A program made the position numbers and the translations under genes. The notes beneath the pieces were generated by a model, which had not been told where the DNA came from, did not search any database, and saw nothing but the letters and a program-made list of their open reading frames with translations. Of a stretch of DNA of 64,000 nt, positions 1-64,000 are shown piece after piece (position 1 is the stretch's first letter; every line of letters starts with the position of its first letter). The DNA comes from Pontimicrobium aquaticum (lineage in GTDB: Bacteria; Bacteroidota; Bacteroidia; Flavobacteriales; Flavobacteriaceae). Where the stretch lies: assembly GCF_005047595.1 (NCBI RefSeq), contig NZ_SUPL01000005.1, forward strand, positions 62,001-126,000, in the 5' to 3' direction.

Positions 1-80
1 CAAAGTACACCTTAAATTCTGGCAATGATGCTACTCCATTAGACATCTCAGGATGGACATGGAAAGACGCTAACCTATAA
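1..80 (+). CDS. 3' end of an unidentified gene (partial)
   Basis: The frame whose codons begin at positions divisible by three is open from the window edge to a TAA at 78-80, giving a C-terminus that ends in DISGWTWKDANL. It is followed by a strong hairpin terminator, as expected for a real gene end. The family cannot be named from about 25 residues. It lies beside the phosphate genes, so it may belong to that locus, but this is only position-based inference. Confidence 0.5.
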   Translation, partial: KYTLNSGNDATPLDISGWTWKDANL

Positions 81-116
81 TTAAGGCTTTATCTATATTT
101 AAATTAGTCTTTAAAT

Positions 117-146
117 AAAAAAGCATCCTTTAAAGGATGCTTTTTT
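117..146. terminator. Bidirectional intrinsic terminator
   Basis: A perfect hairpin (AAAAAAGCATCC, short AT loop, GGATGCTTTTTT) lies between the end of the partial gene on the plus strand and the end of the convergent gene at 149-475. The A run and T run on its two sides let it work for both transcripts. Confidence 0.85.
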
Positions 147-148
147 AT

Positions 149-475
149 TTAGTTTATAGTTTCTTTAGAAACTACATTATTATCATAATTGACTTCTTTC
201 ATAACACCGTCAATCCAGTGAATCCATTTGCCGACTTTTTTCCCATTATCATAATTCGCAGACACGGTCTTTTCACCTTGTGCATTAAAACTCAACCACT
301 CTCCATGTAATTTACCATCTAAAGTATAAGCTCCTATTTGGCTTATAACTCCATTGTCATGATAGTAGGTTACTTCAATAAGATTTTTGTTTTCATTAAG
401 TTTTAAATCTCTCTTTTGTTGTCCAAAAGACACCGCACAAATTAAAAAAACCAATAAAAAAATTGTGTTCTTCAT
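149..475 (-). CDS. Secreted MORN-repeat-like (YwqK-type) protein
   Basis: A 108-residue protein with an N-terminal signal peptide (MKNTIFLLVFLICAVSFGQQ, cleavage near residue 19). Two or three degenerate MORN-like units follow, with the recurring pattern of a gly/asp turn and an aromatic strand (NGKKVGKWIHWIDG near the C-terminus, DGKLHGEWLSF before it). This pattern is found in proteins annotated as YwqK-family; the family's name as an antitoxin is historical and no toxin partner is seen here. The protein is probably periplasmic or surface-exposed with a structural role. It is a single gene, convergent with the upstream partial gene and separated from it by a shared terminator. Its 5' side faces a long intergenic region holding TAACATT repeats, but these point away from it. 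Confidence 0.75.
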   Translation of the reverse strand: MKNTIFLLVFLICAVSFGQQKRDLKLNENKNLIEVTYYHDNGVISQIGAYTLDGKLHGEWLSFNAQGEKTVSANYDNGKKVGKWIHWIDGVMKEVNYDNNVVSKETIN

Positions 476-517
476 AATTATGGGTTTTACATTCTAATAT
501 CAAATATACATTCTTTT

Positions 518-557
518 TAACATTAAAACAATGTTTGCATAACATTAAATTAACATT
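518..557 (+). promoter_or_regulatory. Putative Pho box array (TAACATT, 11-nt phase)
   Basis: TAACATT occurs at 518-524, 540-546 and 551-557. The first and second copies are 22 nt apart and the second and third 11 nt, so all sit on the same DNA face; the slot between them (529-535, CAATGTT) is a degenerate copy. An 11-nt direct-repeat period is the known layout of PhoB operators. The same motif and spacing precede the porin and Pit genes. Orientation suggests action on a plus-strand transcript. Confidence 0.55.
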
Positions 558-749
558 CAGCCTTTAAAATTTTAATAAACAGTATGTTATAAAAACACAA
601 AGGTGATTTAAAAAGCTTAATGTTTAATTAATATTAGCATTACAATAACATGATGTTAGAGTTGCATATTTGCTGTGTCTTAAGACAAATTATTTAGTAT
701 TTCATATAATCTATTAGTTTTTGTCGACTACATTATCATGAATTCTAAT

Positions 750-780
750 GACTGCCTTTGGCCAAGGCAGTCTTTTTTTT
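750..780 (+). terminator. Intrinsic terminator without an upstream gene
   Basis: GACTGCCTT and AAGGCAGTC form a 9-bp stem with a TGGCC loop (750-772), followed by eight Ts. It is oriented for plus-strand transcription, yet no plus-strand gene lies between position 80 and here. Either a small RNA or an untranslated transcript ends here, or it insulates the porin promoter. Confidence 0.75.
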
Positions 781-801
781 ATCCAAACATTAATAGTTTG
801 G

Positions 802-819
802 TAACATTAAGTTAACATT
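802..819 (+). promoter_or_regulatory. Putative Pho box of the porin gene
   Basis: TAACATTAAGT followed by TAACATT makes two half-sites (802-808 and 813-819) exactly 11 nt apart. A TTTG consistent with the -7 element lies at 831-834, 18 nt after the start of the second half-site and 26 nt before the ATG. This fits a PhoB-activated promoter in which the operator replaces the -33 element. Confidence 0.65.
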
Positions 820-859
820 GATTATAGTTCTTTGCAGCGACAAAAACTATTAATAGATC

Positions 860-2050
860 ATGAAACTAAAACTATTCGTAACTGTCTTTGCAGTTTTTAC
901 TTTATTACATACTCAAGCTCAAGAAATACCAGCACCAAAATTTGGTAAAGGATTATTTAATTTAGTTGGACAAGACAGTTCTTGGACTATGAAAATTGGA
1001 GCTAGAATGCAATTTTTAGCAATTTCTAATTGGGAAGAAAACCAATCAAACGAATCTAATTTTTTAGTAAGACGTGCTCGTTTAAAATTTGATGGGTTTG
1101 CTTTTACACCTAAACTTAAATATAAATTAGAGTTAGGATTATCTAACAGAGATATTTCAGGCGCTTCTCCTTTTACTAGTAATGCTCCTCGATATATATT
1201 AGATGCAGTAATAAAGTGGAATTTCTATGAAAATTTTGAGCTTTGGTTTGGGCAAACTAAGTTACCTGGTAACAGAGAACGTGTTATATCTTCAGCAAAT
1301 ATGCAACAAGTAGATCGTTCGTTACTTAACAGCAGGTTTAATATTGACAGAGATTTAGGCATACAGCTTAGGCATCATTTTAATTTAACAGAGACTTTTG
1401 TTGTAAAAGAAATATTTTCGATTGCTCAAGGTGAAGGTAGAAATATTACAACGGGGAATATTGGAGGTCACCAATATACTGGACGCATTGAATTATTGCC
1501 AATGGGTAATTTTGCCAGTAAAGGAGATTATAAAGGAGCTGATTTAAAAAGAGAAGCATCTCCAAAACTAGCCTTAGGTATCACTTACGACCACAATGCC
1601 AATGCCGTAAAAAATAGAAGCAATCAAGGTTCTTATATGGAAAACGACGAAGGTTTTTATCAAACAAATATAAATACGCTTTTTATTGACGCTATGTTTA
1701 AATACCAAGGGTTTTCTTTAATGGCCGAATATGCCGATAGAGATGCTAAAAATCCATTTGCAAAAAACTCAAATGGCACGCTTACAGGAGATGTGGTACA
1801 AGTAGGAAAAGGTCTAAATGTACAATCAGGAATCTTGTTTAAAAATGATTGGGAACTATCTGGAAGATATACCAACATTGAATTAGACAAAAATATTACA
1901 GGAAAAAATAAAGAGCAGCAATATACTTTGGGTGTTTCTAAGTATATTGTAGGTCACAATTTAAAAGTACAAACAGATATAAGTTATTTAGATGTCGATA
2001 CAAGCAACAGCAATGTAATGTGGAGACTTCAGTTTGATATTCATTTTTAA
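860..2050 (+). CDS. Phosphate-selective porin (OprO/OprP family)
   Basis: A 396-residue outer-membrane beta-barrel protein with a signal peptide (first ~20 residues, ending HTQAQ). The early strand WTMKIGARMQFLA, the RRARLKFDGF segment and the C-terminal strand ending in Phe are the pattern of the phosphate-selective porin O/P family, whose usual length is near 400 residues. The protein should let phosphate or polyphosphate across the outer membrane. It lies 70 bp upstream of a phosphate permease, and both genes are preceded by the same TAACATT repeats, so phosphate-starvation control is likely. The substrate is inferred from family and context. Confidence 0.85.
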   Translation: MKLKLFVTVFAVFTLLHTQAQEIPAPKFGKGLFNLVGQDSSWTMKIGARMQFLAISNWEENQSNESNFLVRRARLKFDGFAFTPKLKYKLELGLSNRDISGASPFTSNAPRYILDAVIKWNFYENFELWFGQTKLPGNRERVISSANMQQVDRSLLNSRFNIDRDLGIQLRHHFNLTETFVVKEIFSIAQGEGRNITTGNIGGHQYTGRIELLPMGNFASKGDYKGADLKREASPKLALGITYDHNANAVKNRSNQGSYMENDEGFYQTNINTLFIDAMFKYQGFSLMAEYADRDAKNPFAKNSNGTLTGDVVQVGKGLNVQSGILFKNDWELSGRYTNIELDKNITGKNKEQQYTLGVSKYIVGHNLKVQTDISYLDVDTSNSNVMWRLQFDIHF

Positions 2051-2055
2051 AAACA

Positions 2056-2073
2056 TAACATTAACGTAACATT
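2056..2073 (+). promoter_or_regulatory. Putative Pho box of the Pit permease gene
   Basis: TAACATT at 2056-2062 and 2067-2073 are 11 nt apart. A TTTG -7 candidate lies at 2096-2099, 29 nt after the start of the second half-site. That is one 11-nt turn further than at the porin promoter, so the operator stays on the same helix face. Confidence 0.65.
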
Positions 2074-2120
2074 TTACAGCAAAAAACTAAAGATTTTTGC
2101 ACACTAACTATAACTAAATT

Positions 2121-4430
2121 ATGGATAATATTTATTTATTAATGTTAATTGCCATTACGATTCTTGCCGTTGCAGATATTGTAGTTGGAGTAAGTAACGA
2201 TGCTATTAACTTCCTAAACTCAGCCATTGGCTCAAAAGCCATTTCATTAAGAACCATTATGATTGTTGCTAGCTTAGGAATATTTATAGGCGCCGTGTTT
2301 TCTAGTGGTATGATGGAGGTTGCTAGAAAAGGAATTTTTGTTCCAGCTCAATTTGAGTTTAGCGAAATTATGCTCATTTTTATGGCAGTTATGATTACCG
2401 ATATATTACTATTGGACTTCTTTAACACCCTTGGGCTTCCAACATCAACAACAGTTTCAATAGTATTTAACTTATTGGGTGCTGCCGTTGTAATGTCATT
2501 AATTAAAATTAGCAGTTCAGAAAGTCAGACTTTAGCTGATTTAGGTAATTACATTAATACAGAAACAGCTCTAACCATTATTAGTGGAATTTTGCTTTCT
2601 GTATTAATAGCTTTTACTGTTGGAGCCATAGTGCAATGGGTCTCTAGAGTTATTTTTACTTTCAACTACGAGAAAAAAATAAAGAATTTTGGAGTTATTT
2701 TTGGAGGCGTTGCCTTAACAGCTATTACCTACTTTATATTTTTAAAAGGATTAAAAGGAACACCATATTATAGCGATCTTAAAGGTATGCTCGAAGGAAA
2801 TGAAGTATATATAATATTAGGAAGTTTTGTGTTTTGGGCATTGTTCTCATTTATATTTGAGCAAATCACTAAAAAAACAGTACTCCTATTTGTAATTGGT
2901 GTTGGAACATTTGGTTTAGCATTAGCATTTTCAGGGAACGATTTAGTGAATTTTATTGGTGTTCCAATGGCTGCATATCATTCTTATGAAGCGTGGGCTA
3001 GTAGTGGTATGGATACGACTATGTCTATGGCTGTGTTAGATAAAAAAGTACCTGCTGAACCATTATTGTTATTTATAGCTGGAGGTATAATGGTTTTAAC
3101 CTTATGGCTTTCTAAAAAAGCAAAAACAGTAGCCGAAACAGAAATTAGCTTATCACGCCAAGGTGAAACGCATGAAAAGTTTGAACCTAATAGGCTTTCA
3201 AGAAGTGTTGTAAAAGGGACTTCACAACTTTCAAATTACTTTAGTGCCTTAGTGCCAACATCTGTTCAAGAAAGTGTTTCTAAAAGTTTTAAAAAATCTG
3301 ATGTTATTTTAACAAAAGATCAAAGTATTGATGCTCCAGCATTCGACATGATTCGTGCGTCGGTAAACCTTATGGTGGCTGGTGTATTAATTGCCATTGC
3401 AACCTCTATGAAATTGCCTTTATCTACAACCTATGTAACTTTTATGGTAGCCATGGGTACATCACTTGCAGATCGCGCTTGGGGACGTGAAAGTGCTGTG
3501 TATCGTGTTGCTGGTGTATTAAATGTTATTGGAGGTTGGTTTGGAACTGCCATAGGAGCATTTATAGCCTCAGGAATTGTAGTGTATTTAATTAACTGGA
3601 ATCCTAAGGTCATGATACCTATTTTATTATTAATTACCGTTGTGTTATTATATAGAAATTACAAGTCTCACCAAAAAAGCTCAAGTAAAACAGTTGATGA
3701 AGATAGTTTAACAAAAGCCGAAAGTAGCTCTGTTCAAGGTGTTATTCAAGAAAGTGCCAAAAACATTGCAAATGTTGTAAAACGCACTAACAGAATATAC
3801 TCTAACGCTATTGTAGGACTAGCAAGACAAGATTTAACTTTGTTAAAGAAGAGTAAAAAACAGGTTGTTAAATTAACTCAAGAAGTAGATGATTTAAGAG
3901 ACAATATTTTCTTCTTCATTAAAAACCTAGATGAGTCTAGTGTTGAAGCCAGTGGTTTTTACATTGACATATTAGGTTACTTACAAGATATGACCCAGTC
4001 TTTAGAATATATTTCAAAAGTCTGCCACAAGCATATTAATAATAACCACAAAAAACTTAAGTTCAACCAAATTAAAGAACTTAAAGAAATTGATGACAAG
4101 CTTGAAATTCTTTTTAACGATACAGAAAAAGCTTTTAAAGCTGGATCTTTTGAAGAAATTGGTACTATTATTAACGAAAAGAAGGAAGTTTACGATTTGG
4201 TAAAAGACAAAATAAAAAAACAAGTTAAACGTACTAGAACCGAAGAGTCAAGTCCTAAAAACACAACGCTATATTTTAGTGTATTGCTTGAAACTAAAGA
4301 TTTAATGAATGCTACCATGAACTTATTAGAAGAATATCATAATTCTCATGATAGTTCGGTAGAACCAGCAACGCTTCCTGATGATATTGAAGATAATTCA
4401 GTTTCTGGTGATGTTGAGGAATCTAAATAA
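2121..4430 (+). CDS. Inorganic phosphate transporter, Pit/PHO4 family, with PhoU-like C-terminal domain
   Basis: A 769-residue inner-membrane permease. The N-terminal two thirds are hydrophobic helices carrying the duplicated PHO4 signatures: VSNDAINFLNSAIGSKAI near residues 24-41 and LPLSTTYVTFMVAMGTS near 430-446. From about residue 530 to 740 the chain is soluble, charged and helical, with repeated heptads typical of a PhoU-like domain. Pit proteins couple uptake of metal-phosphate to the proton gradient. Plain Pit proteins have about 400-500 residues; the longer form with a PhoU-like tail is known in Bacteroidota. The gene follows the porin gene and has its own Pho-box-like site, and it ends at a bidirectional terminator shared with the Na/Pi symporter gene. 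Confidence 0.88.
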   Translation: MDNIYLLMLIAITILAVADIVVGVSNDAINFLNSAIGSKAISLRTIMIVASLGIFIGAVFSSGMMEVARKGIFVPAQFEFSEIMLIFMAVMITDILLLDFFNTLGLPTSTTVSIVFNLLGAAVVMSLIKISSSESQTLADLGNYINTETALTIISGILLSVLIAFTVGAIVQWVSRVIFTFNYEKKIKNFGVIFGGVALTAITYFIFLKGLKGTPYYSDLKGMLEGNEVYIILGSFVFWALFSFIFEQITKKTVLLFVIGVGTFGLALAFSGNDLVNFIGVPMAAYHSYEAWASSGMDTTMSMAVLDKKVPAEPLLLFIAGGIMVLTLWLSKKAKTVAETEISLSRQGETHEKFEPNRLSRSVVKGTSQLSNYFSALVPTSVQESVSKSFKKSDVILTKDQSIDAPAFDMIRASVNLMVAGVLIAIATSMKLPLSTTYVTFMVAMGTSLADRAWGRESAVYRVAGVLNVIGGWFGTAIGAFIASGIVVYLINWNPKVMIPILLLITVVLLYRNYKSHQKSSSKTVDEDSLTKAESSSVQGVIQESAKNIANVVKRTNRIYSNAIVGLARQDLTLLKKSKKQVVKLTQEVDDLRDNIFFFIKNLDESSVEASGFYIDILGYLQDMTQSLEYISKVCHKHINNNHKKLKFNQIKELKEIDDKLEILFNDTEKAFKAGSFEEIGTIINEKKEVYDLVKDKIKKQVKRTRTEESSPKNTTLYFSVLLETKDLMNATMNLLEEYHNSHDSSVEPATLPDDIEDNSVSGDVEESK

Positions 4431-4450
4431 GAAAAAATACCTTTAAATAT

Positions 4451-4482
4451 AAAAAAGCACCTACTCTATAGGTGCTTTTTTT
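4451..4482. terminator. Bidirectional terminator between two phosphate transporter genes
   Basis: An A run, the stem GCACCTA/TAGGTGC with a CTCTA loop, then a T run. It serves both the plus-strand Pit gene and the convergent symporter gene, whose stop codon (4461-4463) lies inside the stem. Confidence 0.85.
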
Positions 4483-6224
4483 GTGTCATTCTCTAAAATA
4501 GTATCTCTTTTACCGTAAAGCAGTTCGGCAACAATAATTAGGTTTTTTATCATGTCATTGACATTGTCATTGTCGTTAACTAAAGACGATGCCATTTCAA
4601 CTGTTATTAGGTCTTTTCTAATTAAATTGTTTATCTCTAAATTATCTGTTTGCTTATTAACCCTCGCTCTATCCTTTAATTTTTTAAGCGTCTCATAATA
4701 TTTGTTATTATCTTTTTCTGTTCTAAACAAATAAATAACACGAAGTACTTTTGCTACTTTTTTTCTAAGCTTATCATACTCTTTTTTAATATGCGGATTA
4801 TTAGAGTTTAGATAAAGTTCGATATTCCTGCTTAATTCATTTACGTCCTTTATTACTTCAACCATGCGCCTATTAGCTGCTTTAATTTCGGCTACTTCAT
4901 TGTTTTGTGTTTCAGTTAAGGATAATGTACTCTGTGCTTTAGTAGCAAACTTAATTATCTCGCCATAGATATGCTTTATCCGCGTGGTGTATAATGTTCT
5001 TATATCTGTTTCAAACAAGATATTAGATTTTTTAATCACCTTTTTAAGCTTTAAATCTGATTTTATATCTTCTCTATGAATGTTTAAAGCATGTGCTACT
5101 ATTTCAAAAACAGCATTTTTAAATAAATATTTTGACTCTTTTATTAAAGTAGCAATGGCTGTTTCAGGGTATTTTAATGCGTTGTTAGTTAAGAATTTAG
5201 GTTCATCAACTGCTTTAGTTGTATCTAGCCTTTTTGGCACAACTCTTTCTACAACTTTAGCTATTGGCTTTACAAACCACACTAATAAAAAGGTATTCAT
5301 AATATTAAACATAGTGTGGAATAGTGAAATAGCAACAGGAATAGCCGCTGCACTTAAATATGGTGAGTTAGATCCAAACTGAACAGATAACCAACTTACA
5401 AGTCTTAAAAAGGGATAAAATAACGCCAACATCCAGATAACGCCAATAATATTAAAAATTAAATGTGCTCTAGCAGTTTGTTTTGCTCGATAATTAGCGA
5501 CAATTGCTGCTAAATTTGCAGTAATGGTAGTACCAATATTTTCGCCTAAAACCATAGCTGCCGCCATTTCAAAAGGTATCCAACCTTCGGCAGTCATTAT
5601 TAAGGTTAATGCCATGGTGGCACTTGAAGACTGAATAACAACCGTTAAAACAGTGCCTATAAACAAAAATATTAGTATGGATAAATATCCTAAATCTGTA
5701 TATCGAGATAAGAATGATAATATCTCAGGGTTGTTTTTAATGTCTGGCATTGCCTCCTTTAAAAACTGCAATCCAATAAAAATAAGCGCAAAGCCAATTA
5801 TAAAACTACCTATATTTTGGGTTTTACTCTTCTTAGCAAACGTAAACGCAAAACCAAAACCTACAAGTGGTAACGCGATGGCACTCATACTAACTTTAAA
5901 GCCTAAAATAGTGATTAACCATGCTGTTATGGTGGTTCCAATATTGGCTCCCATAATCACACTAATAGCTTCTGTTAAGGTTAATAAACCTGCATTTGAA
6001 AAACTTACCACCATTAATGTTGTGGCAGAGGATGATTGAATTACTGATGTAATAAGAAACCCTGTTGTAATGCCTAAAAACCTATTAGAAGTCATTGTCG
6101 CTAAAATAGACCTCATCTTATCGCCTGCTAGTTTTAAAAGTGCATCACTCATCACTTTCATACCAAACAAAAAGACTCCTAAAGCACCTATTAATTGAAG
6201 TACATCTGTAAAACCGTATTGCAT
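4461..6224 (-). CDS. Na/Pi cotransporter family protein with PhoU-like tail
   Basis: A 587-residue membrane protein of the NptA/Na-Pi cotransporter II family. The duplicated QSSSA motif, which forms the phosphate/sodium site, is present at residues 63-67 and 198-202, each followed by a GANIGT or GENIGT segment. About ten hydrophobic helices fill residues 1-320; residues ~350-560 are charged and helical, as in the PhoU-like domain of bacterial NptA proteins. It faces the Pit gene tail to tail. The two permeases and the porin make a three-part phosphate uptake set. No TAACATT repeat is seen in its upstream region (6225-6293), so it may not share the Pho control. Confidence 0.88.
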   Translation of the reverse strand: MQYGFTDVLQLIGALGVFLFGMKVMSDALLKLAGDKMRSILATMTSNRFLGITTGFLITSVIQSSSATTLMVVSFSNAGLLTLTEAISVIMGANIGTTITAWLITILGFKVSMSAIALPLVGFGFAFTFAKKSKTQNIGSFIIGFALIFIGLQFLKEAMPDIKNNPEILSFLSRYTDLGYLSILIFLFIGTVLTVVIQSSSATMALTLIMTAEGWIPFEMAAAMVLGENIGTTITANLAAIVANYRAKQTARAHLIFNIIGVIWMLALFYPFLRLVSWLSVQFGSNSPYLSAAAIPVAISLFHTMFNIMNTFLLVWFVKPIAKVVERVVPKRLDTTKAVDEPKFLTNNALKYPETAIATLIKESKYLFKNAVFEIVAHALNIHREDIKSDLKLKKVIKKSNILFETDIRTLYTTRIKHIYGEIIKFATKAQSTLSLTETQNNEVAEIKAANRRMVEVIKDVNELSRNIELYLNSNNPHIKKEYDKLRKKVAKVLRVIYLFRTEKDNNKYYETLKKLKDRARVNKQTDNLEINNLIRKDLITVEMASSLVNDNDNVNDMIKNLIIVAELLYGKRDTILENDTKKAPIE

Positions 6225-6326
6225 ATATTTCTGTTAGTTCTTATCGACTAATTAATTTTCATTAAATATAACTTAAAAAAGTTTTACCTTGTTATGATAA
6301 AAATCATGTCATTAAAACACACCCTT

Positions 6327-7049
6327 ATGAAGTCCTTTTTTACAAGCTTTATTATAGTTATTTTGTTGTTTACTTCATGTAAAGACGTTCCTTTAACAGG
6401 AAATATGTTACTTGATAAAGCCATAAATTATCATGACCCAAATGGTAATTGGAATGCTTTTGATGCCACTTTTAATGTACACATGGAAACACCTAATAGC
6501 TCTGATAGGCTAAGTACAATTTCCATTAACCTTCCAGAGGATGTGTTTTCTTTAACTGCAACTCGAGATACCATAACCACTAAATACAATTTAAATAAGG
6601 GCGAATGCACCATTGGGTTAAATGACAGTACAAATATTGCTGAAGCTACAGCTAAAGCGTATAATTTAAGTTGCGATCGTGCCAATATGTATAAAAACTA
6701 CTATACCTATTTGTATGGTTTACCTATGAAGCTGAAAGATCCTGGAACCCATATTGCTAAAACCGTTGAAACAAAAACATTTAAAGGCAAAGAGTATTTG
6801 GTTTTAAAAGCTACTTACGATAAAGACGTTGGAACAGATATTTGGTATTTTTATTTTAATCCAGACACCTATGCCATGGAAGTTTACCAGTTTTTTAAAC
6901 AAGATGATAATGGCAACCAAAAAGATGATACTGGTGAGTATATTGTATTAACCGAGGAAGCTATGGTTAATGGCATTAAAATGCCAAAAAAACGTGCTTG
7001 GTATTATAATAAAGATGATGGGTATTTAGGGACAGATATATTGGAGTAA
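6327..7049 (+). CDS. DUF6503-type lipoprotein
   Basis: A 240-residue predicted lipoprotein. Starting at the ATG at 6327 gives a compact signal peptide with the lipobox LFTSC and Cys at residue 18; earlier in-frame ATGs at 6294 and 6306 only lengthen the leader. After the signal comes the phrase AINYHDPNGNWNAF, characteristic of a flavobacterial family (DUF6503) whose beta-rich fold resembles LolA-like lipoprotein carriers. Function is unknown. It is divergent from the Na/Pi symporter gene and ends 1 nt before the next gene, with which it may be cotranscribed. Confidence 0.7.
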   Translation: MKSFFTSFIIVILLFTSCKDVPLTGNMLLDKAINYHDPNGNWNAFDATFNVHMETPNSSDRLSTISINLPEDVFSLTATRDTITTKYNLNKGECTIGLNDSTNIAEATAKAYNLSCDRANMYKNYYTYLYGLPMKLKDPGTHIAKTVETKTFKGKEYLVLKATYDKDVGTDIWYFYFNPDTYAMEVYQFFKQDDNGNQKDDTGEYIVLTEEAMVNGIKMPKKRAWYYNKDDGYLGTDILE

Positions 7050-7050
7050 A

Positions 7051-7518
7051 ATGAAAAAAAATAAGAACAAACAACCGGAAATTGATACTTACAATGAATT
7101 TATTAAAAATTACTATAATGAATCTTCTAAGGTAGAAAGCTATTCTCGAAATAGAATTGATTACTTGACAATTACCTTAAGTACTGGTGGAATTGTTTTT
7201 GGAGCAACCATTCTGAAGTTCATCTTTGAAAACCAACTGGATATTGAAACTTCATTAGTTAAAGCATCTATGGTGTTTTTTATAATCACCATAGTTTTAA
7301 ACTTTATCAATCAACATTTTGCAGTCAAAGTTCATCAAAATGAAAAAGAATGGGCACAAAAAGAACAAGAAATTATTAGATATGAAAGTAAAGAAGAAAA
7401 CAAAATTAATAGAATGAAAATTTTGAATAGCGCAATCACATGGTTAAATCTTGGTGCTTTAGTAACTTTATTTGTTGGCTTAATTACAATATCAATATTT
7501 TTGCTTACTACTTTTTAG
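7051..7518 (+). CDS. Small membrane protein of unknown function
   Basis: 155 residues with three hydrophobic helices at about 41-60, 70-92 and 128-154. Between the second and third is a highly charged, probably coiled-coil segment (KEWAQKEQEIIRYESKEENK). The N-terminus is polar and lysine-rich, so it probably faces the cytoplasm. I do not recognise the family. It follows the DUF6503 lipoprotein gene by one base, which suggests an operon. Its 3' end overlaps a possible minus-strand small ORF (7508-7615). Confidence 0.6.
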   Translation: MKKNKNKQPEIDTYNEFIKNYYNESSKVESYSRNRIDYLTITLSTGGIVFGATILKFIFENQLDIETSLVKASMVFFIITIVLNFINQHFAVKVHQNEKEWAQKEQEIIRYESKEENKINRMKILNSAITWLNLGALVTLFVGLITISIFLLTTF

Positions 7519-7615
7519 GCCTACCCGTACCACTGGGTTTTTGCGGTCTAGAAGGTGCTGGCTGTGAATTAGTTTGAGTACCTCCTCCTCCTGGTTTAGT
7601 TTCTAGATTCTTCAT
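7508..7615 (-). CDS. Possible 35-residue Gly/Pro-rich peptide
   Basis: A minus-strand ORF runs from an ATG at 7613-7615 to a TAG at 7508-7510. It encodes a short basic, disordered peptide with a run of four glycines after MKNLETKP and a tail rich in Pro, Ser and Lys ending GRPKK. It lies downstream of nrdA in the same direction, after an imperfect inverted repeat (7634-7659, GGGAAGAAG against CTTCTTTCCC). Its last 11 bases overlap the convergent membrane-protein gene. No signal peptide or known family. It could be a real microprotein or chance; composition bias is the main support. Confidence 0.3.
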   Translation of the reverse strand: MKNLETKPGGGGTQTNSQPAPSRPQKPSGTGRPKK

Positions 7616-7688
7616 TTTTTAAAAATTTAAAATGGGAAGAAGAATTAACTTCTTTCCCCCCATTTGACAACATTTATTTATTGAATTA

Positions 7689-10169
7689 TTAAGAACCGCA
7701 CATTAAACAATCGTCGCCTTCAGCTTCTTTAGCTTGGGCAATTAAAGCTTTCATTTCTTCAGCCGACATTGGTTCAACTTCGGTTTCTTGTGCAAATTTT
7801 GCAGCTGTTTTGGCTGCTTTTTCCTTACGTTGCGCCACCACAATTTCTGTAGCTGCTTCTGCTGTTACAGTAGCTGTAGCTTCAACTGGTTGTGCTTTTT
7901 TCTTATTATCAAGTGTAAACTTAATAGCGTCAACAGCACTCTTAGTACGTAAGTAATACATTCCTGTTTTTAGTCCGCTTTTCCAAGCATAGAAATGCAT
8001 GGATGTTAATTTTGCCATAGTGGCACCTTCCATAAATAGGTTAAGCGACTGAGATTGATCGATAAAGTATCCTCGTTGACGAGACATATCTATAATATCT
8101 TTCATACTCAATTCCCAAACTGTTTTATACAATTCTTTAATGTCTTGAGGGATAACATCAATTCCTTGAATAGAACCATTGGCTCTCATGATTTCTTGTT
8201 TTAGGGCATCATTCCATAGGCCAAGTTCAACTAAGTCTTCTAACAAGTGTTTGTTAACTACAATAAATTCTCCAGATAACACACGACGTGTGTAAATATT
8301 AGAGGTATATGGTTCGAAACATTCGTTATTTCCTAAAATTTGTGAGGTACTAGCAGTTGGCATTGGTGCTACTAATAACGAATTACGCACACCATGTTTT
8401 AATACTTGTTTGCGTAGTTTTGCCCAATCCCAATTGCCGCTTAATTCTTCTTCTTTAATTCCCCAAAGGTTATGCTGGAACTCGCCTTTGCTTATTGGAG
8501 AGCCTTCATACGTTTGGTAAGGTCCATCTTCTTTAGCTTCTTCCATACTTGCAGTCACAGCTGCATAGTAAAGTGTTTCAAAAATATCTTGGTTTAGCTT
8601 TTTAGCTTCATCGCTGGTAAACGGTAAGCGTAGTTTAATAAACGTATCTGCCAATCCTTGAACTCCTAAACCAATTGGTCTGTGACGGAAGTTAGAATTT
8701 TCAGCTTCTTTTACAGGATAGTAATTTCTGTCAATTACTTTATTTAAATTTTTAGTAACACGTTTAGTGATTCGGAATAACTCTTTATGGTCAAACTCGC
8801 CATTTTTAACAAACATTGGCAATGCAATAGAAGCCAAATTACAAACTGCAACCTCGTCTGGAGAAGTGTATTCTAAAATTTCTGTACATAAGTTAGACGA
8901 ACGAATGGTTCCTAAATTTTGCTGATTAGATTTACGGTTTGCTGCATCTTTATACAACATATAAGGCGTTCCTGTTTCTATTTGAGATTCGGTAATTTTC
9001 TCCCAAAGTTCACGAGCCTTTATTGTTTTGCGTCCTTTTCCTGCTTCTTCATACTTGGTGTATAATGCTTCGAACTCTTCGCTATGCGTATCTGGTAAAC
9101 CAGGGCATTCGTTAGGGCACATTAGTGTCCAATTGCCATCTTCTTGTACACGTTTCATGAATAAATCTGGAATCCACATGGCATAGAACAAGTCTCTTGC
9201 ACGCATTTCTTCTTTTCCATGATTCTTTTTTAAATCAAGAAAATCAAAAATATCGGCATGCCATGGTTCTAAATACATTGCAAAGCTTCCTTTACGTTTT
9301 CCGCCTCCTTGATCTACGTATCTAGCTGTATCGTTAAATACTCTTAACATTGGTACAATTCCGTTAGAAGTACCATTGGTTCCTGCTATATAACTTCCTG
9401 TAGCACGAATGTTATGCATAGCTAAACCTATTCCTCCTGCTGATTGAGATATTTTGGCTGTTTGCTTAAGTGTATCGTAAATACCATCGATGCTATCTTC
9501 TTTCATTGTTAAAAGAAAACAAGACGACATTTGTGGCTTAGGTGTTCCTGAATTAAACAGTGTTGGTGTGGCGTGTGTAAAGTACTTTTTAGACATCAAC
9601 TCGTAAGTTTCTACAGCTGCATCTAAGTCGTTTAAATGAATACCAACAGACACACGCATTAACATATGCTGTGGGCGCTCAGCAATTTGACCGTTAAGTT
9701 TTAGCAAATACGAACGCTCTAATGTTTTAAACCCAAAATAATCGTACCCAAAATCACGGTTATAGATAATTGTAGAATCTAATCGTTCTTTATTTTCCAT
9801 AATCACGTTATATACCTCATCTGACAATAAAGGCGCATCTTTACCTGTTCTTGGGTTGACGTACGTGTAGAGGTCGTGCATCACCTCACTAAAGGTTTTT
9901 TTTGTGTTTTTATGTAGATTAGATACAGAAATTCTTGCTGCTAAACGTGCATAATCTGGATGTGCAGTAGTTAATGTTGCAGCAATTTCGGCTGCCAAAT
10001 TATCTAATTCGCTTGTGGTTACACCATCGTATAAACCTTCTATAACTCGCATTGCAACCTTTACAGGGTCAACTAGTTCGTTAAGTCCATAGCATAGTTT
10101 TCTCACTCTAGCAGTGATTTTATCGAACATCATTGGTTCTTTTCTTCCGTCTCTTTTTACTACATACAT
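7689..10169 (-). CDS. nrdA: Ribonucleoside-diphosphate reductase, alpha subunit (class Ia)
   Basis: The 826-residue catalytic subunit that reduces ribonucleotides to deoxyribonucleotides in the cytoplasm. An ATP-cone occupies about residues 1-90. The substrate-site cysteine lies in SSCFLLTM, the radical-site motif in NLCTEIL, and the partner cysteine in VAVCNLAS. The redox-shuttle pair sits at the C-terminus, C821 and C824 in CLMCGS. An Ala/Glu-rich linker of roughly 60 residues precedes that tail. The gene follows nrdB by about 190 bp on the same strand. The ATP-cone implies allosteric activity control by ATP/dATP. Confidence 0.96.
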
Positions 10170-10320
10170 AGGGTTTTTTGTGTTTGTTTTTTTTGAAAAA
10201 AATTCAAAAAAATGATTAATTAGTTAGTTTTGGTATTTCTTGTTTCAATAATTTAAGCGGTTTCTTCCTACCTTAGGCTTCCTAAAAACGCTTCAATTAT
10301 TTCTTAAAATGTTACATGGT

Positions 10321-10338
10321 TTCCCAAATTTTTGGGAA
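10321..10338. repeat. Palindrome between nrdB and nrdA
   Basis: TTCCCAAA and TTTGGGAA form an 8-bp stem with a 2-nt loop, 22 bp after the nrdB stop on the minus strand. There is no T run behind it, so it is more likely an mRNA-stabilising or processing hairpin than a terminator. Confidence 0.5.
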
Positions 10339-10360
10339 TGGTATTTAATTCTAAATTGAA

Positions 10361-11341
10361 TTAAAAGTCAGCATCAAAGCTAAATTTGTCCTTTTCTTCT
10401 TCCTTGTTAAGAACTCCAGCTTTTTGGTATTCAGACACACGCTTTTCAAAGAAATTAGTTTTTCCTTGTAGTGAGATCATGTCCATAAAATCAAATGGAT
10501 TAGTTGAGTTGTAAACTTTATCGCAGCCAAATTCAACTAGTAATCTATCTGTTACAAACTCTAGGTATTGTGTCATTAATTTTGCATTCATACCAATTAA
10601 ACTTACTGGTAATGATTCTGTAATAAATGAACGTTCAATATCTAACGCGTTTGTTAAAATTTTTGTGATACGTTCTTTAGGCACTTTATTTATCATGTGG
10701 TGATTATGCAAGTGTACCGCAAAGTCGCAGTGCAATCCTTCGTCTCGAGAAATAAGTTCATTAGAGAAGGTTAATCCAGGCATTAAACCACGTTTTTTAA
10801 GCCAGAATATTGAGCAAAAACTTCCAGAGAAAAAGATACCTTCTACTGCTGCAAATGCAATTAAGCGTTCGGCAAAACTTGGTGATTCAATCCACTTTAA
10901 AGCCCAATCTGCCTTTTCTTTAATTGCGGGAAACACTTCAATAGCTCTAAAAAGTTGATCTTTTTCGGTTTCATCCTTTACATAAGTGTCTATTAATAAC
11001 GAATACACTTCAGAATGAATATTTTCCATCATAATTTGGAAACCATAGAAAAACTTTGCTTCGGTATATTGCACCTCAGATACAAAGTTTTCAGCTAAAT
11101 TTTCATTTACAATGCCATCACTTGCGGCAAAAAATGCTAAGATGTGTTTTATAAAATAACGTTCGTCGTCACTCAACTTAGAATCCCAATCAATTATATC
11201 TTGATGTAAATCAATTTCTTCAGCAGTCCAAAAACTTGCTTCTTGTTTTTTATACCATTCCCATATATCATGATGCTGAATAGGAAAAATCACAAATCGA
11301 TCTTTATTTTCTTGTAAAATGGGTTCTGTTTGGTTTGACAT
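10361..11341 (-). CDS. nrdB: Ribonucleoside-diphosphate reductase, beta subunit (class Ia)
   Basis: The 326-residue radical-generating subunit, partner of NrdA. The metal and radical residues line up with the class Ia pattern: D75 in [11 protein letters not shown]106 and H109 in MENIHSEVY, and the radical tyrosine Y113 four residues after H109. A second ligand set follows in AAVEGIFF and [10 protein letters not shown] conserved Tyr toward the C-terminus and an acidic Phe-ending tail (KFSFDADF) fit the NrdA-docking peptide. It is the first gene of nrdB-nrdA, with a long leader (11342-11688). Confidence 0.96.
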
Positions 11342-11688
11342 AATAGCGTGAAATTTTAAAAATTTGATATAAAAGATTAGCTTAATCTACGGACTCACAA
11401 ATATTTAAAAAAGTGGTCGGAAATGAAAGGCTATTTTATAAACAATGTTAACAAGTTTTTAACAACGAGTGATTTTTTTCCCACAAATAAGTTTACAAAA
11501 AAATAAAAGTAAAATACTGATTATCAATATTTTAATAATTTGCAAAAATTTACAACCCTTATGAAATAAGGGATTCTTGAAAAGAAAATTATTTAAAAGT
11601 GAGCATTTAATTAAAGTTTTTGAGATTTCTAAAAATTACTAAAAAATGAATTAAATATGTTGGAGCACTAAAAAAAAATAAACAATTT
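11342..11688. other. nrdB leader and intergenic region
   Basis: 347 bases without an ORF. It holds a perfect hairpin CCCTTAT-GAA-ATAAGGG (11556-11572) without a T run, and A/T-rich tracts around 11450-11510 that could contain the nrdB promoter. No NrdR-box pair could be recognised by eye. Confidence 0.4.
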
Positions 11689-12255
11689 TCACGACATGGT
11701 CTGGGCCACCTTTTCTAACTCAGCATACCAATCTTCTCCAAATTTTCTAATAAGCGCCTCTTTTACGAATTTATAAACTGGTACTTGAAGTTCTTTACCT
11801 AATTGGCAAGCATCATCGCATATGTGCCAATGATGATAATTTACTGCTGAAAATTCACTGTAATCTTTTACACGAATTGGATATAAATGACAAGACACAG
11901 GTTTTTTCCATTGAATTTCTCCTTGATTATAGGCTTCCTCAATACCACAAAGTGCAGTATTATGCTCATCAAAAATAACATAGGCACAATCTGCACCATT
12001 AATTAAAGGCGTTTCAAGTTCGCCATTATCTGTTTTAATATAGACACCTTGAGCTTCGATAGCATCAATACCCTCTTCTCGTAAAAAAGGCTTTACTTTT
12101 GGATAAATATCTTTTAAAATATTAGCTTCGTGTTCTTCTAAAGGTGCTCCAGCATCGCCATCAATGCAGCAAGCACCTTTACAGGCGTTTAAATTGCAAA
12201 CAAAATCTTTTTCAATAATGTCTTCAGAAACTATTGTTTTTCCTAGTTGAAACAT
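11689..12255 (-). CDS. DUF3109 family cysteine-rich protein
   Basis: 188 residues, cytoplasmic, without signal peptide or membrane helices. Eight or so cysteines are arranged as CNLNACKGACC near residue 20-30, DCAYVIF around 88, CGIEEA around 102, CHLYPIR around 122 and CDDAC around 146. This arrangement is seen in the DUF3109 family, related to YkgJ-type metal-chelating proteins, and suggests an Fe-S or zinc site. Function is unknown. It is transcribed on its own, divergent from the marC-like gene. Confidence 0.8.
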   Translation of the reverse strand: MFQLGKTIVSEDIIEKDFVCNLNACKGACCIDGDAGAPLEEHEANILKDIYPKVKPFLREEGIDAIEAQGVYIKTDNGELETPLINGADCAYVIFDEHNTALCGIEEAYNQGEIQWKKPVSCHLYPIRVKDYSEFSAVNYHHWHICDDACQLGKELQVPVYKFVKEALIRKFGEDWYAELEKVAQTMS

Positions 12256-12386
12256 ACTGCAAATATAATGGTATTTGTATTGTTTATACTAACAAATTAT
12301 AAACCTTAAACATTGCCTACATTTTATTATTACAATTACATTATAAATACCGAACTTTGTCCGAAATTTTAAAACAGTTTTAAACA

Positions 12387-12965
12387 GTGCAGTTAAATTT
12401 TAAGGAAATATTTACCGCCTTTATGGTGTTGTTTGCGGTAATTGATATTATAGGGAATATTCCTATCATTATAGATTTACGAAAAAAAGTTGGACATATC
12501 CAAAGTGAAAAAGCATCGATTATTGCTGGTGTTATTATGGTTGTATTTTTATTTCTAGGAAAAAGTTTATTGGCATTAATTGGAATTGACGTTAATTCGT
12601 TTGCAGTTGCTGGTGCCTTTATTTTATTTTTTATTGCCTTAGAAATGATTCTAGGAATTACTTTATATAAAGATACAGGAGATGGAGGCATGACTGCTTC
12701 AGTATTTCCGTTAGCATTTCCACTTATTGCTGGCCCAGGGAGTTTAACTACCTTATTATCTTTAAGAGCGGAGTTTAGACTAGAAAATATTATAGTAGCA
12801 GTAATTATTAATGTTATTTTAATTTATATAGTGCTTAAAACTTCGGTAAGAATTGAACGTTTTATTGGTAAAAACGGTATTAATATTATTAGAAAAGTAT
12901 TTGGTGTAGTATTGCTTGCAATTTCTGTTAAATTATTCACAGCCAACATAAAAGCCTTATTTTAA
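12387..12965 (+). CDS. MarC family integral membrane protein
   Basis: 192 residues with six hydrophobic helices, matching the usual size of MarC/UPF0056 proteins. The N-terminal helix AVIDIIGNIPIII and the central PLAFPLIAGPGSLTTLL are family hallmarks. The only start that keeps the conserved N-terminus is the GTG at 12387. MarC was once linked to multiple antibiotic resistance, but that role was withdrawn; some members are thought to export amino acids, so the substrate is unknown. It heads a tight run of three genes (2-bp gap, then a 1-bp overlap). Confidence 0.85.
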   Translation: MQLNFKEIFTAFMVLFAVIDIIGNIPIIIDLRKKVGHIQSEKASIIAGVIMVVFLFLGKSLLALIGIDVNSFAVAGAFILFFIALEMILGITLYKDTGDGGMTASVFPLAFPLIAGPGSLTTLLSLRAEFRLENIIVAVIINVILIYIVLKTSVRIERFIGKNGINIIRKVFGVVLLAISVKLFTANIKALF

Positions 12966-12967
12966 TT

Positions 12968-13171
12968 ATGAGAATTTTTACATATATATTAAGTATTATT
13001 GCTTTAGGTTTGATTATTTTTAATCTTACACAAATAGATTTTAATGATCCTTTTAATGATGAAAGCACAGTGGCTTTAATTACTGTTTTAGCTGGCTTGT
13101 GTGCTATTTTGTTACTAGCAATTTTGAGAGTTTCTAAAAACATTGAATCTAAAGTCAAAAACAAACGCTAA
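12968..13171 (+). CDS. Small two-helix membrane protein
   Basis: 67 residues with hydrophobic helices at about 4-22 and 36-56 and a basic C-terminal tail ending VKNKR. No recognised family. It starts 2 bp after the marC-like gene and its TAA overlaps the ATG of the FAD-protein gene (TAATG), so translational coupling in one operon is likely. Confidence 0.65.
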   Translation: MRIFTYILSIIALGLIIFNLTQIDFNDPFNDESTVALITVLAGLCAILLLAILRVSKNIESKVKNKR

Positions 13172-13779
13172 TGTTTGATGTGTTAATTATTGGTGCTGGT
13201 GCAGCAGGTATGTCCTGCGCTTTAGTTTTAGGGTCTGCTAAAGACAGGTCTTATGTAAAATCTAAGAGGATTGCTATTATTACACACCAAAAAACCTCTC
13301 ATTTACAAACTGCGTTATTAAATAATGTTTTAGGAGTTTCTCCTGGAACCACAGGAGCATCTATCCTTAAAAGTGGCAAAAAGCAGCTTAATAATTTATA
13401 TCCACATATTTCTCAAATTAAAAACGAAAAAGCTAGTAATATAAATAACCTAGAAAATTGCTTTGAAGTTACAACCAACAAAAATAGTTATAAATCCAAA
13501 ATTGTTGTTATTGCTGTGGGCTATACGGATTTAATATCCATAAATGGATTAGAAAATTATATTGAAGCACACCCAAGAACCGATAAGGATAAAAACAAAA
13601 TTTGGCTAAAAAATGTTGATCACCTAATCACTAAAAATCTATATGTAGTAGGTACTTTAGCTGGTTGGCGAAGTCAATTTGCCATAGCTTCAGGAAGTGG
13701 TGCTCATGTAGCTACAGATATTCTTACCTTATGGAACGATGGCAAGCACACCAAAGTTCATGATAAAATAAGTAGTTAA
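13171..13779 (+). CDS. Short FAD-dependent oxidoreductase (thioredoxin-reductase-like fold)
   Basis: 202 residues. The N-terminus has the dinucleotide motif G8-x-G10-x-x-G13, and the C-terminus has the FAD-ribityl motif VVGTLAGW followed by SGAHVATDIL. It is far shorter than thioredoxin reductase (about 310) and lacks the CxxC pair and the separate NADPH domain. Short proteins of this build are conserved in flavobacteria, so it is probably a genuine mini-family and not a truncation. Its redox partner is unknown. It is third in the marC-like operon and its stop overlaps the convergent protease gene by 4 bp. Confidence 0.75.
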   Translation: MFDVLIIGAGAAGMSCALVLGSAKDRSYVKSKRIAIITHQKTSHLQTALLNNVLGVSPGTTGASILKSGKKQLNNLYPHISQIKNEKASNINNLENCFEVTTNKNSYKSKIVVIAVGYTDLISINGLENYIEAHPRTDKDKNKIWLKNVDHLITKNLYVVGTLAGWRSQFAIASGSGAHVATDILTLWNDGKHTKVHDKISS

Positions 13780-15365
13780 TTGTTAGTGGTTAATTCTTTT
13801 ACTTTTTTTAACAACACATCATTAGTATTTAATACTTGCATATGTGCCTCACTACCATATAATTGTTCAGCAAGTGTTGCTTTAAGATATAGCTTTACCT
13901 CTTCTTTATAGGCTACAAATGTAATTTTGTAACGCGACCTTCTATTTAAATATTCTGTAAAACGTTCTAAGTCATCGTTAGTTACCACATAGTTTTTCAC
14001 AAATTCATCTTGTGATAAATTTTTAAAAGATGTTCTGTCTTTATCTAACTCTTCAAAAACAAAATAATCCATAATACCACTGGCAAGAATTCGGCTTATA
14101 GTACCATTTTCCATTTTTTTATCGATAGGCACAAATACATCAGGAATAATACCGCCTCCTCCATAAACCACTTTCCCTTTTGGCGTTGTAAACTTTAAAG
14201 AATCGGCAACTTCTATATTACTTGCGTCAGATAGTTCACCGTTATCTATTCGTTTGTAATACTCGTGGTAATAATCTTCATTACCATTTTCATAACTACG
14301 CTGAATAGAACGCCCTGTTGGTGTATAATACCTAGAAACTGTTAATCTTACAGCACTACCGTCACCTAATGCCATATCGCGTTGTACTAAGCCTTTTCCA
14401 TAAGAACGTCTGCCAAGGATAGTTCCTTTATCGTTATCTTGGAGTGCGCCAGCTATAATCTCGCTTGCAGAAGCTGAATTTTCGTTAATTAGCACATATA
14501 TTTCTCCATTTTCGAAATCGCCTTTTCTTGTAGCTAAATAATTTTCAATCTTACCTTTTTTATTTTTGGTGAACACGATAAGTTTATCATCTTCTAAAAA
14601 CTCATCAGCAATTTGTTTTGCAATATGTAAAAAGCCTCCTGGATTATCTCTTAAATCTAATACTAGTTTGGTAGCTCCTTGATTTTGCAAATTATCAAGT
14701 CCTTTTTTAAATTCTTTATAAGTTGATTCTGCAAAACGATTCACTTTTATATAACCTAAATCTTCTGTCAACATGTAAGAAGCATCTACACTCTTAAGTG
14801 GCACTTCGCTACGTTTTACTTTAAAATCGAGTAATTTAGGTTCACCTCGTCTATAAACTTGAAGCTTAACCTTAGAGTTTTTTTCGCCTTTTAATTTTGC
14901 TACAATATCGTCGTTACTCCATGTAGGTCCAAAAATTGAATCACCATCGGCAACTACTATTCTATCACCTCCTTTAATTCCTGCTTTTTCACTTGGACCT
15001 CCTTCTAAAGTTCTAATAACTGTTACTGAATCTTTATAAGTATAAAAGCTAACACCTATACCAACAAAATCGCCTTTCATATTGTTGGCAACACGTTCTC
15101 TATCGGTTTTTGGAATGTATGTTGAATGCGGATCGAGATTGTCTAATATGCGATTTACAGTAACATCTACTATACTATCAGTATTTATACTATCAACATA
15201 CTCATAGTCAATATAATCGATAAGCCTGTTTATTTTATCTTTTTTTGAATTAGAAGAAAACAGTCTGTCGGATGTATCATTAAAACTTAATTTTCCGCCA
15301 ATAAAAATCCCCAAGGCTATTGCTAGACTAACAATTATTGGCAAATATTTTTTTTGAATATGCAT
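13776..15365 (-). CDS. C-terminal processing protease, S41 family (CtpA/Prc-like)
   Basis: 529 residues, anchored by one N-terminal helix (residues ~9-25) and otherwise periplasmic. A PDZ domain spans about 95-175 (VGIGVSFYTY, GGDRIVVADG). The S41 catalytic core follows, with the nucleophile region NSASASEIIAGAL and the general-base lysine in RSYGKGLVQ, then TPTGRSIQ. Such proteases trim or degrade periplasmic and secreted proteins from their C-termini. The start codon overlaps the stop of the dCMP deaminase gene by 1 bp, so the two are cotranscribed. Confidence 0.92.
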   Translation of the reverse strand: MHIQKKYLPIIVSLAIALGIFIGGKLSFNDTSDRLFSSNSKKDKINRLIDYIDYEYVDSINTDSIVDVTVNRILDNLDPHSTYIPKTDRERVANNMKGDFVGIGVSFYTYKDSVTVIRTLEGGPSEKAGIKGGDRIVVADGDSIFGPTWSNDDIVAKLKGEKNSKVKLQVYRRGEPKLLDFKVKRSEVPLKSVDASYMLTEDLGYIKVNRFAESTYKEFKKGLDNLQNQGATKLVLDLRDNPGGFLHIAKQIADEFLEDDKLIVFTKNKKGKIENYLATRKGDFENGEIYVLINENSASASEIIAGALQDNDKGTILGRRSYGKGLVQRDMALGDGSAVRLTVSRYYTPTGRSIQRSYENGNEDYYHEYYKRIDNGELSDASNIEVADSLKFTTPKGKVVYGGGGIIPDVFVPIDKKMENGTISRILASGIMDYFVFEELDKDRTSFKNLSQDEFVKNYVVTNDDLERFTEYLNRRSRYKITFVAYKEEVKLYLKATLAEQLYGSEAHMQVLNTNDVLLKKVKELTTNN

Positions 15366-15793
15366 TAGCTTAATTCAGTTATATGGCTTATTTCTATCCC
15401 TGCTTTTTCTAAAAATTTAACACCAGAGTCATCTTTATAAGCATCCTTAAAGACCACTCTTACTATACCTGCTTGATGTATTAATTTACTACACTCCTTA
15501 CAAGGCGAAAGGGTTATATATAAGGTACCTCCTTTACATGACTGAGTTGAGGATGCTACTTTAGAAATGGCGTTAGCTTCGGCATGTAAAACATACCATT
15601 TTGTGTAGCCTTCATCATCTTCACAAAAATTCTCAAATCCAGTTGGTGTACCATTATAACCATCAGAGATTATCATTCTATCTTTTACAATAATTGCACC
15701 AACTCTTTTTCGCTCACAATAGGACAGTTTTCCCCATTCTTGAGCCATTCTTAGGTAGGCTTTATCGTATTTTAGTTGCTTTTGCTCTGGCAT
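15365..15793 (-). CDS. dCMP deaminase (deoxycytidylate deaminase)
   Basis: A 142-residue cytoplasmic zinc enzyme that converts dCMP to dUMP and so feeds dTMP synthesis. Zinc ligands H70, C98 and C101 and the catalytic E72 are visible in LHAEANAI and LSPCKEC. DGYNGTPTGFENFCEDD is the substrate-loop signature that separates this family from general cytidine deaminases. Length is normal. It is coupled to the S41 protease gene downstream, with no obvious functional link. Confidence 0.92.
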   Translation of the reverse strand: MPEQKQLKYDKAYLRMAQEWGKLSYCERKRVGAIIVKDRMIISDGYNGTPTGFENFCEDDEGYTKWYVLHAEANAISKVASSTQSCKGGTLYITLSPCKECSKLIHQAGIVRVVFKDAYKDDSGVKFLEKAGIEISHITELS

Positions 15794-15909
15794 ACGCTTT
15801 TTTTAAATGCAATAGAACTTCAAAAGTAACGATTATCTATACATTATTAACGGTTGCTTGCTCTAACTAACGTTAAAGTTTTACAAAACTTTTATAACAC
15901 TATCATAAA

Positions 15910-16500
15910 TTAAGAAAAAATATCACTTTCAATAAGCATAGGAATTACTAAACCTACAACTATTGCAGATAAAACCATCATCCAATCGCGTCTTGAAAAC
16001 CTAAAAATAGTTTGTGTAAAGAAGCCTAAAAATAACACTACAAATACAATAATTACTTGTGCCATTTCAATACCTAAAGCAAACTCAATTAGAGGCATTA
16101 GTTTTTCATCCGATTTACCCATAAACATTTTAAACTCTCTGGCGAAACCAAGTCCATGGATAATTCCAAAAAACAATGTCGATAAAAACAAAACACCTAT
16201 TTTTTGTTCTTTACTTTTTTTGCCAGCAGTAAATATATTGTAAAGGGCTACTATTAAAATAGTAACAGGAATTAAAAATTCTACTAATACACCATTAATG
16301 CTTACAACATCGTAAGCAGCTAACACAAGTGAAAGTGTATGCCCTAAAGTAAAGGTTGACACTAAAATTAAAACACGTTTCCAGTCTTTAAAAACGTAAG
16401 GAACAGTTAACACCATTAAGAAAAGTACATGGTCATAACCGTTAATATCCAACACATGATTAATACCATATTGAACATTAAACCAAAAATTATCTAGCAT
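15910..16500 (-). CDS. HupE/UreJ-like membrane protein
   Basis: 196 residues from the ATG at 16500 (an in-frame ATG at 16524 adds eight polar residues). Six or so hydrophobic helices and the family motif INGYDHVLFLMV near the N-terminus, with a second His motif FGIIHGLGFAREF in the middle. HupE/UreJ proteins are implicated in nickel or cobalt entry, but the many flavobacterial members have no proven substrate, and no hydrogenase or urease is present here. It is divergent from an outer-membrane protein gene. Confidence 0.8.
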   Translation of the reverse strand: MLDNFWFNVQYGINHVLDINGYDHVLFLMVLTVPYVFKDWKRVLILVSTFTLGHTLSLVLAAYDVVSINGVLVEFLIPVTILIVALYNIFTAGKKSKEQKIGVLFLSTLFFGIIHGLGFAREFKMFMGKSDEKLMPLIEFALGIEMAQVIIVFVVLFLGFFTQTIFRFSRRDWMMVLSAIVVGLVIPMLIESDIFS

Positions 16501-16573
16501 AACATACTGATTTGAGTTAGTCAAAATTAATAAATTAATATTTAACTATATTTATTTATTATAACCAACCTAT

Positions 16574-17335
16574 ATGAGACAGTCATTTTTTATTCTGCTA
16601 GCCTTACTATTCACATCTTCTTTGCATGCACAACTTGTAAACATTGAGTCCAAACGGATGCAAACAGATTCAATAAGATTTGTTTTAAGGAGTGATTTTT
16701 CGTTTAGTTATGATAATTATAATGGTGATTATATCTACAGAATTGGGAGCAGCCTTTCTTCACAAGTAAAATCTAAAGACTTAGAAAAAATTTACTTCCT
16801 ATTAGGCAATTATAATTTAATAAGATCGGAAGCTCAAGATTTTCAAAATACTTGGTTTTTACATTTAAGATACAATCAAAAGCTATCTAACTTATTTAGG
16901 TTTGAAGCTTTTGTACAAAGTCAAAACAATCAGCTATTAGCTATAAATTCTAGAAACTTATTAGGTGCAGGACTACGCTTTAAATTAGTATCAAAAGAAC
17001 TGGTTAAATTATACTTAGGAAATGCTTATATGTATGAAGAAGAAAAAAGCGATGCTTTTAATACTAAAGAACACAACCACAGAAACAGCACCTATTTATC
17101 TATATCAGCCACTATTGCAGAGAGCAATGTTAGTATAACAAATACTATTTACTTCCAACCATTATATAAAAATTTTTCAGATTATAGAATTTTAGAACAA
17201 TTAAAAATTGACGTGCCTTTAAGTAAGATTTTAAGCTTATATACACTTTTAGACTATTATCACGATAATATAACTCCTTCAGGTGGCTCACAGTTTTCTA
17301 CCAATATAAGTGTTGGATTTGGCATAAGATTTTAA
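16574..17335 (+). CDS. Outer-membrane protein, DUF481-like
   Basis: 253 residues with a signal peptide (cleavage after SLHAQ, residue ~19) and an alternating aromatic beta-strand pattern ending in GFGIRF, as expected for an outer-membrane barrel. The series of YLGNAYMYEE-like and YYHDNIT strands resembles DUF481 proteins. Function unknown. It lies upstream of the molybdenum operon, but a separate TAnnTTTG promoter follows it. Confidence 0.65.
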   Translation: MRQSFFILLALLFTSSLHAQLVNIESKRMQTDSIRFVLRSDFSFSYDNYNGDYIYRIGSSLSSQVKSKDLEKIYFLLGNYNLIRSEAQDFQNTWFLHLRYNQKLSNLFRFEAFVQSQNNQLLAINSRNLLGAGLRFKLVSKELVKLYLGNAYMYEEEKSDAFNTKEHNHRNSTYLSISATIAESNVSITNTIYFQPLYKNFSDYRILEQLKIDVPLSKILSLYTLLDYYHDNITPSGGSQFSTNISVGFGIRF

Positions 17336-17338
17336 GAC

Positions 17339-17369
17339 TTGTTTTTGATTCTTTTTGTCGCTATATTTG
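17339..17369 (+). promoter_or_regulatory. Bacteroidota-type promoter of the molybdenum operon
   Basis: TATATTTG (17362-17369) matches the TAnnTTTG -7 element exactly; a TTG (17339-17341) lies 20 nt upstream as the -33 element. The moeA ATG is 19 nt downstream of the -7 box. Confidence 0.6.
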
Positions 17370-17388
17370 ACAATATATAACGATACAA

Positions 17389-18570
17389 ATGATTTCAATA
17401 GAAGAAGCCATTACAATAGTTAAGGAACATACAAAACCCTTAACAAATCATGAAACAAAAGCATTAAAAGATTGTTTAGGCAAAACCTTAGCTGCAGATG
17501 TCTTTTCACCAATTAACATGCCTCCTTTCAGGCAATCTGCAATGGATGGTTATGCAGTTTACAAACACGATTCAAACACGTACAAAATTATTGATGAAGT
17601 AAAAGCTGGCGATGGCCATCAACCAAGATTACAATCTGGTGAAGCCGTACGTATTTTTACAGGAGCACCTGTTCCTAATAGTGCTAATGCCATTATAATT
17701 CAAGAACACGTTTCTATAGATAACAATACCCTTACTGCAAATAACCCAATTACTTTAAATGCTAACATCAGGCCATTAGGCGAACAAACCAAAAAAGATG
17801 ATGTTGCCTTAAAAAGAGGAACTAAATTAACACCTGCAGGAATTGGCTTTTTAACATCACTTGGTATTACTGAGGTAATGATTAACAAACCTACTTCTAT
17901 TGCTTTAGTGGTTACAGGCAATGAATTAGCAAAAGCCGGAAAACCTCTTAAATATGGCCAAATTTATGAAAGCAATGCCATTATGTTATCCTCAGCATTA
18001 AACGATTTAGGTTATATGAATGTGGAGATTTTCAGTGTTGAAGATGACTACCAAAGCACTTACAATGTATTACAAGAAGCTATATCAAATAATGATATGG
18101 TTTTGGTCTCTGGAGGCATATCGGTTGGAGATTATGATTTTGTTGGAAAAGCTTTGTTAGATCTTGGCGTTAAGCAACTTTTTTATAAAGTAAAGCAAAA
18201 ACCAGGAAAGCCCTTATTTTTTGGAAAAAAAGACGACACATTGGTGTTTGCGCTTCCTGGAAATCCTGCTTCAGCATTAAGTTGTTTTTATATATATGTA
18301 TATACCGCTTTGCAACGTGTTTCTGGTAACGAACATTTTGAATTACTAAAATCCACGGCAAAATCTATATCCAATTTCACTAAAAAAGGAGATCGTGCTC
18401 AATTTTTAAAAGCTATTTATAATAACGACAAAGTGGAAATTCTTGAAGGACAAAACTCTTCAATGATTCACACGTTTGCCTTGGCAAATGCTCTTGTGTA
18501 CGTGCCTGAAAATCTTCATGAAATTGCAATTAACGATACTGTTAATGTAATTCTACTTCCAATAAACTAA
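17389..18570 (+). CDS. moeA: Molybdopterin molybdotransferase MoeA
   Basis: 393 residues, standard MoeA length. It inserts molybdate into adenylylated molybdopterin in the cytoplasm. Signatures seen are PPFRQSAMDGYAV near residue 45, the MPT-binding SGGISVGDYDFV around 240, KPGKPLFFG, and LPGNPASALSCF around 285. First gene of a tight run that goes on with a ModE-like regulator, a TauE-type permease and the remaining cofactor genes. The promoter just upstream is a clean TAnnTTTG type. Confidence 0.95.
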   Translation: MISIEEAITIVKEHTKPLTNHETKALKDCLGKTLAADVFSPINMPPFRQSAMDGYAVYKHDSNTYKIIDEVKAGDGHQPRLQSGEAVRIFTGAPVPNSANAIIIQEHVSIDNNTLTANNPITLNANIRPLGEQTKKDDVALKRGTKLTPAGIGFLTSLGITEVMINKPTSIALVVTGNELAKAGKPLKYGQIYESNAIMLSSALNDLGYMNVEIFSVEDDYQSTYNVLQEAISNNDMVLVSGGISVGDYDFVGKALLDLGVKQLFYKVKQKPGKPLFFGKKDDTLVFALPGNPASALSCFYIYVYTALQRVSGNEHFELLKSTAKSISNFTKKGDRAQFLKAIYNNDKVEILEGQNSSMIHTFALANALVYVPENLHEIAINDTVNVILLPIN

Positions 18571-18575
18571 TTACT

Positions 18576-18920
18576 ATGAAGTATAAAATTAAAAGTCGTA
18601 TTTGGATTGAAGCTGATGATAATGTTTTACTTGGTGAAGGCCGTGTTGCTTTACTAAAAGCCATTGAGGAAACAGGCTCTCTTTCAAAAGCGGCAAAATC
18701 TTTAAAAATGTCTTACAAAAAGGCTTGGTCGTTAATAGACGCTTTAAATTCAAGGGCTCAAAAACAAGTGGTTATCACCAGCATTGGAGGCAAAGGTGGT
18801 GGAGGTGCTAAGTTAACTCCTTATGGAAAAAACTTAATCGATGCTTTTGACACTATTAATCAAAACTGTTGGGCGTTTTTAGATAAAGAAATGAAAAAGC
18901 AACTATACCATGATTTTTAA
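18576..18920 (+). CDS. ModE-like molybdate-responsive HTH regulator (N-terminal domain only)
   Basis: 114 residues carrying just the winged-helix domain of ModE: ALLKAIEETGSLSKAAKSL, MSYKKAWSLIDAL and the wing GGKGGGGAKLT. The molybdate-binding MOP/TOBE domains of full ModE are absent, so molybdate sensing, if any, must be indirect. Such stand-alone domains are common next to molybdenum genes. It sits 5 bp after moeA and overlaps the next gene by 11 bp. It probably regulates this operon or the molybdoenzyme downstream; this is inferred from context. Confidence 0.85.
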   Translation: MKYKIKSRIWIEADDNVLLGEGRVALLKAIEETGSLSKAAKSLKMSYKKAWSLIDALNSRAQKQVVITSIGGKGGGGAKLTPYGKNLIDAFDTINQNCWAFLDKEMKKQLYHDF

Positions 18921-19653
18921 TATTGAACATATATGGTTGTTTTTACTCATATTGTCAATAGTAGCGTTTTTATACGCTAGTGTTGGTCATGGTGGTGCTA
19001 GTGGTTATTTGGCTCTTATGGCACTGTTTTCGTTTGCGCCAGAAACCATGAAACCTACAGCATTATTACTAAATGTATTTGTTGCTGGTATAGCTTCTTA
19101 TCATTACTACAACGCTGGGTTTTTTAATAAAAGACTATTTCTAGTGTTTGCCATAGCATCAATACCAATGGCATTTATTGGTGGTGCTATTGAGGTAGAT
19201 GCCTCTATTTATAAAAAAATTTTAGGTGTGCTTTTAATTTTTGCCATTTTAAAAATGCTCAATGTTTTTGGAAAAGAAAGCGACTATACTAATAAAGTAA
19301 AAATTTGGCAAGGACTTGTTGTAGGTGGTATTATTGGTTTCTTTTCAGGTCTTATCGGCATTGGTGGAGGTATTATATTAACACCAATAATTTTGCTTTT
19401 GCATTGGGGAAAAATGAAAGAAGCTGCTGCAGTCTCAGCGTTATTTATTTGGGTAAATTCCGCTTCGGCTTTAGTCGGTCAAATAAGTAGTGGTGTTCAT
19501 ATCGCTTCAGATTCGTTTATTTTAGCTGGAGTTGCCTTAATTGGTGGCTTTTTAGGAAGTTATCACGGAAGTAGAAAATTCAACAATAGTTTGCTTAGAT
19601 ATCTCTTAGCTTTTGTATTGATAATTGCATCTGTAAAACTAATATTTATCTAA
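18910..19653 (+). CDS. TauE/SafE family membrane permease
   Basis: 247 residues, eight or so hydrophobic helices in two repeats, with the family motifs SVGHGGASGYLALMALF and IGIGGGIILTPIILLL. TauE/SafE proteins move sulfite, sulfoacetate and other small organic or sulfur anions. Here the gene is locked between a ModE-like regulator (11-bp overlap) and mobA (start directly after the stop). No modABC transporter is visible in the window, so a role in oxyanion transport tied to molybdenum use is plausible but unproven. Confidence 0.85.
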   Translation: MIFNIEHIWLFLLILSIVAFLYASVGHGGASGYLALMALFSFAPETMKPTALLLNVFVAGIASYHYYNAGFFNKRLFLVFAIASIPMAFIGGAIEVDASIYKKILGVLLIFAILKMLNVFGKESDYTNKVKIWQGLVVGGIIGFFSGLIGIGGGIILTPIILLLHWGKMKEAAAVSALFIWVNSASALVGQISSGVHIASDSFILAGVALIGGFLGSYHGSRKFNNSLLRYLLAFVLIIASVKLIFI

Positions 19654-20226
19654 ATGATTCATAAAAAGAGCATAACAGGCATCATTTTAGCAGGTGGAAA
19701 AAGTTCTCGAATGGGAACCGATAAAGGGACACTTCTCCTAAATGAAAAAACGTTTATCCAGCATATTATTGATGCTATGAACCCTTTGGTTAACCACATT
19801 GTTATAGTGAGTGACAATCCTAATCATGATGACTTTGAAATTGAAAGAATTGAAGATGTCATTAAAGATGCAGGCCCTTTAGCCGGATTATACTCAGGAT
19901 TACAACAATCGAAAACAGATTATAATCTTGTAGTAAGTTGTGATGTGCCTTTAATTACGACTAAAATATTGAAGCAAATAATTGAAAATTATAAAGAGGG
20001 TTTAGACGTTATTCAATTAGAAAGTAATCAAAAAACTATGCCTTTAATAGCTCTTTACAATAAAACATGTAAGCAAACTATTAAACAGTTATTAGATAAA
20101 GGTGAAAGAAGAGTTCGCTTTGCTGTATCTCAATTAAAAACTAAAACCATTATGCTCGATGATAACTTATCATCAGCATTAATAAATATTAATACTAAAG
20201 AAGAATTTGATGCAATTACAAATTAA
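19654..20226 (+). CDS. mobA: Molybdenum cofactor guanylyltransferase MobA
   Basis: 190 residues, matching MobA. The nucleotidyltransferase P-loop-like motif LAGGKSSRMGTDKG lies at residues ~11-24, the AGPLAGLYSGL segment around 72 and the metal-binding SCDVPLI around 93. It adds GMP to molybdopterin to make the MGD form of the cofactor. Immediately follows the TauE-type gene and overlaps moaD by 17 bp. A MocA homologue (cytidylyl transfer) lies further along, so the cell may use both nucleotide forms. Confidence 0.88.
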   Translation: MIHKKSITGIILAGGKSSRMGTDKGTLLLNEKTFIQHIIDAMNPLVNHIVIVSDNPNHDDFEIERIEDVIKDAGPLAGLYSGLQQSKTDYNLVVSCDVPLITTKILKQIIENYKEGLDVIQLESNQKTMPLIALYNKTCKQTIKQLLDKGERRVRFAVSQLKTKTIMLDDNLSSALININTKEEFDAITN

Positions 20227-20443
20227 ATATTTTGGGCTTTTGGCCGAAATTACCAATTGTGAGGGAGAAACTATTGAGTTTTCTAAAACTTCGGTATCAG
20301 ATCTTTTAGAGGAACTTTACATTAAGTATCCTTTATTAAAACAAAAAGATTTTAAAGTAGCTCAAAACTATGACATTGTTTCTAACAGTAGCGAAATTAC
20401 AAACCCAGAAATAGCATTATTACCACCGTTTTCGGGTGGTTAA
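20210..20443 (+). CDS. moaD: MoaD/ThiS family sulfur carrier
   Basis: 77 residues from the ATG at 20210 (a TTG at 20207 adds one residue). The C-terminus PPFSGG ends in the diglycine that is adenylylated and thiocarboxylated. It is the small subunit of molybdopterin synthase, working with MoaE and activated by the MoeB/ThiF-type enzyme encoded next. The overlap with mobA implies coupled translation. Confidence 0.88.
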   Translation: MQLQIKYFGLLAEITNCEGETIEFSKTSVSDLLEELYIKYPLLKQKDFKVAQNYDIVSNSSEITNPEIALLPPFSGG

Positions 20444-20450
20444 GCCTATA

Positions 20451-21521
20451 ATGAGAAGGTATAACAGACATATCATTTTATCTGATGTTGGTCCAGAAGG
20501 GCAAAACAAAATATCCAATGCCAAGGTATTAGTTGTTGGTGCCGGAGGTTTAGGGTGCCCAATATTGCAATATCTAGCTGCAGCTGGTGTGGGAACCCTA
20601 GGTGTTATCGACTTAGATGTTGTTGAAGAATCCAACTTACAACGTCAAATATTGTTTGGATCTTCATCACTGGGAGTCAATAAAGCTTTAGCAGCTAAAG
20701 AGCGTCTAGAGGATTTAAACCCAACCATAACTATCAATGCTTATCACGAAGCTTTAACACCTCAAAATGCTTTAGGCTTATTTAATAACTACGACATTAT
20801 TGTGGATGGTACCGATAATTTTGAAACGCGATACCTAATTAATGATGCTTCAATCATCACTAATAAGCCTTTAGTGTATGGTGCTATTTATAAGTTTGAA
20901 GGACAAGTATCTGTGTTTAATTATAACAATGGTCCAAGCTATAGATGTCTGTTCCCAGTAGCTCCAAAAAACGGTTCTATTGCCAATTGCTCCGAAGTCG
21001 GTGTGCTTGGTGTGCTGCCAGGAATTATTGGCACTATGCAAGCTAATGAAGTGCTAAAAATAATTTTAGAGTTTAATGGTATTTTATCTGGTAAACTATT
21101 CTGTTATAATTCAAAAACAAGTGAAACCTACTCTTTAAAAATTAAAAGGTTAGATTCTGAAATTGATAAAGTTTTATCCAAAAAAGAGAGCTTTCAAACA
21201 CAAGAGTTCACTTTTTACTGTAACTCAAAAGATGTATCACTAAAAGACCTACAGGAGTTTGAAAATATTCAATTTATAGATGTTAGAGAGCCTCATGAAG
21301 AACCAAAAGTTACCCTAGATAATTGCATTCAAATTCCTTTAAAAGAATTAGAAACAAAAACTAACCAAATTCCAACTGATAAAACCATCATTGCTTTTTG
21401 TCAGTCAGGAATAAGAAGCAAAACAGCTGTTGAAATTCTTGAAAAACATAGTATAACCAACTGCTTTAGCCTAAAAGAAGGAGCTTTAGCAATCATTGAA
21501 CAACAAAAAATAAAAGCATGA
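20451..21521 (+). CDS. moeB: MoeB/ThiF-type adenylyltransferase with rhodanese domain
   Basis: 356 residues from the ATG at 20451; a GTG at 20436 would overlap moaD. The first ~240 residues are an E1-like adenylation domain with GAGGLGCPILQYLAAAG, the adenylation loop ESNLQRQILF and DGTDNFETRY. The last ~100 residues form a rhodanese domain with the active-site cysteine in AFCQSGIRS. The enzyme adenylates the MoaD C-terminus and, through the rhodanese cysteine, may donate sulfur. Overlaps moaE by 4 bp (ATGA). Confidence 0.9.
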   Translation: MRRYNRHIILSDVGPEGQNKISNAKVLVVGAGGLGCPILQYLAAAGVGTLGVIDLDVVEESNLQRQILFGSSSLGVNKALAAKERLEDLNPTITINAYHEALTPQNALGLFNNYDIIVDGTDNFETRYLINDASIITNKPLVYGAIYKFEGQVSVFNYNNGPSYRCLFPVAPKNGSIANCSEVGVLGVLPGIIGTMQANEVLKIILEFNGILSGKLFCYNSKTSETYSLKIKRLDSEIDKVLSKKESFQTQEFTFYCNSKDVSLKDLQEFENIQFIDVREPHEEPKVTLDNCIQIPLKELETKTNQIPTDKTIIAFCQSGIRSKTAVEILEKHSITNCFSLKEGALAIIEQQKIKA

Positions 21522-21964
21522 CAAAAGATAGAAAACCAAAAAACGTATTTAAAGAAGGTGCTATTTCTTCTGAATTTATAGCCCAATCAATCGCAAAACA
21601 TCAAAGCAAAACATCTATTGGTGCACATAACATTTTTTTGGGTCAAGTAAGAGCTGATGAAATAGATGGTAAAACTGTGTCTGCTATTGAATATACTGCT
21701 TACCAAGATATGGCAAATGCTAAATTTCATGACATACGAGAAGCTACGTTTTCTAAATTCAATTTAACCTGTATGCATATTTACCATAGCTTAGGAACAG
21801 TTAAAAGTGGAGAAATTTGCCTGTTTGTGTTTGTATCCTCTCCCCATCGAAAAGAAGTTTTTAAAGCTTTAGAGTATATCGTTGAAGAAATCAAAGCCAA
21901 AGTACCTGTATATGGTAAGGAAATTTTTAAAGACAGTACACACCAATGGAAAAAAAACACTTAA
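21518..21964 (+). CDS. moaE: Molybdopterin synthase catalytic subunit MoaE
   Basis: 148 residues, normal for MoaE. Motifs GAHNIFLGQVRAD, AIEYTAYQDMA and the C-terminal VPVYGKEIFKD with active lysines are visible. With MoaD it converts cyclic pyranopterin monophosphate into molybdopterin by adding two sulfurs. ATGA overlap with moeB. It is followed by an insertion carrying a four-helix-bundle gene, after which the cofactor genes resume. Confidence 0.92.
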   Translation: MTKDRKPKNVFKEGAISSEFIAQSIAKHQSKTSIGAHNIFLGQVRADEIDGKTVSAIEYTAYQDMANAKFHDIREATFSKFNLTCMHIYHSLGTVKSGEICLFVFVSSPHRKEVFKALEYIVEEIKAKVPVYGKEIFKDSTHQWKKNT

Positions 21965-21972
21965 GTGTTTTT

Positions 21973-22397
21973 GTTGAATCGTTAAATCGAGGATTTGTTT
22001 AATTGTAAATTATAGATAAATATGGTATATACGTTTTCATTTGAAAAACTTAATGTTTGGTTAGATTCTAAAGAACTAGTTGTTGAAATTTATAAAGTAA
22101 CTCAAAACTTCCCTGGTGAAGAAAAATTTGGATTAACCAATCAATTAAGACGTGCTTCAATTTCGATTGCTTCAAATTTAGCTGAAGGCACTTCTAGAAA
22201 CACGGGTAAAGACAAAGCTCATTTTACAACTTTATCTTTTAGTTCTTTGATGGAGGTTTTAAATCAAATTATCATATCTAAAGAATTAAACTATATTTCT
22301 GATTCAGATTATCAAAATTTAAGGGTTCAAATTGAGAAAATATCTAATAAGCTAAATGCTTTACGTAAATCACAACTCAACAATTAAACGATTCAAC
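21973..22397. repeat. Inverted repeats flanking the four-helix-bundle gene
   Basis: GTTGAATCGTT at 21973-21983 and its exact reverse complement AACGATTCAAC at 22387-22397 bracket the gene 22022-22387; the right arm overlaps the stop codon. Degenerate copies lie just outside (TTGTTGAA, GTTCAACAA). The arms mark out a discrete cassette within the moa operon. Confidence 0.6.
22022..22387 (+). CDS. Four-helix-bundle protein (23S rRNA intervening-sequence type)
   Basis: 121 residues, the usual size. The opening FEKLNVWLDSKELVVEIY, the middle LTNQLRRASISIASNLAEG and the final KISNKLNALRK are signatures of the four-helix-bundle family first described in 23S rRNA intervening sequences. Structure-based work shows these as small pentameric helical bundles; the cellular role is unknown. 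It is placed between moaE and moaCB and flanked by 11-bp inverted repeats, so it appears to be a mobile passenger unrelated to molybdenum. Confidence 0.85.
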   Translation: MVYTFSFEKLNVWLDSKELVVEIYKVTQNFPGEEKFGLTNQLRRASISIASNLAEGTSRNTGKDKAHFTTLSFSSLMEVLNQIIISKELNYISDSDYQNLRVQIEKISNKLNALRKSQLNN

Positions 22398-22414
22398 TGT
22401 TCAACAATAATAAC

Positions 22415-23326
22415 ATGGTAGATATCACACATAAATCAAACACCCTTCGCGAAGCAACTGCTCAAGCTATCGTTAAGGTTAGCAAATCTGAAACAATAGA
22501 AGCTATTAAAAATAACACGGTTCCAAAGGGAAATGTATTTGCTATGAGTAAGGCAGCAGGTTTATTAGGTGTTAAAAAAACGCCTGAATTATTACCAGAT
22601 TGTCATCCACTACCAATTGAATACACTGCTATTGATTACGATATTAATGGGTTGGAAATTACCATTACTTGTACAATCAAAACCATCTATAAAACTGGTG
22701 TTGAAGTTGAAGCGATGCATGGCGCAAGCATTGTTGCTTTAAATATGTACGATATGTTGAAGCCTATTGATAAAGGCATTGAAATTCATCATATTAAACT
22801 ATTAAAGAAAAAAGGTGGAAAATCTAGTTTTAAAAACCGTTTTAGAAATCAATTAAACGCTGCTGTTATTGTATGTTCCGATACTATTTCTGCAGGACAA
22901 AAAGAAGACAAAGCTGGGAAAGCAATCATTGCTAAATTAGAAGAAAGCAATGTTGCAATAGCAGATTATATCATCATACCAGATGAAACAAAAATCATTC
23001 AAGAAAAAACCAAGGATTATGTGTCTCAAGGGGTGGATATGGTTATTTTTACTGGAGGTACAGGACTATCAAAACGTGATGTAACACCTGAAGCTTTAGC
23101 ACCACTTCTTGAAAGAACCATTCCAGGCATTGAAGAAGCTATTAGAAGTTACGGCCAAAACCGTACGCCTTATTCAATGCTATCCAGAAGTATGGCAGGA
23201 ACGATAGAAAGCACCTTAGTTTTAGCATTACCTGGTTCAACCAATGGTGCTAAAGAATCTATGGATGCTATATTTCCATCGGTATTACATGTGTTTGGAA
23301 TTTTAAAAGGAGCAAGACACGATTAA
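22415..23326 (+). CDS. moaCB: Bifunctional MoaC/MoaB molybdenum cofactor protein
   Basis: 303 residues, a fusion. Residues ~1-148 are MoaC (cyclic pyranopterin monophosphate synthase) with [10 protein letters not shown] and [17 protein letters not shown]. Residues ~150-303 are a MoaB/Mog domain with [19 protein letters not shown] and [17 protein letters not shown], which adenylylates molybdopterin before MoeA acts. Combined with MoaA it supplies the first cofactor step and a late one in a single chain. MoaCB fusions are known in Bacteroidota. Starts 27 bp after the four-helix-bundle gene. Confidence 0.92.
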
Positions 23327-23394
23327 TGAAAGCCCATAATGGGCATTTAAAAAAATAGCCAATACTAATTGATGGCACATTTACTTTGTAAACT

Positions 23395-24402
23395 ATGAAG
23401 GAGCAAAACAACATATTAACCGATACTTTTGGTAGAGAACATACGTATTTGCGCATATCACTAACCGAATTATGCAACCTACGATGCACCTATTGTATGC
23501 CAGCCGAAGGCATACAATTATCACCAAGGTCTCACATCATGAATTTCAACGAGGTCTATACCATTGCTAAAACCTTTGTTGACCGTGGTGTAACCAAAAT
23601 TAGATTAACAGGTGGCGAACCTCTTGTGAGGCGAGATGTAGCTATTATTCTTAAAAAATTGGCATCATTGCCTGTAGAACTTTCAATGACCACCAATGCG
23701 GTGATTGTTGACCGTTATATCGATTTATTGAAGGAATGTAACATCATGAACCTTAATGTGAGCTTAGACTCTTTAGATGCAGTAAAATTCAAAGAAATTA
23801 CACGTAGAAATGATTTCGATAAGGTTGTTAAAAACATGCATTTGCTCATTCAAGAAGGGTTTAATGTAAAGCTAAATGCTGTATTAATAAAGGGGTTTAA
23901 CGACAATGAAATTATCGATTTTATTAACCTCAGTAAAGATTTACCTATTTCAGTGCGCTTTATTGAATTTATGCCTTTTGATGGTAATAAATGGGATAAA
24001 GGTAAAATGGTATCCTATGCCGAAGTGATGGAATACGTAAATGCAGCTTTTGATAAGTCTCAAGTAATTCGTTTACAAGATGCACCTAACGACACCTCAA
24101 AAAACTACAAAATTAAAGGATACAAAGGCTCTTTTGCTATTATAAGCTCGGTTACCAATCCGTTTTGTGATTCCTGTAATCGTATTCGATTAACGGCTAA
24201 CGGACGATTAAAAAACTGTTTGTTTTCTGCTACAGAGTCTGATTTATTAACACCACTTCGCGAAGGAAAAGACATCACACCAATGATTCAAAAAGCAGTG
24301 CAATCAAAATTTAAAGTTCGTGGTGGTATGGATACTTTAGAAAAACTGGAAACACCAGATTTGCATGGTAAAAACCGTAGTATGATTACTATTGGAGGAT
24401 AA
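23395..24402 (+). CDS. moaA: GTP 3',8-cyclase MoaA
   Basis: 335-residue radical-SAM enzyme that with MoaC converts GTP to cyclic pyranopterin monophosphate. The first 4Fe-4S cluster cysteines are C27, C31 and C34 (CNLRCTYC); the second cluster is formed by three cysteines in FCDSCNRIRL and RLKNCLF near residues 257-277. LTGGEPLVRRD is the SAM-binding motif, and the C-terminus ends in the conserved double glycine. A short hairpin (GCCCATAATGGGC, near 23331-23343) lies in the 68-bp gap after moaCB. Last gene of the plus-strand cofactor run. Confidence 0.95.
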   Translation: MKEQNNILTDTFGREHTYLRISLTELCNLRCTYCMPAEGIQLSPRSHIMNFNEVYTIAKTFVDRGVTKIRLTGGEPLVRRDVAIILKKLASLPVELSMTTNAVIVDRYIDLLKECNIMNLNVSLDSLDAVKFKEITRRNDFDKVVKNMHLLIQEGFNVKLNAVLIKGFNDNEIIDFINLSKDLPISVRFIEFMPFDGNKWDKGKMVSYAEVMEYVNAAFDKSQVIRLQDAPNDTSKNYKIKGYKGSFAIISSVTNPFCDSCNRIRLTANGRLKNCLFSATESDLLTPLREGKDITPMIQKAVQSKFKVRGGMDTLEKLETPDLHGKNRSMITIGG

Positions 24403-24404
24403 AC

Positions 24405-24552
24405 ATTCCTGAGTAGGCAGGAATCTCTATCATACCTCCGTCATTGCGAGTACAACGAAGCAATCTGTTCTTCTTTAGTTTCAATTTTAAAGATTACCAC
24501 GACGCTTACACCTTTTCTAAAGCTTCAGTGTTCGAGTCGCTCCTCGTAATGA
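24405..24552. repeat. Composite dispersed palindromic repeat
   Basis: First a hairpin ATTCCTG-AGTAGG-CAGGAAT (24405-24424), then GTCATTGCGAG followed by CGAAGCAATCT (about 24440-24466), whose imperfect reverse complement (AGATTACCACG ... CTCCTCGTAATGAC) closes at about 24552. These are the building blocks of extragenic palindromes scattered in many flavobacterial genomes. The right arm runs into the 3' end of the mocA-like gene. Confidence 0.7.
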
Positions 24553-25143
24553 CTTAAGTTTGTTATAATCCTCCTCAGTATCAACATCCAAAATACTTGT
24601 ATCTAACTGAATTGTTATTACGGAGTCCGCGTACTTTTCAAGAATAGCTTTAGCACCTTTATCACCATCTATAATTGATAACTCTTCCAAATAAAATGTA
24701 TCAAATAACGCTGGAACACCTGATTTTCCATTGGGATATTTTGTTGCTATAATTTGGTGCTTATTGGCATTAAATACACTTACCACCTCTTTTAGATAAG
24801 AGCTATGTATTAAAGGTTGGTCTGCCAAAACTACTAAAACACCATCTATTGGATTGTTGTTTTTAATGTGATTAACTCCAAAAGCAATAGAATTTCCTAA
24901 TCCTTTTTCCCAATTTGGATTATGAATAATTTCAATAGGGTAAGATTCAATTTTAGAAATTATTTGTTCACTATTCGCTCCAAGCACCACTATGGTTTTA
25001 GAAGTGTCTAGTTGTAGTGCATTGGTTATAGCATTTTCAATCAACGTCGTATTATTCCATGGTAATAATTGCTTAGGCTGTCCCATTCTTGAGGAACTTC
25101 CTGCAGCCATTATTAACGTAGCTATGTTTTTTGTTGCATTCAA
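24517..25143 (-). CDS. Molybdenum cofactor cytidylyltransferase-like protein (MocA family)
   Basis: 208 residues. The N-terminal motif MAAGSSSRMGQPKQLLPW and the central VLADQPLI are the nucleotidyltransferase signatures of MocA, which adds CMP to molybdopterin to give the MCD form used by xanthine-dehydrogenase-family enzymes. It lies on the strand of such an enzyme and of xdhC, which fits. The family normally ends shortly after the DTEEDYNKL motif; here the last residues (SLRGATRTLKL) are translated from the dispersed repeat, so the original stop was probably lost to it. Confidence 0.85.
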   Translation of the reverse strand: MNATKNIATLIMAAGSSSRMGQPKQLLPWNNTTLIENAITNALQLDTSKTIVVLGANSEQIISKIESYPIEIIHNPNWEKGLGNSIAFGVNHIKNNNPIDGVLVVLADQPLIHSSYLKEVVSVFNANKHQIIATKYPNGKSGVPALFDTFYLEELSIIDGDKGAKAILEKYADSVITIQLDTSILDVDTEEDYNKLKSLRGATRTLKL

Positions 25144-25155
25144 TAGAATAAAGTT

Positions 25156-25251
25156 ATGCCATTCCGAATAAATGTGAGGAATCTCATTAAAAAATTAACC
25201 CTCTAAATTTATAGATTTCTAGTACACTCGTTCCTCGTTTTGTCGAAAGGC
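25156..25251. repeat. Dispersed palindromic repeat between mocA-like and xdhC genes
   Basis: GCCATTCCGA ... GTGAGGAATCTCAT on the left and AGATTTCTAG ... GTTCCTCGTTTTGTCGAAAGGCA on the right make an imperfect ~95-bp palindrome. It is a second type of the same class of flavobacterial extragenic repeat and fills the gap up to the xdhC stop codon. Confidence 0.6.
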
Positions 25252-25253
25252 AA

Positions 25254-26264
25254 TTAATTATGAATCCCTCCTACTTTTTCTTTTAACGCCATAGGTGTTT
25301 GCTCTCTCACAACAGATAATATTTCAGAAAGTATCGAAATAGCAATTTCTTGCGGTGTTTCTGCACCAATATTTAAGCCAGCTGGTCCATGGATGAGTTC
25401 TAAAAACTGCTCATCAACTTCTGGGCAATACTCCAAAAACTGAGACAATAGCTTCTCTCTTCTGTGCGAAGGTCCTAACATACCTATATACACAGGCCTC
25501 GTATCTTTTAACTCTAACAAATATTTTAGGTCATTGGCAAAGTTATGAGACATTAATACAATAGCAGTTTCGCTATCTATAGAATTTAACTCTAAATCGT
25601 CTGGAGATACGGAGTGAAACGCTGTGGCTCCAGGGAAATTTTCAATAGTTTTAGATTCCAATGGTCCAGAAACAACAGTAACTTCCCAGCCATTAAAACT
25701 TGCTAACTGACATAATATAACAGCATCATGTTCTGCACCAAAAATCATGAGTTTAAAACAAGGAGGCATCTGTTGTGTAAACTGTAAAAGTGGGTGTTCG
25801 GACTCCGTTATATTTGAAAGAGCATATGCTTGTCCTTCAATTTCTAAAGTACTTCCAATACCTTTTATGATACCTTCCTTTTTTTGATAATTAGACTGAA
25901 TTACAAATTCTTGACGTGTATCTAAGCACTTTACAAATGCATCAAAAAAAGCTTCATCTGGCTTAAACGCTTCTAAAAGAATGTATAAAACACCTTCGCA
26001 ACCTAATCGGTAACGGCCATCATAAGTCATCATTTTAGATTGTCCGTCTTGAAAAACCGATTGTGATTGTCGTAATATATCTTTTTCTACACAACCTCCA
26101 CTAACCGCACCTATCATATCATTGTTTTCAACAATAAGCATGCGAACTCCAGGTTTTCTATACGAGGAGCCATCAAGTGCCACCACAGATGCCAAGACTG
26201 TTTTTAACCCATCTTTTTTTGCTTCAAGATGGGCTTGTACTATGTCCTTAAATTCGTGAGTCAT
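25254..26264 (-). CDS. XdhC/CoxI family molybdoenzyme maturation protein
   Basis: 336 residues. The N-terminal XdhC domain shows ASVVALDGSSYRKPGVRML and SGGCVEKDI; the C-terminal Rossmann part shows FGAEHDAVILCQLA and LGPSHRREKLL, ending with GPAGLNIGAETPQEIAISI. XdhC proteins bind the molybdenum cofactor, protect it during sulfuration and load it into the apoenzyme. The gene is 3 bp downstream of the large molybdoenzyme subunit gene, as expected for a dedicated chaperone. Confidence 0.9.
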   Translation of the reverse strand: MTHEFKDIVQAHLEAKKDGLKTVLASVVALDGSSYRKPGVRMLIVENNDMIGAVSGGCVEKDILRQSQSVFQDGQSKMMTYDGRYRLGCEGVLYILLEAFKPDEAFFDAFVKCLDTRQEFVIQSNYQKKEGIIKGIGSTLEIEGQAYALSNITESEHPLLQFTQQMPPCFKLMIFGAEHDAVILCQLASFNGWEVTVVSGPLESKTIENFPGATAFHSVSPDDLELNSIDSETAIVLMSHNFANDLKYLLELKDTRPVYIGMLGPSHRREKLLSQFLEYCPEVDEQFLELIHGPAGLNIGAETPQEIAISILSEILSVVREQTPMALKEKVGGIHN

Positions 26265-26267
26265 AAA

Positions 26268-28418
26268 CTATCCAACAACAGGCTCTACATCCATATTATT
26301 CATATATGGCATTTTCGTTAAACGTTTCCCTGTTGCCTTATAAATAGCATTTGCAACTGCTCCTCCAACTGGTGGTAAGGTTGGCTCACCAAGTCCTGTA
26401 GGTGCTATGTCACTATCCATAAAATGAACATCCACCTGAGGCGTTTGTAACATTCTAATAAGTTGATACGAATTATAATTATTTGATTGAGGAATACCAT
26501 CATTAAAGGTCAGCTCTCCATACATAGCATGTCCTATACCATCTATAACGCCACCAACAACCTGATTTTTTGCTCCTAATGGATTTACTACAATACCACA
26601 ATCTACAGCAACAGTTACTTTTTTAACCACCGGAACATCATTATCCATTACAATATCGGCGACCTCAGCGACATGTGTATTATGACAATAATACACAGCA
26701 AAGCCTTGATAAACACCATTTTCTTTTCCGTAGTTAGATTCTTTGACTACTTTTCGGATTACACCTTGTAATCTTTCTGGGCTATATTGAATACGCTCAT
26801 CGGTTGTACCTTTTACCTTATCCAATAAATCCATGTGTAGTTTTATACGATCTACTCCCATAGCCTCAGCAAGTTCATCAAAAAAACTTTGCTCACAACT
26901 AGCTAATACATTGGTATAAGGTGCTCTCCAAGCGCCTGTAGTAATATTACTTTTATAATTTGCGGTGTCAACTTGATAGTTCTCGATAGCTCCAGCTGGA
27001 AAAAAGTTAGGAATTAACCCATACATATTACTGTTGATTGCTGCTTCTTTTAAATGATATCCTGTAAGTTTTCCATCTTTAATGGATGCGGCAATTCGAT
27101 ATTTAATTGCTGGTCGGTATATTCCATCAGTCATATCATCTTCTCTAGAGAACACAACTTTTACTGGTTTTTTAGCTAAATGTGAAACCTCGGCTGCTTC
27201 TAAAGCAAAATCGCCATATAAGCGTCTTCCAAAGCCTCCACCCATTCTTGTCATTTCAAGCGTAACTTCACTTGCATCTCTCCCAAGCATTCTAGCCACT
27301 TGTCCTGCGGTTCCTGCAGGTGTTTGGATTGGCCCTACTAACTCAATTTTATCAGTAGTGACGTTCGCAAAAAAGTTCATGGGCTCCATACAATTATGAG
27401 GCACAAATGGTGTTTCATAAGTACGTTCTAACACTTGGTCTGCTTCAGCAAAAGCTTTTTTTACATCACCATCTTTACGTCTAGTATCAAATTTGTCTCC
27501 ATTAAGCAATCCTAATAAAGTTTCATCGTGAAACGCCGTACTTTCGGCTTTAGAATCTTGAGTCCAATTTGCTTTTAATGCTTTTTTTCCTTTCATCGCT
27601 GCCCAAGTAGAGTTTGCTAGAACTGCAATTTTATCTCCAAACTTAATCACATCATTAACTCCGTTAACTGCTCTTGTGTTAGTGTCGTCAAACGATTCTA
27701 GTTTTTGTCCAAAAGCTGGAGGTCTAAGCACAGAGGCATATTGCATTCCTTCTTGCTTATAATCGAGCCCAAATAACGGTTTTCCTGTCACAATTTCATC
27801 AATATCTACATTACTGATATCTTGTCCTATAATGTGAAAATCTTTAGGATCTTTTAATGTTACATCTTCAGGAACTTCTAATAAAGCAGCCTCTTTTACA
27901 ACCTCACCATAACCCAATTTATCTCCATTAGCATTGGTAATTATGCCTTTATTAGTTTTACATTCTGAAGCAGAAACGCCCCATTTTGCAGCTGCAGCAT
28001 TTACCAGCATTTGTCTAGCAGTTGCTCCTGTTTGACGTAGTGGCTCCCATCCTTGTCGTAACGATTGGCTTCCACCTGCCACTTGTCTTGTATAGTTTTT
28101 TGTGTCTAATTTACCTTGAACTACGTGCACATCTTCCCAAGCTACATCCAATTCTTCGGCTATAAGCATTGGCATAGACGTTTTTACCCCTTGTCCAATT
28201 TCAGGGTTAGGCGCAAAAATAGTTACCTTACCTTCATCGGATATTTTAATAAATGCGTTAAAATCATTATAGTCTAAAAGACTTAAGTCAATTGGAGGTT
28301 TTACATCCTCCTTACAAGCAGTAAATAAATTAAATCCTACAAGCATACCTCCACTCGCTAAAGCCGAAGTTTGTAAGAACGATCGTCTGCTAAAACTAAT
28401 TTTGTTTGAAGTTTTCAT
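26268..28418 (-). CDS. Xanthine dehydrogenase family protein, molybdopterin-binding subunit (IorB-like)
   Basis: 716 residues. A twin-arginine signal (RRSFLQTSA, R11 and R12) is followed by LFTAC with C35, so the protein may be a Tat-exported lipoprotein facing the periplasm. The body has the hallmarks of the molybdopterin subunit of isoquinoline-1-oxidoreductase-type hydroxylases: EIGQGVKTSMPMLIAEEL, GGGFGRRLYGDF, GAWRAPYTN and a late GEPTLPPVGGAVANA with the base glutamate. It pairs with the 2Fe-2S protein encoded 24 bp upstream. No FAD subunit gene is present, so electrons probably go to a cytochrome. The substrate cannot be read from sequence. Confidence 0.9.
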   Translation of the reverse strand: MKTSNKISFSRRSFLQTSALASGGMLVGFNLFTACKEDVKPPIDLSLLDYNDFNAFIKISDEGKVTIFAPNPEIGQGVKTSMPMLIAEELDVAWEDVHVVQGKLDTKNYTRQVAGGSQSLRQGWEPLRQTGATARQMLVNAAAAKWGVSASECKTNKGIITNANGDKLGYGEVVKEAALLEVPEDVTLKDPKDFHIIGQDISNVDIDEIVTGKPLFGLDYKQEGMQYASVLRPPAFGQKLESFDDTNTRAVNGVNDVIKFGDKIAVLANSTWAAMKGKKALKANWTQDSKAESTAFHDETLLGLLNGDKFDTRRKDGDVKKAFAEADQVLERTYETPFVPHNCMEPMNFFANVTTDKIELVGPIQTPAGTAGQVARMLGRDASEVTLEMTRMGGGFGRRLYGDFALEAAEVSHLAKKPVKVVFSREDDMTDGIYRPAIKYRIAASIKDGKLTGYHLKEAAINSNMYGLIPNFFPAGAIENYQVDTANYKSNITTGAWRAPYTNVLASCEQSFFDELAEAMGVDRIKLHMDLLDKVKGTTDERIQYSPERLQGVIRKVVKESNYGKENGVYQGFAVYYCHNTHVAEVADIVMDNDVPVVKKVTVAVDCGIVVNPLGAKNQVVGGVIDGIGHAMYGELTFNDGIPQSNNYNSYQLIRMLQTPQVDVHFMDSDIAPTGLGEPTLPPVGGAVANAIYKATGKRLTKMPYMNNMDVEPVVG

Positions 28419-28442
28419 AATATCTGTTCTTTTAGGATTAAT

Positions 28443-28898
28443 TCATTTTTTTGATGCCACTTCTACTGCTTTCTCTATACTATTGTATGATGCACATCTA
28501 CAAATGTTTCCATGCATGGCGCTTCTAATTTCCTCTCTACTAGGGTTGGAGTTGTTTTCTAAAAATGCGGATGCTGTCATGATTTGTCCAGACTGGCAGT
28601 AACCACATTGTGGTACATCTATTTCTTTCCAAGCTTCTTGAACAGGATGGTCACCATTTTCCGAAAGACCTTCAATAGTTGTAATTTCCATTCCTTGGGC
28701 ATTTGCTACTGTTGTTGTACAACTTCGAGTTGCATTTCCATTTACATGAACTGTACAAGAACCACATTGTGCTATTCCACAGCCATATTTAGTTCCTACG
28801 AGATCCAAATTATCTCTTAACACCCATAATAAAGGTGTGTCAGCATCAGCTTCAACAGAATGTGATACTCCGTTAACTTTTAATTGAAACGTTGGCAT
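28443..28898 (-). CDS. 2Fe-2S subunit of the xanthine-dehydrogenase-family hydroxylase (IorA-like)
   Basis: 151 residues with two clusters. The plant-ferredoxin type cluster is held by C40, C45, C48 and C60; the second, in the helical domain, by C97, C100, C132 and C134 (GYCQSGQIM and GNICRCASY). It passes electrons from the molybdenum site of its partner subunit outward. It has no signal peptide, so co-export with the Tat-tagged partner is expected. First gene of the minus-strand run with the large subunit, xdhC and the mocA-like gene. Confidence 0.92.
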   Translation of the reverse strand: MPTFQLKVNGVSHSVEADADTPLLWVLRDNLDLVGTKYGCGIAQCGSCTVHVNGNATRSCTTTVANAQGMEITTIEGLSENGDHPVQEAWKEIDVPQCGYCQSGQIMTASAFLENNSNPSREEIRSAMHGNICRCASYNSIEKAVEVASKK

Positions 28899-29112
28899 AT
28901 TTTTATTTTTAATTAGTTGTTTATCCTTTCATGAAGACATAAGGTGTCTAAAATTACTAAAAAAATTACTAGCAGTATTTTCTTTTAACAAAGAATTTAA
29001 AAAGTAATCGATTTTATTTTATGTAAATCATTTTTTGAAACATAATTAATTATATTGTAGTGCTTTAAGAACTGATCTGAATAATTTTAACAAACATATT
29101 TTAATAATTATC

Positions 29113-32100
29113 ATGAAGTATAATTTTTTTAGTAAAACCCTATTAGTATTTCTTTTAATAACTCCTGTTATTTTAATTTCACAAGAATCGAATGAAAAGA
29201 AACCTGATTCAACAAAAAAAGCAACTAAAGAGTTGCCTTTGGAGCCTGAAAGAAAAGTGTCTTTTACAACTAATCAAGGCACTTGGCTATCTTTAGATGT
29301 TCATCCTGATGGGAATACCATTGTTTTTGATATGATGGGAGACTTATATACCATTCCAATCACTGGAGGAAAAGCGACCAGAATCACTCAAGGAATGCCT
29401 TACGATGTGCATCCTAGATATAGTCCAGATGGAAAATCAATCGTGTATATTTCTGATAAAAGTGGGTCTGATAATATTTGGACGATGGACTTAGAGTCTA
29501 AAGAAGAAAAACAACTCACCAAAGATAAAAATCAGCATCATTTTTCAGCAGAATGGAGTCCAGATGGCGATTATATTGTTGGCACAAAAGGGCGACGAAA
29601 CATTAAGCCTTATCTCTACCATAAAGATGGTGGCTCTGGTGCGCAATTAATTAAAACGCCTACTAATTTAAAAACCATCGATCCAGCATTTAGTCATGAT
29701 GGAACACATATTTATTTTTCTAGAAGAACTAATGCATGGAACTATAATGCGTCGCTTCCTCAGTATCAAGTCATGACGTTCGACAGAGAGGATGGTGACA
29801 CAGAAATAATTACTACTAGGTATGGTTCAGCATTTACACCAACACTTTCTAATGATGGAAAATGGTTAGTTTATGGTAGCCGTTTTGAAGATAAAACAGG
29901 ATTGGTTCTAAGAAATTTATTAAATGGTGACGAACGTTGGTTAGCATACCCTGTACAAAGAGATGAACAAGAATCTATTGCAGCACTTGGTGTACTTCCT
30001 GCCATGTCCTTTACACCAGACAACCAAAACCTTATTGCATCCTATGGTGGGAAAATCTATTCAATTTCAATTAATTCTAATAAGGCAACAGAAATTCCTT
30101 TTGAGGTTGATGTTGAATTAGATTTAGGTCCAATGGTATCCTTTAAATATCCAATAAGTGATAATACTGAGGCTTTTGTAACTCAAATTCGTGATGCAGT
30201 ACCATCGCCTGATGGAAGCAAATTAGCATTCACCGCTTTAAACAGATTGTATGTGATGGATTTTCCAAGTGGTATTCCAAGACGAATCACTAAAAATGAT
30301 TTTACCGAAGCACAACCTTCTTGGTCTCCTGATGGTACCCAACTAGTGTTTACCACATGGAAACAAGGAGGAGGTCATTTATACAAAGCCAATGCTTCTG
30401 GAAGAGCAAATATTGTACAACTCACCAATGAAGCAGGAATATTTAGTAACCCTTCTTGGTCATACAATTCTAATCGTATTGCCTTTATGAAAGGTAGCGC
30501 ACAAACTTATGACGATGCCATTGCGCCTTCAACTGGTAGAGCAACCGAAGAAATTGCTTGGGTATCTAGCAACGGTGGAACTATTACAGTGATTGACAAA
30601 TCTAAAGGGAGAAGACTTCCACATTTTACAAAAGGAAACGACAGAATTTATTTAAATCATGGAGCTAAAGGGCTTATCTCAATTCGTTGGGATGGCAGTG
30701 ACGAAAAAAGTCATTTAAAATTAACTGGGATTACAACCTATGGTTCCTCAGATGTTTTTGGAGGCGAGCATAGCGTAATGCCTACAGCAGATGAAGGATG
30801 GAGAGAAAACCAAAGAGCGTCGCGCCCAACCGAAATTAAAATTTCCCCTAATGGCACTCATGGCTTAGCGAAAATCAATAACGATATTTATACGGTTATT
30901 ATTCCTAAGATTGGTCAAACACCTCAAATATCTTTGGCTAAAGCCGAAGGTGCTGCATTTCCTGCAACTAAACTAACGGTTATGGGTGGCGAGTTCCCTA
31001 CTTGGGGTTCAAAAGGCGATAATGTGCATTGGTCTTTAGGATCAAGTCATTTTGTATATAATCTTCCTGAAGGAAAAGCTTTTGCTGATAGTTTAGCACT
31101 TGCAAAAAAGAATGAAAAAGCTCAAAAAGAAAAGAAAACTGACAGTACAGAAAAGAAAGAAGACAATAAAAAAGAAACGCCAAAGTTTAAAGCTAAAGAG
31201 TATAAAATTAAAGTCGGTTTTAAAAAACATATTCCTGAAGGAAATGTTCTTCTAAAAGGTGGTCGTATTATCACAATGAAAGGACAAGAAGTTATCGAAA
31301 ATGGTGATGTACTCATTGAAAATAACCGTATTAAAAAAGTTGGTGCTTCAGGAAGTTTTGAAGTTCCAAGAGGTACTAAAACCATTGATGTTTCAGGAAA
31401 AACCTTAACCCCTGGATTTGTTGATACGCATGCACATATGTGGCCAAATTGGGGAATTCATAAAAGTCAAGCTTGGGTATATGCAGCCAACTTAGCTTAT
31501 GGTGTTACTACCACACGAGATCCTCAAACAGCAACCACTGATGTACTTACCTATTCCGATATGGTAGATGCTGGCATGATGCCTGGACCAAGAGTCTATA
31601 GCACTGGCCCAGGAGTAGGTTATTGGGGTTATAAAATTGAAAGTTTAGACCATGCCAAAGAGGTACTTAAACAATATAGTGAGTACTACAACACGAAGAG
31701 TATTAAAATGTATTTGGTTGGAAACAGACAGCAACGTCAATGGGTAATAATGGCAGCAAAAGAGTTACAACTGATGCCAACAACCGAAGGCGGTTTGGAT
31801 TTTAAGCATAACATGAAGAACTTAATGGATGGTTATCCTGGACATGAACATTCGTTCCCAATTTATCCATTATACAAAGATGTGATACAAACAACAGCTG
31901 AATCTAAAATGGCAGTTACACCAACCTTATTAGTGTCGTATGGAGGCCCTTGGGCAGAAAATTATTATTACTCAAGAGAGAATCCTTATCACGATAAAAA
32001 GCTACAGTATTTTACGCCTTATGAAGAGTTAGCTGGAAAATCTAGACGACGTCCAGGGTGGTTTATGGACGAGGAGCATGTATTCAAGAAACACGCTGAA

Positions 32101-32496
32101 TTTATGAAAGATTTAGTGGAAGCTGATGGTATTGGTGGTGTTGGTAGTCATGGGCAATTACAAGGGCTTGGTTTTCATTGGGAATTATGGTCAATAGCAA
32201 GTGGTGGTATGAAAAATTACGATGCTTTAAGAACCGCAACCATTCTTGGTGCTGAAGCTATTGGATTGGATACCGATTTAGGATCCATTGAGTCTGGTAA
32301 GATTGCTGATATATTAATCATGGATAAAAATCCACTAGAAAATTTACGCAATACGAATACCCTAACCCATGTGATTAAAAATGGTGTGGTATATGATGCC
32401 AATACACTAGATGAAGTAGCTCCAAAAGCGAAGAAAGCAGACGTGTTTCATTGGCAAACTAAAAAACCAACAGGTTTACCTGGAGTGAAAAATTAA
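29113..32496 (+). CDS. Secreted amidohydrolase with TolB-like propeller domain
   Basis: 1127 residues with a signal peptide (first ~24 residues). Residues ~50-640 contain repeated PD40/TolB-type blades, for example RYSPDGKSIVYISDKSG, WSPDGDYIV and WSPDGTQLVFTTW. After a Lys/Glu-rich linker (~655-700) comes an amidohydrolase domain with the metal motif GFVDTHAHMW (~770), a GHEHSFPIYP segment and SIESGKIADILIMDKNP near the end. This architecture is known from periplasmic dipeptidase/prolidase-like amidohydrolases. Substrate unknown; peptide or cyclic amide breakdown is likely. Transcribed alone. Confidence 0.85.
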   Translation: MKYNFFSKTLLVFLLITPVILISQESNEKKPDSTKKATKELPLEPERKVSFTTNQGTWLSLDVHPDGNTIVFDMMGDLYTIPITGGKATRITQGMPYDVHPRYSPDGKSIVYISDKSGSDNIWTMDLESKEEKQLTKDKNQHHFSAEWSPDGDYIVGTKGRRNIKPYLYHKDGGSGAQLIKTPTNLKTIDPAFSHDGTHIYFSRRTNAWNYNASLPQYQVMTFDREDGDTEIITTRYGSAFTPTLSNDGKWLVYGSRFEDKTGLVLRNLLNGDERWLAYPVQRDEQESIAALGVLPAMSFTPDNQNLIASYGGKIYSISINSNKATEIPFEVDVELDLGPMVSFKYPISDNTEAFVTQIRDAVPSPDGSKLAFTALNRLYVMDFPSGIPRRITKNDFTEAQPSWSPDGTQLVFTTWKQGGGHLYKANASGRANIVQLTNEAGIFSNPSWSYNSNRIAFMKGSAQTYDDAIAPSTGRATEEIAWVSSNGGTITVIDKSKGRRLPHFTKGNDRIYLNHGAKGLISIRWDGSDEKSHLKLTGITTYGSSDVFGGEHSVMPTADEGWRENQRASRPTEIKISPNGTHGLAKINNDIYTVIIPKIGQTPQISLAKAEGAAFPATKLTVMGGEFPTWGSKGDNVHWSLGSSHFVYNLPEGKAFADSLALAKKNEKAQKEKKTDSTEKKEDNKKETPKFKAKEYKIKVGFKKHIPEGNVLLKGGRIITMKGQEVIENGDVLIENNRIKKVGASGSFEVPRGTKTIDVSGKTLTPGFVDTHAHMWPNWGIHKSQAWVYAANLAYGVTTTRDPQTATTDVLTYSDMVDAGMMPGPRVYSTGPGVGYWGYKIESLDHAKEVLKQYSEYYNTKSIKMYLVGNRQQRQWVIMAAKELQLMPTTEGGLDFKHNMKNLMDGYPGHEHSFPIYPLYKDVIQTTAESKMAVTPTLLVSYGGPWAENYYYSRENPYHDKKLQYFTPYEELAGKSRRRPGWFMDEEHVFKKHAEFMKDLVEADGIGGVGSHGQLQGLGFHWELWSIASGGMKNYDALRTATILGAEAIGLDTDLGSIESGKIADILIMDKNPLENLRNTNTLTHVIKNGVVYDANTLDEVAPKAKKADVFHWQTKKPTGLPGVKN

Positions 32497-32535
32497 ACAT
32501 ATAAATTCGGTTTAACACTGACTTTAGCAATTATG

Positions 32536-32583
32536 AGTGGGGTCATCCTTTCCTGAGCTTGTCGAAAGGTAGTCGGATCCACT
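32536..32583. repeat. Dispersed palindromic repeat with CTGAGCTTGTC core
   Basis: AGTGG and CCTTTC on the left pair with GAAAGG and CCACT on the right around the core CTGAGCTTGTC. CCTGAGCTTGTCGAAAGG is a widespread repeat motif of flavobacterial intergenic regions. It separates the amidohydrolase gene from the HEPN/TPR gene. Confidence 0.55.
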
Positions 32584-32629
32584 GTAATTGCTGTTATATA
32601 TTGTTGAGTACAAGCACTGAAAAAGAAAA

Positions 32630-34093
32630 ATGAATACAATTGATTACTTAAATGAACTTGGTAAAAAAATTGAGTTTTCAAGAGAAACAAATAACATTGA
32701 TAGCCTAAATTCACTAATTAAAATAGGAGAAACTGAAAACACTGATTCTTTTTCAAATTATGAGAAATCAATTTTAAATTATTTTATTGCAAATGCCTAT
32801 TCCTATAAGAATAATTTAATTCATCCAAATCGAGAAAAATTTCCATTTGAAACTCCTGAATTAGAAAAACAAATAACCCATTTAAGGATCGCAATTTCAT
32901 TAATTGATAATAAAAACCCGTACTTGAAATGTCAAATTCTAACTAACCTTGGATCTCTTTTTAGTCATTTAGGACGAGTTTCTGAAGCACAGGAATATTA
33001 TGACAAATGCTTAACTATTGATTCAAATTTTGGAATGGCAATAGGAAATAAAGGATTTTCACTAGGCTATTATTCAAAATTAATATTTGATAAAGATCAA
33101 CAATTGATTTTTTTGAGAGAGGCTAGAAAATATCTTCTAAAGTCAATTAATTGTAATGATATTTACGAAGAAGCAAAACTTGATTTCCAAAAGCACTTGC
33201 AAGAACTCAATAAATATATTCCTAAAGAATATTTAAAAGCTAATTTAAAGTATGACTATAAGCATAAAAACAAAACTAAAGAAGAACTTGATTATAGAAA
33301 ATGGTGTTCGAGTAACAGATTATTTGTGAATCCATTAAATGATATTTTTAACACTGAGATTGTAGAACACGACTATCTTTTTGTTCCATCAATGACATTA
33401 AAAAATGATGAAAAACCAATTTATCAATCTATATTTAATCAGATTAAACAAGAATATATTACTTCTCGATATTTCTTTTATGAATCTCTATTAATAGATA
33501 AAGTTCACTTTGCAGATAAAGACGTGACATTAATGGATATTAATGACTTCTCAATTTACTCAATTCACATTGAGAAAGTTAAGATTTCATTCAGAATGTC
33601 GTATTCAATATTTGATAAAATTGCTTATTTAATAAATATATATTTTGATTTAGGTCATTCTTTCAGGAACGTAAACTTTAGAAATGTTTGGTTTAAAAAT
33701 AAAGGAAAGAATAAAACTCCACACGAAAAAATTCAATCTTCAAACAATTGGGCATTAAGAAGTCTTTATTGGTTGAGTAAAGATTTTTACGACAAAGATT
33801 TTAACAATTCGATTGAACCAGAATCAGTAGATATAGCTACAATAAGAAATTTTTTAGAGCATAAGTCGTTTAAAATTATAGAGTCATATATTCCAAATTG
33901 GACTAACCAAACAGAAACTTACGAAATAGAAAGAGAATTATTTTATGACAAAACTTTTAAACTATTAAAAATCTGTAGATCAGCTCTAATGTACTTAACT
34001 TTCAGTCTTCATTTGGAGGAAGAGAAAAAAGGAAAAGGAAATAACTTTATTCCGATAGAATTTTTAAAAATAGAGGATGATGAGAAAATCTAG
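32630..34093 (+). CDS. TPR protein with LA2681-like HEPN domain
   Basis: 487 residues, cytoplasmic. TPR-like helices lie around residues 95-160 (LTNLGSLFSHLGRVSEAQEYY, the motif given here in part as GRVSEAQEYYDKCL). The C-terminal half resembles the LA2681-like HEPN family and contains the R-x4-H RNase signature RNFLEH around residues 406-411. HEPN domains of this class are predicted or known RNases in defence and toxin systems. It lies between a dispersed repeat and a convergent NERD nuclease-like gene. The family call rests on the overall pattern and the motif; activity is inferred. Confidence 0.65.
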   Translation: MNTIDYLNELGKKIEFSRETNNIDSLNSLIKIGETENTDSFSNYEKSILNYFIANAYSYKNNLIHPNREKFPFETPELEKQITHLRIAISLIDNKNPYLKCQILTNLGSLFSHLGRVSEAQEYYDKCLTIDSNFGMAIGNKGFSLGYYSKLIFDKDQQLIFLREARKYLLKSINCNDIYEEAKLDFQKHLQELNKYIPKEYLKANLKYDYKHKNKTKEELDYRKWCSSNRLFVNPLNDIFNTEIVEHDYLFVPSMTLKNDEKPIYQSIFNQIKQEYITSRYFFYESLLIDKVHFADKDVTLMDINDFSIYSIHIEKVKISFRMSYSIFDKIAYLINIYFDLGHSFRNVNFRNVWFKNKGKNKTPHEKIQSSNNWALRSLYWLSKDFYDKDFNNSIEPESVDIATIRNFLEHKSFKIIESYIPNWTNQTETYEIERELFYDKTFKLLKICRSALMYLTFSLHLEEEKKGKGNNFIPIEFLKIEDDEKI

Positions 34094-34239
34094 CCAGTGC
34101 CCAACAATGCATATAAAAATTACTTTTTCAGTAAAATAGAATGTTTCTAAAAACAAAAAAAGATTAATTTTAAACATCGGAAAATTACGCTTTCAAAAAC
34201 GCAACTTCCCATATTCTAACCGTTATGTTCTGTTTTTAT

Positions 34240-35286
34240 TTAAATCAATTCAGTAATTATTCTATTAAATTGTTTATCTGTTAAAACAGGTTCAAAATAT
34301 TTTATGTAACCGATTAATTCACTCAATAGTTTTACACTTACATATTTGAATTCACCTTTTGGTTTATTATTAATCATTACTATAAGATTACGAATCGGAA
34401 CTTTTTGCTCTCCCCAATGATGGTCATACAAAGTTATATTTTCCGAAATGTATACATAAAGAGCAAAATTTGACCTTTTAATTTGTTCGATTGGTGATCT
34501 TAGACTAAGAGAATTGACAGATGACTTACTCCAGTTTTTCGTCTCTATTATAAAAATTCCTGCTTTTGATATTAAAAGATGGTCGATTTGAATTGAATAA
34601 ATTCTTTGATTTTGTTTTTTGTAAAAAATTGGACGAGAAAAACTAAGGTTGAAATCATTAATTAAAGCATAATCATCTGAAAGCTTTTTGATTTCTTTTA
34701 CAACTAAGTTTTCACCTATTGCTCCAGAAATTAGATTTCGAGAGCTCTCCAAAACGTTTCGTGTGTTTTCTAACTTTTTAATTTTAGATTTTGCGCGATT
34801 TTCAATTAGGTTTTGTTTTCCAGTTTCGTACATTCTTATGAAAATTTCATCATTTTCAATATTTTGACTAATGTTCTTTACTGACGAACTTATCAGTTTA
34901 GTTTTATTGACAACGTAGTAATTTAATTGTTTTTTTAGTGAATGTAGTTTTATTCTTGATAGTAGTTTTTTTATGAAGTTATTGCTTTTGGTATTTATTG
35001 AATCAATTTTTGTCTGTAAGTCACAAATTCTACTATCTATTTTATCTGTTTCTGAATTTATAATTTCAGCTTTTTCTTGTTTTCTTTGTTTTAAATTAGT
35101 ACAAGTTTTAAAGTATTCATTATCCAACTTTTTAGATTCATTCTCAAGAATATTTAGTTTTTCAGTGTTATAATTTGATAAAAATTCATTAACCTCTTTC
35201 ACAGAACTAAATCTGGAAATCCCATTGTTTTCTAATTCAGATTTTAAGGATTTCAGTGATTCTATTGTTCCGTATATTCTTGCCAT
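34240..35286 (-). CDS. NERD (nuclease-related) domain protein with N-terminal coiled coil
   Basis: 348 residues. The first ~180 are charged helices with heptad patterning, probably a long coiled coil. From ~185 a NERD domain follows: GAIGENLVVKEIKKL, then QIDHLLISKAGIFIIETKNW around residues 232-252, which carries the Asp and the E-x-K catalytic pair of the PD-(D/E)xK fold. NERD proteins are predicted DNA nucleases, common in defence islands and plasmids. The gene converges on the HEPN/TPR gene with 146 bp between the stops. Target unknown. Confidence 0.75.
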   Translation of the reverse strand: MARIYGTIESLKSLKSELENNGISRFSSVKEVNEFLSNYNTEKLNILENESKKLDNEYFKTCTNLKQRKQEKAEIINSETDKIDSRICDLQTKIDSINTKSNNFIKKLLSRIKLHSLKKQLNYYVVNKTKLISSSVKNISQNIENDEIFIRMYETGKQNLIENRAKSKIKKLENTRNVLESSRNLISGAIGENLVVKEIKKLSDDYALINDFNLSFSRPIFYKKQNQRIYSIQIDHLLISKAGIFIIETKNWSKSSVNSLSLRSPIEQIKRSNFALYVYISENITLYDHHWGEQKVPIRNLIVMINNKPKGEFKYVSVKLLSELIGYIKYFEPVLTDKQFNRIITELI

Positions 35287-35325
35287 TTACGAATCCCTTA
35301 AATTACAACTAACTTGTCTTTAATA

Positions 35326-36684
35326 TTAATAAGAATCTTTCATCCAGTTATAAGGCTTTCTTTTTACCCACATACCTCTTGTGAAATCTGGGAAATCTTG
35401 AGGCTCACCATTATTTTCAATAGATAATTCCGAAAGTGGTGTAATTGCACTCCAAGCAGCAGCATCGTAAGCATCCATTGGTGGAGCAATGTTTCTTTTT
35501 GCTGATTCTATAAACGCATGAATAACAAAAAAGTCCATCCCTCCATGTCCTGCTCCTGTTGCGTGTTCGCCATATTTTTTCCAAAGTGGATGATCGTATT
35601 TTTCTAACCATTCTTTTGAGTCATCCCAACGATGTGGCTCAGATTGTCCTTCAATATACATTCTATCTCCATCTTTTTCCCATAAACCATTAGCACCTTG
35701 TACTCTAAAGCCTAAAGAGTATGGTCGAGGCAAATTACAATCATGGGTTACAATAATGGTTTCACCATTAGTGGTTTCAATCGTGCTTGTAATGACATCA
35801 CCTTGTTTAAATTTTAATTTAGCATTTGGGTGTTCTTTTCCGCCATGTTTCACAATATAATTATGTAATCCAATGGCTTTGGTCGCATTTGAGGTTATTG
35901 ATGAAAACCGATTGCCTCGATTAATGTCGCACATGGTTGCAATAGGTCCAACGCCATGTGTTGGATAGACATCGGCATTTCTAAGTAAGGAATGTTGCGT
36001 TCTCCAAGCGGATTCCGAAATACCTTTATCACCAAACTCCACGCCTTTTCCGTAGGCTGATTTTCCATCATTTAATTTTACAAAACGCAAATCGTGCTGA
36101 TAACCACATCTAAAATGCACTAACTCTCCAAATATATCTTGCTTAACCATATTTAGCACAGCCAAAATATCGCGGCGGTAATTTACATTTTCGAGAATCA
36201 TCATATGTGTTCCTGTTTGTTCATGCGTATTTACCAAATCCCAACACTCTTCCATCGTATTTGCTGCCGATACTTCTAATCCAGTATATTTTCCTGCCAA
36301 CATAGCGTCTTTCGCCATTCTTGTATGCCACAACCATGGTGTTGAAATAATAACTGCATCAACTTCTTCAAGTTCTAATAGGTTTCGGTAATCGTATTCG
36401 TCTTTACTAAAAACCTTAGGTTTCTTTTTTCCTTTTTTCGAAATATTATCTAAAGCTAGAGTAATTCTATTTGGATCGATATCGCAAATAGCTGTCACCA
36501 ATACATCCTCTCTATTCAGCACATTATTTAGGTGATTTGTGCCTCGCAAACCTACACCTATAAGTCCTACTTTTAATATATCTTTTTGCGTATTTGAAAC
36601 CATCCCAAAGGTGGTGTTTGGAAGCATTGATAATCCTGCTCCTGCAATTGCCGATTGTTTTATAAATTGTCTTCTTGAACTCAT
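35326..36684 (-). CDS. Gfo/Idh/MocA family oxidoreductase, GH109-like
   Basis: 452 residues with a twin-arginine signal (R4, R5 in SSRRQFIKQSA), so probably periplasmic after Tat export. The NAD-binding motif GVGLRG is at residues 43-48. The GLEVSAANTMEECWDLV and ENVNYRRDI segments and the C-terminal GHGGMDFFVIHAFI are typical of GH109, a group that cleaves alpha-N-acetylgalactosamine through an NAD-dependent oxidation/elimination mechanism. Many members with this sequence pattern lack biochemical proof. Transcribed singly. Confidence 0.8.
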   Translation of the reverse strand: MSSRRQFIKQSAIAGAGLSMLPNTTFGMVSNTQKDILKVGLIGVGLRGTNHLNNVLNREDVLVTAICDIDPNRITLALDNISKKGKKKPKVFSKDEYDYRNLLELEEVDAVIISTPWLWHTRMAKDAMLAGKYTGLEVSAANTMEECWDLVNTHEQTGTHMMILENVNYRRDILAVLNMVKQDIFGELVHFRCGYQHDLRFVKLNDGKSAYGKGVEFGDKGISESAWRTQHSLLRNADVYPTHGVGPIATMCDINRGNRFSSITSNATKAIGLHNYIVKHGGKEHPNAKLKFKQGDVITSTIETTNGETIIVTHDCNLPRPYSLGFRVQGANGLWEKDGDRMYIEGQSEPHRWDDSKEWLEKYDHPLWKKYGEHATGAGHGGMDFFVIHAFIESAKRNIAPPMDAYDAAAWSAITPLSELSIENNGEPQDFPDFTRGMWVKRKPYNWMKDSY

Positions 36685-36935
36685 TTACTTTATTTATTTG
36701 GTTGATCTTGAAAAAATACTTTTTTAAAAATATGAAAATTACGCTATAAATAGGTCTTTTATAAAGTAGTATAATGCGAAATGTAACTTTTTTAAAAAAC
36801 CTGTGTCTAATAAGTATAGAGCGAAGAGTTCCAATACGTAATGAAACATAAAGTAAGTCTTTAAAGGTAGGCCTCTAAAAAGAAACATTAACAAACAATA
36901 CTCTTAAAAACTAAATTGCAACTAGTTTGTATAAT

Positions 36936-36966
36936 ATAAGAGCCACATATAACATGTAGCTCTTAT
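36936..36966 (-). terminator. Hairpin after the M20 peptidase gene
   Basis: ATAAGAGCCACAT and ATGTAGCTCTTAT pair with one mismatch around an ATAAC loop, 12 bp beyond the peptidase stop. The following T content on the minus strand is weak, so it may be a terminator or an mRNA-end hairpin. Confidence 0.5.
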
Positions 36967-36977
36967 TAATTTGTAGT

Positions 36978-38582
36978 TTAGTCTTTTTTTAATGTTGGGT
37001 AAGTAACTCCTAATTGCTCTAAATAGGATTTATACTTAGTCTCATCATAATAGAATTTTTCTAACTGACTTCTAAATTGTTTTTGTTTGTCTTCATTGAG
37101 ATAAATAGGAGGTAAATCGTCTGCCGAAATCATTGGTTGGTACTTAGTATCCTTACTTTGCTCATTATTAAAATAATCCCAAGCTTGTTCCACTAAATCT
37201 GGTTTGGTTAAAAAATCTATAATCGTCATTGCTTCTACTTTGGCTCCTGCAGTTACACCTTTATGAGCTATTGGAGTTGCCATTGCAATGGCATTACTCC
37301 AATGATGTCCTTGTAATCCTGGAATGTTTGACGGAAACCTCATAGTGACTGTTGGTACTTTCCATGATACATCACCAATATCATCCGATCCTCCACTTAC
37401 AGGACTTTTAATAGGTAATCCTAATTTACTTAGCTCTTTACTTAAGCCATTTGTTCTGTTTGAATTTACTTCTTTTTGTACAGCTTTTGCTAGTGTTTGA
37501 TCTTCTTCAGACCATTCTGGTAAACCAACAGTTTTAATATTATCATACATAGTTTCAGCAATGGTTTTATTAAAATGTCTTGGCCATGCAGTCCCTAGTA
37601 TTTTCGAACTCATTGTGGTTTTAGTCATAAGCGCTGCACCTTTAGCCATATCGTTGGCTTCTTTGTACATTTCCATAATGCCTTCATACGTAACATCTCT
37701 AAAGTAAAACCATATAGAAGCCTTAGAAGGCACTACATTGGGTTGATCGCCAGCATCTGTAAATATTGAGTGGGATCTTTTTAAAGGATGTAAATGCTCG
37801 CGTTTATAATTCCAACCTATATTCATGAGTTCGGCTGCATCTAATGCACTTCTCCCTCGCCAAGGTGATCCTGCCGAGTGTGCCGATTCGCCTTCAAACG
37901 TATATTCAACCGAAATTAAACCAGTACCTCTCGCCGCACCATAAGACACAGATAAATTACTACTTACATGTGTAAAAATGCACATATCAATATTGTCAAA
38001 AAGACCATCACGCGTGTACCAAGCCTTTGCTGCCACAAGTTCTTCGGCAATTCCTGGCCAAAGGATAAGGGTTCCTCCAATATTTTCGCGCTCCATAATT
38101 TGCTTTACTGCCAATACAGCTGTAATGTTTAATGGAATCCCAGCATTATGACCTTCACCATGTCCTGGTGCACCATCGACTATTGGTTTATGATACGCTA
38201 CTCCTGGATATTGTGATGCTTTTGGAATACAATCCACATCACTTCCTAAAGCAATTACTGGTCCTTCGCCATTACTCCATGTAGCAAACCACGCAGTTGG
38301 AATTCCAGAAACAGCCTTTTCAATTTTAAAACCATTGTCTTCAAGTATTCCAGTTAAATATTTTGATGATTCAATTTCTTGAAAGCCTAACTCTGCAAAG
38401 CTAAAAACCTTATCAACCATAATTTGCGATTGCTTATGGTTGGATTCTACAATTTGAGCAACTTCGGCTTTAAGCTTTTCAATTTTTTTCTTAGATAATT
38501 TTTTTTGCGCAAATATTGTTTGAGAAAATCCTAAACACATAACGCTTAAAAATAGTACTGTAAACTTCTTGTAATTTAACAT
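36978..38582 (-). CDS. Secreted M20 family amidohydrolase (AbgB-like)
   Basis: 534 residues with a signal peptide (cleavage after TIFAQ, residue ~26). The M20 core includes a metal-site stretch GHGEGHNAGIPLNI, TYEGIMEMY in the lid domain and HHWSNAIAM near the C-terminus. Pattern and length match AbgB, the p-aminobenzoyl-glutamate hydrolase subunit, and related aminoacylases, though AbgB normally pairs with AbgA and none is present. It probably hydrolyses an N-acyl or folate-breakdown amide in the periplasm. Followed 25 bp upstream on the same strand by a small secreted protein gene. Confidence 0.8.
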   Translation of the reverse strand: MLNYKKFTVLFLSVMCLGFSQTIFAQKKLSKKKIEKLKAEVAQIVESNHKQSQIMVDKVFSFAELGFQEIESSKYLTGILEDNGFKIEKAVSGIPTAWFATWSNGEGPVIALGSDVDCIPKASQYPGVAYHKPIVDGAPGHGEGHNAGIPLNITAVLAVKQIMERENIGGTLILWPGIAEELVAAKAWYTRDGLFDNIDMCIFTHVSSNLSVSYGAARGTGLISVEYTFEGESAHSAGSPWRGRSALDAAELMNIGWNYKREHLHPLKRSHSIFTDAGDQPNVVPSKASIWFYFRDVTYEGIMEMYKEANDMAKGAALMTKTTMSSKILGTAWPRHFNKTIAETMYDNIKTVGLPEWSEEDQTLAKAVQKEVNSNRTNGLSKELSKLGLPIKSPVSGGSDDIGDVSWKVPTVTMRFPSNIPGLQGHHWSNAIAMATPIAHKGVTAGAKVEAMTIIDFLTKPDLVEQAWDYFNNEQSKDTKYQPMISADDLPPIYLNEDKQKQFRSQLEKFYYDETKYKSYLEQLGVTYPTLKKD

Positions 38583-38607
38583 GGTTGGTAGTTTTAATTA
38601 AAATTTC

Positions 38608-39021
38608 TTAAAAAGTAAATGAAATTGATAGTCCGGAATAATTTACATTATCATAGAGTCCAATGGCTCCTTGTTGTAGTTGTAGTTTTGCTTTCTTTTT
38701 ATGTTTTCCAGCAGAAATAAACAAAGGGATACTAGCTAATGTAGTAGCTCCTCCTAAATAAGATAGCCAAAGCCCTTTGTTGTTATTTGTAGAATCTCCA
38801 TCTACTATTCCACCACTCATATTAATACCGTATCCACCAACTATCATTGCGACTCCTCCAACTAAAGTAATCCAACCAGCCAACTTATTTGCTTTTTTCT
38901 TACGGATGTGAAAATCGTAAAGTTCTTGTGATGCTTTTTGAGAGTTTTTTGGTATTTCTTGACTAACTACTTGACTTATAAAACCTAAACTAAACACAAT
39001 GAGTAATAATGTTTTTTTCAT
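38608..39021 (-). CDS. Small secreted or membrane protein of unknown function
   Basis: 137 residues. Signal peptide (first ~20 residues, ending VVSQE), then two short hydrophobic stretches around 46-66 and 84-102 separated by polar loops and a lysine-rich KHKKKAKLQL segment. The C-terminus SGLSISFTF resembles an outer-membrane strand. No family recognised. Lies 25 bp from the M20 peptidase gene in the same direction, so the two may be cotranscribed. Confidence 0.5.
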   Translation of the reverse strand: MKKTLLLIVFSLGFISQVVSQEIPKNSQKASQELYDFHIRKKKANKLAGWITLVGGVAMIVGGYGINMSGGIVDGDSTNNNKGLWLSYLGGATTLASIPLFISAGKHKKKAKLQLQQGAIGLYDNVNYSGLSISFTF

Positions 39022-39089
39022 GCTATGATATTTAAAGCAGGCAGGGCATAATAAGATTTGAACTTACATGTTAAAGTTAATTATTTTTT

Positions 39090-39215
39090 TTATAGTATTC
39101 CCCTAATCAAAAAACAGTTTTTAACCACAACATTGTTGCCGTTTGATATTTCAATAAAATAAATTCCTTCATTGAGGGAACTTAGATTTACTGTTTTAAA
39201 AGTAATTATTAAACA
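39090..39215 (-). pseudogene. Remnant of a type IX secretion sorting domain
   Basis: An open minus-strand frame of 41 codons between stops reads KTVNLSSLNEGIYFIEIS and then NGNNVVVKN, the ending of a type A por/T9SS C-terminal sorting domain, with extra residues CFLIRGIL. The rest of the parent protein is missing and there is no start codon, so it is a decayed fragment. Confidence 0.65.
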
Positions 39216-39239
39216 TTAATAAAACCATACACATAAATA

Positions 39240-39271
39240 AGAAAGACCTAACAAAAATGTTGGCCTTTCTT
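39240..39271 (-). terminator. Hairpin after the hybrid histidine kinase gene
   Basis: GAAAGACCTAACA and TGTTGGCCTTTC form an imperfect stem just downstream of the kinase stop on the minus strand, with weak A richness on the exit side. Confidence 0.5.
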
Positions 39272-39298
39272 AAGTTTTAATTTCACTTTTAATAATAT

Positions 39299-41341
39299 TT
39301 ATAATAAAGTGTCTTTTACTTTTATATAGTACTTACTTATTAAATGAAACAAAATATCTTGTTTAATAGGCTTTGGAATATAATCATTACAACCTGATTC
39401 CTTTGCTTTTAATTTATCTCCTGAAAAGCAAAAAGCTGTTTGAGCTATTATAATAACTTCTTTGTTAAATTTTCTAATTTCTTTCGTAGCTGAATAACCA
39501 TCTAACAATGGTAAGCCTACATCCATTAAAACAAGGTCTATGTCATGATTTTTTTCACATAATTTTATAGCCTGAATACCATTATCGGCCAAGATAATTT
39601 CCGAAGAAATTTTAGTTAAAAATTTTCTTAATATTCTTTGCCATATCTTATCATCTTCAACAATTAAAATTTTTAGCTTTGACTTTTTAGACCGCTTATT
39701 ATCTGTTTTCTCAAGTACAATACTAGTGTTAATTGACTCACTACTCATATAAGGTATTTTAAAACAAAATGTGGATCCTAATCCAAATTCAGATTTAACC
39801 TCTATATCGCCCCCTAAAGTTTCTATAAACCGTTTTGCTATAGTAAGCCCCAAACCTGTACCATCGTAAATATTTTCACCTCCACCATGTGCTTGTTTAA
39901 ACCTTTCGAAAATTACATTTTGTTTATGCTTTGGAATTCCTACACCTGTATCCTTTACGTAAAATTCTAATTCAAAACCTTTTATGTTGCACCCAAATTC
40001 AATAGATCCTTTTTGGGTAAACTTAATAGCGTTACTTAACAAATTTTGAAAAACCTTTAATAGTTTTTCACGATCTGAATTGATTACAACATCTTCTTTT
40101 AAAACATTACATTTAAGTAAAATTTTAGTTTTTTCATTATTCAATTCGAAAGAAAAGTCGTTATGAAGTTCTTTTAATAAGTCATTGATTTTAAATGCAG
40201 AAAAATTTGTTTTTATTTGCTCACACTCAATAGTTGAAATAGTAACAATGTTTTCAATAGTGGTTAGAAGTCTTTTACAGCTTTTATTTAAAACATCTAT
40301 TTGTTTTACTTGTTTAACCTTTGATGCTCCCTTATTAATAAGCACATTATATATTGCATTAATTTGATTCATAGGAGTACGAATTTCATGACTTATGTTA
40401 GCTAAAAAAGCCGTTTTAAGCATGTCGGATTCTTTTGCCTTTTTTAAGGCCTCCCTCAGCTCTTCATGCAACCTATTTTGTTCAAATGAAAAACTTAACT
40501 GATTAGAAATAACTTTAAGAAATTCTAAATCGTGTTTCGATTTTACATTTTCGTCATAATCGTTTTGAATTACAAAAGCCCCTATAATCTTTCCGTAAAA
40601 CTTTAATGGTATACCAAACCATGATCTTTGGCTTTCTTCAACAAAATTAATAAGGCCTTCATGATACAAATCTTCTTCTGAAAAAATCTCAACTTCTCCT
40701 TTTGAAAAAACTATTCTAGCTAGGCTTTTTTGTATTGTATACAATAACCCTTCATTATTTTGGTTATTAGTATTATTAGACAAATCTAAAGTATCTCTTT
40801 CTTTATCTAAAAACGCTACAAAAAAATGCTTTGCATCAAATACTTGTCCTAATTCTTCTTTAATAAGATTTGGTATGTCTTTTACACTCACCTCTGTTTG
40901 AAAAATATTGACAATATTTAACATGAAGTTATTTATGCTCTCAAGTTGTTTTCTTTTTGAAATATTTCTTAGTAAACAAAAGTAACCTAGAACATCTCCA
41001 GATTGGTCATATACTATATCATGTGAAGATTCTGTCTCAACTATTCTACCGTCTTTACTTTTTATTACACACTCGGTTAAAGTGTTGGGTTGCAATAACG
41101 ATTTAAAATACGTGCTTTTTGTCTTGTTAAAATTTACATCTACATGCTTAACCAACATTCTTGATATATGTTTACCTAACACTTCTTCTAGTTGATAACC
41201 ATATACTTCATTAAAAGCATCGTTTATATAAACGATTTCTTCATTTTTATTTAAACCAATTACAGCATCCGATGAATCTTGGAATATACTTTTTAATATT
41301 GGAGATAATTTATTTGTTTTGTAGGTTAGGTTGTTGGGCAT
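39299..41341 (-). CDS. Hybrid sensor histidine kinase/response regulator (PAS-GAF-HK-REC)
   Basis: 680 residues, no membrane helices, so cytoplasmic sensing. A PAS domain spans about 10-130 (DAVIGLNKNEEIVYIND), with a PAC-like end. A GAF domain follows (~145-295). The HisKA domain carries the phospho-His in ANISHEIRTP (~317), and the HATPase has its N box (LSNAIKF), G1 (VKDTGVGIPK) and G2 (GTGLGLTIAK). The C-terminal receiver has the phospho-Asp in LMDVGLP (~605). Its partner is not obvious; neighbours are a thioredoxin and an AraC regulator on the same strand. Confidence 0.9.
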   Translation of the reverse strand: MPNNLTYKTNKLSPILKSIFQDSSDAVIGLNKNEEIVYINDAFNEVYGYQLEEVLGKHISRMLVKHVDVNFNKTKSTYFKSLLQPNTLTECVIKSKDGRIVETESSHDIVYDQSGDVLGYFCLLRNISKRKQLESINNFMLNIVNIFQTEVSVKDIPNLIKEELGQVFDAKHFFVAFLDKERDTLDLSNNTNNQNNEGLLYTIQKSLARIVFSKGEVEIFSEEDLYHEGLINFVEESQRSWFGIPLKFYGKIIGAFVIQNDYDENVKSKHDLEFLKVISNQLSFSFEQNRLHEELREALKKAKESDMLKTAFLANISHEIRTPMNQINAIYNVLINKGASKVKQVKQIDVLNKSCKRLLTTIENIVTISTIECEQIKTNFSAFKINDLLKELHNDFSFELNNEKTKILLKCNVLKEDVVINSDREKLLKVFQNLLSNAIKFTQKGSIEFGCNIKGFELEFYVKDTGVGIPKHKQNVIFERFKQAHGGGENIYDGTGLGLTIAKRFIETLGGDIEVKSEFGLGSTFCFKIPYMSSESINTSIVLEKTDNKRSKKSKLKILIVEDDKIWQRILRKFLTKISSEIILADNGIQAIKLCEKNHDIDLVLMDVGLPLLDGYSATKEIRKFNKEVIIIAQTAFCFSGDKLKAKESGCNDYIPKPIKQDILFHLISKYYIKVKDTLL

Positions 41342-41401
41342 GTTTAAAATAGAATTGAAAATAAAATTACTTTAAGTTTACTGTAAACAGTGATTGTAAT
41401 T

Positions 41402-41734
41402 TTATTTTGAATTTATCATAAACTCTAAATGACTTCTCAATTCCTCTTCTGAAGGAGTTTTAGTCATCTTATATATTATTTCTCTATTTTTTATAAAAAG
41501 TAAGTACGGTGTTTTTTTTACTCTAAACCGTGATGCTAATTCTTCATTATAATCAACATCAATATTTATTATTTTAATTTCCTTTTTATATTCTTTACTT
41601 AGTTTTTTAAGTGTTGGCAAAAATAGTTTACACGATTTACATTCCTCTTCATGGAAATCTAATAGTATAGGCTTGTGTCTAAATTTTTGCAGTTCACTTT
41701 CAAAATCTTTAACGTCATCTAAAGTGGTCATCAT
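41402..41734 (-). CDS. Thioredoxin family protein with CKSC active site
   Basis: 110 residues, single thioredoxin fold without signal peptide, so cytoplasmic. The active site is ECKSCKLF near residue 35-38 in place of the usual CGPC, and the cis-proline loop is KKTPYLLF. The changed dipeptide predicts an altered redox potential. It sits 60 bp before the hybrid kinase gene (41.34 kb) and after an AraC gene on the same strand. Confidence 0.8.
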   Translation of the reverse strand: MMTTLDDVKDFESELQKFRHKPILLDFHEEECKSCKLFLPTLKKLSKEYKKEIKIINIDVDYNEELASRFRVKKTPYLLFIKNREIIYKMTKTPSEEELRSHLEFMINSK

Positions 41735-41817
41735 TTATTAATTAATTTTTGGGGTAAAATTTATTGAAGTCGAAGCTAGCGTAATTTAATTCAAGTATAA
41801 ATCCCTTTTTTTCCTTT

Positions 41818-42660
41818 TTAACACTCTTTTTTTCCTTTTTTCCTAATTCTATAACAATATGGCGAAATTCCTTCTTGGTTTTTAAAAAACCTGCTAAACG
41901 ATTTGGTACTTTCGTAGCCTATTGAGTAGGCAATTTCTTGAATACTTTTGTCAGAAAAATAAAGCAGTCGCTTTGCTTCATTCATTTTTCTTTCGTTAAT
42001 GTATTTTAATGGTGATTTTACTCCTTCTTTAGAAAAAAGGTTTGACAAGGTTTTGGGGGATTTGTTTAATAGAGTTGCGTATTCTGTAACGGTATGTTTT
42101 GTTCTAAAAAATTGGTCAACTAAATGAATATACTTTTTTATTAATGACAATTCTCCTGAGTCTATTAACAAAGCTTTATTTAGCTTAAATATTCTTAAAC
42201 AAAGAATAAGAAAATTATTTAAAAGTCCTTGAAGCATGCCCAATTTAAGATAATTGTTGGTGTGTATTTCTATTTGAAATAAACGCCATAGCAACTCAAA
42301 TTCATTGATTAAATTATCGGTAATTTTAATTGCCTTTAACCCTCCTTTACCAGTAGAAAATATATTATTCTTAAAGTTTGCCATAGCGTCATTCTTTAAA
42401 CATCCACCAAATAACCCATTAAAAACTATTACACGAGCATTACAAGATTCCTCAATATTTATCTTAGAAATTTCTGTTAAAAACAACAGTTCGTTTCTCA
42501 TAAATATTTTTAAGGAATCATCTATTGAGATAACGTTAAGATCAGACCTAAACCAAATAATAGCAAAATAGTTATTATCAAATATAGTAAGGCGTTTTAA
42601 GTTTAAATTAGTTAGTTTACTAACCATAAAAAACTCTCTAGAATTACCAAAATACTCCAT
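41818..42660 (-). CDS. AraC family transcriptional regulator
   Basis: 280 residues. The C-terminal ~100 residues are the double helix-turn-helix: VTEYATLLNKSPKTLSNLF and SIQEIAYSIGYESTKSFSRFF, ending with EGISPYCYRIR. The N-terminal ~170 residues have a beta-rich ligand domain without clear family. It precedes the thioredoxin gene on the same strand and may control it; this is inference. Confidence 0.85.
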   Translation of the reverse strand: MEYFGNSREFFMVSKLTNLNLKRLTIFDNNYFAIIWFRSDLNVISIDDSLKIFMRNELLFLTEISKINIEESCNARVIVFNGLFGGCLKNDAMANFKNNIFSTGKGGLKAIKITDNLINEFELLWRLFQIEIHTNNYLKLGMLQGLLNNFLILCLRIFKLNKALLIDSGELSLIKKYIHLVDQFFRTKHTVTEYATLLNKSPKTLSNLFSKEGVKSPLKYINERKMNEAKRLLYFSDKSIQEIAYSIGYESTKSFSRFFKNQEGISPYCYRIRKKGKKEC

Positions 42661-42776
42661 TTTATTTGCTAATTATATTACAAAAGTAGTTTCTTCTATT
42701 ACAAGAATTATTAAGCTATATTAATAAATCAATATAAGTTACATACTATCCAAAAACAAAGATGATAGAGGTCAAA

Positions 42777-43121
42777 CTAATCTTTATAAAAAAGATGTAT
42801 CCATATAGATCTTGAAAGTCTAAAATTAAAAGTACTTAACAATACTGCTATAACAGTAATAATAAAGAAAACTCTTAAGGGAGATAAATCGAAAAAATAC
42901 CAAAACAAAACCAAGCTTACTACCATTTGTGCAACCGCTAATGCATAACTAACAAACATAGCTCCAAAAAAGAAGCCTGTTTCTTTTTCAAATTTATAAT
43001 TGCAATTCCCACATCTTTCATTCATTTTAGGCATCCTAAACAATAGGATGTTGCCCTTATAATTAAAAATATTATTACTTTTACATTTAGGACATTTACA
43101 ATTTAAAGCATTAAAAAACAT
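42777..43121 (-). CDS. DUF983 family zinc-ribbon membrane protein
   Basis: 114 residues. A zinc ribbon is formed by CPKC near residue 10-13 and CGNC near 37-40, followed by the conserved KFEKETGFFFGAMFVSYA and two hydrophobic helices. The family is widespread in Bacteroidota; function unknown, sometimes linked with cytochrome oxidase genes. Divergent from an AraC-family gene across a ~100-bp gap. Confidence 0.85.
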   Translation of the reverse strand: MFFNALNCKCPKCKSNNIFNYKGNILLFRMPKMNERCGNCNYKFEKETGFFFGAMFVSYALAVAQMVVSLVLFWYFFDLSPLRVFFIITVIAVLLSTFNFRLSRSIWIHLFYKD

Positions 43122-43222
43122 TTATTATTACATTTAATTAATTATGCTTCAAAATTAGTACTATATAGCTCTATTAGCCATACAACATTATCGCTATTTC
43201 TTGTACTTTTAGGACATTTTTT

Positions 43223-44098
43223 ATGAAAATACCTGTTTTACATATTAACCAATTTCAAAAATTAAAACCATTAGATAATTTTTATGTAAATTCTTTTTCA
43301 AACCATGTAGAATTAAACTCTAAGCTGATTAATAAACCACATAGTCATAATTTTTATTTATGTATTATGTTTACTGAAGGCAGTGGCGTACATGAAATTG
43401 ATTTTAATACTTATAGAATTAATCCTGGCAAAGTATTCTTTTTAAAACCTACACAAACACATTTTTGGAAATTTGACACTAAACCTGAAGGGTTTATCTT
43501 TTTTCATTCTCAAGAGTTTTATGAATTAACTTTTTTAGATCATGCACTCAACTCATTTCCTTTTTATTACTCTTATCAAAACCCACCTTTATTAGAGCTG
43601 TCTCAAAGCGAATTAAACAAACTAAACTTAAAATTTAAAGAACTTTACATTGAATATATGCAAAACAAACCTTTAAAAAACATAAAGATAATTACCTTAA
43701 TAAGCAGTATTTATATAGAACTAACAAGAGTGTATTCTACCGATATAAGTACAGAAAAATTTACTTCTCCTCACTACTCCAAAATACTTGAAAAAGTAGA
43801 AAACTTAATAAATAAGCATTTTTATACTGAAAAGTCGCCAAATTTTTATGCTAATCAATTAAACATTACAACCAAACACCTTAATAGAGTGGTAAAACAA
43901 ACCATTAATAAGACAACAAGTCAATTAATTTCTGAAAGAATTATATTAGAATCTAAAAGGCTAATAGTTCATTCTAGAGATAATTTGGCTAGTATTGCTA
44001 ATACGCTTGAGTTTTCAGATTATGCATATTTTTCAAAATTTTTTAAATCAAAAACAGGGTTCACTCCTTTAGATTTTAAGAAAAAATATTTTCGCTAA
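43223..44098 (+). CDS. AraC family transcriptional regulator with cupin sensor
   Basis: 291 residues. The N-terminus is a cupin-like ligand domain (KPHSHNFYLCIMF, then IDFNTYRINPGKVFFLKP). The C-terminal HTH pair includes YANQLNITTKHLNRVVKQ and SIANTLEFSDYAYFSKFF. Different in the sensor from the AraC protein at 41.8-42.7 kb. Its target is unknown; it lies divergent to the DUF983 gene, an obvious candidate for control. Confidence 0.87.
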   Translation: MKIPVLHINQFQKLKPLDNFYVNSFSNHVELNSKLINKPHSHNFYLCIMFTEGSGVHEIDFNTYRINPGKVFFLKPTQTHFWKFDTKPEGFIFFHSQEFYELTFLDHALNSFPFYYSYQNPPLLELSQSELNKLNLKFKELYIEYMQNKPLKNIKIITLISSIYIELTRVYSTDISTEKFTSPHYSKILEKVENLINKHFYTEKSPNFYANQLNITTKHLNRVVKQTINKTTSQLISERIILESKRLIVHSRDNLASIANTLEFSDYAYFSKFFKSKTGFTPLDFKKKYFR

Positions 44099-44446
44099 TT
44101 TGTTCTCTATAAATAATCACATTTTTTCACTAATTAAAGAACTGTTAGTTTCTCTATAAACTAAATTTAGAGCACGAAAATTTGAACAGACATTTTCTAC
44201 GTTTAGATTTTGGTATTAATAGCCAATACACTTTAATTAAAAGAAAAAATCTCATAACTATTTACAAAACACATCTCACATCTAGACTTGCAAAAAAAGT
44301 TCAATGCAAAATATAATATTAAAAAGGTATAGTAGTTTATTATCATCATAAAGATTTTGAGCCAGATAAAAAGATAGTAATTCAATAAAAAAAGTCCAAC
44401 ACAACTGTTGAACTTTTTAAGTTGGATTAACACTAGAAAACTACTA
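44099..44446. other. Intergenic region between convergent genes
   Basis: 348 bases that hold a shared terminator (44387-44418). Nothing else is seen; the minus-strand ORF in this stretch has no family features. Confidence 0.5.
44387..44418. terminator. Terminator of the DUF2202 and AraC genes
   Basis: An A run, AAAGTCCAACA, a short loop, then TGTTGAACTTTTT. The stem has one mismatch. The same AAAGTCCAA stem recurs at 45175 and 56646. Confidence 0.75.
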
Positions 44447-45055
44447 TCATCCTCCACATCTTTCTTTTTCAGATTCAATTATCTCGTTATACTCTTCAAC
44501 AGATATAAACTGCGGAATATAACTAATCCCATTAAAATCAAGTTCAAAAACAAAACTTCTTAAATGATTTCTTGAACCGCACTTTAAACTATTATAAACA
44601 TTTAAGATGTCTATATTCTGTGTGTTAGATTCAACCTCGACAATATCTTTAATATCTAAATCTTCAACAGTGGCACCTACTTTTAGTGCCTCAATTAATG
44701 AAATATCTATTTGTGCTGTTAATTGATTGTAGAGTTGTTGTAAATCTTGATTTAAAAATATTCCCAATTCTTCTATTACTGGATCTTTTAAGTTGTATTT
44801 GTTCAATAAATACAAAATACTGTTCATATGCTGTTGTTCACTTTGCGAAATGTTATAAAATATTTGCTGTTGGTATTTCTCAAAAGCGTATAAATAGACA
44901 TCTCTAGCTAATTTTTCTTCCTCTCTCAAAAAAACAAGGTCTTGCTTTTCAAGATTGGTTAATTCTAATATTGCTGCGGTATTATCATCATTCTTAGAGC
45001 AACTGGTTATAAATACACTTATTATTGATAAGAAGGCTATTATAATTGTTTTCAT
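44447..45055 (-). CDS. DUF2202 ferritin-like lipoprotein
   Basis: 202 residues. Signal with lipobox FITSC (Cys ~19). The helical body has FLREEEKLARDVYLYAF and SEQQHMNSILYLL, carrying Glu and His residues spaced as in ferritin-like di-iron proteins of DUF2202. Function unknown, possibly metal or redox protection in the periplasm. Single gene; convergent with the AraC gene and divided from it by a terminator. Confidence 0.82.
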   Translation of the reverse strand: MKTIIIAFLSIISVFITSCSKNDDNTAAILELTNLEKQDLVFLREEEKLARDVYLYAFEKYQQQIFYNISQSEQQHMNSILYLLNKYNLKDPVIEELGIFLNQDLQQLYNQLTAQIDISLIEALKVGATVEDLDIKDIVEVESNTQNIDILNVYNSLKCGSRNHLRSFVFELDFNGISYIPQFISVEEYNEIIESEKERCGG

Positions 45056-45165
45056 GATTAAAAATTTAAATTAAACACTATACATATTAGACTTCAAATT
45101 TCTATTTAGGTTTAGTATAACGTTTGTAACAAAAGTTACTTAGTAGGTAAGCTTTTCAGAAAAAT

Positions 45166-45188
45166 TTAATGCATAAAAAAAAGTCCAA
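45166..45188. repeat. Possible left attachment-site repeat
   Basis: TTAATGCAT, eight As and GTCCAA. The same string with seven As lies at 56637-56658 beside tRNA-Asn and an integrase gene. Part of the match belongs to a terminator stem, so convergence is possible. Confidence 0.4.
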
Positions 45189-45206
45189 CATTTCTGTTGG
45201 ACTTTT
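45175..45206. terminator. Intrinsic terminator
   Basis: An A run, AAAGTCCAACA, a TTTC loop and TGTTGGACTTTT: a perfect 12-bp stem. No gene obviously ends here on the minus strand, which fits a former tRNA or its remnant just to the right. Confidence 0.75.
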
Positions 45207-45326
45207 CTTTGTTTGCTCCCCTTCATATGTCATTATCGAACCAATCTTTAACTATGATTAAAGAGTTTACCAAATTTTAAACTCTTTTCATAAAGCTATT
45301 GAACTTTCATTACTTCAAAGAATAAA

Positions 45327-45352
45327 AACAAGCCTCTATTAAAAGGCTTGTT
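45327..45352 (-). terminator. Terminator of the TlpA-like gene
   Basis: AACAAGCCT and AGGCTTGTT make a 9-bp stem; the A run to its left gives T residues on the minus strand. It lies about 80 bp past the stop of the TlpA-like gene. Confidence 0.7.
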
Positions 45353-45428
45353 CATTTTGTAATCTACTGGAAATCAATATTAAAAATAGATTAATTTTGA
45401 AAAGCACCAGTTTAGGACATTACCATAA

Positions 45429-46979
45429 CTAATTTTCTATATTAATTTTATCAATTATCCTTTTAAATACAATACTATCCGAAGGATGTGGTGCATAATT
45501 CAAAACAATTTCGTTTTGTTTATTTAGAATTATATACCTTGGAATCGAATGAACTTTTAGATATCTTCCTAGTGGTGAATTTGTACCATTAATAACCAAA
45601 TATTGGTTACGAACATTAAGATAGCTTTCAAGTTCTTTTGATTTTTTTAACCATTTTTTTTTATCTTCATCTATAGATAAGTAAATCCATTCTACGTTAT
45701 TTTCAACTGATAATTTATCTTTAAAACTATTAGCTTTTGTTATTTCGGTAATACATGGAGGGCACCAACTTGTCCAAAAATTTATAACTCTTATCCTTTT
45801 ATTGGAACGGTTAAAAATTTCGCCTAATGTTAAAGTATCACCATGTTTACTGAGTAATTTGGTGTTTAATGCTGGTTGAGGAAACTCTAATTCAAAGGAA
45901 TTTAAATCTTCTATAATATCTTCTATTTCCTTTGTATACTCTGAATCTGGATATTGTTTACCATATTCGTGAATTTCATTTTTAAAAAAAGAAACACTTT
46001 GTTTACTATTCCCAAGGCCTCTCCAATGATAAACAGTAATGAGAGAAGCCATTGCGTACTCCTTGATTTTTTCATCAAAATTATTTTCTATAACAGCTTT
46101 TTCTGCCAAAAATTTTTCTTTGGAATAACTTGGATGATCTGAAGTCGCAAAGTAATTTCTTATAAGTCCTGATAAAGCAGGTTTGAAAGAACCTATACTT
46201 AAATGGCTCTCATCCTTAAAATCATCTATTGTAATGTCCCCTAAATAGTCTTTAAGATTAAACAACTGTTCTTTACTGCTATGCTCTTTTTGAATAATTG
46301 TAAATAATTCCTCTGGGCCAGCCAAGTAAAAAGAGTCTCCATTTTTTTGTGTTCTGGGGCTTATTAATTCATAAAGGTGCGAATATTTCAAACCAGACGC
46401 TACAAAATCAATAAATGACTTTGATGTGATATTATGCCTCCTTACGTATTTATTAAAAAAATCTACTTTTTTTCTGTAAATAGAGTCTACCCTGGATTTA
46501 TATTCTATGATACTGCCTTTATAAGGATTGTGTATATATCTTGGAGTAGAATCTCGTAAACTTGAATAAAAGTTATGTTCAGCAGCTTTTTCTCCCTTAA
46601 TGCTAAATCGCTTATTTTTAATTTCAAAAATTATCGTATCATTTGGTTTCGCCATAAATGTAGCACGATAATTGATATCTTTGGAATATGAAGTCAAGTG
46701 TAAGAGTTGCGGTTCTAAAATAGAATCGATCTCCATGACTATAGAGTCACCAATCACCTTTTGGTCTGTTATGCAATTTCCATGATTAAGTGAAGCCGAA
46801 GACGTGTTGAATACATTAAAATGGTTAAAAGGTATTAAATCATCTGTTTTACCAATAATTAAGACTTTTCCTTTTTTTACATTATTTATGTCTTTAATCT
46901 TTTGATGATTGCTATTGTTTTTACTATTACAGCTTAAGACTACAATAACTATTACGATATTAAATATTATCTTTCTCAT
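45429..46979 (-). CDS. TlpA-like thioredoxin-domain lipoprotein
   Basis: 516 residues. The leader ends in a lipobox (VVLSC, Cys ~17), so the protein is anchored and faces the periplasm. Residues 30-370 are a helical domain found in front of thioredoxin in many Bacteroidota proteins. The C-terminal ~130 residues are a TlpA-type thioredoxin with WCPPC at about 402-406 and the cis-Pro motif HSIPRYII. It probably keeps periplasmic thiols reduced or serves as a disulfide exchanger. First gene inside the proposed island. Confidence 0.85.
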   Translation of the reverse strand: MRKIIFNIVIVIVVLSCNSKNNSNHQKIKDINNVKKGKVLIIGKTDDLIPFNHFNVFNTSSASLNHGNCITDQKVIGDSIVMEIDSILEPQLLHLTSYSKDINYRATFMAKPNDTIIFEIKNKRFSIKGEKAAEHNFYSSLRDSTPRYIHNPYKGSIIEYKSRVDSIYRKKVDFFNKYVRRHNITSKSFIDFVASGLKYSHLYELISPRTQKNGDSFYLAGPEELFTIIQKEHSSKEQLFNLKDYLGDITIDDFKDESHLSIGSFKPALSGLIRNYFATSDHPSYSKEKFLAEKAVIENNFDEKIKEYAMASLITVYHWRGLGNSKQSVSFFKNEIHEYGKQYPDSEYTKEIEDIIEDLNSFELEFPQPALNTKLLSKHGDTLTLGEIFNRSNKRIRVINFWTSWCPPCITEITKANSFKDKLSVENNVEWIYLSIDEDKKKWLKKSKELESYLNVRNQYLVINGTNSPLGRYLKVHSIPRYIILNKQNEIVLNYAPHPSDSIVFKRIIDKINIEN

Positions 46980-47232
46980 TGAAATATTAAATATTGTTAA
47001 TACAGGTTAGTAGTAATTACATTCATTAATATCAAATATTATTTTGGCACTTGGTAAATTAGTTTTGGTTTTGTTTGTTTAAAATTACTAAAACAACAAC
47101 TTTTTTCTTAAAAAAATTCAAAGATGACCTCGTTTATATATCTTGGATAAACATTAACTTAATGCTAACAAAGGACTAAAAGTTCTTTTTCAAGATTGAA
47201 ACTGATTACTTATATAAGATTAAGAATAGCTA

Positions 47233-48276
47233 CTACATCTCTTTTATTATTTCAATAGCTTTTTCTAATAATTCATCTCTTCCATTTTTTATACCTTCTA
47301 CTGTTGGTTTTATTTCTATATCTGGAACTATTCCTATTCTTTGAGTTTCTGTACCATCAGGATAATAAATTCCAACTCCAGAAATAGCAGTTAATAGTCC
47401 ACCAGGTAAATATAAAGAAGAAACACTCCCATCTGTTCCTGCTGTAGTACTTCCAATTATTTTTGTTTTATTTCCTGCTCTAAATGCCATAGCTGTATAC
47501 TCTGCTTGACTTTGAGTAAATTCATTAACCAAAACTATCAATTTCCCTTTATAAGTTTCTGTTGGCTTTGGAATAAGTGCCTCTTTTTTAAAAACAAATT
47601 CACCAGGGTTGTTTATGTTGAAATTTGTAAACTTAACAAAAGGAGTTGGAGAAGACACAAAATAAGACCCTAAAGTAAACGGCACAAATGATGAAGGATA
47701 ATTTCTTATATCTATAATAATTCCTTTAGTGTCTTTAAAAATTTTCTTTATGTAAGGGATATCTTCTTTTTTAATAAATTCTAAATTTATATAGCCTATG
47801 CTATCTTCAAGAAATTTATAGCTTTTTTCTCCTGTCCATTTATACCATCTAATATTCAAGTCACTTTCTTTATAAAGAAGTAAATTGCTTTGTTTTTTTT
47901 CATTGTTCGAAATATAATTAACTCTAATGCTTTTTTTATTTGAACGCAGTAAATCTCTAGATATATCTCTCATTTTAACAATGTTATTTGAGGAAGGATA
48001 AAAGGAACTAATACTATCAATTAAAAAATCTAAAGGTTTTCCATTTATACTTGTAATTACATCACCAACTTCAAATTTAGAAACGCTTTTAAGCTCAGGG
48101 TTATAATAATCAGTAACAACTAGTTTCTCTTCAATAAATTGAACTTTGAAAGGTGGATAATAACTCCCTCTAGTGTTTTGTATATTATTGAATCCTACTC
48201 TAGTTGTGGCATGTGTGTCATTAATAGAATCAATAGTAAGCTTCTCATTTCTTTTTAGATTTAAGCAATAAATATG
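47233..48276 (-). pseudogene. S41 family peptidase, truncated at the 5' end
   Basis: From the only in-frame ATG (47973) 246 residues can be read, containing the S41 core with the nucleophile motif in EFTQSQAEYTAMAF and the TAGTDGSVSS segment. The same frame stays open upstream to a TAG at 48277-48279 and encodes INDTHATTRVGFNN, PPFKVQFIEEKLVVTDYY and GDVITSINGKPLDF. These are the end of the N-terminal domain and the PDZ of this family, but no start codon is available there. So the gene lost its signal peptide and first part. The fragment could still be made from 47973 without the PDZ, but a secreted protease without a leader is unlikely to work. Confidence 0.65.
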
Positions 48277-48421
48277 CTATCCAAAAAACAATAATGATAG
48301 CGATTACATGTCCTATGACATCTGCTGCCTCATATGTTGGCAGGCTCTTCATTAATACGATTAGAGAAATAAACCCTCCAAGTAATAGTAGTATTCCTAA
48401 TACTGTCTTTAATAATTTCAT
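48245..48421 (-). CDS. Possible 58-residue two-helix membrane protein
   Basis: An ATG-started minus-strand ORF encodes a protein with hydrophobic helices at about 7-23 and 35-52 and a basic tail KSKKK. It overlaps by about 30 bp the open frame of the truncated peptidase gene. Helices and a start 114 bp divergent from the XRE regulator gene speak for a real gene. No family recognised. Confidence 0.4.
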   Translation of the reverse strand: MKLLKTVLGILLLLGGFISLIVLMKSLPTYEAADVIGHVIAIIIVFWIAYLLLKSKKK

Positions 48422-48534
48422 TTTGTTATTTTAAATTAATTATGATTTTTACTCAACCCCTAAATATAAACAAACATATTTTACCGTACATATATGTTCT
48501 GCTGTTTTTTAAACAAATAGAGCAAATTTGTTCT

Positions 48535-48783
48535 ATGGCTAAAAAAGCAACAAATACAGTTGATGCTGAGATTATTATTAAATTGGGTAGACGCATAAAG
48601 TATTTACGAACTAAGATGAATATGACCCAAATGGATGTAGCCGCAATAGTAAATATTGATCCCTCAGCAGTAAGAAGATATGAAAAAGGTAGAGTAGAAA
48701 TGGGCTTTACTACATTGATGAAGTTCGCTGAAGCTTTTGAGGTTACAGTAAATGACTTGCTTTACCCAGAAGAAATAAAATAA
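48535..48783 (+). CDS. XRE family transcriptional regulator
   Basis: 82 residues from the ATG at 48535; the longer frame from 48442 adds a hydrophobic leader unsuited to a DNA-binding protein. A Cro/CI-type HTH covers about residues 16-70 with MNMTQMDVAAIVNIDPSAVRRYEKG. Such proteins often regulate a neighbouring gene in islands; candidates are the 58-residue membrane protein and the truncated peptidase on the opposite strand. Confidence 0.8.
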   Translation: MAKKATNTVDAEIIIKLGRRIKYLRTKMNMTQMDVAAIVNIDPSAVRRYEKGRVEMGFTTLMKFAEAFEVTVNDLLYPEEIK

Positions 48784-48939
48784 CATTTTAAAGTAGTGAT
48801 TATTTGGACAGTCATTAAAATTATATCTTCTCTTCTAAAGGTTTATTCCTTTATTCTACTATTTAAAAAAGCTTAAAAAGTAATGTATTGTATTACAAGC
48901 ATTGTTTAAGGTAACACCCCTTCTTTAAATTCAAATAAA

Positions 48940-48966
48940 AAGTTGGCAATTTGACTTTGCCAACTT
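48940..48966 (-). terminator. Terminator of the large type IX cargo gene
   Basis: AAGTTGGC and GCCAACTT form an 8-bp stem around an 11-nt loop; A richness to the left becomes T richness on the minus strand. It lies about 80 bp past the gene's stop. Confidence 0.6.
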
Positions 48967-49044
48967 GCCAAGTTATTATTCTAACCCTTCTCTAAAGGAC
49001 CTAATCTTCAATATATTTACCATAAAAACATCAACATAAAAGCC

Positions 49045-52000
49045 TTATTTGATTATTACTTTTTTAGAAAACGAATTAAGTTTGGTTTTTAGTTTAATAA
49101 TGTGTACTCCTGAGGTCTTATTTCCTTCAATATTATATTCAATAAAATTATCATTGGTTTGTACCTTAAACTTGAACAAAGACTGACCTAAAATATTAAA
49201 CATTTCTACAGAATTTATAAATAGAGAATTGGGATTTAAAATGACAATTTTATTATTAGAAAAATAAACTTCTATATTATCATTATTAGAAACTATAGAA
49301 CCTAGTGTCTCTCCTTTAAAGAAAGTAATTTCAAACCTATCAAGATGCTCTCCAGCAATTAAGTATACTTCATAATTAGAATCTCTAAGATCATGGTATA
49401 TTTCCAATTCTTTGTCATGTAGATATATATTCCTTTCCTCAGTCACATTCTCCAAAGTATCTATTTTAATATTAATTAAACCTTCTTGACTAATTTTAAC
49501 ACCTATTGGTAGTTTTTGCTCTTGATTAAAATTATCTACCGCTTGAATGATGTACTTATCATCATTAATGACCCAAAACATATCCTCTGTATTGTCTTCT
49601 ATAAGAAATGCATCATATCCTGTATCATGACTTTGAGTGGCATTTTGATCAACTCCAACCAATAACTGTCTATAATATCCTTTAGGAGAATCAAACATTA
49701 GTCTTATTTTCTCTCTAGTATCCATATTTACTACCCTGGTATTTTTGCTTTCTTTTTTATTATTACCACTTCTCATAAATAAAGAGGGATCCGAGACTTC
49801 TGTTTTAAAAATACGTTGACTATTCTTAAAAGTCACTGTGCCACCTGTACCAGCTGTAACAAAAAATCCTTGACCTACTGGAATATATTGTTGAGGTAAT
49901 TTTGTGCCTATAGCACCAGAGTTATTAATACGAACATCATTGGAAATTGCTACAGTTCCTCCCATCAAGTTATAGGCAGCATATCCACCTTCATAATCTC
50001 CAAGATTATGTGATTTATTCGCAAAGTGATCCCAAAAATATAAAGTACCATTGATAATATCAGTATCAGCTCGTCCTCCATTATTATTAATATTATCCAA
50101 TATAAATTCATTAGCATCAATAGCGGAAGCATATGGATTACCTATAAGATAATCGTTACCAGGCGAAAGTGTCAAAGTAATATCACCATTATTGGGTTTT
50201 CCGTTAAACACATAGTTCTGCTCTTCTATAAAAGAAGATGAGCTATTTTCTACCCCTTTCATTGTGTAACCCTCACCAGGCTGCAAAATGCCATTACTAC
50301 GTATATGCTGCCATGAAGGATAGTTGTTACTTATCAAATTAGCATATTTCCAAATCCAATAATCCGCAATACCAATAGGTGATCCCGAAGTCCCATTGTA
50401 TCCAGATGTAATCCAATTGATACTAATTGGTGAAGCCGCATTACTTCCATCTTTAAGTACATCTTGAACAGTATAGTTATTATTATTAGTTGTTATGTTA
50501 CTTACACCAACAGGAGCTGACCAATAATTGTAGGTATAAAGATCTGCTGTCCCTTGTTGGTCTCTCTCTAAAATTCCCGAGCTTGTAGGGTCTAAATCAC
50601 TGTTTTCTCCCTGAACCAATTGAGATTCACCCTCCAAATCAATTTTTCCATCTAATTTTAAATACCAACTGTTGTATAGTTCTACATCTCCATTTATTAC
50701 CAATTCTACGTTTGGGTATATTAATAAGCCCAATGATCCATGCCTACTAGAAGTTGTTATATTATTTTTTACAGCAATAATACTCCAATCTTTATTATTG
50801 GGCTCATCTTCAATATCCCAAACGTTTCCATGCAGCCAACTAGCCTGAGAAGTCCATAAGCCATCAGTAGCTGTTTGATATGGCATTGGTGCTGTTTGTG
50901 GTTGAATACTGGTAATGTTATGCATGGTCGCCATATAATCATTAGACGAAAAATCACTTGTTCTTCCATACGAAATAATATCAGTCATTGGATAATATGC
51001 AGACAAGCTTGACCACAAAACTGTTGCACCTGTATTAAAATCTACTATTTCTTTAGGAACTATCTTCCCTATAAGATTACCGCTATTATCTTGTATTTCC
51101 TGATATACAATTTGTTGTAATTGATCTTCTGTAAGACTAACATTAAACACACGTACTTCATCTATAGCACCTTTGAAATAATTAATGCTAGAACTAGAGG
51201 CTTTCCCTATGGTAAAAAGATCAGTACTGGTGGTTAATCCAGAAGCTAAGGTGGCGTGCCCTGAAGCTCCTTCTTCTTCTCCATTAATGTACACTTTGTA
51301 TTGTTCACTTATTGCTAAAGAAGCATCATAGACAACAGCAATATGTGTCCATTGATCTAAGGTTAATGCCGTTGAAACAGGTAGTTCTAAAGTACCTGAA
51401 TTTAATTGAACACGAACATTGTTTGTGCCACCGATAACTCTAATTTCCATGTCTCCTTGGCTTAAAACCATTCCTGTGTTAGTGAAAGTAGAATCTAACT
51501 TAACCCAAGCCATATAGGTTCCTTGTGTTGTTCCGCTTAAATTTAAAGAACTATCTATATAATCATCCACCCCATCAAAATCTATAAAGGCTATTGGTGT
51601 TGGTGAATTAAATTCTATATTACCGTTACAGGCTGATGTAAGATCGTTTATGTTTGATGGAACTGTTACGTCTAACAAAATATCTATATCTTCCGTACAG
51701 CCACCACAAACGGCATCAAAGCCTCCACCGTCATCTATATCGAAAAATTTATGGCCTGTAATGGTCGCATTTGATTGTAACTCTGCATTATTACGGACAA
51801 TTAAGATTGAAGTATCGTCATTACCAATCATGTCATTATTATTCAAAACAAAGTTATCTGCCAATATCATATCATTATTATAAAATGTATTAGCTCCAAA
51901 ATTTATTCCTCCATCTATAATTAAAAGGCCTTCATTATAAAAATCCCCATTCAAAATTAGATCATTATGAAGATAAGTAACGCAAAGGTTTTGTAATCCA

Positions 52001-52617
52001 CTGGCTCCTCCAGTACTTACATCTCCAGTAACGACTTCTAAAAGTCCACAATTTTTGAGTATGTTGTTTGTAGACACACTTCCTTGAACAATAATTTCGG
52101 CATCTGAATAATTAGTAATTGAGACTTGCCCCCCTACAGTTAAATCTCCTCCTACATTTAACGATCCTGCATTATATATGTCCGTAGATCCTCCTGGAGC
52201 TAAGTTTAAAGGAAAGTTAGCTGTTGAAGTAGTGTCTATATATACAGTTGTTCCAGACATACTTGGCGTATTGGTTAAAGTAACATCTCCTTCGGCAATT
52301 AATGTTCCATTAAGAGTACTTATACTTCCTGTATATGATACTCCTGGAGCAACATAAAGGGTTCCTCTAATGGTGCCAAAATTATCTGCAGAATTATTTG
52401 CCAAAATACAAATTGACTGGCCTAGAGATGCACCAGTCGGTGCTACTATAGGGTTACCTAATGCATCCTCCCATCCGGTAGCCGTATAGGTATATGTGCA
52501 TGTAACTGGTTGACCTGGAGAACTAAATGTGTTTCCATCACACGTTTGCGCTTTAGCAAAGAAAAACGTGCTAATAAATGACAATGCAAATAAACTTGAC
52601 TTTATAAATAGCTTCAT
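49045..52617 (-). CDS. Large secreted LamG-domain protein with type IX sorting tail
   Basis: 1190 residues from the ATG at 52617 (an upstream ATG at 52638 adds seven residues before the true signal). Signal peptide to about FAKAQ, then repetitive beta-rich stretches with many Asn, Gly and Thr (~30-330). A LamG/concanavalin-like domain spans ~345-505 (DFDGVDDYIDSS, GTYMAWVKLDS, WTHIAVVYD). The C-terminus has the por-type sorting domain (MFNILGQSLFKFK, then SGVHIIKLKTKLNSFSKKVIIK, of which the last residues are the KKVIIK tail). It should be exported through the type IX system and may bind glycans or surfaces. Confidence 0.85.
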   Translation of the reverse strand: MKLFIKSSLFALSFISTFFFAKAQTCDGNTFSSPGQPVTCTYTYTATGWEDALGNPIVAPTGASLGQSICILANNSADNFGTIRGTLYVAPGVSYTGSISTLNGTLIAEGDVTLTNTPSMSGTTVYIDTTSTANFPLNLAPGGSTDIYNAGSLNVGGDLTVGGQVSITNYSDAEIIVQGSVSTNNILKNCGLLEVVTGDVSTGGASGLQNLCVTYLHNDLILNGDFYNEGLLIIDGGINFGANTFYNNDMILADNFVLNNNDMIGNDDTSILIVRNNAELQSNATITGHKFFDIDDGGGFDAVCGGCTEDIDILLDVTVPSNINDLTSACNGNIEFNSPTPIAFIDFDGVDDYIDSSLNLSGTTQGTYMAWVKLDSTFTNTGMVLSQGDMEIRVIGGTNNVRVQLNSGTLELPVSTALTLDQWTHIAVVYDASLAISEQYKVYINGEEEGASGHATLASGLTTSTDLFTIGKASSSSINYFKGAIDEVRVFNVSLTEDQLQQIVYQEIQDNSGNLIGKIVPKEIVDFNTGATVLWSSLSAYYPMTDIISYGRTSDFSSNDYMATMHNITSIQPQTAPMPYQTATDGLWTSQASWLHGNVWDIEDEPNNKDWSIIAVKNNITTSSRHGSLGLLIYPNVELVINGDVELYNSWYLKLDGKIDLEGESQLVQGENSDLDPTSSGILERDQQGTADLYTYNYWSAPVGVSNITTNNNNYTVQDVLKDGSNAASPISINWITSGYNGTSGSPIGIADYWIWKYANLISNNYPSWQHIRSNGILQPGEGYTMKGVENSSSSFIEEQNYVFNGKPNNGDITLTLSPGNDYLIGNPYASAIDANEFILDNINNNGGRADTDIINGTLYFWDHFANKSHNLGDYEGGYAAYNLMGGTVAISNDVRINNSGAIGTKLPQQYIPVGQGFFVTAGTGGTVTFKNSQRIFKTEVSDPSLFMRSGNNKKESKNTRVVNMDTREKIRLMFDSPKGYYRQLLVGVDQNATQSHDTGYDAFLIEDNTEDMFWVINDDKYIIQAVDNFNQEQKLPIGVKISQEGLINIKIDTLENVTEERNIYLHDKELEIYHDLRDSNYEVYLIAGEHLDRFEITFFKGETLGSIVSNNDNIEVYFSNNKIVILNPNSLFINSVEMFNILGQSLFKFKVQTNDNFIEYNIEGNKTSGVHIIKLKTKLNSFSKKVIIK

Positions 52618-53136
52618 TTCAAAAAAGTTAACAAGCAATTGACATCTTACTTGATGGCTAATATATTTATAAAAAACGATATAACACTTATTTAACCGAT
52701 GTAATGTATGTTATTTTAACATTAGCGTGAGAAAATTCAAATTTCTTTTAAAATGCAATTTGTTTTCTTGTAAATCTTTTGATGTGAATTCTAGTAGCCA
52801 CTAAGTTTACCAATTTTTATTATATGTTTTATTTGTGGTGGGTTTATTGTTAAAAAAACAACAGCTAACTTAATTGTTAACTGTTGCTTTTAAAATAACT
52901 AATAATCTATAATCACATGCTAATTATAACGTTGCTAATGATATTATAGTGCCTCCCACAACTTTAGATGAAACATTTAGCTTCTAATATGTTAATATCA
53001 ATTGTCAAATTAAACCTGTTCTCTTATCATAAAGTGGTTTTTAACCATAAGTTATAAGGTTCTTCTTTGATGAATTTTAGCCAATCGTGAAAATCTGTCG
53101 TTTTTTTTGCTAACTTTATTATGAAATCCCTCTAAA
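52618..53136. other. Intergenic region with an orphan hairpin
   Basis: About 519 bases between divergent genes. CAACAGCTAAC (52859-52869) and GTTAACTGTTG (52876-52886) form a terminator-like stem with an A run on the left, as for a minus-strand transcript, but no gene is seen in front of it. The rest shows nothing recognisable. Confidence 0.45.
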
Positions 53137-53544
53137 ATGAATAAAACTAAAAACAGTTATTTTCATAACTCACATGCGTCATATAATTTCCCTTGGGGAG
53201 ATTTATACTTTTATGAAAATTTCATAATTTCAGAGATAAGTGAAGGATCCGTTATAGGAGAGTCACAATTTATGGAAGCCATGAACCTAACGAATGATTA
53301 CTTTGGAGTTGAAAAACCTTATGGGTTAATCAGTAATAAGGTTAACTCTTACTCAATTAATCTGCCTGAATTAATTCCCATAGCAAGAAAATTTGGTAAT
53401 CTAAGACTAAATGCTGTTGTCCTTTATTCTGGGATTGGATATGAGAATTTTGAAATTGAAAAACGTTTATTAAAATTTAAAGGAGAGGTCTTCTTTAATC
53501 TAGACCAAGCAATTGATTGGATTACAAAAGAGCTCCAAGTTTAA
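53137..53544 (+). CDS. SpoIIAA/STAS-like protein of unknown function
   Basis: 135 residues, cytoplasmic. The pattern of a strand pair, ISEISEGSVIGES, then KPYGLISNKVNSYSINLPEL and AIDWITKELQV matches a flavobacterial STAS-like family similar to anti-sigma antagonist folds, without a known role. Ends in a bidirectional terminator shared with the convergent yceI-like gene. Confidence 0.6.
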   Translation: MNKTKNSYFHNSHASYNFPWGDLYFYENFIISEISEGSVIGESQFMEAMNLTNDYFGVEKPYGLISNKVNSYSINLPELIPIARKFGNLRLNAVVLYSGIGYENFEIEKRLLKFKGEVFFNLDQAIDWITKELQV

Positions 53545-53576
53545 CCCTACTAGGGATTCCAAAGGTGACATATAAC

Positions 53577-53606
53577 AAAAAAGGCTGCAAATACAGCCCA
53601 TTTTTT
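53577..53606. terminator. Bidirectional terminator
   Basis: An A run, GGCTG/CAGCC stem with a CAAATA loop, then a T run, between the STAS-like gene and the convergent yceI-like gene. Confidence 0.7.
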
Positions 53607-53638
53607 ATATCCTAATATGAATAAAATAATTAACCTAT

Positions 53639-54199
53639 TTATTGTTGGTTCATTTCCATGTTAATCACTATCTCTACTTCATCACCTAAAGTAGCTGTTT
53701 TACCTCCCACTTTAAACAATAATCTGTCTATGGTGCCTGTTATCTTCAACCCTGCTTTAAGCTTTTGATTTCTCCTATTGGTGATAATCCCATTAACCTT
53801 ACCATCTAAAGTAACACTCCTGGTAACATCCTTAATAGTTAAATCCCCTGTTAGCTTAAAAGTCTTTTCTCCAGTCATTTCTACATTAGTTGTTTTAAAC
53901 ACCATAGTAGGGAACTTCTCAGCTCCAAAATAATCATCACTTCTTAAATGCTTGTCCCTGCCATCATTATCCGTATCAATACTGGCTATTTTAATTTCTA
54001 CATTAAAATTTGGATTGGAAAATGTATCATCTGCTGTAGCTTCAATATTGAAATCACCAAAGTTTCCAGTAACTTCAGATATCATTAAATGAGTAATATT
54101 AAAGCTCACCTTTGAATGTGCCTTATCTGCTTTCCATGTAGATTGAGAAAAAACAATGGAGGAAACTGTAAAAAATAACACAGTAAATAACTTTTTCAT
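53639..54199 (-). CDS. YceI family periplasmic protein
   Basis: 186 residues from the ATG at 54199, which gives a clean signal peptide (MKKLFTVLFF ... FSQS). The lipocalin-like YceI barrel shows WKADKAHSKVSFNITHL, the middle DKHLRSDDYFGAEKFPTM and the strand SVTLDGKVNG. Family members bind isoprenoid-type or polar lipid ligands in the periplasm; the partner here is unknown. Single gene. Confidence 0.9.
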   Translation of the reverse strand: MKKLFTVLFFTVSSIVFSQSTWKADKAHSKVSFNITHLMISEVTGNFGDFNIEATADDTFSNPNFNVEIKIASIDTDNDGRDKHLRSDDYFGAEKFPTMVFKTTNVEMTGEKTFKLTGDLTIKDVTRSVTLDGKVNGIITNRRNQKLKAGLKITGTIDRLLFKVGGKTATLGDEVEIVINMEMNQQ

Positions 54200-54352
54200 A
54201 ATGTTTGATTTTATTATTAATAGATACAAATTAACCATACTATAAGTTTATATTCTGTTAAGAATATATTAAAGATTACATTTAATGTGCTCAATTAAAA
54301 AAATATCAGCCCCTAGAAAGGACTTTGCTCATTTATTCTTTTTCCTTAGATT

Positions 54353-54487
54353 TTACTGTATATCCCTAAATTTATCCATCTCCTTAACAACCCTACTCTC
54401 AACTACTTTACCATAATGATCCTGTGTAGTCTGTAATTTAGAATGACCTAATAGCTTACTCACAATCTCCATTGGTAAATAAGTATA
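54353..54487 (-). pseudogene. C-terminal remnant of a tyrosine integrase
   Basis: An open minus-strand frame ends MEIVSKLLGHSKLQTTQD, then HYGKVVESRVV, the last 40 or so residues of a tyrosine recombinase with the LGHS motif and the nucleophile Tyr. It is closely similar to the same region of the intact integrase at 55302-56495 (MEIVSELLGHSNMKITQD, SYGKVV) but not identical. A stop lies at 54488-54490 and the front of the gene is gone. Confidence 0.75.
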
Positions 54488-54575
54488 CTAATACTGTAAG
54501 ATTATTATGTAAATTTGAAAGAATCTGTATAATTAGGCTAATAATAGTTTTATTTCATTAAACACAATAATTATT

Positions 54576-55256
54576 ATGGAAAAATCTATTACATGGACGG
54601 AAAAGCTTTATAAAGGACATTGGCTAATGGATCTAGGTTATCGTGATTATATTGCTGCTCGTTTTTTACTCAATAATCATTTAATAATTCAAGGACTAAC
54701 ACTTGCTAGTACTTCAGTTGAAAAATATCTGAAAGCAATAATTGTATTTAACCTCAAAGACAATGAAAGATATCATTACCATCTTGATAGATTTGAAGAA
54801 TTGAAAAATCTTCTATCCAAAGTAGGCAGCGATATAACTGAAGAATTTGATGCAGTTTTCTTAGAAATATTGCAAAATTCATTTAAAATCAGATATTACG
54901 ACAATATTAAAAAGCCAATCTTTATAGGCTTCTACATAAATCAGCTAATTGGTGAATTAGATTATACTATTGACTTTATGGAAAAACATATTGATAACTC
55001 AAAAAATGGAGGGGAATCCATGTCTAGATACTTTGATGCCATTAAAAATAATGATTCACATCTTTATGAAAACAACTTCATCCTGAGCAAAGAGAATAAA
55101 AAAGACTTTATGGAAAAACCTGATATTGGATTTTCAATTAATATTCGTATTGGATCAGTAATTCAAGATGAGGGTATAGTAAAAGGTGGAAGTACTAAAA
55201 ATAAGTATGAAGGTCAAATATCAAAATTCACAGAGTTTACACAGAATTTATTTTGA
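54576..55256 (+). CDS. HEPN-like protein
   Basis: 226 residues. The first ~130 are helical with the HEPN-type pattern YRDYIAARFLLNNHLI, LASTSVEKYLKAIIVFNL, similar to nucleotidyltransferase-associated HEPN proteins. No standard R-x4-6-H catalytic motif is evident; RYHYH near residue 65 is only Rx3H, so RNase activity is uncertain. The last 60 residues are unrelated to known domains. It lies on the opposite strand between a dead integrase tail and a full integrase gene, typical island cargo, without a nucleotidyltransferase partner. Confidence 0.55.
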   Translation: MEKSITWTEKLYKGHWLMDLGYRDYIAARFLLNNHLIIQGLTLASTSVEKYLKAIIVFNLKDNERYHYHLDRFEELKNLLSKVGSDITEEFDAVFLEILQNSFKIRYYDNIKKPIFIGFYINQLIGELDYTIDFMEKHIDNSKNGGESMSRYFDAIKNNDSHLYENNFILSKENKKDFMEKPDIGFSINIRIGSVIQDEGIVKGGSTKNKYEGQISKFTEFTQNLF

Positions 55257-55301
55257 ATAAATAACGGGTAAAAGCGTGTGTAATTCTCTTTTGAAGTAAA
55301 A

Positions 55302-56495
55302 CTAGCCACCTCCCTCCAATCTATTCATCGCATTACTAATCTTCTTCTGAACCACTTTACCATAACTATCCTGTGTGATTTTCATATTACTATGACCCAG
55401 TAACTCACTTACAATCTCCATTGGAACATCATTATATAATAACACCGTACTTGCAAATGTTCTCCTAGCCATGTGGGTTGTCAATCTTTTGTCTATCCCA
55501 ACAATGGATGCTATCTCTTTTAAATAAGAATTATAACGTTGGTTGCTTATCCTTGGGAATATAAAATCATCATTGCTATAGTTATTTAGTATTATGAGTG
55601 CCTTAGGTAACAATGGTATTGATAAACTTTTAGAGGTTTTCTTCCTCTTCATTTTAATCCAAAGCTTATTATCAAACCCTTTTACAATATGATTGTGTTT
55701 CAAATCCATTAACTCATTATAAGGCAATCCTGTATAACAACAAAAAATGAATAGGTCTTTTACAAATTGCAATCTAGTTTGGTTGAACCCATATTCTTCA
55801 AGCTTTTTAAGCTCTTCTGGAGATAAAAACACTATTTCCTTCCTTACCGTTTTAGATTTAAAGAGTATAAATGGGTCTTTGTCTAAATAACCTTCAGCTA
55901 CAGCAACTTTAATAGGTTTTCTAAAACGCTGTATGGACTTATTGATAGTGATTTGAGCTTGTTTCTTCTCTGTTTTAAGGTAATACTCAAAATCATTAAG
56001 AAACTGTAACTTCAAGTCTTTAAGTGGATAATCTGAGGTTTTATACTGCCATTTTATAAAGGATTGCACATGGTTTTTTACATAATAGAATTTATTCCAT
56101 GTAGATTCCACAATATCAATCCCTACAAGCGTTTTAAGCCTCTTTAAGTAACGTTCAAAATATTCAATAGTATTGTGGTCCTTGGCTATTTTCTCGCCTT
56201 TATAGGTCTTGTAAATGTCTTCAACTGTAAAGTCATTTTCCTGTACCTGTAATACTAAAAAAGCCTGACTAAGTTTTGTCTTAATCAGGCTCAATTGTGT
56301 GTTTATCAACTCTGCATCAGGTTCTGGTGGTTTGACCTCCTGTTGTTTGTTGTTCCAGTTTTTAGGGTTTATGAATAATCCTGTGGAGAATTGTTTTCTA
56401 TTCTTTGAATATGTAAGCCTACAAGTAACTCCACAGAGCCCTTTTTTATTTGTTTTTGACTTATTAATGGTATATAATATATTAAGTTTCATAAT
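55302..56495 (-). CDS. Tyrosine recombinase/integrase (Bacteroidota element type)
   Basis: 398 residues from the ATG at 56495; the longer frame (to 56576) reads through short repeats. Arm-binding domain ~1-90, SAM-like core-binding ~105-200, catalytic ~215-390. Box I is CCYTGLPYNELMDL, where Arg is replaced as in many Bacteroidota recombinases; box II has HMARRTFAS (~336-344); LGHS is at ~363 and the nucleophile Tyr at ~375 (QDSYGKV). It integrates mobile DNA. tRNA-Asn lies 190 bp away, its likely target. Confidence 0.9.
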   Translation of the reverse strand: MMKLNILYTINKSKTNKKGLCGVTCRLTYSKNRKQFSTGLFINPKNWNNKQQEVKPPEPDAELINTQLSLIKTKLSQAFLVLQVQENDFTVEDIYKTYKGEKIAKDHNTIEYFERYLKRLKTLVGIDIVESTWNKFYYVKNHVQSFIKWQYKTSDYPLKDLKLQFLNDFEYYLKTEKKQAQITINKSIQRFRKPIKVAVAEGYLDKDPFILFKSKTVRKEIVFLSPEELKKLEEYGFNQTRLQFVKDLFIFCCYTGLPYNELMDLKHNHIVKGFDNKLWIKMKRKKTSKSLSIPLLPKALIILNNYSNDDFIFPRISNQRYNSYLKEIASIVGIDKRLTTHMARRTFASTVLLYNDVPMEIVSELLGHSNMKITQDSYGKVVQKKISNAMNRLEGGG

Positions 56496-56518
56496 GTAAT
56501 TTGTGTTAAATAACGATG

Positions 56519-56577
56519 GGAGTCTTTTTAAAAAAAAGGGAGACCCAATAGGAGTCTTTTTTAAGAAATAACCCAAT
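56519..56577. repeat. Short direct repeats between integrase and tRNA-Asn
   Basis: GGAGTCTTTTT occurs at about 56519 and 56551 and ACCCAATAG at 56543 and 56569, with a further GGGAGAC in between. Repeats in this place are candidates for arm-type integrase sites. Confidence 0.45.
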
Positions 56578-56636
56578 AGATTTGATTCTTTGAAGTAAAA
56601 TGCAACTAATGCAATGAATGTAATTAAAATGCTAGG

Positions 56637-56658
56637 TTAATGCATAAAAAAAGTCCAA
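56637..56658. repeat. Possible right attachment-site repeat
   Basis: TTAATGCAT, seven As and GTCCAA, just past the tRNA-Asn 3' end. Matches 45166-45188 except for one A. Confidence 0.4.
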
Positions 56659-56680
56659 ACTACAATTGTAATTTGGACTT
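56646..56680 (-). terminator. Terminator of tRNA-Asn
   Basis: AAGTCCAAA and TTTGGACTT pair, with an inner TACAA/TTGTA stem; the seven As on the left give a T run on the minus strand after the tRNA. Confidence 0.8.
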
Positions 56681-56685
56681 CACTG

Positions 56686-56759
56686 CTCCTCCTCTTGGGC
56701 TCGAACCAAGGACCCTCTGATTAACAGTCAGATGCTCTAACCAACTGAGCTAAGGAGGA
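56686..56759 (-). tRNA. tRNA-Asn (anticodon GTT)
   Basis: 74 nt. Acceptor stem TCCTCCT/AGGAGGA with a G discriminator; D arm TAGCTCAGTTGGTTAGA; anticodon stem CTGAC/TCAG with loop TGTTAAT giving GTT; T arm with GGTTCGA. CCA is not encoded. A terminator follows and the integrase gene lies beyond it, so it is the likely insertion target. Confidence 0.95.
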
Positions 56760-56831
56760 CTGTTTTTCCGCTTTTGCGAGCGCAAATATATATTATTTTT
56801 TATATACTACAAATATAATATTTAAAAAACT

Positions 56832-58172
56832 TTAATTAAAAATGGCCTTAAAAATATCGTTTCCATTAGCAAAAAGTACTAAAGCAATTAATATAAAGAA
56901 CCCTACCATTTGTGCATACTCCATAAACTTATCCCCAGGTTTTCTTCCAGATACCATTTCGTATAATAAAAACATCACATGTCCTCCATCTAGTGCTGGA
57001 ATTGGCAATAAGTTTAAAACGCCTAACATAATAGACAAAAAGGCTGTAATACTCCAAAAAGATTGCCAGCTCCATGTGTCTGGGAAAATATCAAAAATAG
57101 CTTTAAATCCACCAACACCTTTATAAGCGCCAGTACTAGGTGTAAAAATTAGTTTTAGTTGCATCCAATAGGAACTAATTTGATCCTTAAATCTTGTTAG
57201 GCCTACGCCTATACTTTCTCCAAAGGTATATTGTTTTTCAACGATATTATAGTATCCTAATTTTTCAATATCACTATAGGTTCCTCCAGAAATGATACCA
57301 AGTTTACCATTGCTATCAACTTTTAAACTTCTGGTTATTTTCTTACCATCTCTCAAAAGTTCTGCATTAACTGTTTCACCTTTAAAATCTTCTACTATAT
57401 TTCCAAGCTGATCAAAATACTTCAGCTCTTTTCCGTTAATTGATACAAATGCATCTCCTTTCTTTAAATCTACATCTTTATTTATTAGCGTATCTACTAC
57501 TTTTGCAATAATAAAAGGGGTTCTTAACTCAAAAAAACCTCTTTCTTTACTTGAGCTTAATCTCCCTAAAAAGTCTTCTGGTAGTGTAATTTTTTGCTCA
57601 ACACCATCACGCTCGATAGTAATGACTTGTGCTTCTATAAAATATTTTTTAAGGTCAGAGTAATTAACTATTTTATTATTATTAATAGCTAAAACATTAT
57701 CACCTGTTTGTAGTCCAAATTCTTTTAACAAAGAATTTTCAACTAAATACCCATCTTTAATGCTATTTGCAGCGATGTCTGACTCACCATAACCATAAGC
57801 CATAAAAATGTAAATAATCGCTGCCAAAATAAAGTTAACCGTTACACCACCAAGCATAATAATTAAACGCTGCCAGCTAGGTTTAGAACGAAACTCCCAA
57901 GGTTTTGGTTCTTCAGCCATTTGCTCCTTGTCCATACTCTCATCGATCATCCCTGAGATTTTTACATATCCTCCTAATGGCAACCACCCAATTCCGTAAA
58001 CGGTTTCTCCTATTTTCTTTTTAAATAGCGAGTATTTTATATCAAAAAACAAGTAGAATTTTTCTACTCTAGTTTTAAATAATTTTGCTGGTATAAAATG
58101 TCCTAATTCGTGTAAAACAATTAGTAATGAAAGGCTCAATAAAAATTGAGATATCTTAATAACAAACTCCAT
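56832..58172 (-). CDS. rseP: RIP metalloprotease RseP (site-2 protease)
   Basis: 446-residue membrane-embedded zinc protease. The zinc motif HELGH is at residues 21-25 in the first helix; the second site with the Asp ligand is LPIPALDGGHVMF toward the C-terminus. Two periplasmic PDZ domains lie between. It performs the intramembrane cut that frees an extracytoplasmic sigma factor and removes signal-peptide remnants. Length and layout are standard for Bacteroidota. Divergent from the SCO1-like gene. Confidence 0.94.
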   Translation of the reverse strand: MEFVIKISQFLLSLSLLIVLHELGHFIPAKLFKTRVEKFYLFFDIKYSLFKKKIGETVYGIGWLPLGGYVKISGMIDESMDKEQMAEEPKPWEFRSKPSWQRLIIMLGGVTVNFILAAIIYIFMAYGYGESDIAANSIKDGYLVENSLLKEFGLQTGDNVLAINNNKIVNYSDLKKYFIEAQVITIERDGVEQKITLPEDFLGRLSSSKERGFFELRTPFIIAKVVDTLINKDVDLKKGDAFVSINGKELKYFDQLGNIVEDFKGETVNAELLRDGKKITRSLKVDSNGKLGIISGGTYSDIEKLGYYNIVEKQYTFGESIGVGLTRFKDQISSYWMQLKLIFTPSTGAYKGVGGFKAIFDIFPDTWSWQSFWSITAFLSIMLGVLNLLPIPALDGGHVMFLLYEMVSGRKPGDKFMEYAQMVGFFILIALVLFANGNDIFKAIFN

Positions 58173-58305
58173 CTAATCTTTGTCAAAATTTATAAACGCA
58201 CAAAAGTAAAACTTTAAAGCTACATTATAAAACATAATAGGTTATCATTAACGTTTCTTTATCCTTTTTAGGTATGATTTAATAGCATTTTTTAGTGTTT
58301 GTCCG

Positions 58306-58313
58306 TATTTTTG
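58306..58313 (+). promoter_or_regulatory. -7 promoter element of the SCO1-like gene
   Basis: TATTTTTG matches TAnnTTTG and lies 39 nt before the ATG. A good -33 element was not found. Confidence 0.4.
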
Positions 58314-58351
58314 CATTTTGTAATCACAATTAAACTATAAAGTGATAAAAA

Positions 58352-59026
58352 ATGCTAGAGTTTTTTAAAAAATATAAATTCTTCGGAATAAGTCTTCTAA
58401 TTTTATCTGTTATCTTTATTTCGATTTTCTATTCCATTTTAAAACCCAAAAAAGTACTTCCTGTATATCAACCAGCACAAGTAAGTACCGAGTTGGTTGA
58501 CACAACTATTCAATACCAAAAAAAATATCATAAAATAGCTGATTTTAGTTTGGTAAATCAAAATGGTAAAACCATTACACAAGAAGACTATAAGGACAAA
58601 ATTTATGTAGCCGACTTCTTTTTTACAACGTGCCAAACCATTTGCCCAATTATGACCAAAAACATGCACGAAGTACAAAAAGCATTTATCACAGATGATG
58701 AAGTGATGATACTTTCACATACGGTGACTCCTGAAATTGATACTATAGCTCAACTAAAACGTTATGCAAAAGAAAAAAATGTAAACGCATCTAAATGGAA
58801 CTTGGTTACTGGTGATAAAAAACAAATTTACGAACTTGCTAGAAAATCGTATTTAGCAGTAAAAGACGATGGCGATGGTGGCCCTTTTGATATGATTCAT
58901 ACCGAAAACTTTATGCTTATAGATAAAGAGCGTCAAATACGAGGGTTTTATGATGGTACAGACATGGAAGAAGTGGATCGATTAATTGATGATATAAAAA
59001 TTTTAAAAGCTTCCTATAAACAATAA
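58352..59026 (+). CDS. SCO1/SenC/PrrC family copper chaperone
   Basis: 224 residues with one N-terminal helix (~10-30) anchoring a periplasmic thioredoxin-fold domain. The copper ligands C94 and C98 are in FFFTTCQTICP and the third ligand His is H183 in FDMIHTENFM. SCO proteins deliver copper to the CuA site of cytochrome oxidase or act in redox sensing. It stands 43 bp before the feoA gene, which has its own -7 box. Confidence 0.9.
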   Translation: MLEFFKKYKFFGISLLILSVIFISIFYSILKPKKVLPVYQPAQVSTELVDTTIQYQKKYHKIADFSLVNQNGKTITQEDYKDKIYVADFFFTTCQTICPIMTKNMHEVQKAFITDDEVMILSHTVTPEIDTIAQLKRYAKEKNVNASKWNLVTGDKKQIYELARKSYLAVKDDGDGGPFDMIHTENFMLIDKERQIRGFYDGTDMEEVDRLIDDIKILKASYKQ

Positions 59027-59035
59027 TCTTTTTAT

Positions 59036-59043
59036 TATTTTTG
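59036..59043 (+). promoter_or_regulatory. -7 promoter element of the first feo operon
   Basis: TATTTTTG matches TAnnTTTG and lies 27 nt before the feoA ATG. No obvious Fur box was recognised by eye. Confidence 0.4.
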
Positions 59044-59069
59044 CTTCTTTAAAATGAATCTAAATAAGG

Positions 59070-59303
59070 ATGCCCTTAACAATTGCTGATTTAAAAAAAG
59101 GAGAACGTGCTACTATCATTGATAGTTCTTCAGAAGATATTCCGTTAAAACTTCTAGAAATGGGGTGTTTACCAGGAAATGAAGTGGAGTTATTACAAGT
59201 AGCGCCTTTTCATGATCCTATATATCTTAATATTAATGACAGTTATTTAGCGATTAGAAAAGAAACTGCAGCATTGATTTTAATTGATATTATTAATGAG
59301 TAA
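59070..59303 (+). CDS. feoA: FeoA family protein
   Basis: 77-residue SH3-like cytoplasmic protein, needed for FeoB-dependent Fe(II) uptake. KKGERATIIDSSSE, PLKLLEMGCLPGNEVEL and DPIYLNINDSYLAIRKE are the family pattern. The feoB ATG overlaps its 3' end by 8 bp. Confidence 0.92.
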   Translation: MPLTIADLKKGERATIIDSSSEDIPLKLLEMGCLPGNEVELLQVAPFHDPIYLNINDSYLAIRKETAALILIDIINE

Positions 59304-61395
59304 ACAAATAAATGTTGCGCTAATTGGAAATCCAAACACAGGAAAAACATCTGTTTTTAATGCGCTTACAGGGTTGAACCAAAAAGTAGGAAACTATCCA
59401 GGAATTACAGTCGATAAAAAAGAAGGCATCTGTAAACTATCTCGAGGTGTAAAAGCACACATTTTAGATTTACCAGGAACATATAGCTTAAATGCATCGT
59501 CATTAGATGAAAATGTTGTTATTGAATTACTGTTAAACAAGAATGATAAGGACTACCCTGATGTAGCAGTTATTGTAAGTGACGTTGAAAACTTAAAACG
59601 AAACCTGCTTCTTTTTACACAAATAAAAGATTTAAAAATTCCTACCATATTAGTCATTAATATGGCTGATAGAATGTCTCGAAAAGGAATTTCTTTAGAC
59701 ATAAAACTACTTGAAAATAAACTTAACACCAAAATAGCTTTAGTCAGTACACGAAAAAACGAAGGTATTGGTGATTTAAAAAATCTAATTGAAAACCATA
59801 AACTACTATCAACACAACCTTGTTTAGATACTTCGACAATTGATACCGAATATTTTAACAGCCTAAAACAAGCATTTCCAAATCAAGATCTATATAAGCT
59901 ATGGGTAGTTATTAGTCAAGACGCTAATTTTGGAAAAATTGACAGAAATGAACTTGATTTTTCGAAATTTAAGACCAAATCTAAAAGCGAACTAAAACGT
60001 TTACAGCAAAAAGAAACTATTAAGCGTTACCAATTTATTAATGGCGTTTTAAAAGAAGGGCAAACTATTGATGCTACTAAAGCCACAGGTTTAAGAGCAC
60101 AATTTGATAGAATTTTAACCCATAAAGTTTGGGGTTATATCATTTTCTTTTTCATTTTACTTACTATTTTCCAAGCCATTTACGATTGGGCAAGTGTCCC
60201 AATGGATTTTATAGATAGCTCTTTTGCTTCCTTGGCAGACTGGATAAAAGCGAGCTTTCCAGGTGGAGGAAAACTAACTAATTTAATTGCCGAAGGCGTG
60301 GTTGCTGGTATTGGTGGTATTGTAATTTTTATTCCACAAATTGCTTTCTTATTCTTATTCATTTCAGTATTAGAAGAAAGTGGTTATATGAGTCGTGTCG
60401 TGTTTTTAATGGATCGTGTTATGCGTCGCTTTGGACTTAGTGGAAAAAGTGTTGTGCCTTTAATTTCTGGTACAGCTTGTGCAATTCCAGCTATTATGGC
60501 AACGCGAAATATTGAAAGTTGGAAAGAGCGATTAATCACAATTCTAGTAACACCTTTTACAACTTGTTCTGCAAGACTTCCTGTATATTTAATTATTATT
60601 GCTTTGGTAATTCCTGAAGGTCGTTTTTTAGGACTAAGCTATCAAGCTCTGGCTTTAATGTTATTGTATTTAATTGGTTTTGGAATGGCTGTTTTTTCGG
60701 CATACATTTTAGATAAGATTTTAAAAACCAATAGAAAAACATTCTTTGTTATCGAAATGCCAAGTTATAAAGTACCATTGTTTAAAAATGTGGCATTAAC
60801 GGTTCTAGAAAAAACTAAAACCTTTGTGTTTGAGGCTGGTAGAATTATTTTGGCTATTTCTATTGTGCTTTGGATTATGGCATCATATGGTCCAGGAAAA
60901 GAGTTCAATAATGCCGAAACTATTGTAGAGCAAACCTATCCAGAATTGCAAGGTGAGCAACTAGAAAATAAAGTTGCTGCTTACAAATTAGAGCACTCTT
61001 TTATTGGTATTGTTGGTAAAGCCATTGAGCCTGCAATTCGTCCGCTTGGATACGATTGGAAAATAGGCATTGGTATTGTAACCTCTTTTGCTGCACGTGA
61101 AGTTTTTGTAGGCACATTAGCAACTATTTACAGCGTTGGTAGTGCTTTAGATGATGACGATAAAACCATAAAAAACAGAATGGCGAAAGAAGTTCATGAC
61201 AATGGCGACAAAGTATTTACGTTAGCATCAGGAATTTCATTATTGCTATTCTATGCTTTTGCCATGCAATGTATGAGTACCCTTGCCATTGTAAAAAGAG
61301 AAACCAATACTTGGAAATGGCCAATGATTCAATTATTTGGTATGTCTCTTATAGCTTACGTAGTAGCATTAATTGCTTTTCAAATTTTAAACTAA
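59296..61395 (+). CDS. feoB: Ferrous iron transporter FeoB (single chain)
   Basis: 699 residues from the ATG at 59296 (a TTG at 59284 is a less likely start). The N-terminal G domain has GNPNTGKT, DLPGTYS and NMAD. The membrane domain holds the cysteine gates GTACAIPAIMATRN and FTTCSARLPVY. FeoB takes up Fe(II) across the inner membrane. Normal length and order; its stop overlaps the start of the small Cys-rich partner gene. Confidence 0.95.
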   Translation: MSKQINVALIGNPNTGKTSVFNALTGLNQKVGNYPGITVDKKEGICKLSRGVKAHILDLPGTYSLNASSLDENVVIELLLNKNDKDYPDVAVIVSDVENLKRNLLLFTQIKDLKIPTILVINMADRMSRKGISLDIKLLENKLNTKIALVSTRKNEGIGDLKNLIENHKLLSTQPCLDTSTIDTEYFNSLKQAFPNQDLYKLWVVISQDANFGKIDRNELDFSKFKTKSKSELKRLQQKETIKRYQFINGVLKEGQTIDATKATGLRAQFDRILTHKVWGYIIFFFILLTIFQAIYDWASVPMDFIDSSFASLADWIKASFPGGGKLTNLIAEGVVAGIGGIVIFIPQIAFLFLFISVLEESGYMSRVVFLMDRVMRRFGLSGKSVVPLISGTACAIPAIMATRNIESWKERLITILVTPFTTCSARLPVYLIIIALVIPEGRFLGLSYQALALMLLYLIGFGMAVFSAYILDKILKTNRKTFFVIEMPSYKVPLFKNVALTVLEKTKTFVFEAGRIILAISIVLWIMASYGPGKEFNNAETIVEQTYPELQGEQLENKVAAYKLEHSFIGIVGKAIEPAIRPLGYDWKIGIGIVTSFAAREVFVGTLATIYSVGSALDDDDKTIKNRMAKEVHDNGDKVFTLASGISLLLFYAFAMQCMSTLAIVKRETNTWKWPMIQLFGMSLIAYVVALIAFQILN

Positions 61396-61529
61396 TGAAT
61401 ATACTTTTTCAAAATATTTTTATTGCAATTATCGGACTCTTTGCCGTAGTCTTTTTAGTTAAAAAGTTTATTTGGAACCCTAAAAAACAAAACTCTAAGT
61501 CTTGTGGAAGTGATAGTTGTGGTTGCTAA
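61395..61529 (+). CDS. Small FeoB-associated Cys-rich membrane protein
   Basis: 44 residues: one N-terminal membrane helix (~6-23) and a cysteine tail ending SCGSDSCGC. TAATG overlap with feoB. Small proteins of this build are annotated as FeoB-associated Cys-rich membrane proteins and probably help metal handling at the membrane; direct proof is sparse. Confidence 0.8.
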   Translation: MNILFQNIFIAIIGLFAVVFLVKKFIWNPKKQNSKSCGSDSCGC

Positions 61530-61535
61530 CAAGTA

Positions 61536-62954
61536 TTAAAAAAGCCTCCAGATTTGCGCCACTAAAAACGTCACGATAAACCCTAAAATTACTGGTAAAA
61601 TTGAAGCCACAGCTGTCCATTTAGCACTTTTGGTTTCTTTATAAATGGTATAAATAGTGGTGCTGCAAGGATTATGAAGTAAGCTAAAAAGCATTAAATT
61701 AATAGCAGTAAGTAATGTCCAACCTCCAGCTCTTAAAACATCTCCAGTTGCACTGATTGAGTCTAATTCAAACATGACTCCTGCGCCTTCTCCTCCAGAC
61801 ATTCCAGTGGCTAAAACTGTAAGCATTAAAATCGTAGGAATTACAATTTCGTTAGCTGGAATAGCTACAATATAAGCTAATAAAATAACACCATTTAATC
61901 CCAGTAACCATCCAAAACCATCAAACGAATCAATTAACCATGCTGCTATACTTACATCTCCACTAACATGAATATTACAAATTAACCAAATTACGGCACC
62001 AGCTGGCGCTGCAAAAACAATGGCTCTCCATAACACAATTAAAGTTCTATCAATTAAAGAGGTGTAAAGTGTTCTCCAGAAACGAGGTGGTCTGTAAGGC
62101 GGCAATTCTAAATTAAACGTTGAAACTTCTCCTTTTAAAACTGTTTTAGATAAGCCCCAAGATGTTAAAAACATAAACGCCATTCCTAAAACTGCAATTC
62201 CAATAACCGAAAGTAACGCTGCTACACTTGAAAACGATGAAGGCACTACAGCTCCAATAAAAATAGTCGCAATTAGTATTTGCGTTGGCCAACGACCGTT
62301 ACAAAGCGAAAAGTTGTTAGTAATGATGGCTATAAGTCGTTCTCTTGGACTATCGATAATTCTAGTGGCTACAATACCTGCGGCATTACAACCAAACCCC
62401 ATACTCATAGTTAAGGCTTGTTTGCCATGAGCTCCAGATTTTTTAAATAAATTATCTAAATTGAAGGCTACTCGAGGTAAATATCCAAAGTCTTCCAACA
62501 ATGTAAACATTGGAAAAAAAATAGCCATTGGTGGTAACATGACTGCAATAACCCAAGCGACTGCCAAATACACACCATCAATTAAAAATCCATCGAGCCA
62601 CCAAGGCATTCCAATATTCGATGCGCCACTTTTTAGAGCTGGATGAATGGTATCTAACAGCAAATTAGCCAACATAGATGACGGATAATTAGCACCTATA
62701 ATAGTTAACCATAAAACCACTCCTAATATGAGGAACATGATAGGAAATCCAAAGGTTTTACTTGTTACAATTTTATCGATTTTAGAATCTAATCGAAATC
62801 TCTTTTTACCTTTTTCAGTCTGTACACTATCCCTAACAATATTGGCAGCATCAGCATAAATACCTTCGGTTAAATTATCATGAAAATCGTCGCCAATTTG
62901 CCAACGTAATTCATTTGATAATTCTATAATATGTTCTATATTTTTTTTACTCAT
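61536..62954 (-). CDS. FeoB membrane-domain protein (C-terminal half of a split FeoB)
   Basis: 472 residues, many hydrophobic helices. It lacks the GTPase domain but has the nucleoside-recognition (Gate) repeats with gate motifs [14 protein letters not shown] and [11 protein letters not shown], which correspond to FeoB cysteine gates but with different flanks (NAAG for VPAI, NGRWP for SARLP). It starts 2 bp after the stop of the GTPase half on the same strand. So this operon encodes FeoB as two chains. The 5' region is hydrophilic and resembles the linker that normally joins the halves. It lies 6 bp from the stop of the other feo operon, in convergent order. Confidence 0.85.
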
Positions 62955-62956
62955 TA

Positions 62957-63724
62957 CTATACTAATTCTCCTGTTTTTAAGGCTTCAATTATTTGCGAAT
63001 CGCCTTCTAGTAATCTAAAAGCTATCCATCTGCTATTAGCTATTCCTGGAAATTCTTTTTCAATTTCTTTACTTAGTTTCTTGACAGCTTTTTCAATATT
63101 TGGAGATACATTTTTAATACGATGTGGTTTACATACAATAGTACCATTAGCCACTTCAGAAATAGTTTGAATTAGCTCAGGGATGCCTTCTTTATATCTT
63201 GCACTTGTAGCTACAACAGGAATCCCTAAGTCTTTAGCTAATACTCTTTGGTCAATAACAATGCTATTGCGTTTAGCTTCATCCATTAAATTAAGACACA
63301 ACACAGCTTTGTCTGTTATCTCTAATATTTGAAGCACTAAATTTAAGTTACGCTCTAATCTATTAGCATCAGCAACAATTACGGTTACATCAGGTCTCCC
63401 AAAGAGTAAAAAATCTCTTGCCACTTCCTCATCAGTTGATGTGGATAATAACGAGTATGTTCCAGGTAAATCCACAAGTTTATACTTCTGTTCATTATAC
63501 TGAAAGCCGCCTTCTGCTCTAGTGACTGTTTTTCCAGGCCAATTTCCAGTATGTTGACGCAATCCTGTTAAAGCATTAAACACCGTACTTTTTCCTGTAT
63601 TTGGATTTCCAGCTAAAGCCACAACAAAGTCAAAATTTTCGGCATGGATTCCTAGTTTTTTTAAACCCTCAGCATTAAAATGTGCACAGGTTTCGCAAGC
63701 ACTTTTTACAACTTTAGTCTGCAT
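62957..63724 (-). CDS. FeoB GTPase-domain protein (N-terminal half of a split FeoB)
   Basis: 255 residues. G1 is [15 protein letters not shown]3 [11 protein letters not shown]4 NLMDEAKR and G5 TSARYKEG, the full G domain plus the guanine-dissociation-inhibitor-like helices, and then a stop. The N-terminus has a CETC pair not seen in the other FeoB. The next gene gives the membrane half. Start codon overlaps the end of the FeoA-domain gene by 11 bp, so the three genes are translated together. Confidence 0.88.
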
Positions 63725-64000
63725 GTTCTGATTTTTTAATAAGAATTTTTGATGCTTGATCTTTACGTAATGCTATAGAAGTCCCTTTTACCAAATAAGC
63801 ATGTGGTTCGCCTAAAGGATTCAATAAATCTATCTTTATTTTCGAGCCTTTTACAAATCCTAAATCCAATAAGCGTCGTCTGCTTTCACCTCTACTTTCT
63901 TTTGAAATTCCAATAATTTCGGCCATTTCATTCTCCTGTAATCCTGATAACCTTGCAATATTTTCTTCAATGACTACTTCCTTTTCTATTGGTAATACTG
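63714..64000 (-). CDS. Protein with C-terminal FeoA domain (5' part beyond the window)
   Basis: An ATG at 63926 would give a 70-residue FeoA protein, but the frame remains open to the window edge and encodes [20 protein letters not shown] ahead of it. The [15 protein letters not shown] stretch is the normal beginning of a FeoA domain, so the ATG is internal. The domain goes on with [15 protein letters not shown] and [18 protein letters not shown]. The parent protein is therefore longer, perhaps a DtxR/MntR-type iron regulator with a C-terminal FeoA domain, but the HTH part is out of view. Confidence 0.65.

Follow-up and report, generated by a model that had tools for sequence, protein, structure and literature searches.

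The DNA between about 45.2 and 56.7 kb of the stretch analysed here is probably a defective genomic island at a tRNA-Asn accretion site, brought there by a CTnDOT-type integrase and loaded serially. The island is of an ordinary, known kind. The stretch (hereafter the window) comprises 64,000 nt of Pontimicrobium aquaticum (GCF_005047595.1, NZ_SUPL01000005.1 positions 62,001-126,000) out of a genome of 3.3 Mb, and window coordinates are used throughout. Judged from sequence, three observations carry this reading, namely a displaced tRNA flank at the left border, genes that are absent from the same site in relatives, and the habit of the integrase family of sitting at tRNA ends. The features concerned are as follows.

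39090-45160, no strand: further accessory DNA, not part of the island; its last gene is DUF2202 (44447-45055)
45162-45244, no strand: left border, read as displaced tRNA-Asn 3' flank; hairpin at 45179-45206, GCTCCCCTTC at 45215, TCGAACCAA at 45236
45429-46979, minus: TlpA/thioredoxin-like protein (cargo)
47233-48270, minus: S41 peptidase, N-terminally truncated; first ATG at 47973
48442-48783, plus: XRE-type HTH regulator
49045-52638, minus: LamG-domain protein with type IX sorting tail (cargo); paralogues in the genus
53137-53544, plus: ORF of 135 aa
53639-54238, minus: YceI-family protein (cargo)
54371-54490, minus: C-terminal remnant of a dead second integrase; 40 codons, 53% identical
54576-55256, plus: HEPN-like protein of 226 aa, patchily distributed
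55302-56495, minus: tyrosine integrase, 397 aa from ATG; Arm-DNA-bind_5, Phage_int_SAM_5 and Phage_integrase domains
56519-56561, plus: second repeated motif by the integrase, GGAGTCTTTTT at 56519-56529 and 56551-56561
56600-56622, plus: probable integrase arm sites, RTGCA, RTGCA and RTGTA, one per 9 bp
56637-56684, no strand: present tRNA downstream flank; terminator-like hairpin at 56650-56681 (minus)
56685-56759, minus: tRNA-Asn (GTT), the insertion target, its 3' end facing the island

The displaced tRNA-Asn end at 45.2 kb

The first-pass annotation rested its left border on a repeat, TTAATGCAT-(A)n-GTCCAA, and this string at 45166-45188 does align with the tRNA flank. A chance repeat is rejected by shuffled queries and a whole-genome search, even if the window's own repeat alone is near chance (score 38 versus a maximum of 37 among 100 shuffled queries) and a second place, 44367-44408, scores 36 with the same flank. 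The tRNA-Asn flank of a same-genus relative (G003) scores 88 against 45162-45219, with a shuffled maximum of 34, and its best match in the whole genome is this same segment (91%, E 3.2e-16), followed by the genome's own tRNA-Asn flank (E 2.9e-10) and a terminator at 44387-44417 (E 2.2e-5). The border also holds tRNA acceptor and T-loop pieces, GCTCCCCTTC and TCGAACCAA; words here, TGCTCC among them, had been said to recall the tRNA 3' end. They do so: GCTCCCCTTC is identical to the tRNA-Asn 3' end in two relatives (G001 and G002), the word GCTCCCC occurs once on the plus strand of the 64 kb, at 45215, and TCGAACCAA occurs there twice, at 45236 and, inside the tRNA, at 56701. The border thus proved related to tRNA-Asn, and the 45.2 kb repeat, as far as its letters tell, is a displaced tRNA-Asn 3' end plus terminator.

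The overlap of the repeat with a terminator stem, which had left this border in doubt, is real; the doubt itself is resolved because in sibling elements, too, the repeated DNA takes in both the tRNA 3' end and the terminator next to it. The terminator motif as such occurs widely, with a non-tRNA place in G003 matching 45160-45206 at 81%. The hairpin is also shared by the DUF2202 flank of G002, away from any tRNA, so that part of the flank similarity may stem from there. In favour of the border, homology with G002 on the DUF2202 side ends at 45206, just short of the acceptor piece. In the left copy the tRNA part is short and broken, consisting of 10 nt, an unrelated stretch of 11 nt and 9 nt; its core departs from the tRNA in the T-arm. 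A blastn search with the tRNA flank of the window did not list the 45.2 kb copy as a tRNA-bearing relic. Because the tRNA part is imperfect, present mobility is doubtful. As a candidate shared sequence outside the T-arm, relic B of G002 and the window relic align locally to the right of GCTCCCC with a score of 21 (p 0.006, 2000 Markov shuffles), but the score rests on a shared TCGAACC. A border at 39.05 kb was rejected: the T-arm word at 39052-39066, similar to that of G004, scores 20 against a shuffled mean of 19.3, and the stretch around it has its counterpart in G001 in the DNA 5' of the same core gene; it is not taken for a relic.

Gene content and the site in related genomes

The accessory genes listed by the first-pass annotation are present, comprising an S41 peptidase that lacks its N-terminal part, the XRE regulator, the LamG protein with its type IX tail, the C-terminus of a dead integrase, whose N-terminal side is missing, and the HEPN-like protein. 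The last of these matches HEPN at 20.6 bits, under the Pfam cut-off of 22, and, as a candidate defence gene, gives only weak matches in PADLOC (best E 0.003). Three genes were absent from that list, namely the TlpA/thioredoxin-like gene (45429-46979), the YceI gene (53639-54238) and the 135-aa ORF (53137-53544), the last having no match in Pfam, NCBIfam or PADLOC. No relaxase, conjugation gene or excisionase/recombination directionality factor was recognised with Pfam and NCBIfam among the longer ORFs tested between 45.4 and 56.6 kb. Base composition is not decisive as a border marker: the block has a GC content of 0.306, or 0.291 when the LamG gene is excluded, the flanks have 0.332 and 0.331, and the block to its left is lower, at 0.267.

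The site was compared in the four same-genus genomes that offer a comparable one (G001-G004; G005, with no RseP match, was left out). Relatives with the same genes here but without the integrase had been named as a refutation, and no ORF of 45.4-56.6 kb was found at the tRNA-Asn locus in any of the four (tblastn, E 1e-6 and 1e-5). In one of these relatives, about 390 bp lie between the last core gene and the tRNA. The proposed extent of about 11.5 kb holds for the block, but accessory DNA reaches further left, to about 39.1 kb, and its DUF2202 gene (44447-45055) is common to G002 at the same locus; the site is layered and not one clean element. G002 itself carries two displaced tRNA-Asn ends (33858-33926 and 34937-35028), a dead integrase end is also found in G064, and G223 has three integrase matches, arranged as tandem integrases. 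The dead integrase end implies loading in more than one step and, together with the layered relics in a relative, points to serial insertion.

The integrase and its sibling elements

A tyrosine integrase had been placed about 190 bp from tRNA-Asn, and the gap measures 189 bp from the ATG at 56495; the ORF (55302-56576) has TTG as its first codon. The protein contains arm-binding (PF17293), core-binding (PF13102) and catalytic (PF00589) domains and reads away from the adjoining tRNA 3' end. In a family sample of 32 integrases, the window's own included, the first catalytic Arg is missing throughout (TGL followed by P, A or G in 32/32), and R284, K286, H341, R344, H368 and Y378 are invariant. 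A tRNA 3' end adjoins 26 of the 32, all of which read away from it, and it belongs to tRNA-Asn in 11. The tRNA labels cluster on the integrase tree (13 changes versus a shuffled mean of 18.2, with none of 200 shuffles as low).

A second copy of the tRNA end lies 12-25 kb away in 7 of 11 sibling elements, and none was found within 38 kb in G064 and G259. The repeat includes the tRNA 3' end and terminator in G066 (68/68 bp), G018 (69/69 bp) and G213 (63/64 bp). The window's own genome holds two siblings, one of 12.9 kb at tRNA-Met and one of 12.0 kb at tRNA-Asp, with integrases 72% and 55% identical to that of the window, the same tRNA 3'-end layout and a second tRNA-end copy. Unlike the tRNA-Asn block, they have RadC, 113-aa, 188-aa and lipoprotein genes in common (80-92% identical). 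The lack of these backbone genes from the block is a weak argument for decay, as G066 does without them too despite its perfect 68-bp repeat.

The RTGCA-RTGCA-RTGTA pattern with 9-bp spacing has a single match genome-wide, at 56600-56622, and probably marks integrase arm sites; the GGAGTCTTTTT pair is possibly a second arm-site type. At the left end no arm site was recognised, nor any copy of GGAGTCTTTTT. A far-end arm motif is present in 5 of 7 siblings, which is a lead only, because the motif was defined after the sibling sequences had been inspected.

PMC8138268 describes CTnDOT-like integrases in which the first catalytic Arg is displaced. The window integrase resembles the IntCTnDOT subgroup described there (CTnDOT, NBU1) in its three domains, and CTnDOT-like members in lacking Arg I while a downstream R284 is invariant; R284 may correspond to the substitute Arg of CTnDOT. 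The likeness to IntDOT and IntN1 is drawn from domains and Arg pattern rather than from direct sequence comparison, and the integrase tree was built from other sequences than these two. NBU1 retains the first Arg, according to the same paper, and its site is tRNA-Leu in PMC5704250, whereas the window family differs from the subgroup in targeting the 3' ends of tRNA-Asn, -Met or -Asp.

Mode of insertion and alternative readings

A CTnDOT-type integrase would have recombined a circular element into the tRNA-Asn 3' end. We infer a crossover inside the tRNA end, by which the old acceptor end and terminator would have been moved to the far side, at 45.16-45.24 kb. The element would have supplied a new tRNA end and terminator at 56.64-56.70 kb, and the flank at 56637-56684 is thought to be of this origin; the tRNA stayed whole, and the block now spans about 45.22-56.69 kb. 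The imperfect left core, the lack of a recognisable left arm site and the truncated peptidase indicate that it is probably defective. According to PMC5704250, tRNA genes can accrete integrative elements and CIMEs, with site-specific 3'-end integration that leaves the tRNA unbroken, decay and then tandem insertion of more elements; the block shares these traits and differs in its imperfect left core and in having no recognised relaxase, conjugation gene or recombination directionality factor. A CIME is an att-bounded remnant without integrase, whereas the block keeps an open one, although what lies behind the dead integrase end may itself be a CIME. An island described in the same broad group shares tRNA-Asn as its site and, in that description, carries a transposase.

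An intact, still mobile element of 11.5 kb with functional att sites at 45.17 and 56.7 kb would suit the open integrase, which has its family's conserved catalytic residues, and the probable arm sites beside it. Such an element is improbable given a left core unlike the tRNA in the T-arm, against perfect repeats of 27-69 bp in G066, G018, G157 and the genome's own tRNA-Met element, the want of a GGAGTCTTTTT copy near the left end, the dead integrase end inside the block, and the failure to recognise a relaxase or excisionase among the ORFs tested. It is possible, if doubtful, that an older element, the owner of the dead integrase, left the 45.2 kb relic as its border, and that the living integrase and HEPN gene belong to a younger small element that has lost its left border near 54.5 kb. 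The truncated integrase end at 54371-54490, the layered relics of G002 and the tandem integrases of G223 agree with this, but no tRNA-like piece was found between 45.3 and 56.6 kb, including beside the dead integrase; the arrangement is itself a version of serial insertion. That there is no island, the repeat being the lineage's common terminator and the genes gained or rearranged otherwise, is hardly credible. The stem does recur, at 44387-44417 and away from tRNA genes in G002 and G003, but the G003 tRNA-flank match extends on both sides of it into the acceptor end and is the genome's best, the window has few or no other copies of the acceptor and T-loop words, and an integrase of a tRNA-targeting family sits at the other end.

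We also consider, as an outside chance, that very small units of about 0.9-1.3 kb, each with one main gene but lacking an integrase, are moved in trans to the tRNA-Asn end, which would act as their loading dock. Every unit would have a tRNA-Asn 3' end and its terminator as its boundary, the integrases would be seated at other tRNAs, and the window block would be a loaded dock whose acceptor end and terminator were rewritten by each arrival. The G002 relics bound a 308-aa and a 173-aa gene, that genome has an intact integrase at tRNA-Met, and G103 has a single 285-aa gene bounded by a 59/59 bp copy that lies 1355 bp away from the tRNA. Deletion of larger elements gives the same picture, however, the sole integrase match in the G103 genome is 30% identical, and no relic was found at 36 of 40 surveyed loci, where the relic count is a lower bound because the relic of the window itself also escapes the scan. 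If true, this would provide a simple system to load single genes at a tRNA.

For the preferred reading, a defective and serially loaded island, the implication is that a repeat lying over a terminator may look weak and still be a true island border, as probing with the tRNA flank of a relative can show; the tRNA-Asn beside rseP is marked as a layered insertion site.

The tRNA-Asn site and its left repeat

The window corresponds to G000:C18:62001-126000 of a source genome of 3.31 Mb in 22 contigs, and the features of the site are as follows.

45.16-45.24 kb: left repeat
Within the block: S41 peptidase, N-terminally truncated
Within the block: LamG protein with a type IX sorting tail (24.8 bits against a cut-off of 23)
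Further genes of the block: YceI, a 135-aa ORF, an XRE regulator and a TlpA-like protein
54371-54490: C-terminal end (40 codons) of a dead integrase
54576-55256: HEPN-like ORF, left of tRNA-Asn
55302-56495, counted from ATG: integrase, left of tRNA-Asn
56685-56759, minus strand: tRNA-Asn
56832-58172: RseP-like M50 peptidase gene, adjoining tRNA-Asn

Given that the flank of the present tRNA-Asn scored 38 against the left repeat and the maximum of 100 shuffled queries was 37, the repeat is unconvincing on that evidence alone. The tRNA-Asn 3' flank of the same-genus genome G003 matched 45162-45219 over 58 columns (91%, score 88; shuffled maximum 34), and this was its top match when the whole source genome was searched (E 3.2e-16); the flank of the present tRNA-Asn ranked second (2.9e-10), and third came a terminator at 44387-44417 (2.2e-5). 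The match extends beyond the hairpin on both sides, on the left (AAATTTAATGCA) and on the right, where it enters the tRNA end (TTTGCTCC). Directly after this lies GCTCCCCTTC, identical to the tRNA-Asn 3' end of the same-genus genomes G001 and G002. On the + strand of the 64 kb, GCTCCCC occurs once and TCGAACCAA only at the left repeat and the tRNA, with a gap between the two pieces of 11 nt here versus 6 in the G001 tRNA. A terminator scan returned hairpins at 45179-45206 on the + strand and at 56650-56681 on the minus strand, and a non-tRNA place in G003 is also similar to 45160-45206 (81% of 47). The first-pass annotation had proposed one genomic island of 11.5 kb with an uncertain left border; the island and this border are upheld by the top match of the G003 flank, the tRNA words and the absence of the genes from the site in relatives, and the single island is replaced by a layered block that is probably defective.

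Extent of the accessory DNA

The RseP locus was obtained in four of the five other same-genus genomes; G005 gave none. The homologue of the core gene at 38608-39021 lies about 390 bp from tRNA-Asn in G004; for G001 this distance is about 2.8 kb, for G003 11.1 kb. In G002 about 4.4 kb separate the homologue of core gene 36978-38582 from the tRNA, with a DUF2202 gene (83% identical to window 44447-45055) adjoining it. The core gene-to-tRNA stretches of these four genomes gave no match to any ORF of 45.4-56.6 kb. Because of this comparison with the relatives' sites, the accessory region of the window is judged to begin near 39.1 kb, not 45.17 kb. The DUF2202 flank is common to G002 and the window up to 45206 and no further (77%, 162 columns, E 8e-25), which puts the border immediately ahead of the tRNA acceptor piece, and since this shared flank runs through the hairpin, the hairpin itself could derive from the DUF2202 side.

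The accessory block at 39299-44098 holds a hybrid histidine kinase, a thioredoxin, two AraC regulators and a DUF983-like small protein (some named by eye). For the histidine kinase (39299-41341), a search of the five other genus genomes gave nothing at E 1e-60. On the minus strand at 39096-39200, the fragment FKTVNLSSLNEGIYFIEISNGNNVVVKNCFLIRGI looks by eye like the terminal piece of a type IX sorting tail that stayed behind where the accessory region begins. All six genus genomes have homologues of the LamG protein (E 1e-20), and the top match outside the island is 53% identical, so this type of cargo is at home in the genus.

The stretch beside RseP, fetched for 40 of 119 family genomes, contains tRNA-Asn in every case, and no complete close integrase was found in it; integrase fragments were seen in two (L112, L117) and a 24% match at 13.5 kb in one (L099). 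Relics that include 12 or more tRNA nucleotides were found in at least four of the 40 (L084, L085, L118, L121), a lower bound because five stretches are shorter than 5 kb and the scan, based on each genome's own flank, misses the relic of the window. The nearer copy in G103 (L085) is a 59/59 bp tRNA-Asn end bounding a unit of 1.3 kb that has one ORF (285 aa) and no integrase; the farther copy, beyond this unit, appears to be a complete second tRNA-Asn gene.

Relatives of the integrase and their elements

Integrase matches at E 1e-100 occur in 37 of 299 family genomes, and 32 loci were examined (the best 30, including the window's own, plus the two other copies in the source genome). A codirectional tRNA lies beside the integrase start in 26 (Asn 11, Met 7, Asp 6, Arg 1, Pro 1); the other six have no such tRNA in the stretch covered. 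The window integrase falls in a tree group of 13 (nine Asn, one Met, three without tRNA) whose support, 84/82, is not strong. The tRNA labels change 13 times on the tree versus a shuffled mean of 18.2, and 0 of 200 shuffles were as low. The first catalytic Arg is missing from all 32 integrases (TGL is followed by P, A or G), and R284, K286, H341, R344, H368 and Y378 are present in every one; members of the IntCTnDOT subgroup are reported to have this arginine in either of two positions (PMC8138268). Also, L064 (G223:C10), with three matches to the window integrase in 20 kb (two nearly complete, one an N-terminal piece), is a tandem of related elements.

Among 11 sibling elements, seven have tRNA sequence in a second copy.

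Second copies of the tRNA end in sibling elements (element, match, position)
G066, 68/68 bp, 24.5 kb
G018, 69/69, 24.7 kb
G213, 63/64, 19.4 kb
G189, 61/63, 18.5 kb
G157, 27/27, 19.5 kb
Own tRNA-Met element, 32/32, 12.9 kb
Own tRNA-Asp element, 88% of 73, 12.0 kb

A second copy is absent within 38 kb in G064 and G259, and the search covered just 3.9 kb in G129 and 17.6 kb at the G002 tRNA-Met. The tRNA terminator is part of the repeat in G066, G018 and G213, which accounts for the left repeat of the window overlying a terminator. The own tRNA-Met and tRNA-Asp elements (G000:C18:282748-284223 and G000:C1:310670-312505; L018, L019) have RadC, 113-aa, 188-aa and lipoprotein genes in common at 80-92% identity, and each has one further relic 2.4-2.6 kb past its far end. 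Of nine sibling-element proteins tested against window 20001-57500, none but the integrase was found; G066 likewise lacks the other eight, so their absence is weak evidence of decay.

A search of 198 other family genomes at E 1e-10 gave no match to the HEPN-like protein. Its 11 relatives in genome contigs (L071-L081) have best-segment identities of 68-84%; three of these loci carry an integrase-like match to the window integrase, four carry a tRNA, and integrase-like genes aside they have no common neighbour. The protein is solitary (window 54576-55256), with a patchy spread in Flavobacteriia.

RTGCA occurs three times at exact 9-bp steps in the integrase-tRNA gap of 8/26 loci, and 1000 Markov shuffles of this set gave no such case; window 56600-56622 has two copies plus a third that differs at one position, and no other place in its genome matches in this way. 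We infer that these repeats are candidate arm sites. Of the other integrase-side motif, GGAGTCTTTTT in the window (its letters differ elsewhere), no copy lies near 45.2 kb. In the integrase-tRNA gaps of L020-L049 the second motif, repeated close to where the integrase begins, varies between elements (TACACC, GCAACC, GGAGTC) and by eye is constant within one element, as if the arm-binding domain had changed specificity between elements.

Probable serial insertion at tRNA-Asn

The left copy has the acceptor form of G001 and G002 and the present tRNA another form, which fits with a crossover inside the tRNA end, whereby the old end and its terminator would have been displaced to the left and a new end and terminator supplied. 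Serial insertion at tRNA-Asn is indicated by the dead integrase end in the window and a similar end in G064, as well as by the three integrase matches in G223 and the two displaced tRNA-Asn ends in G002. A literature search, within the text available from its sources, returned no published account of this particular site. Such a course, from integration through decay to a CIME to the accretion of another element, has been described (PMC5704250).
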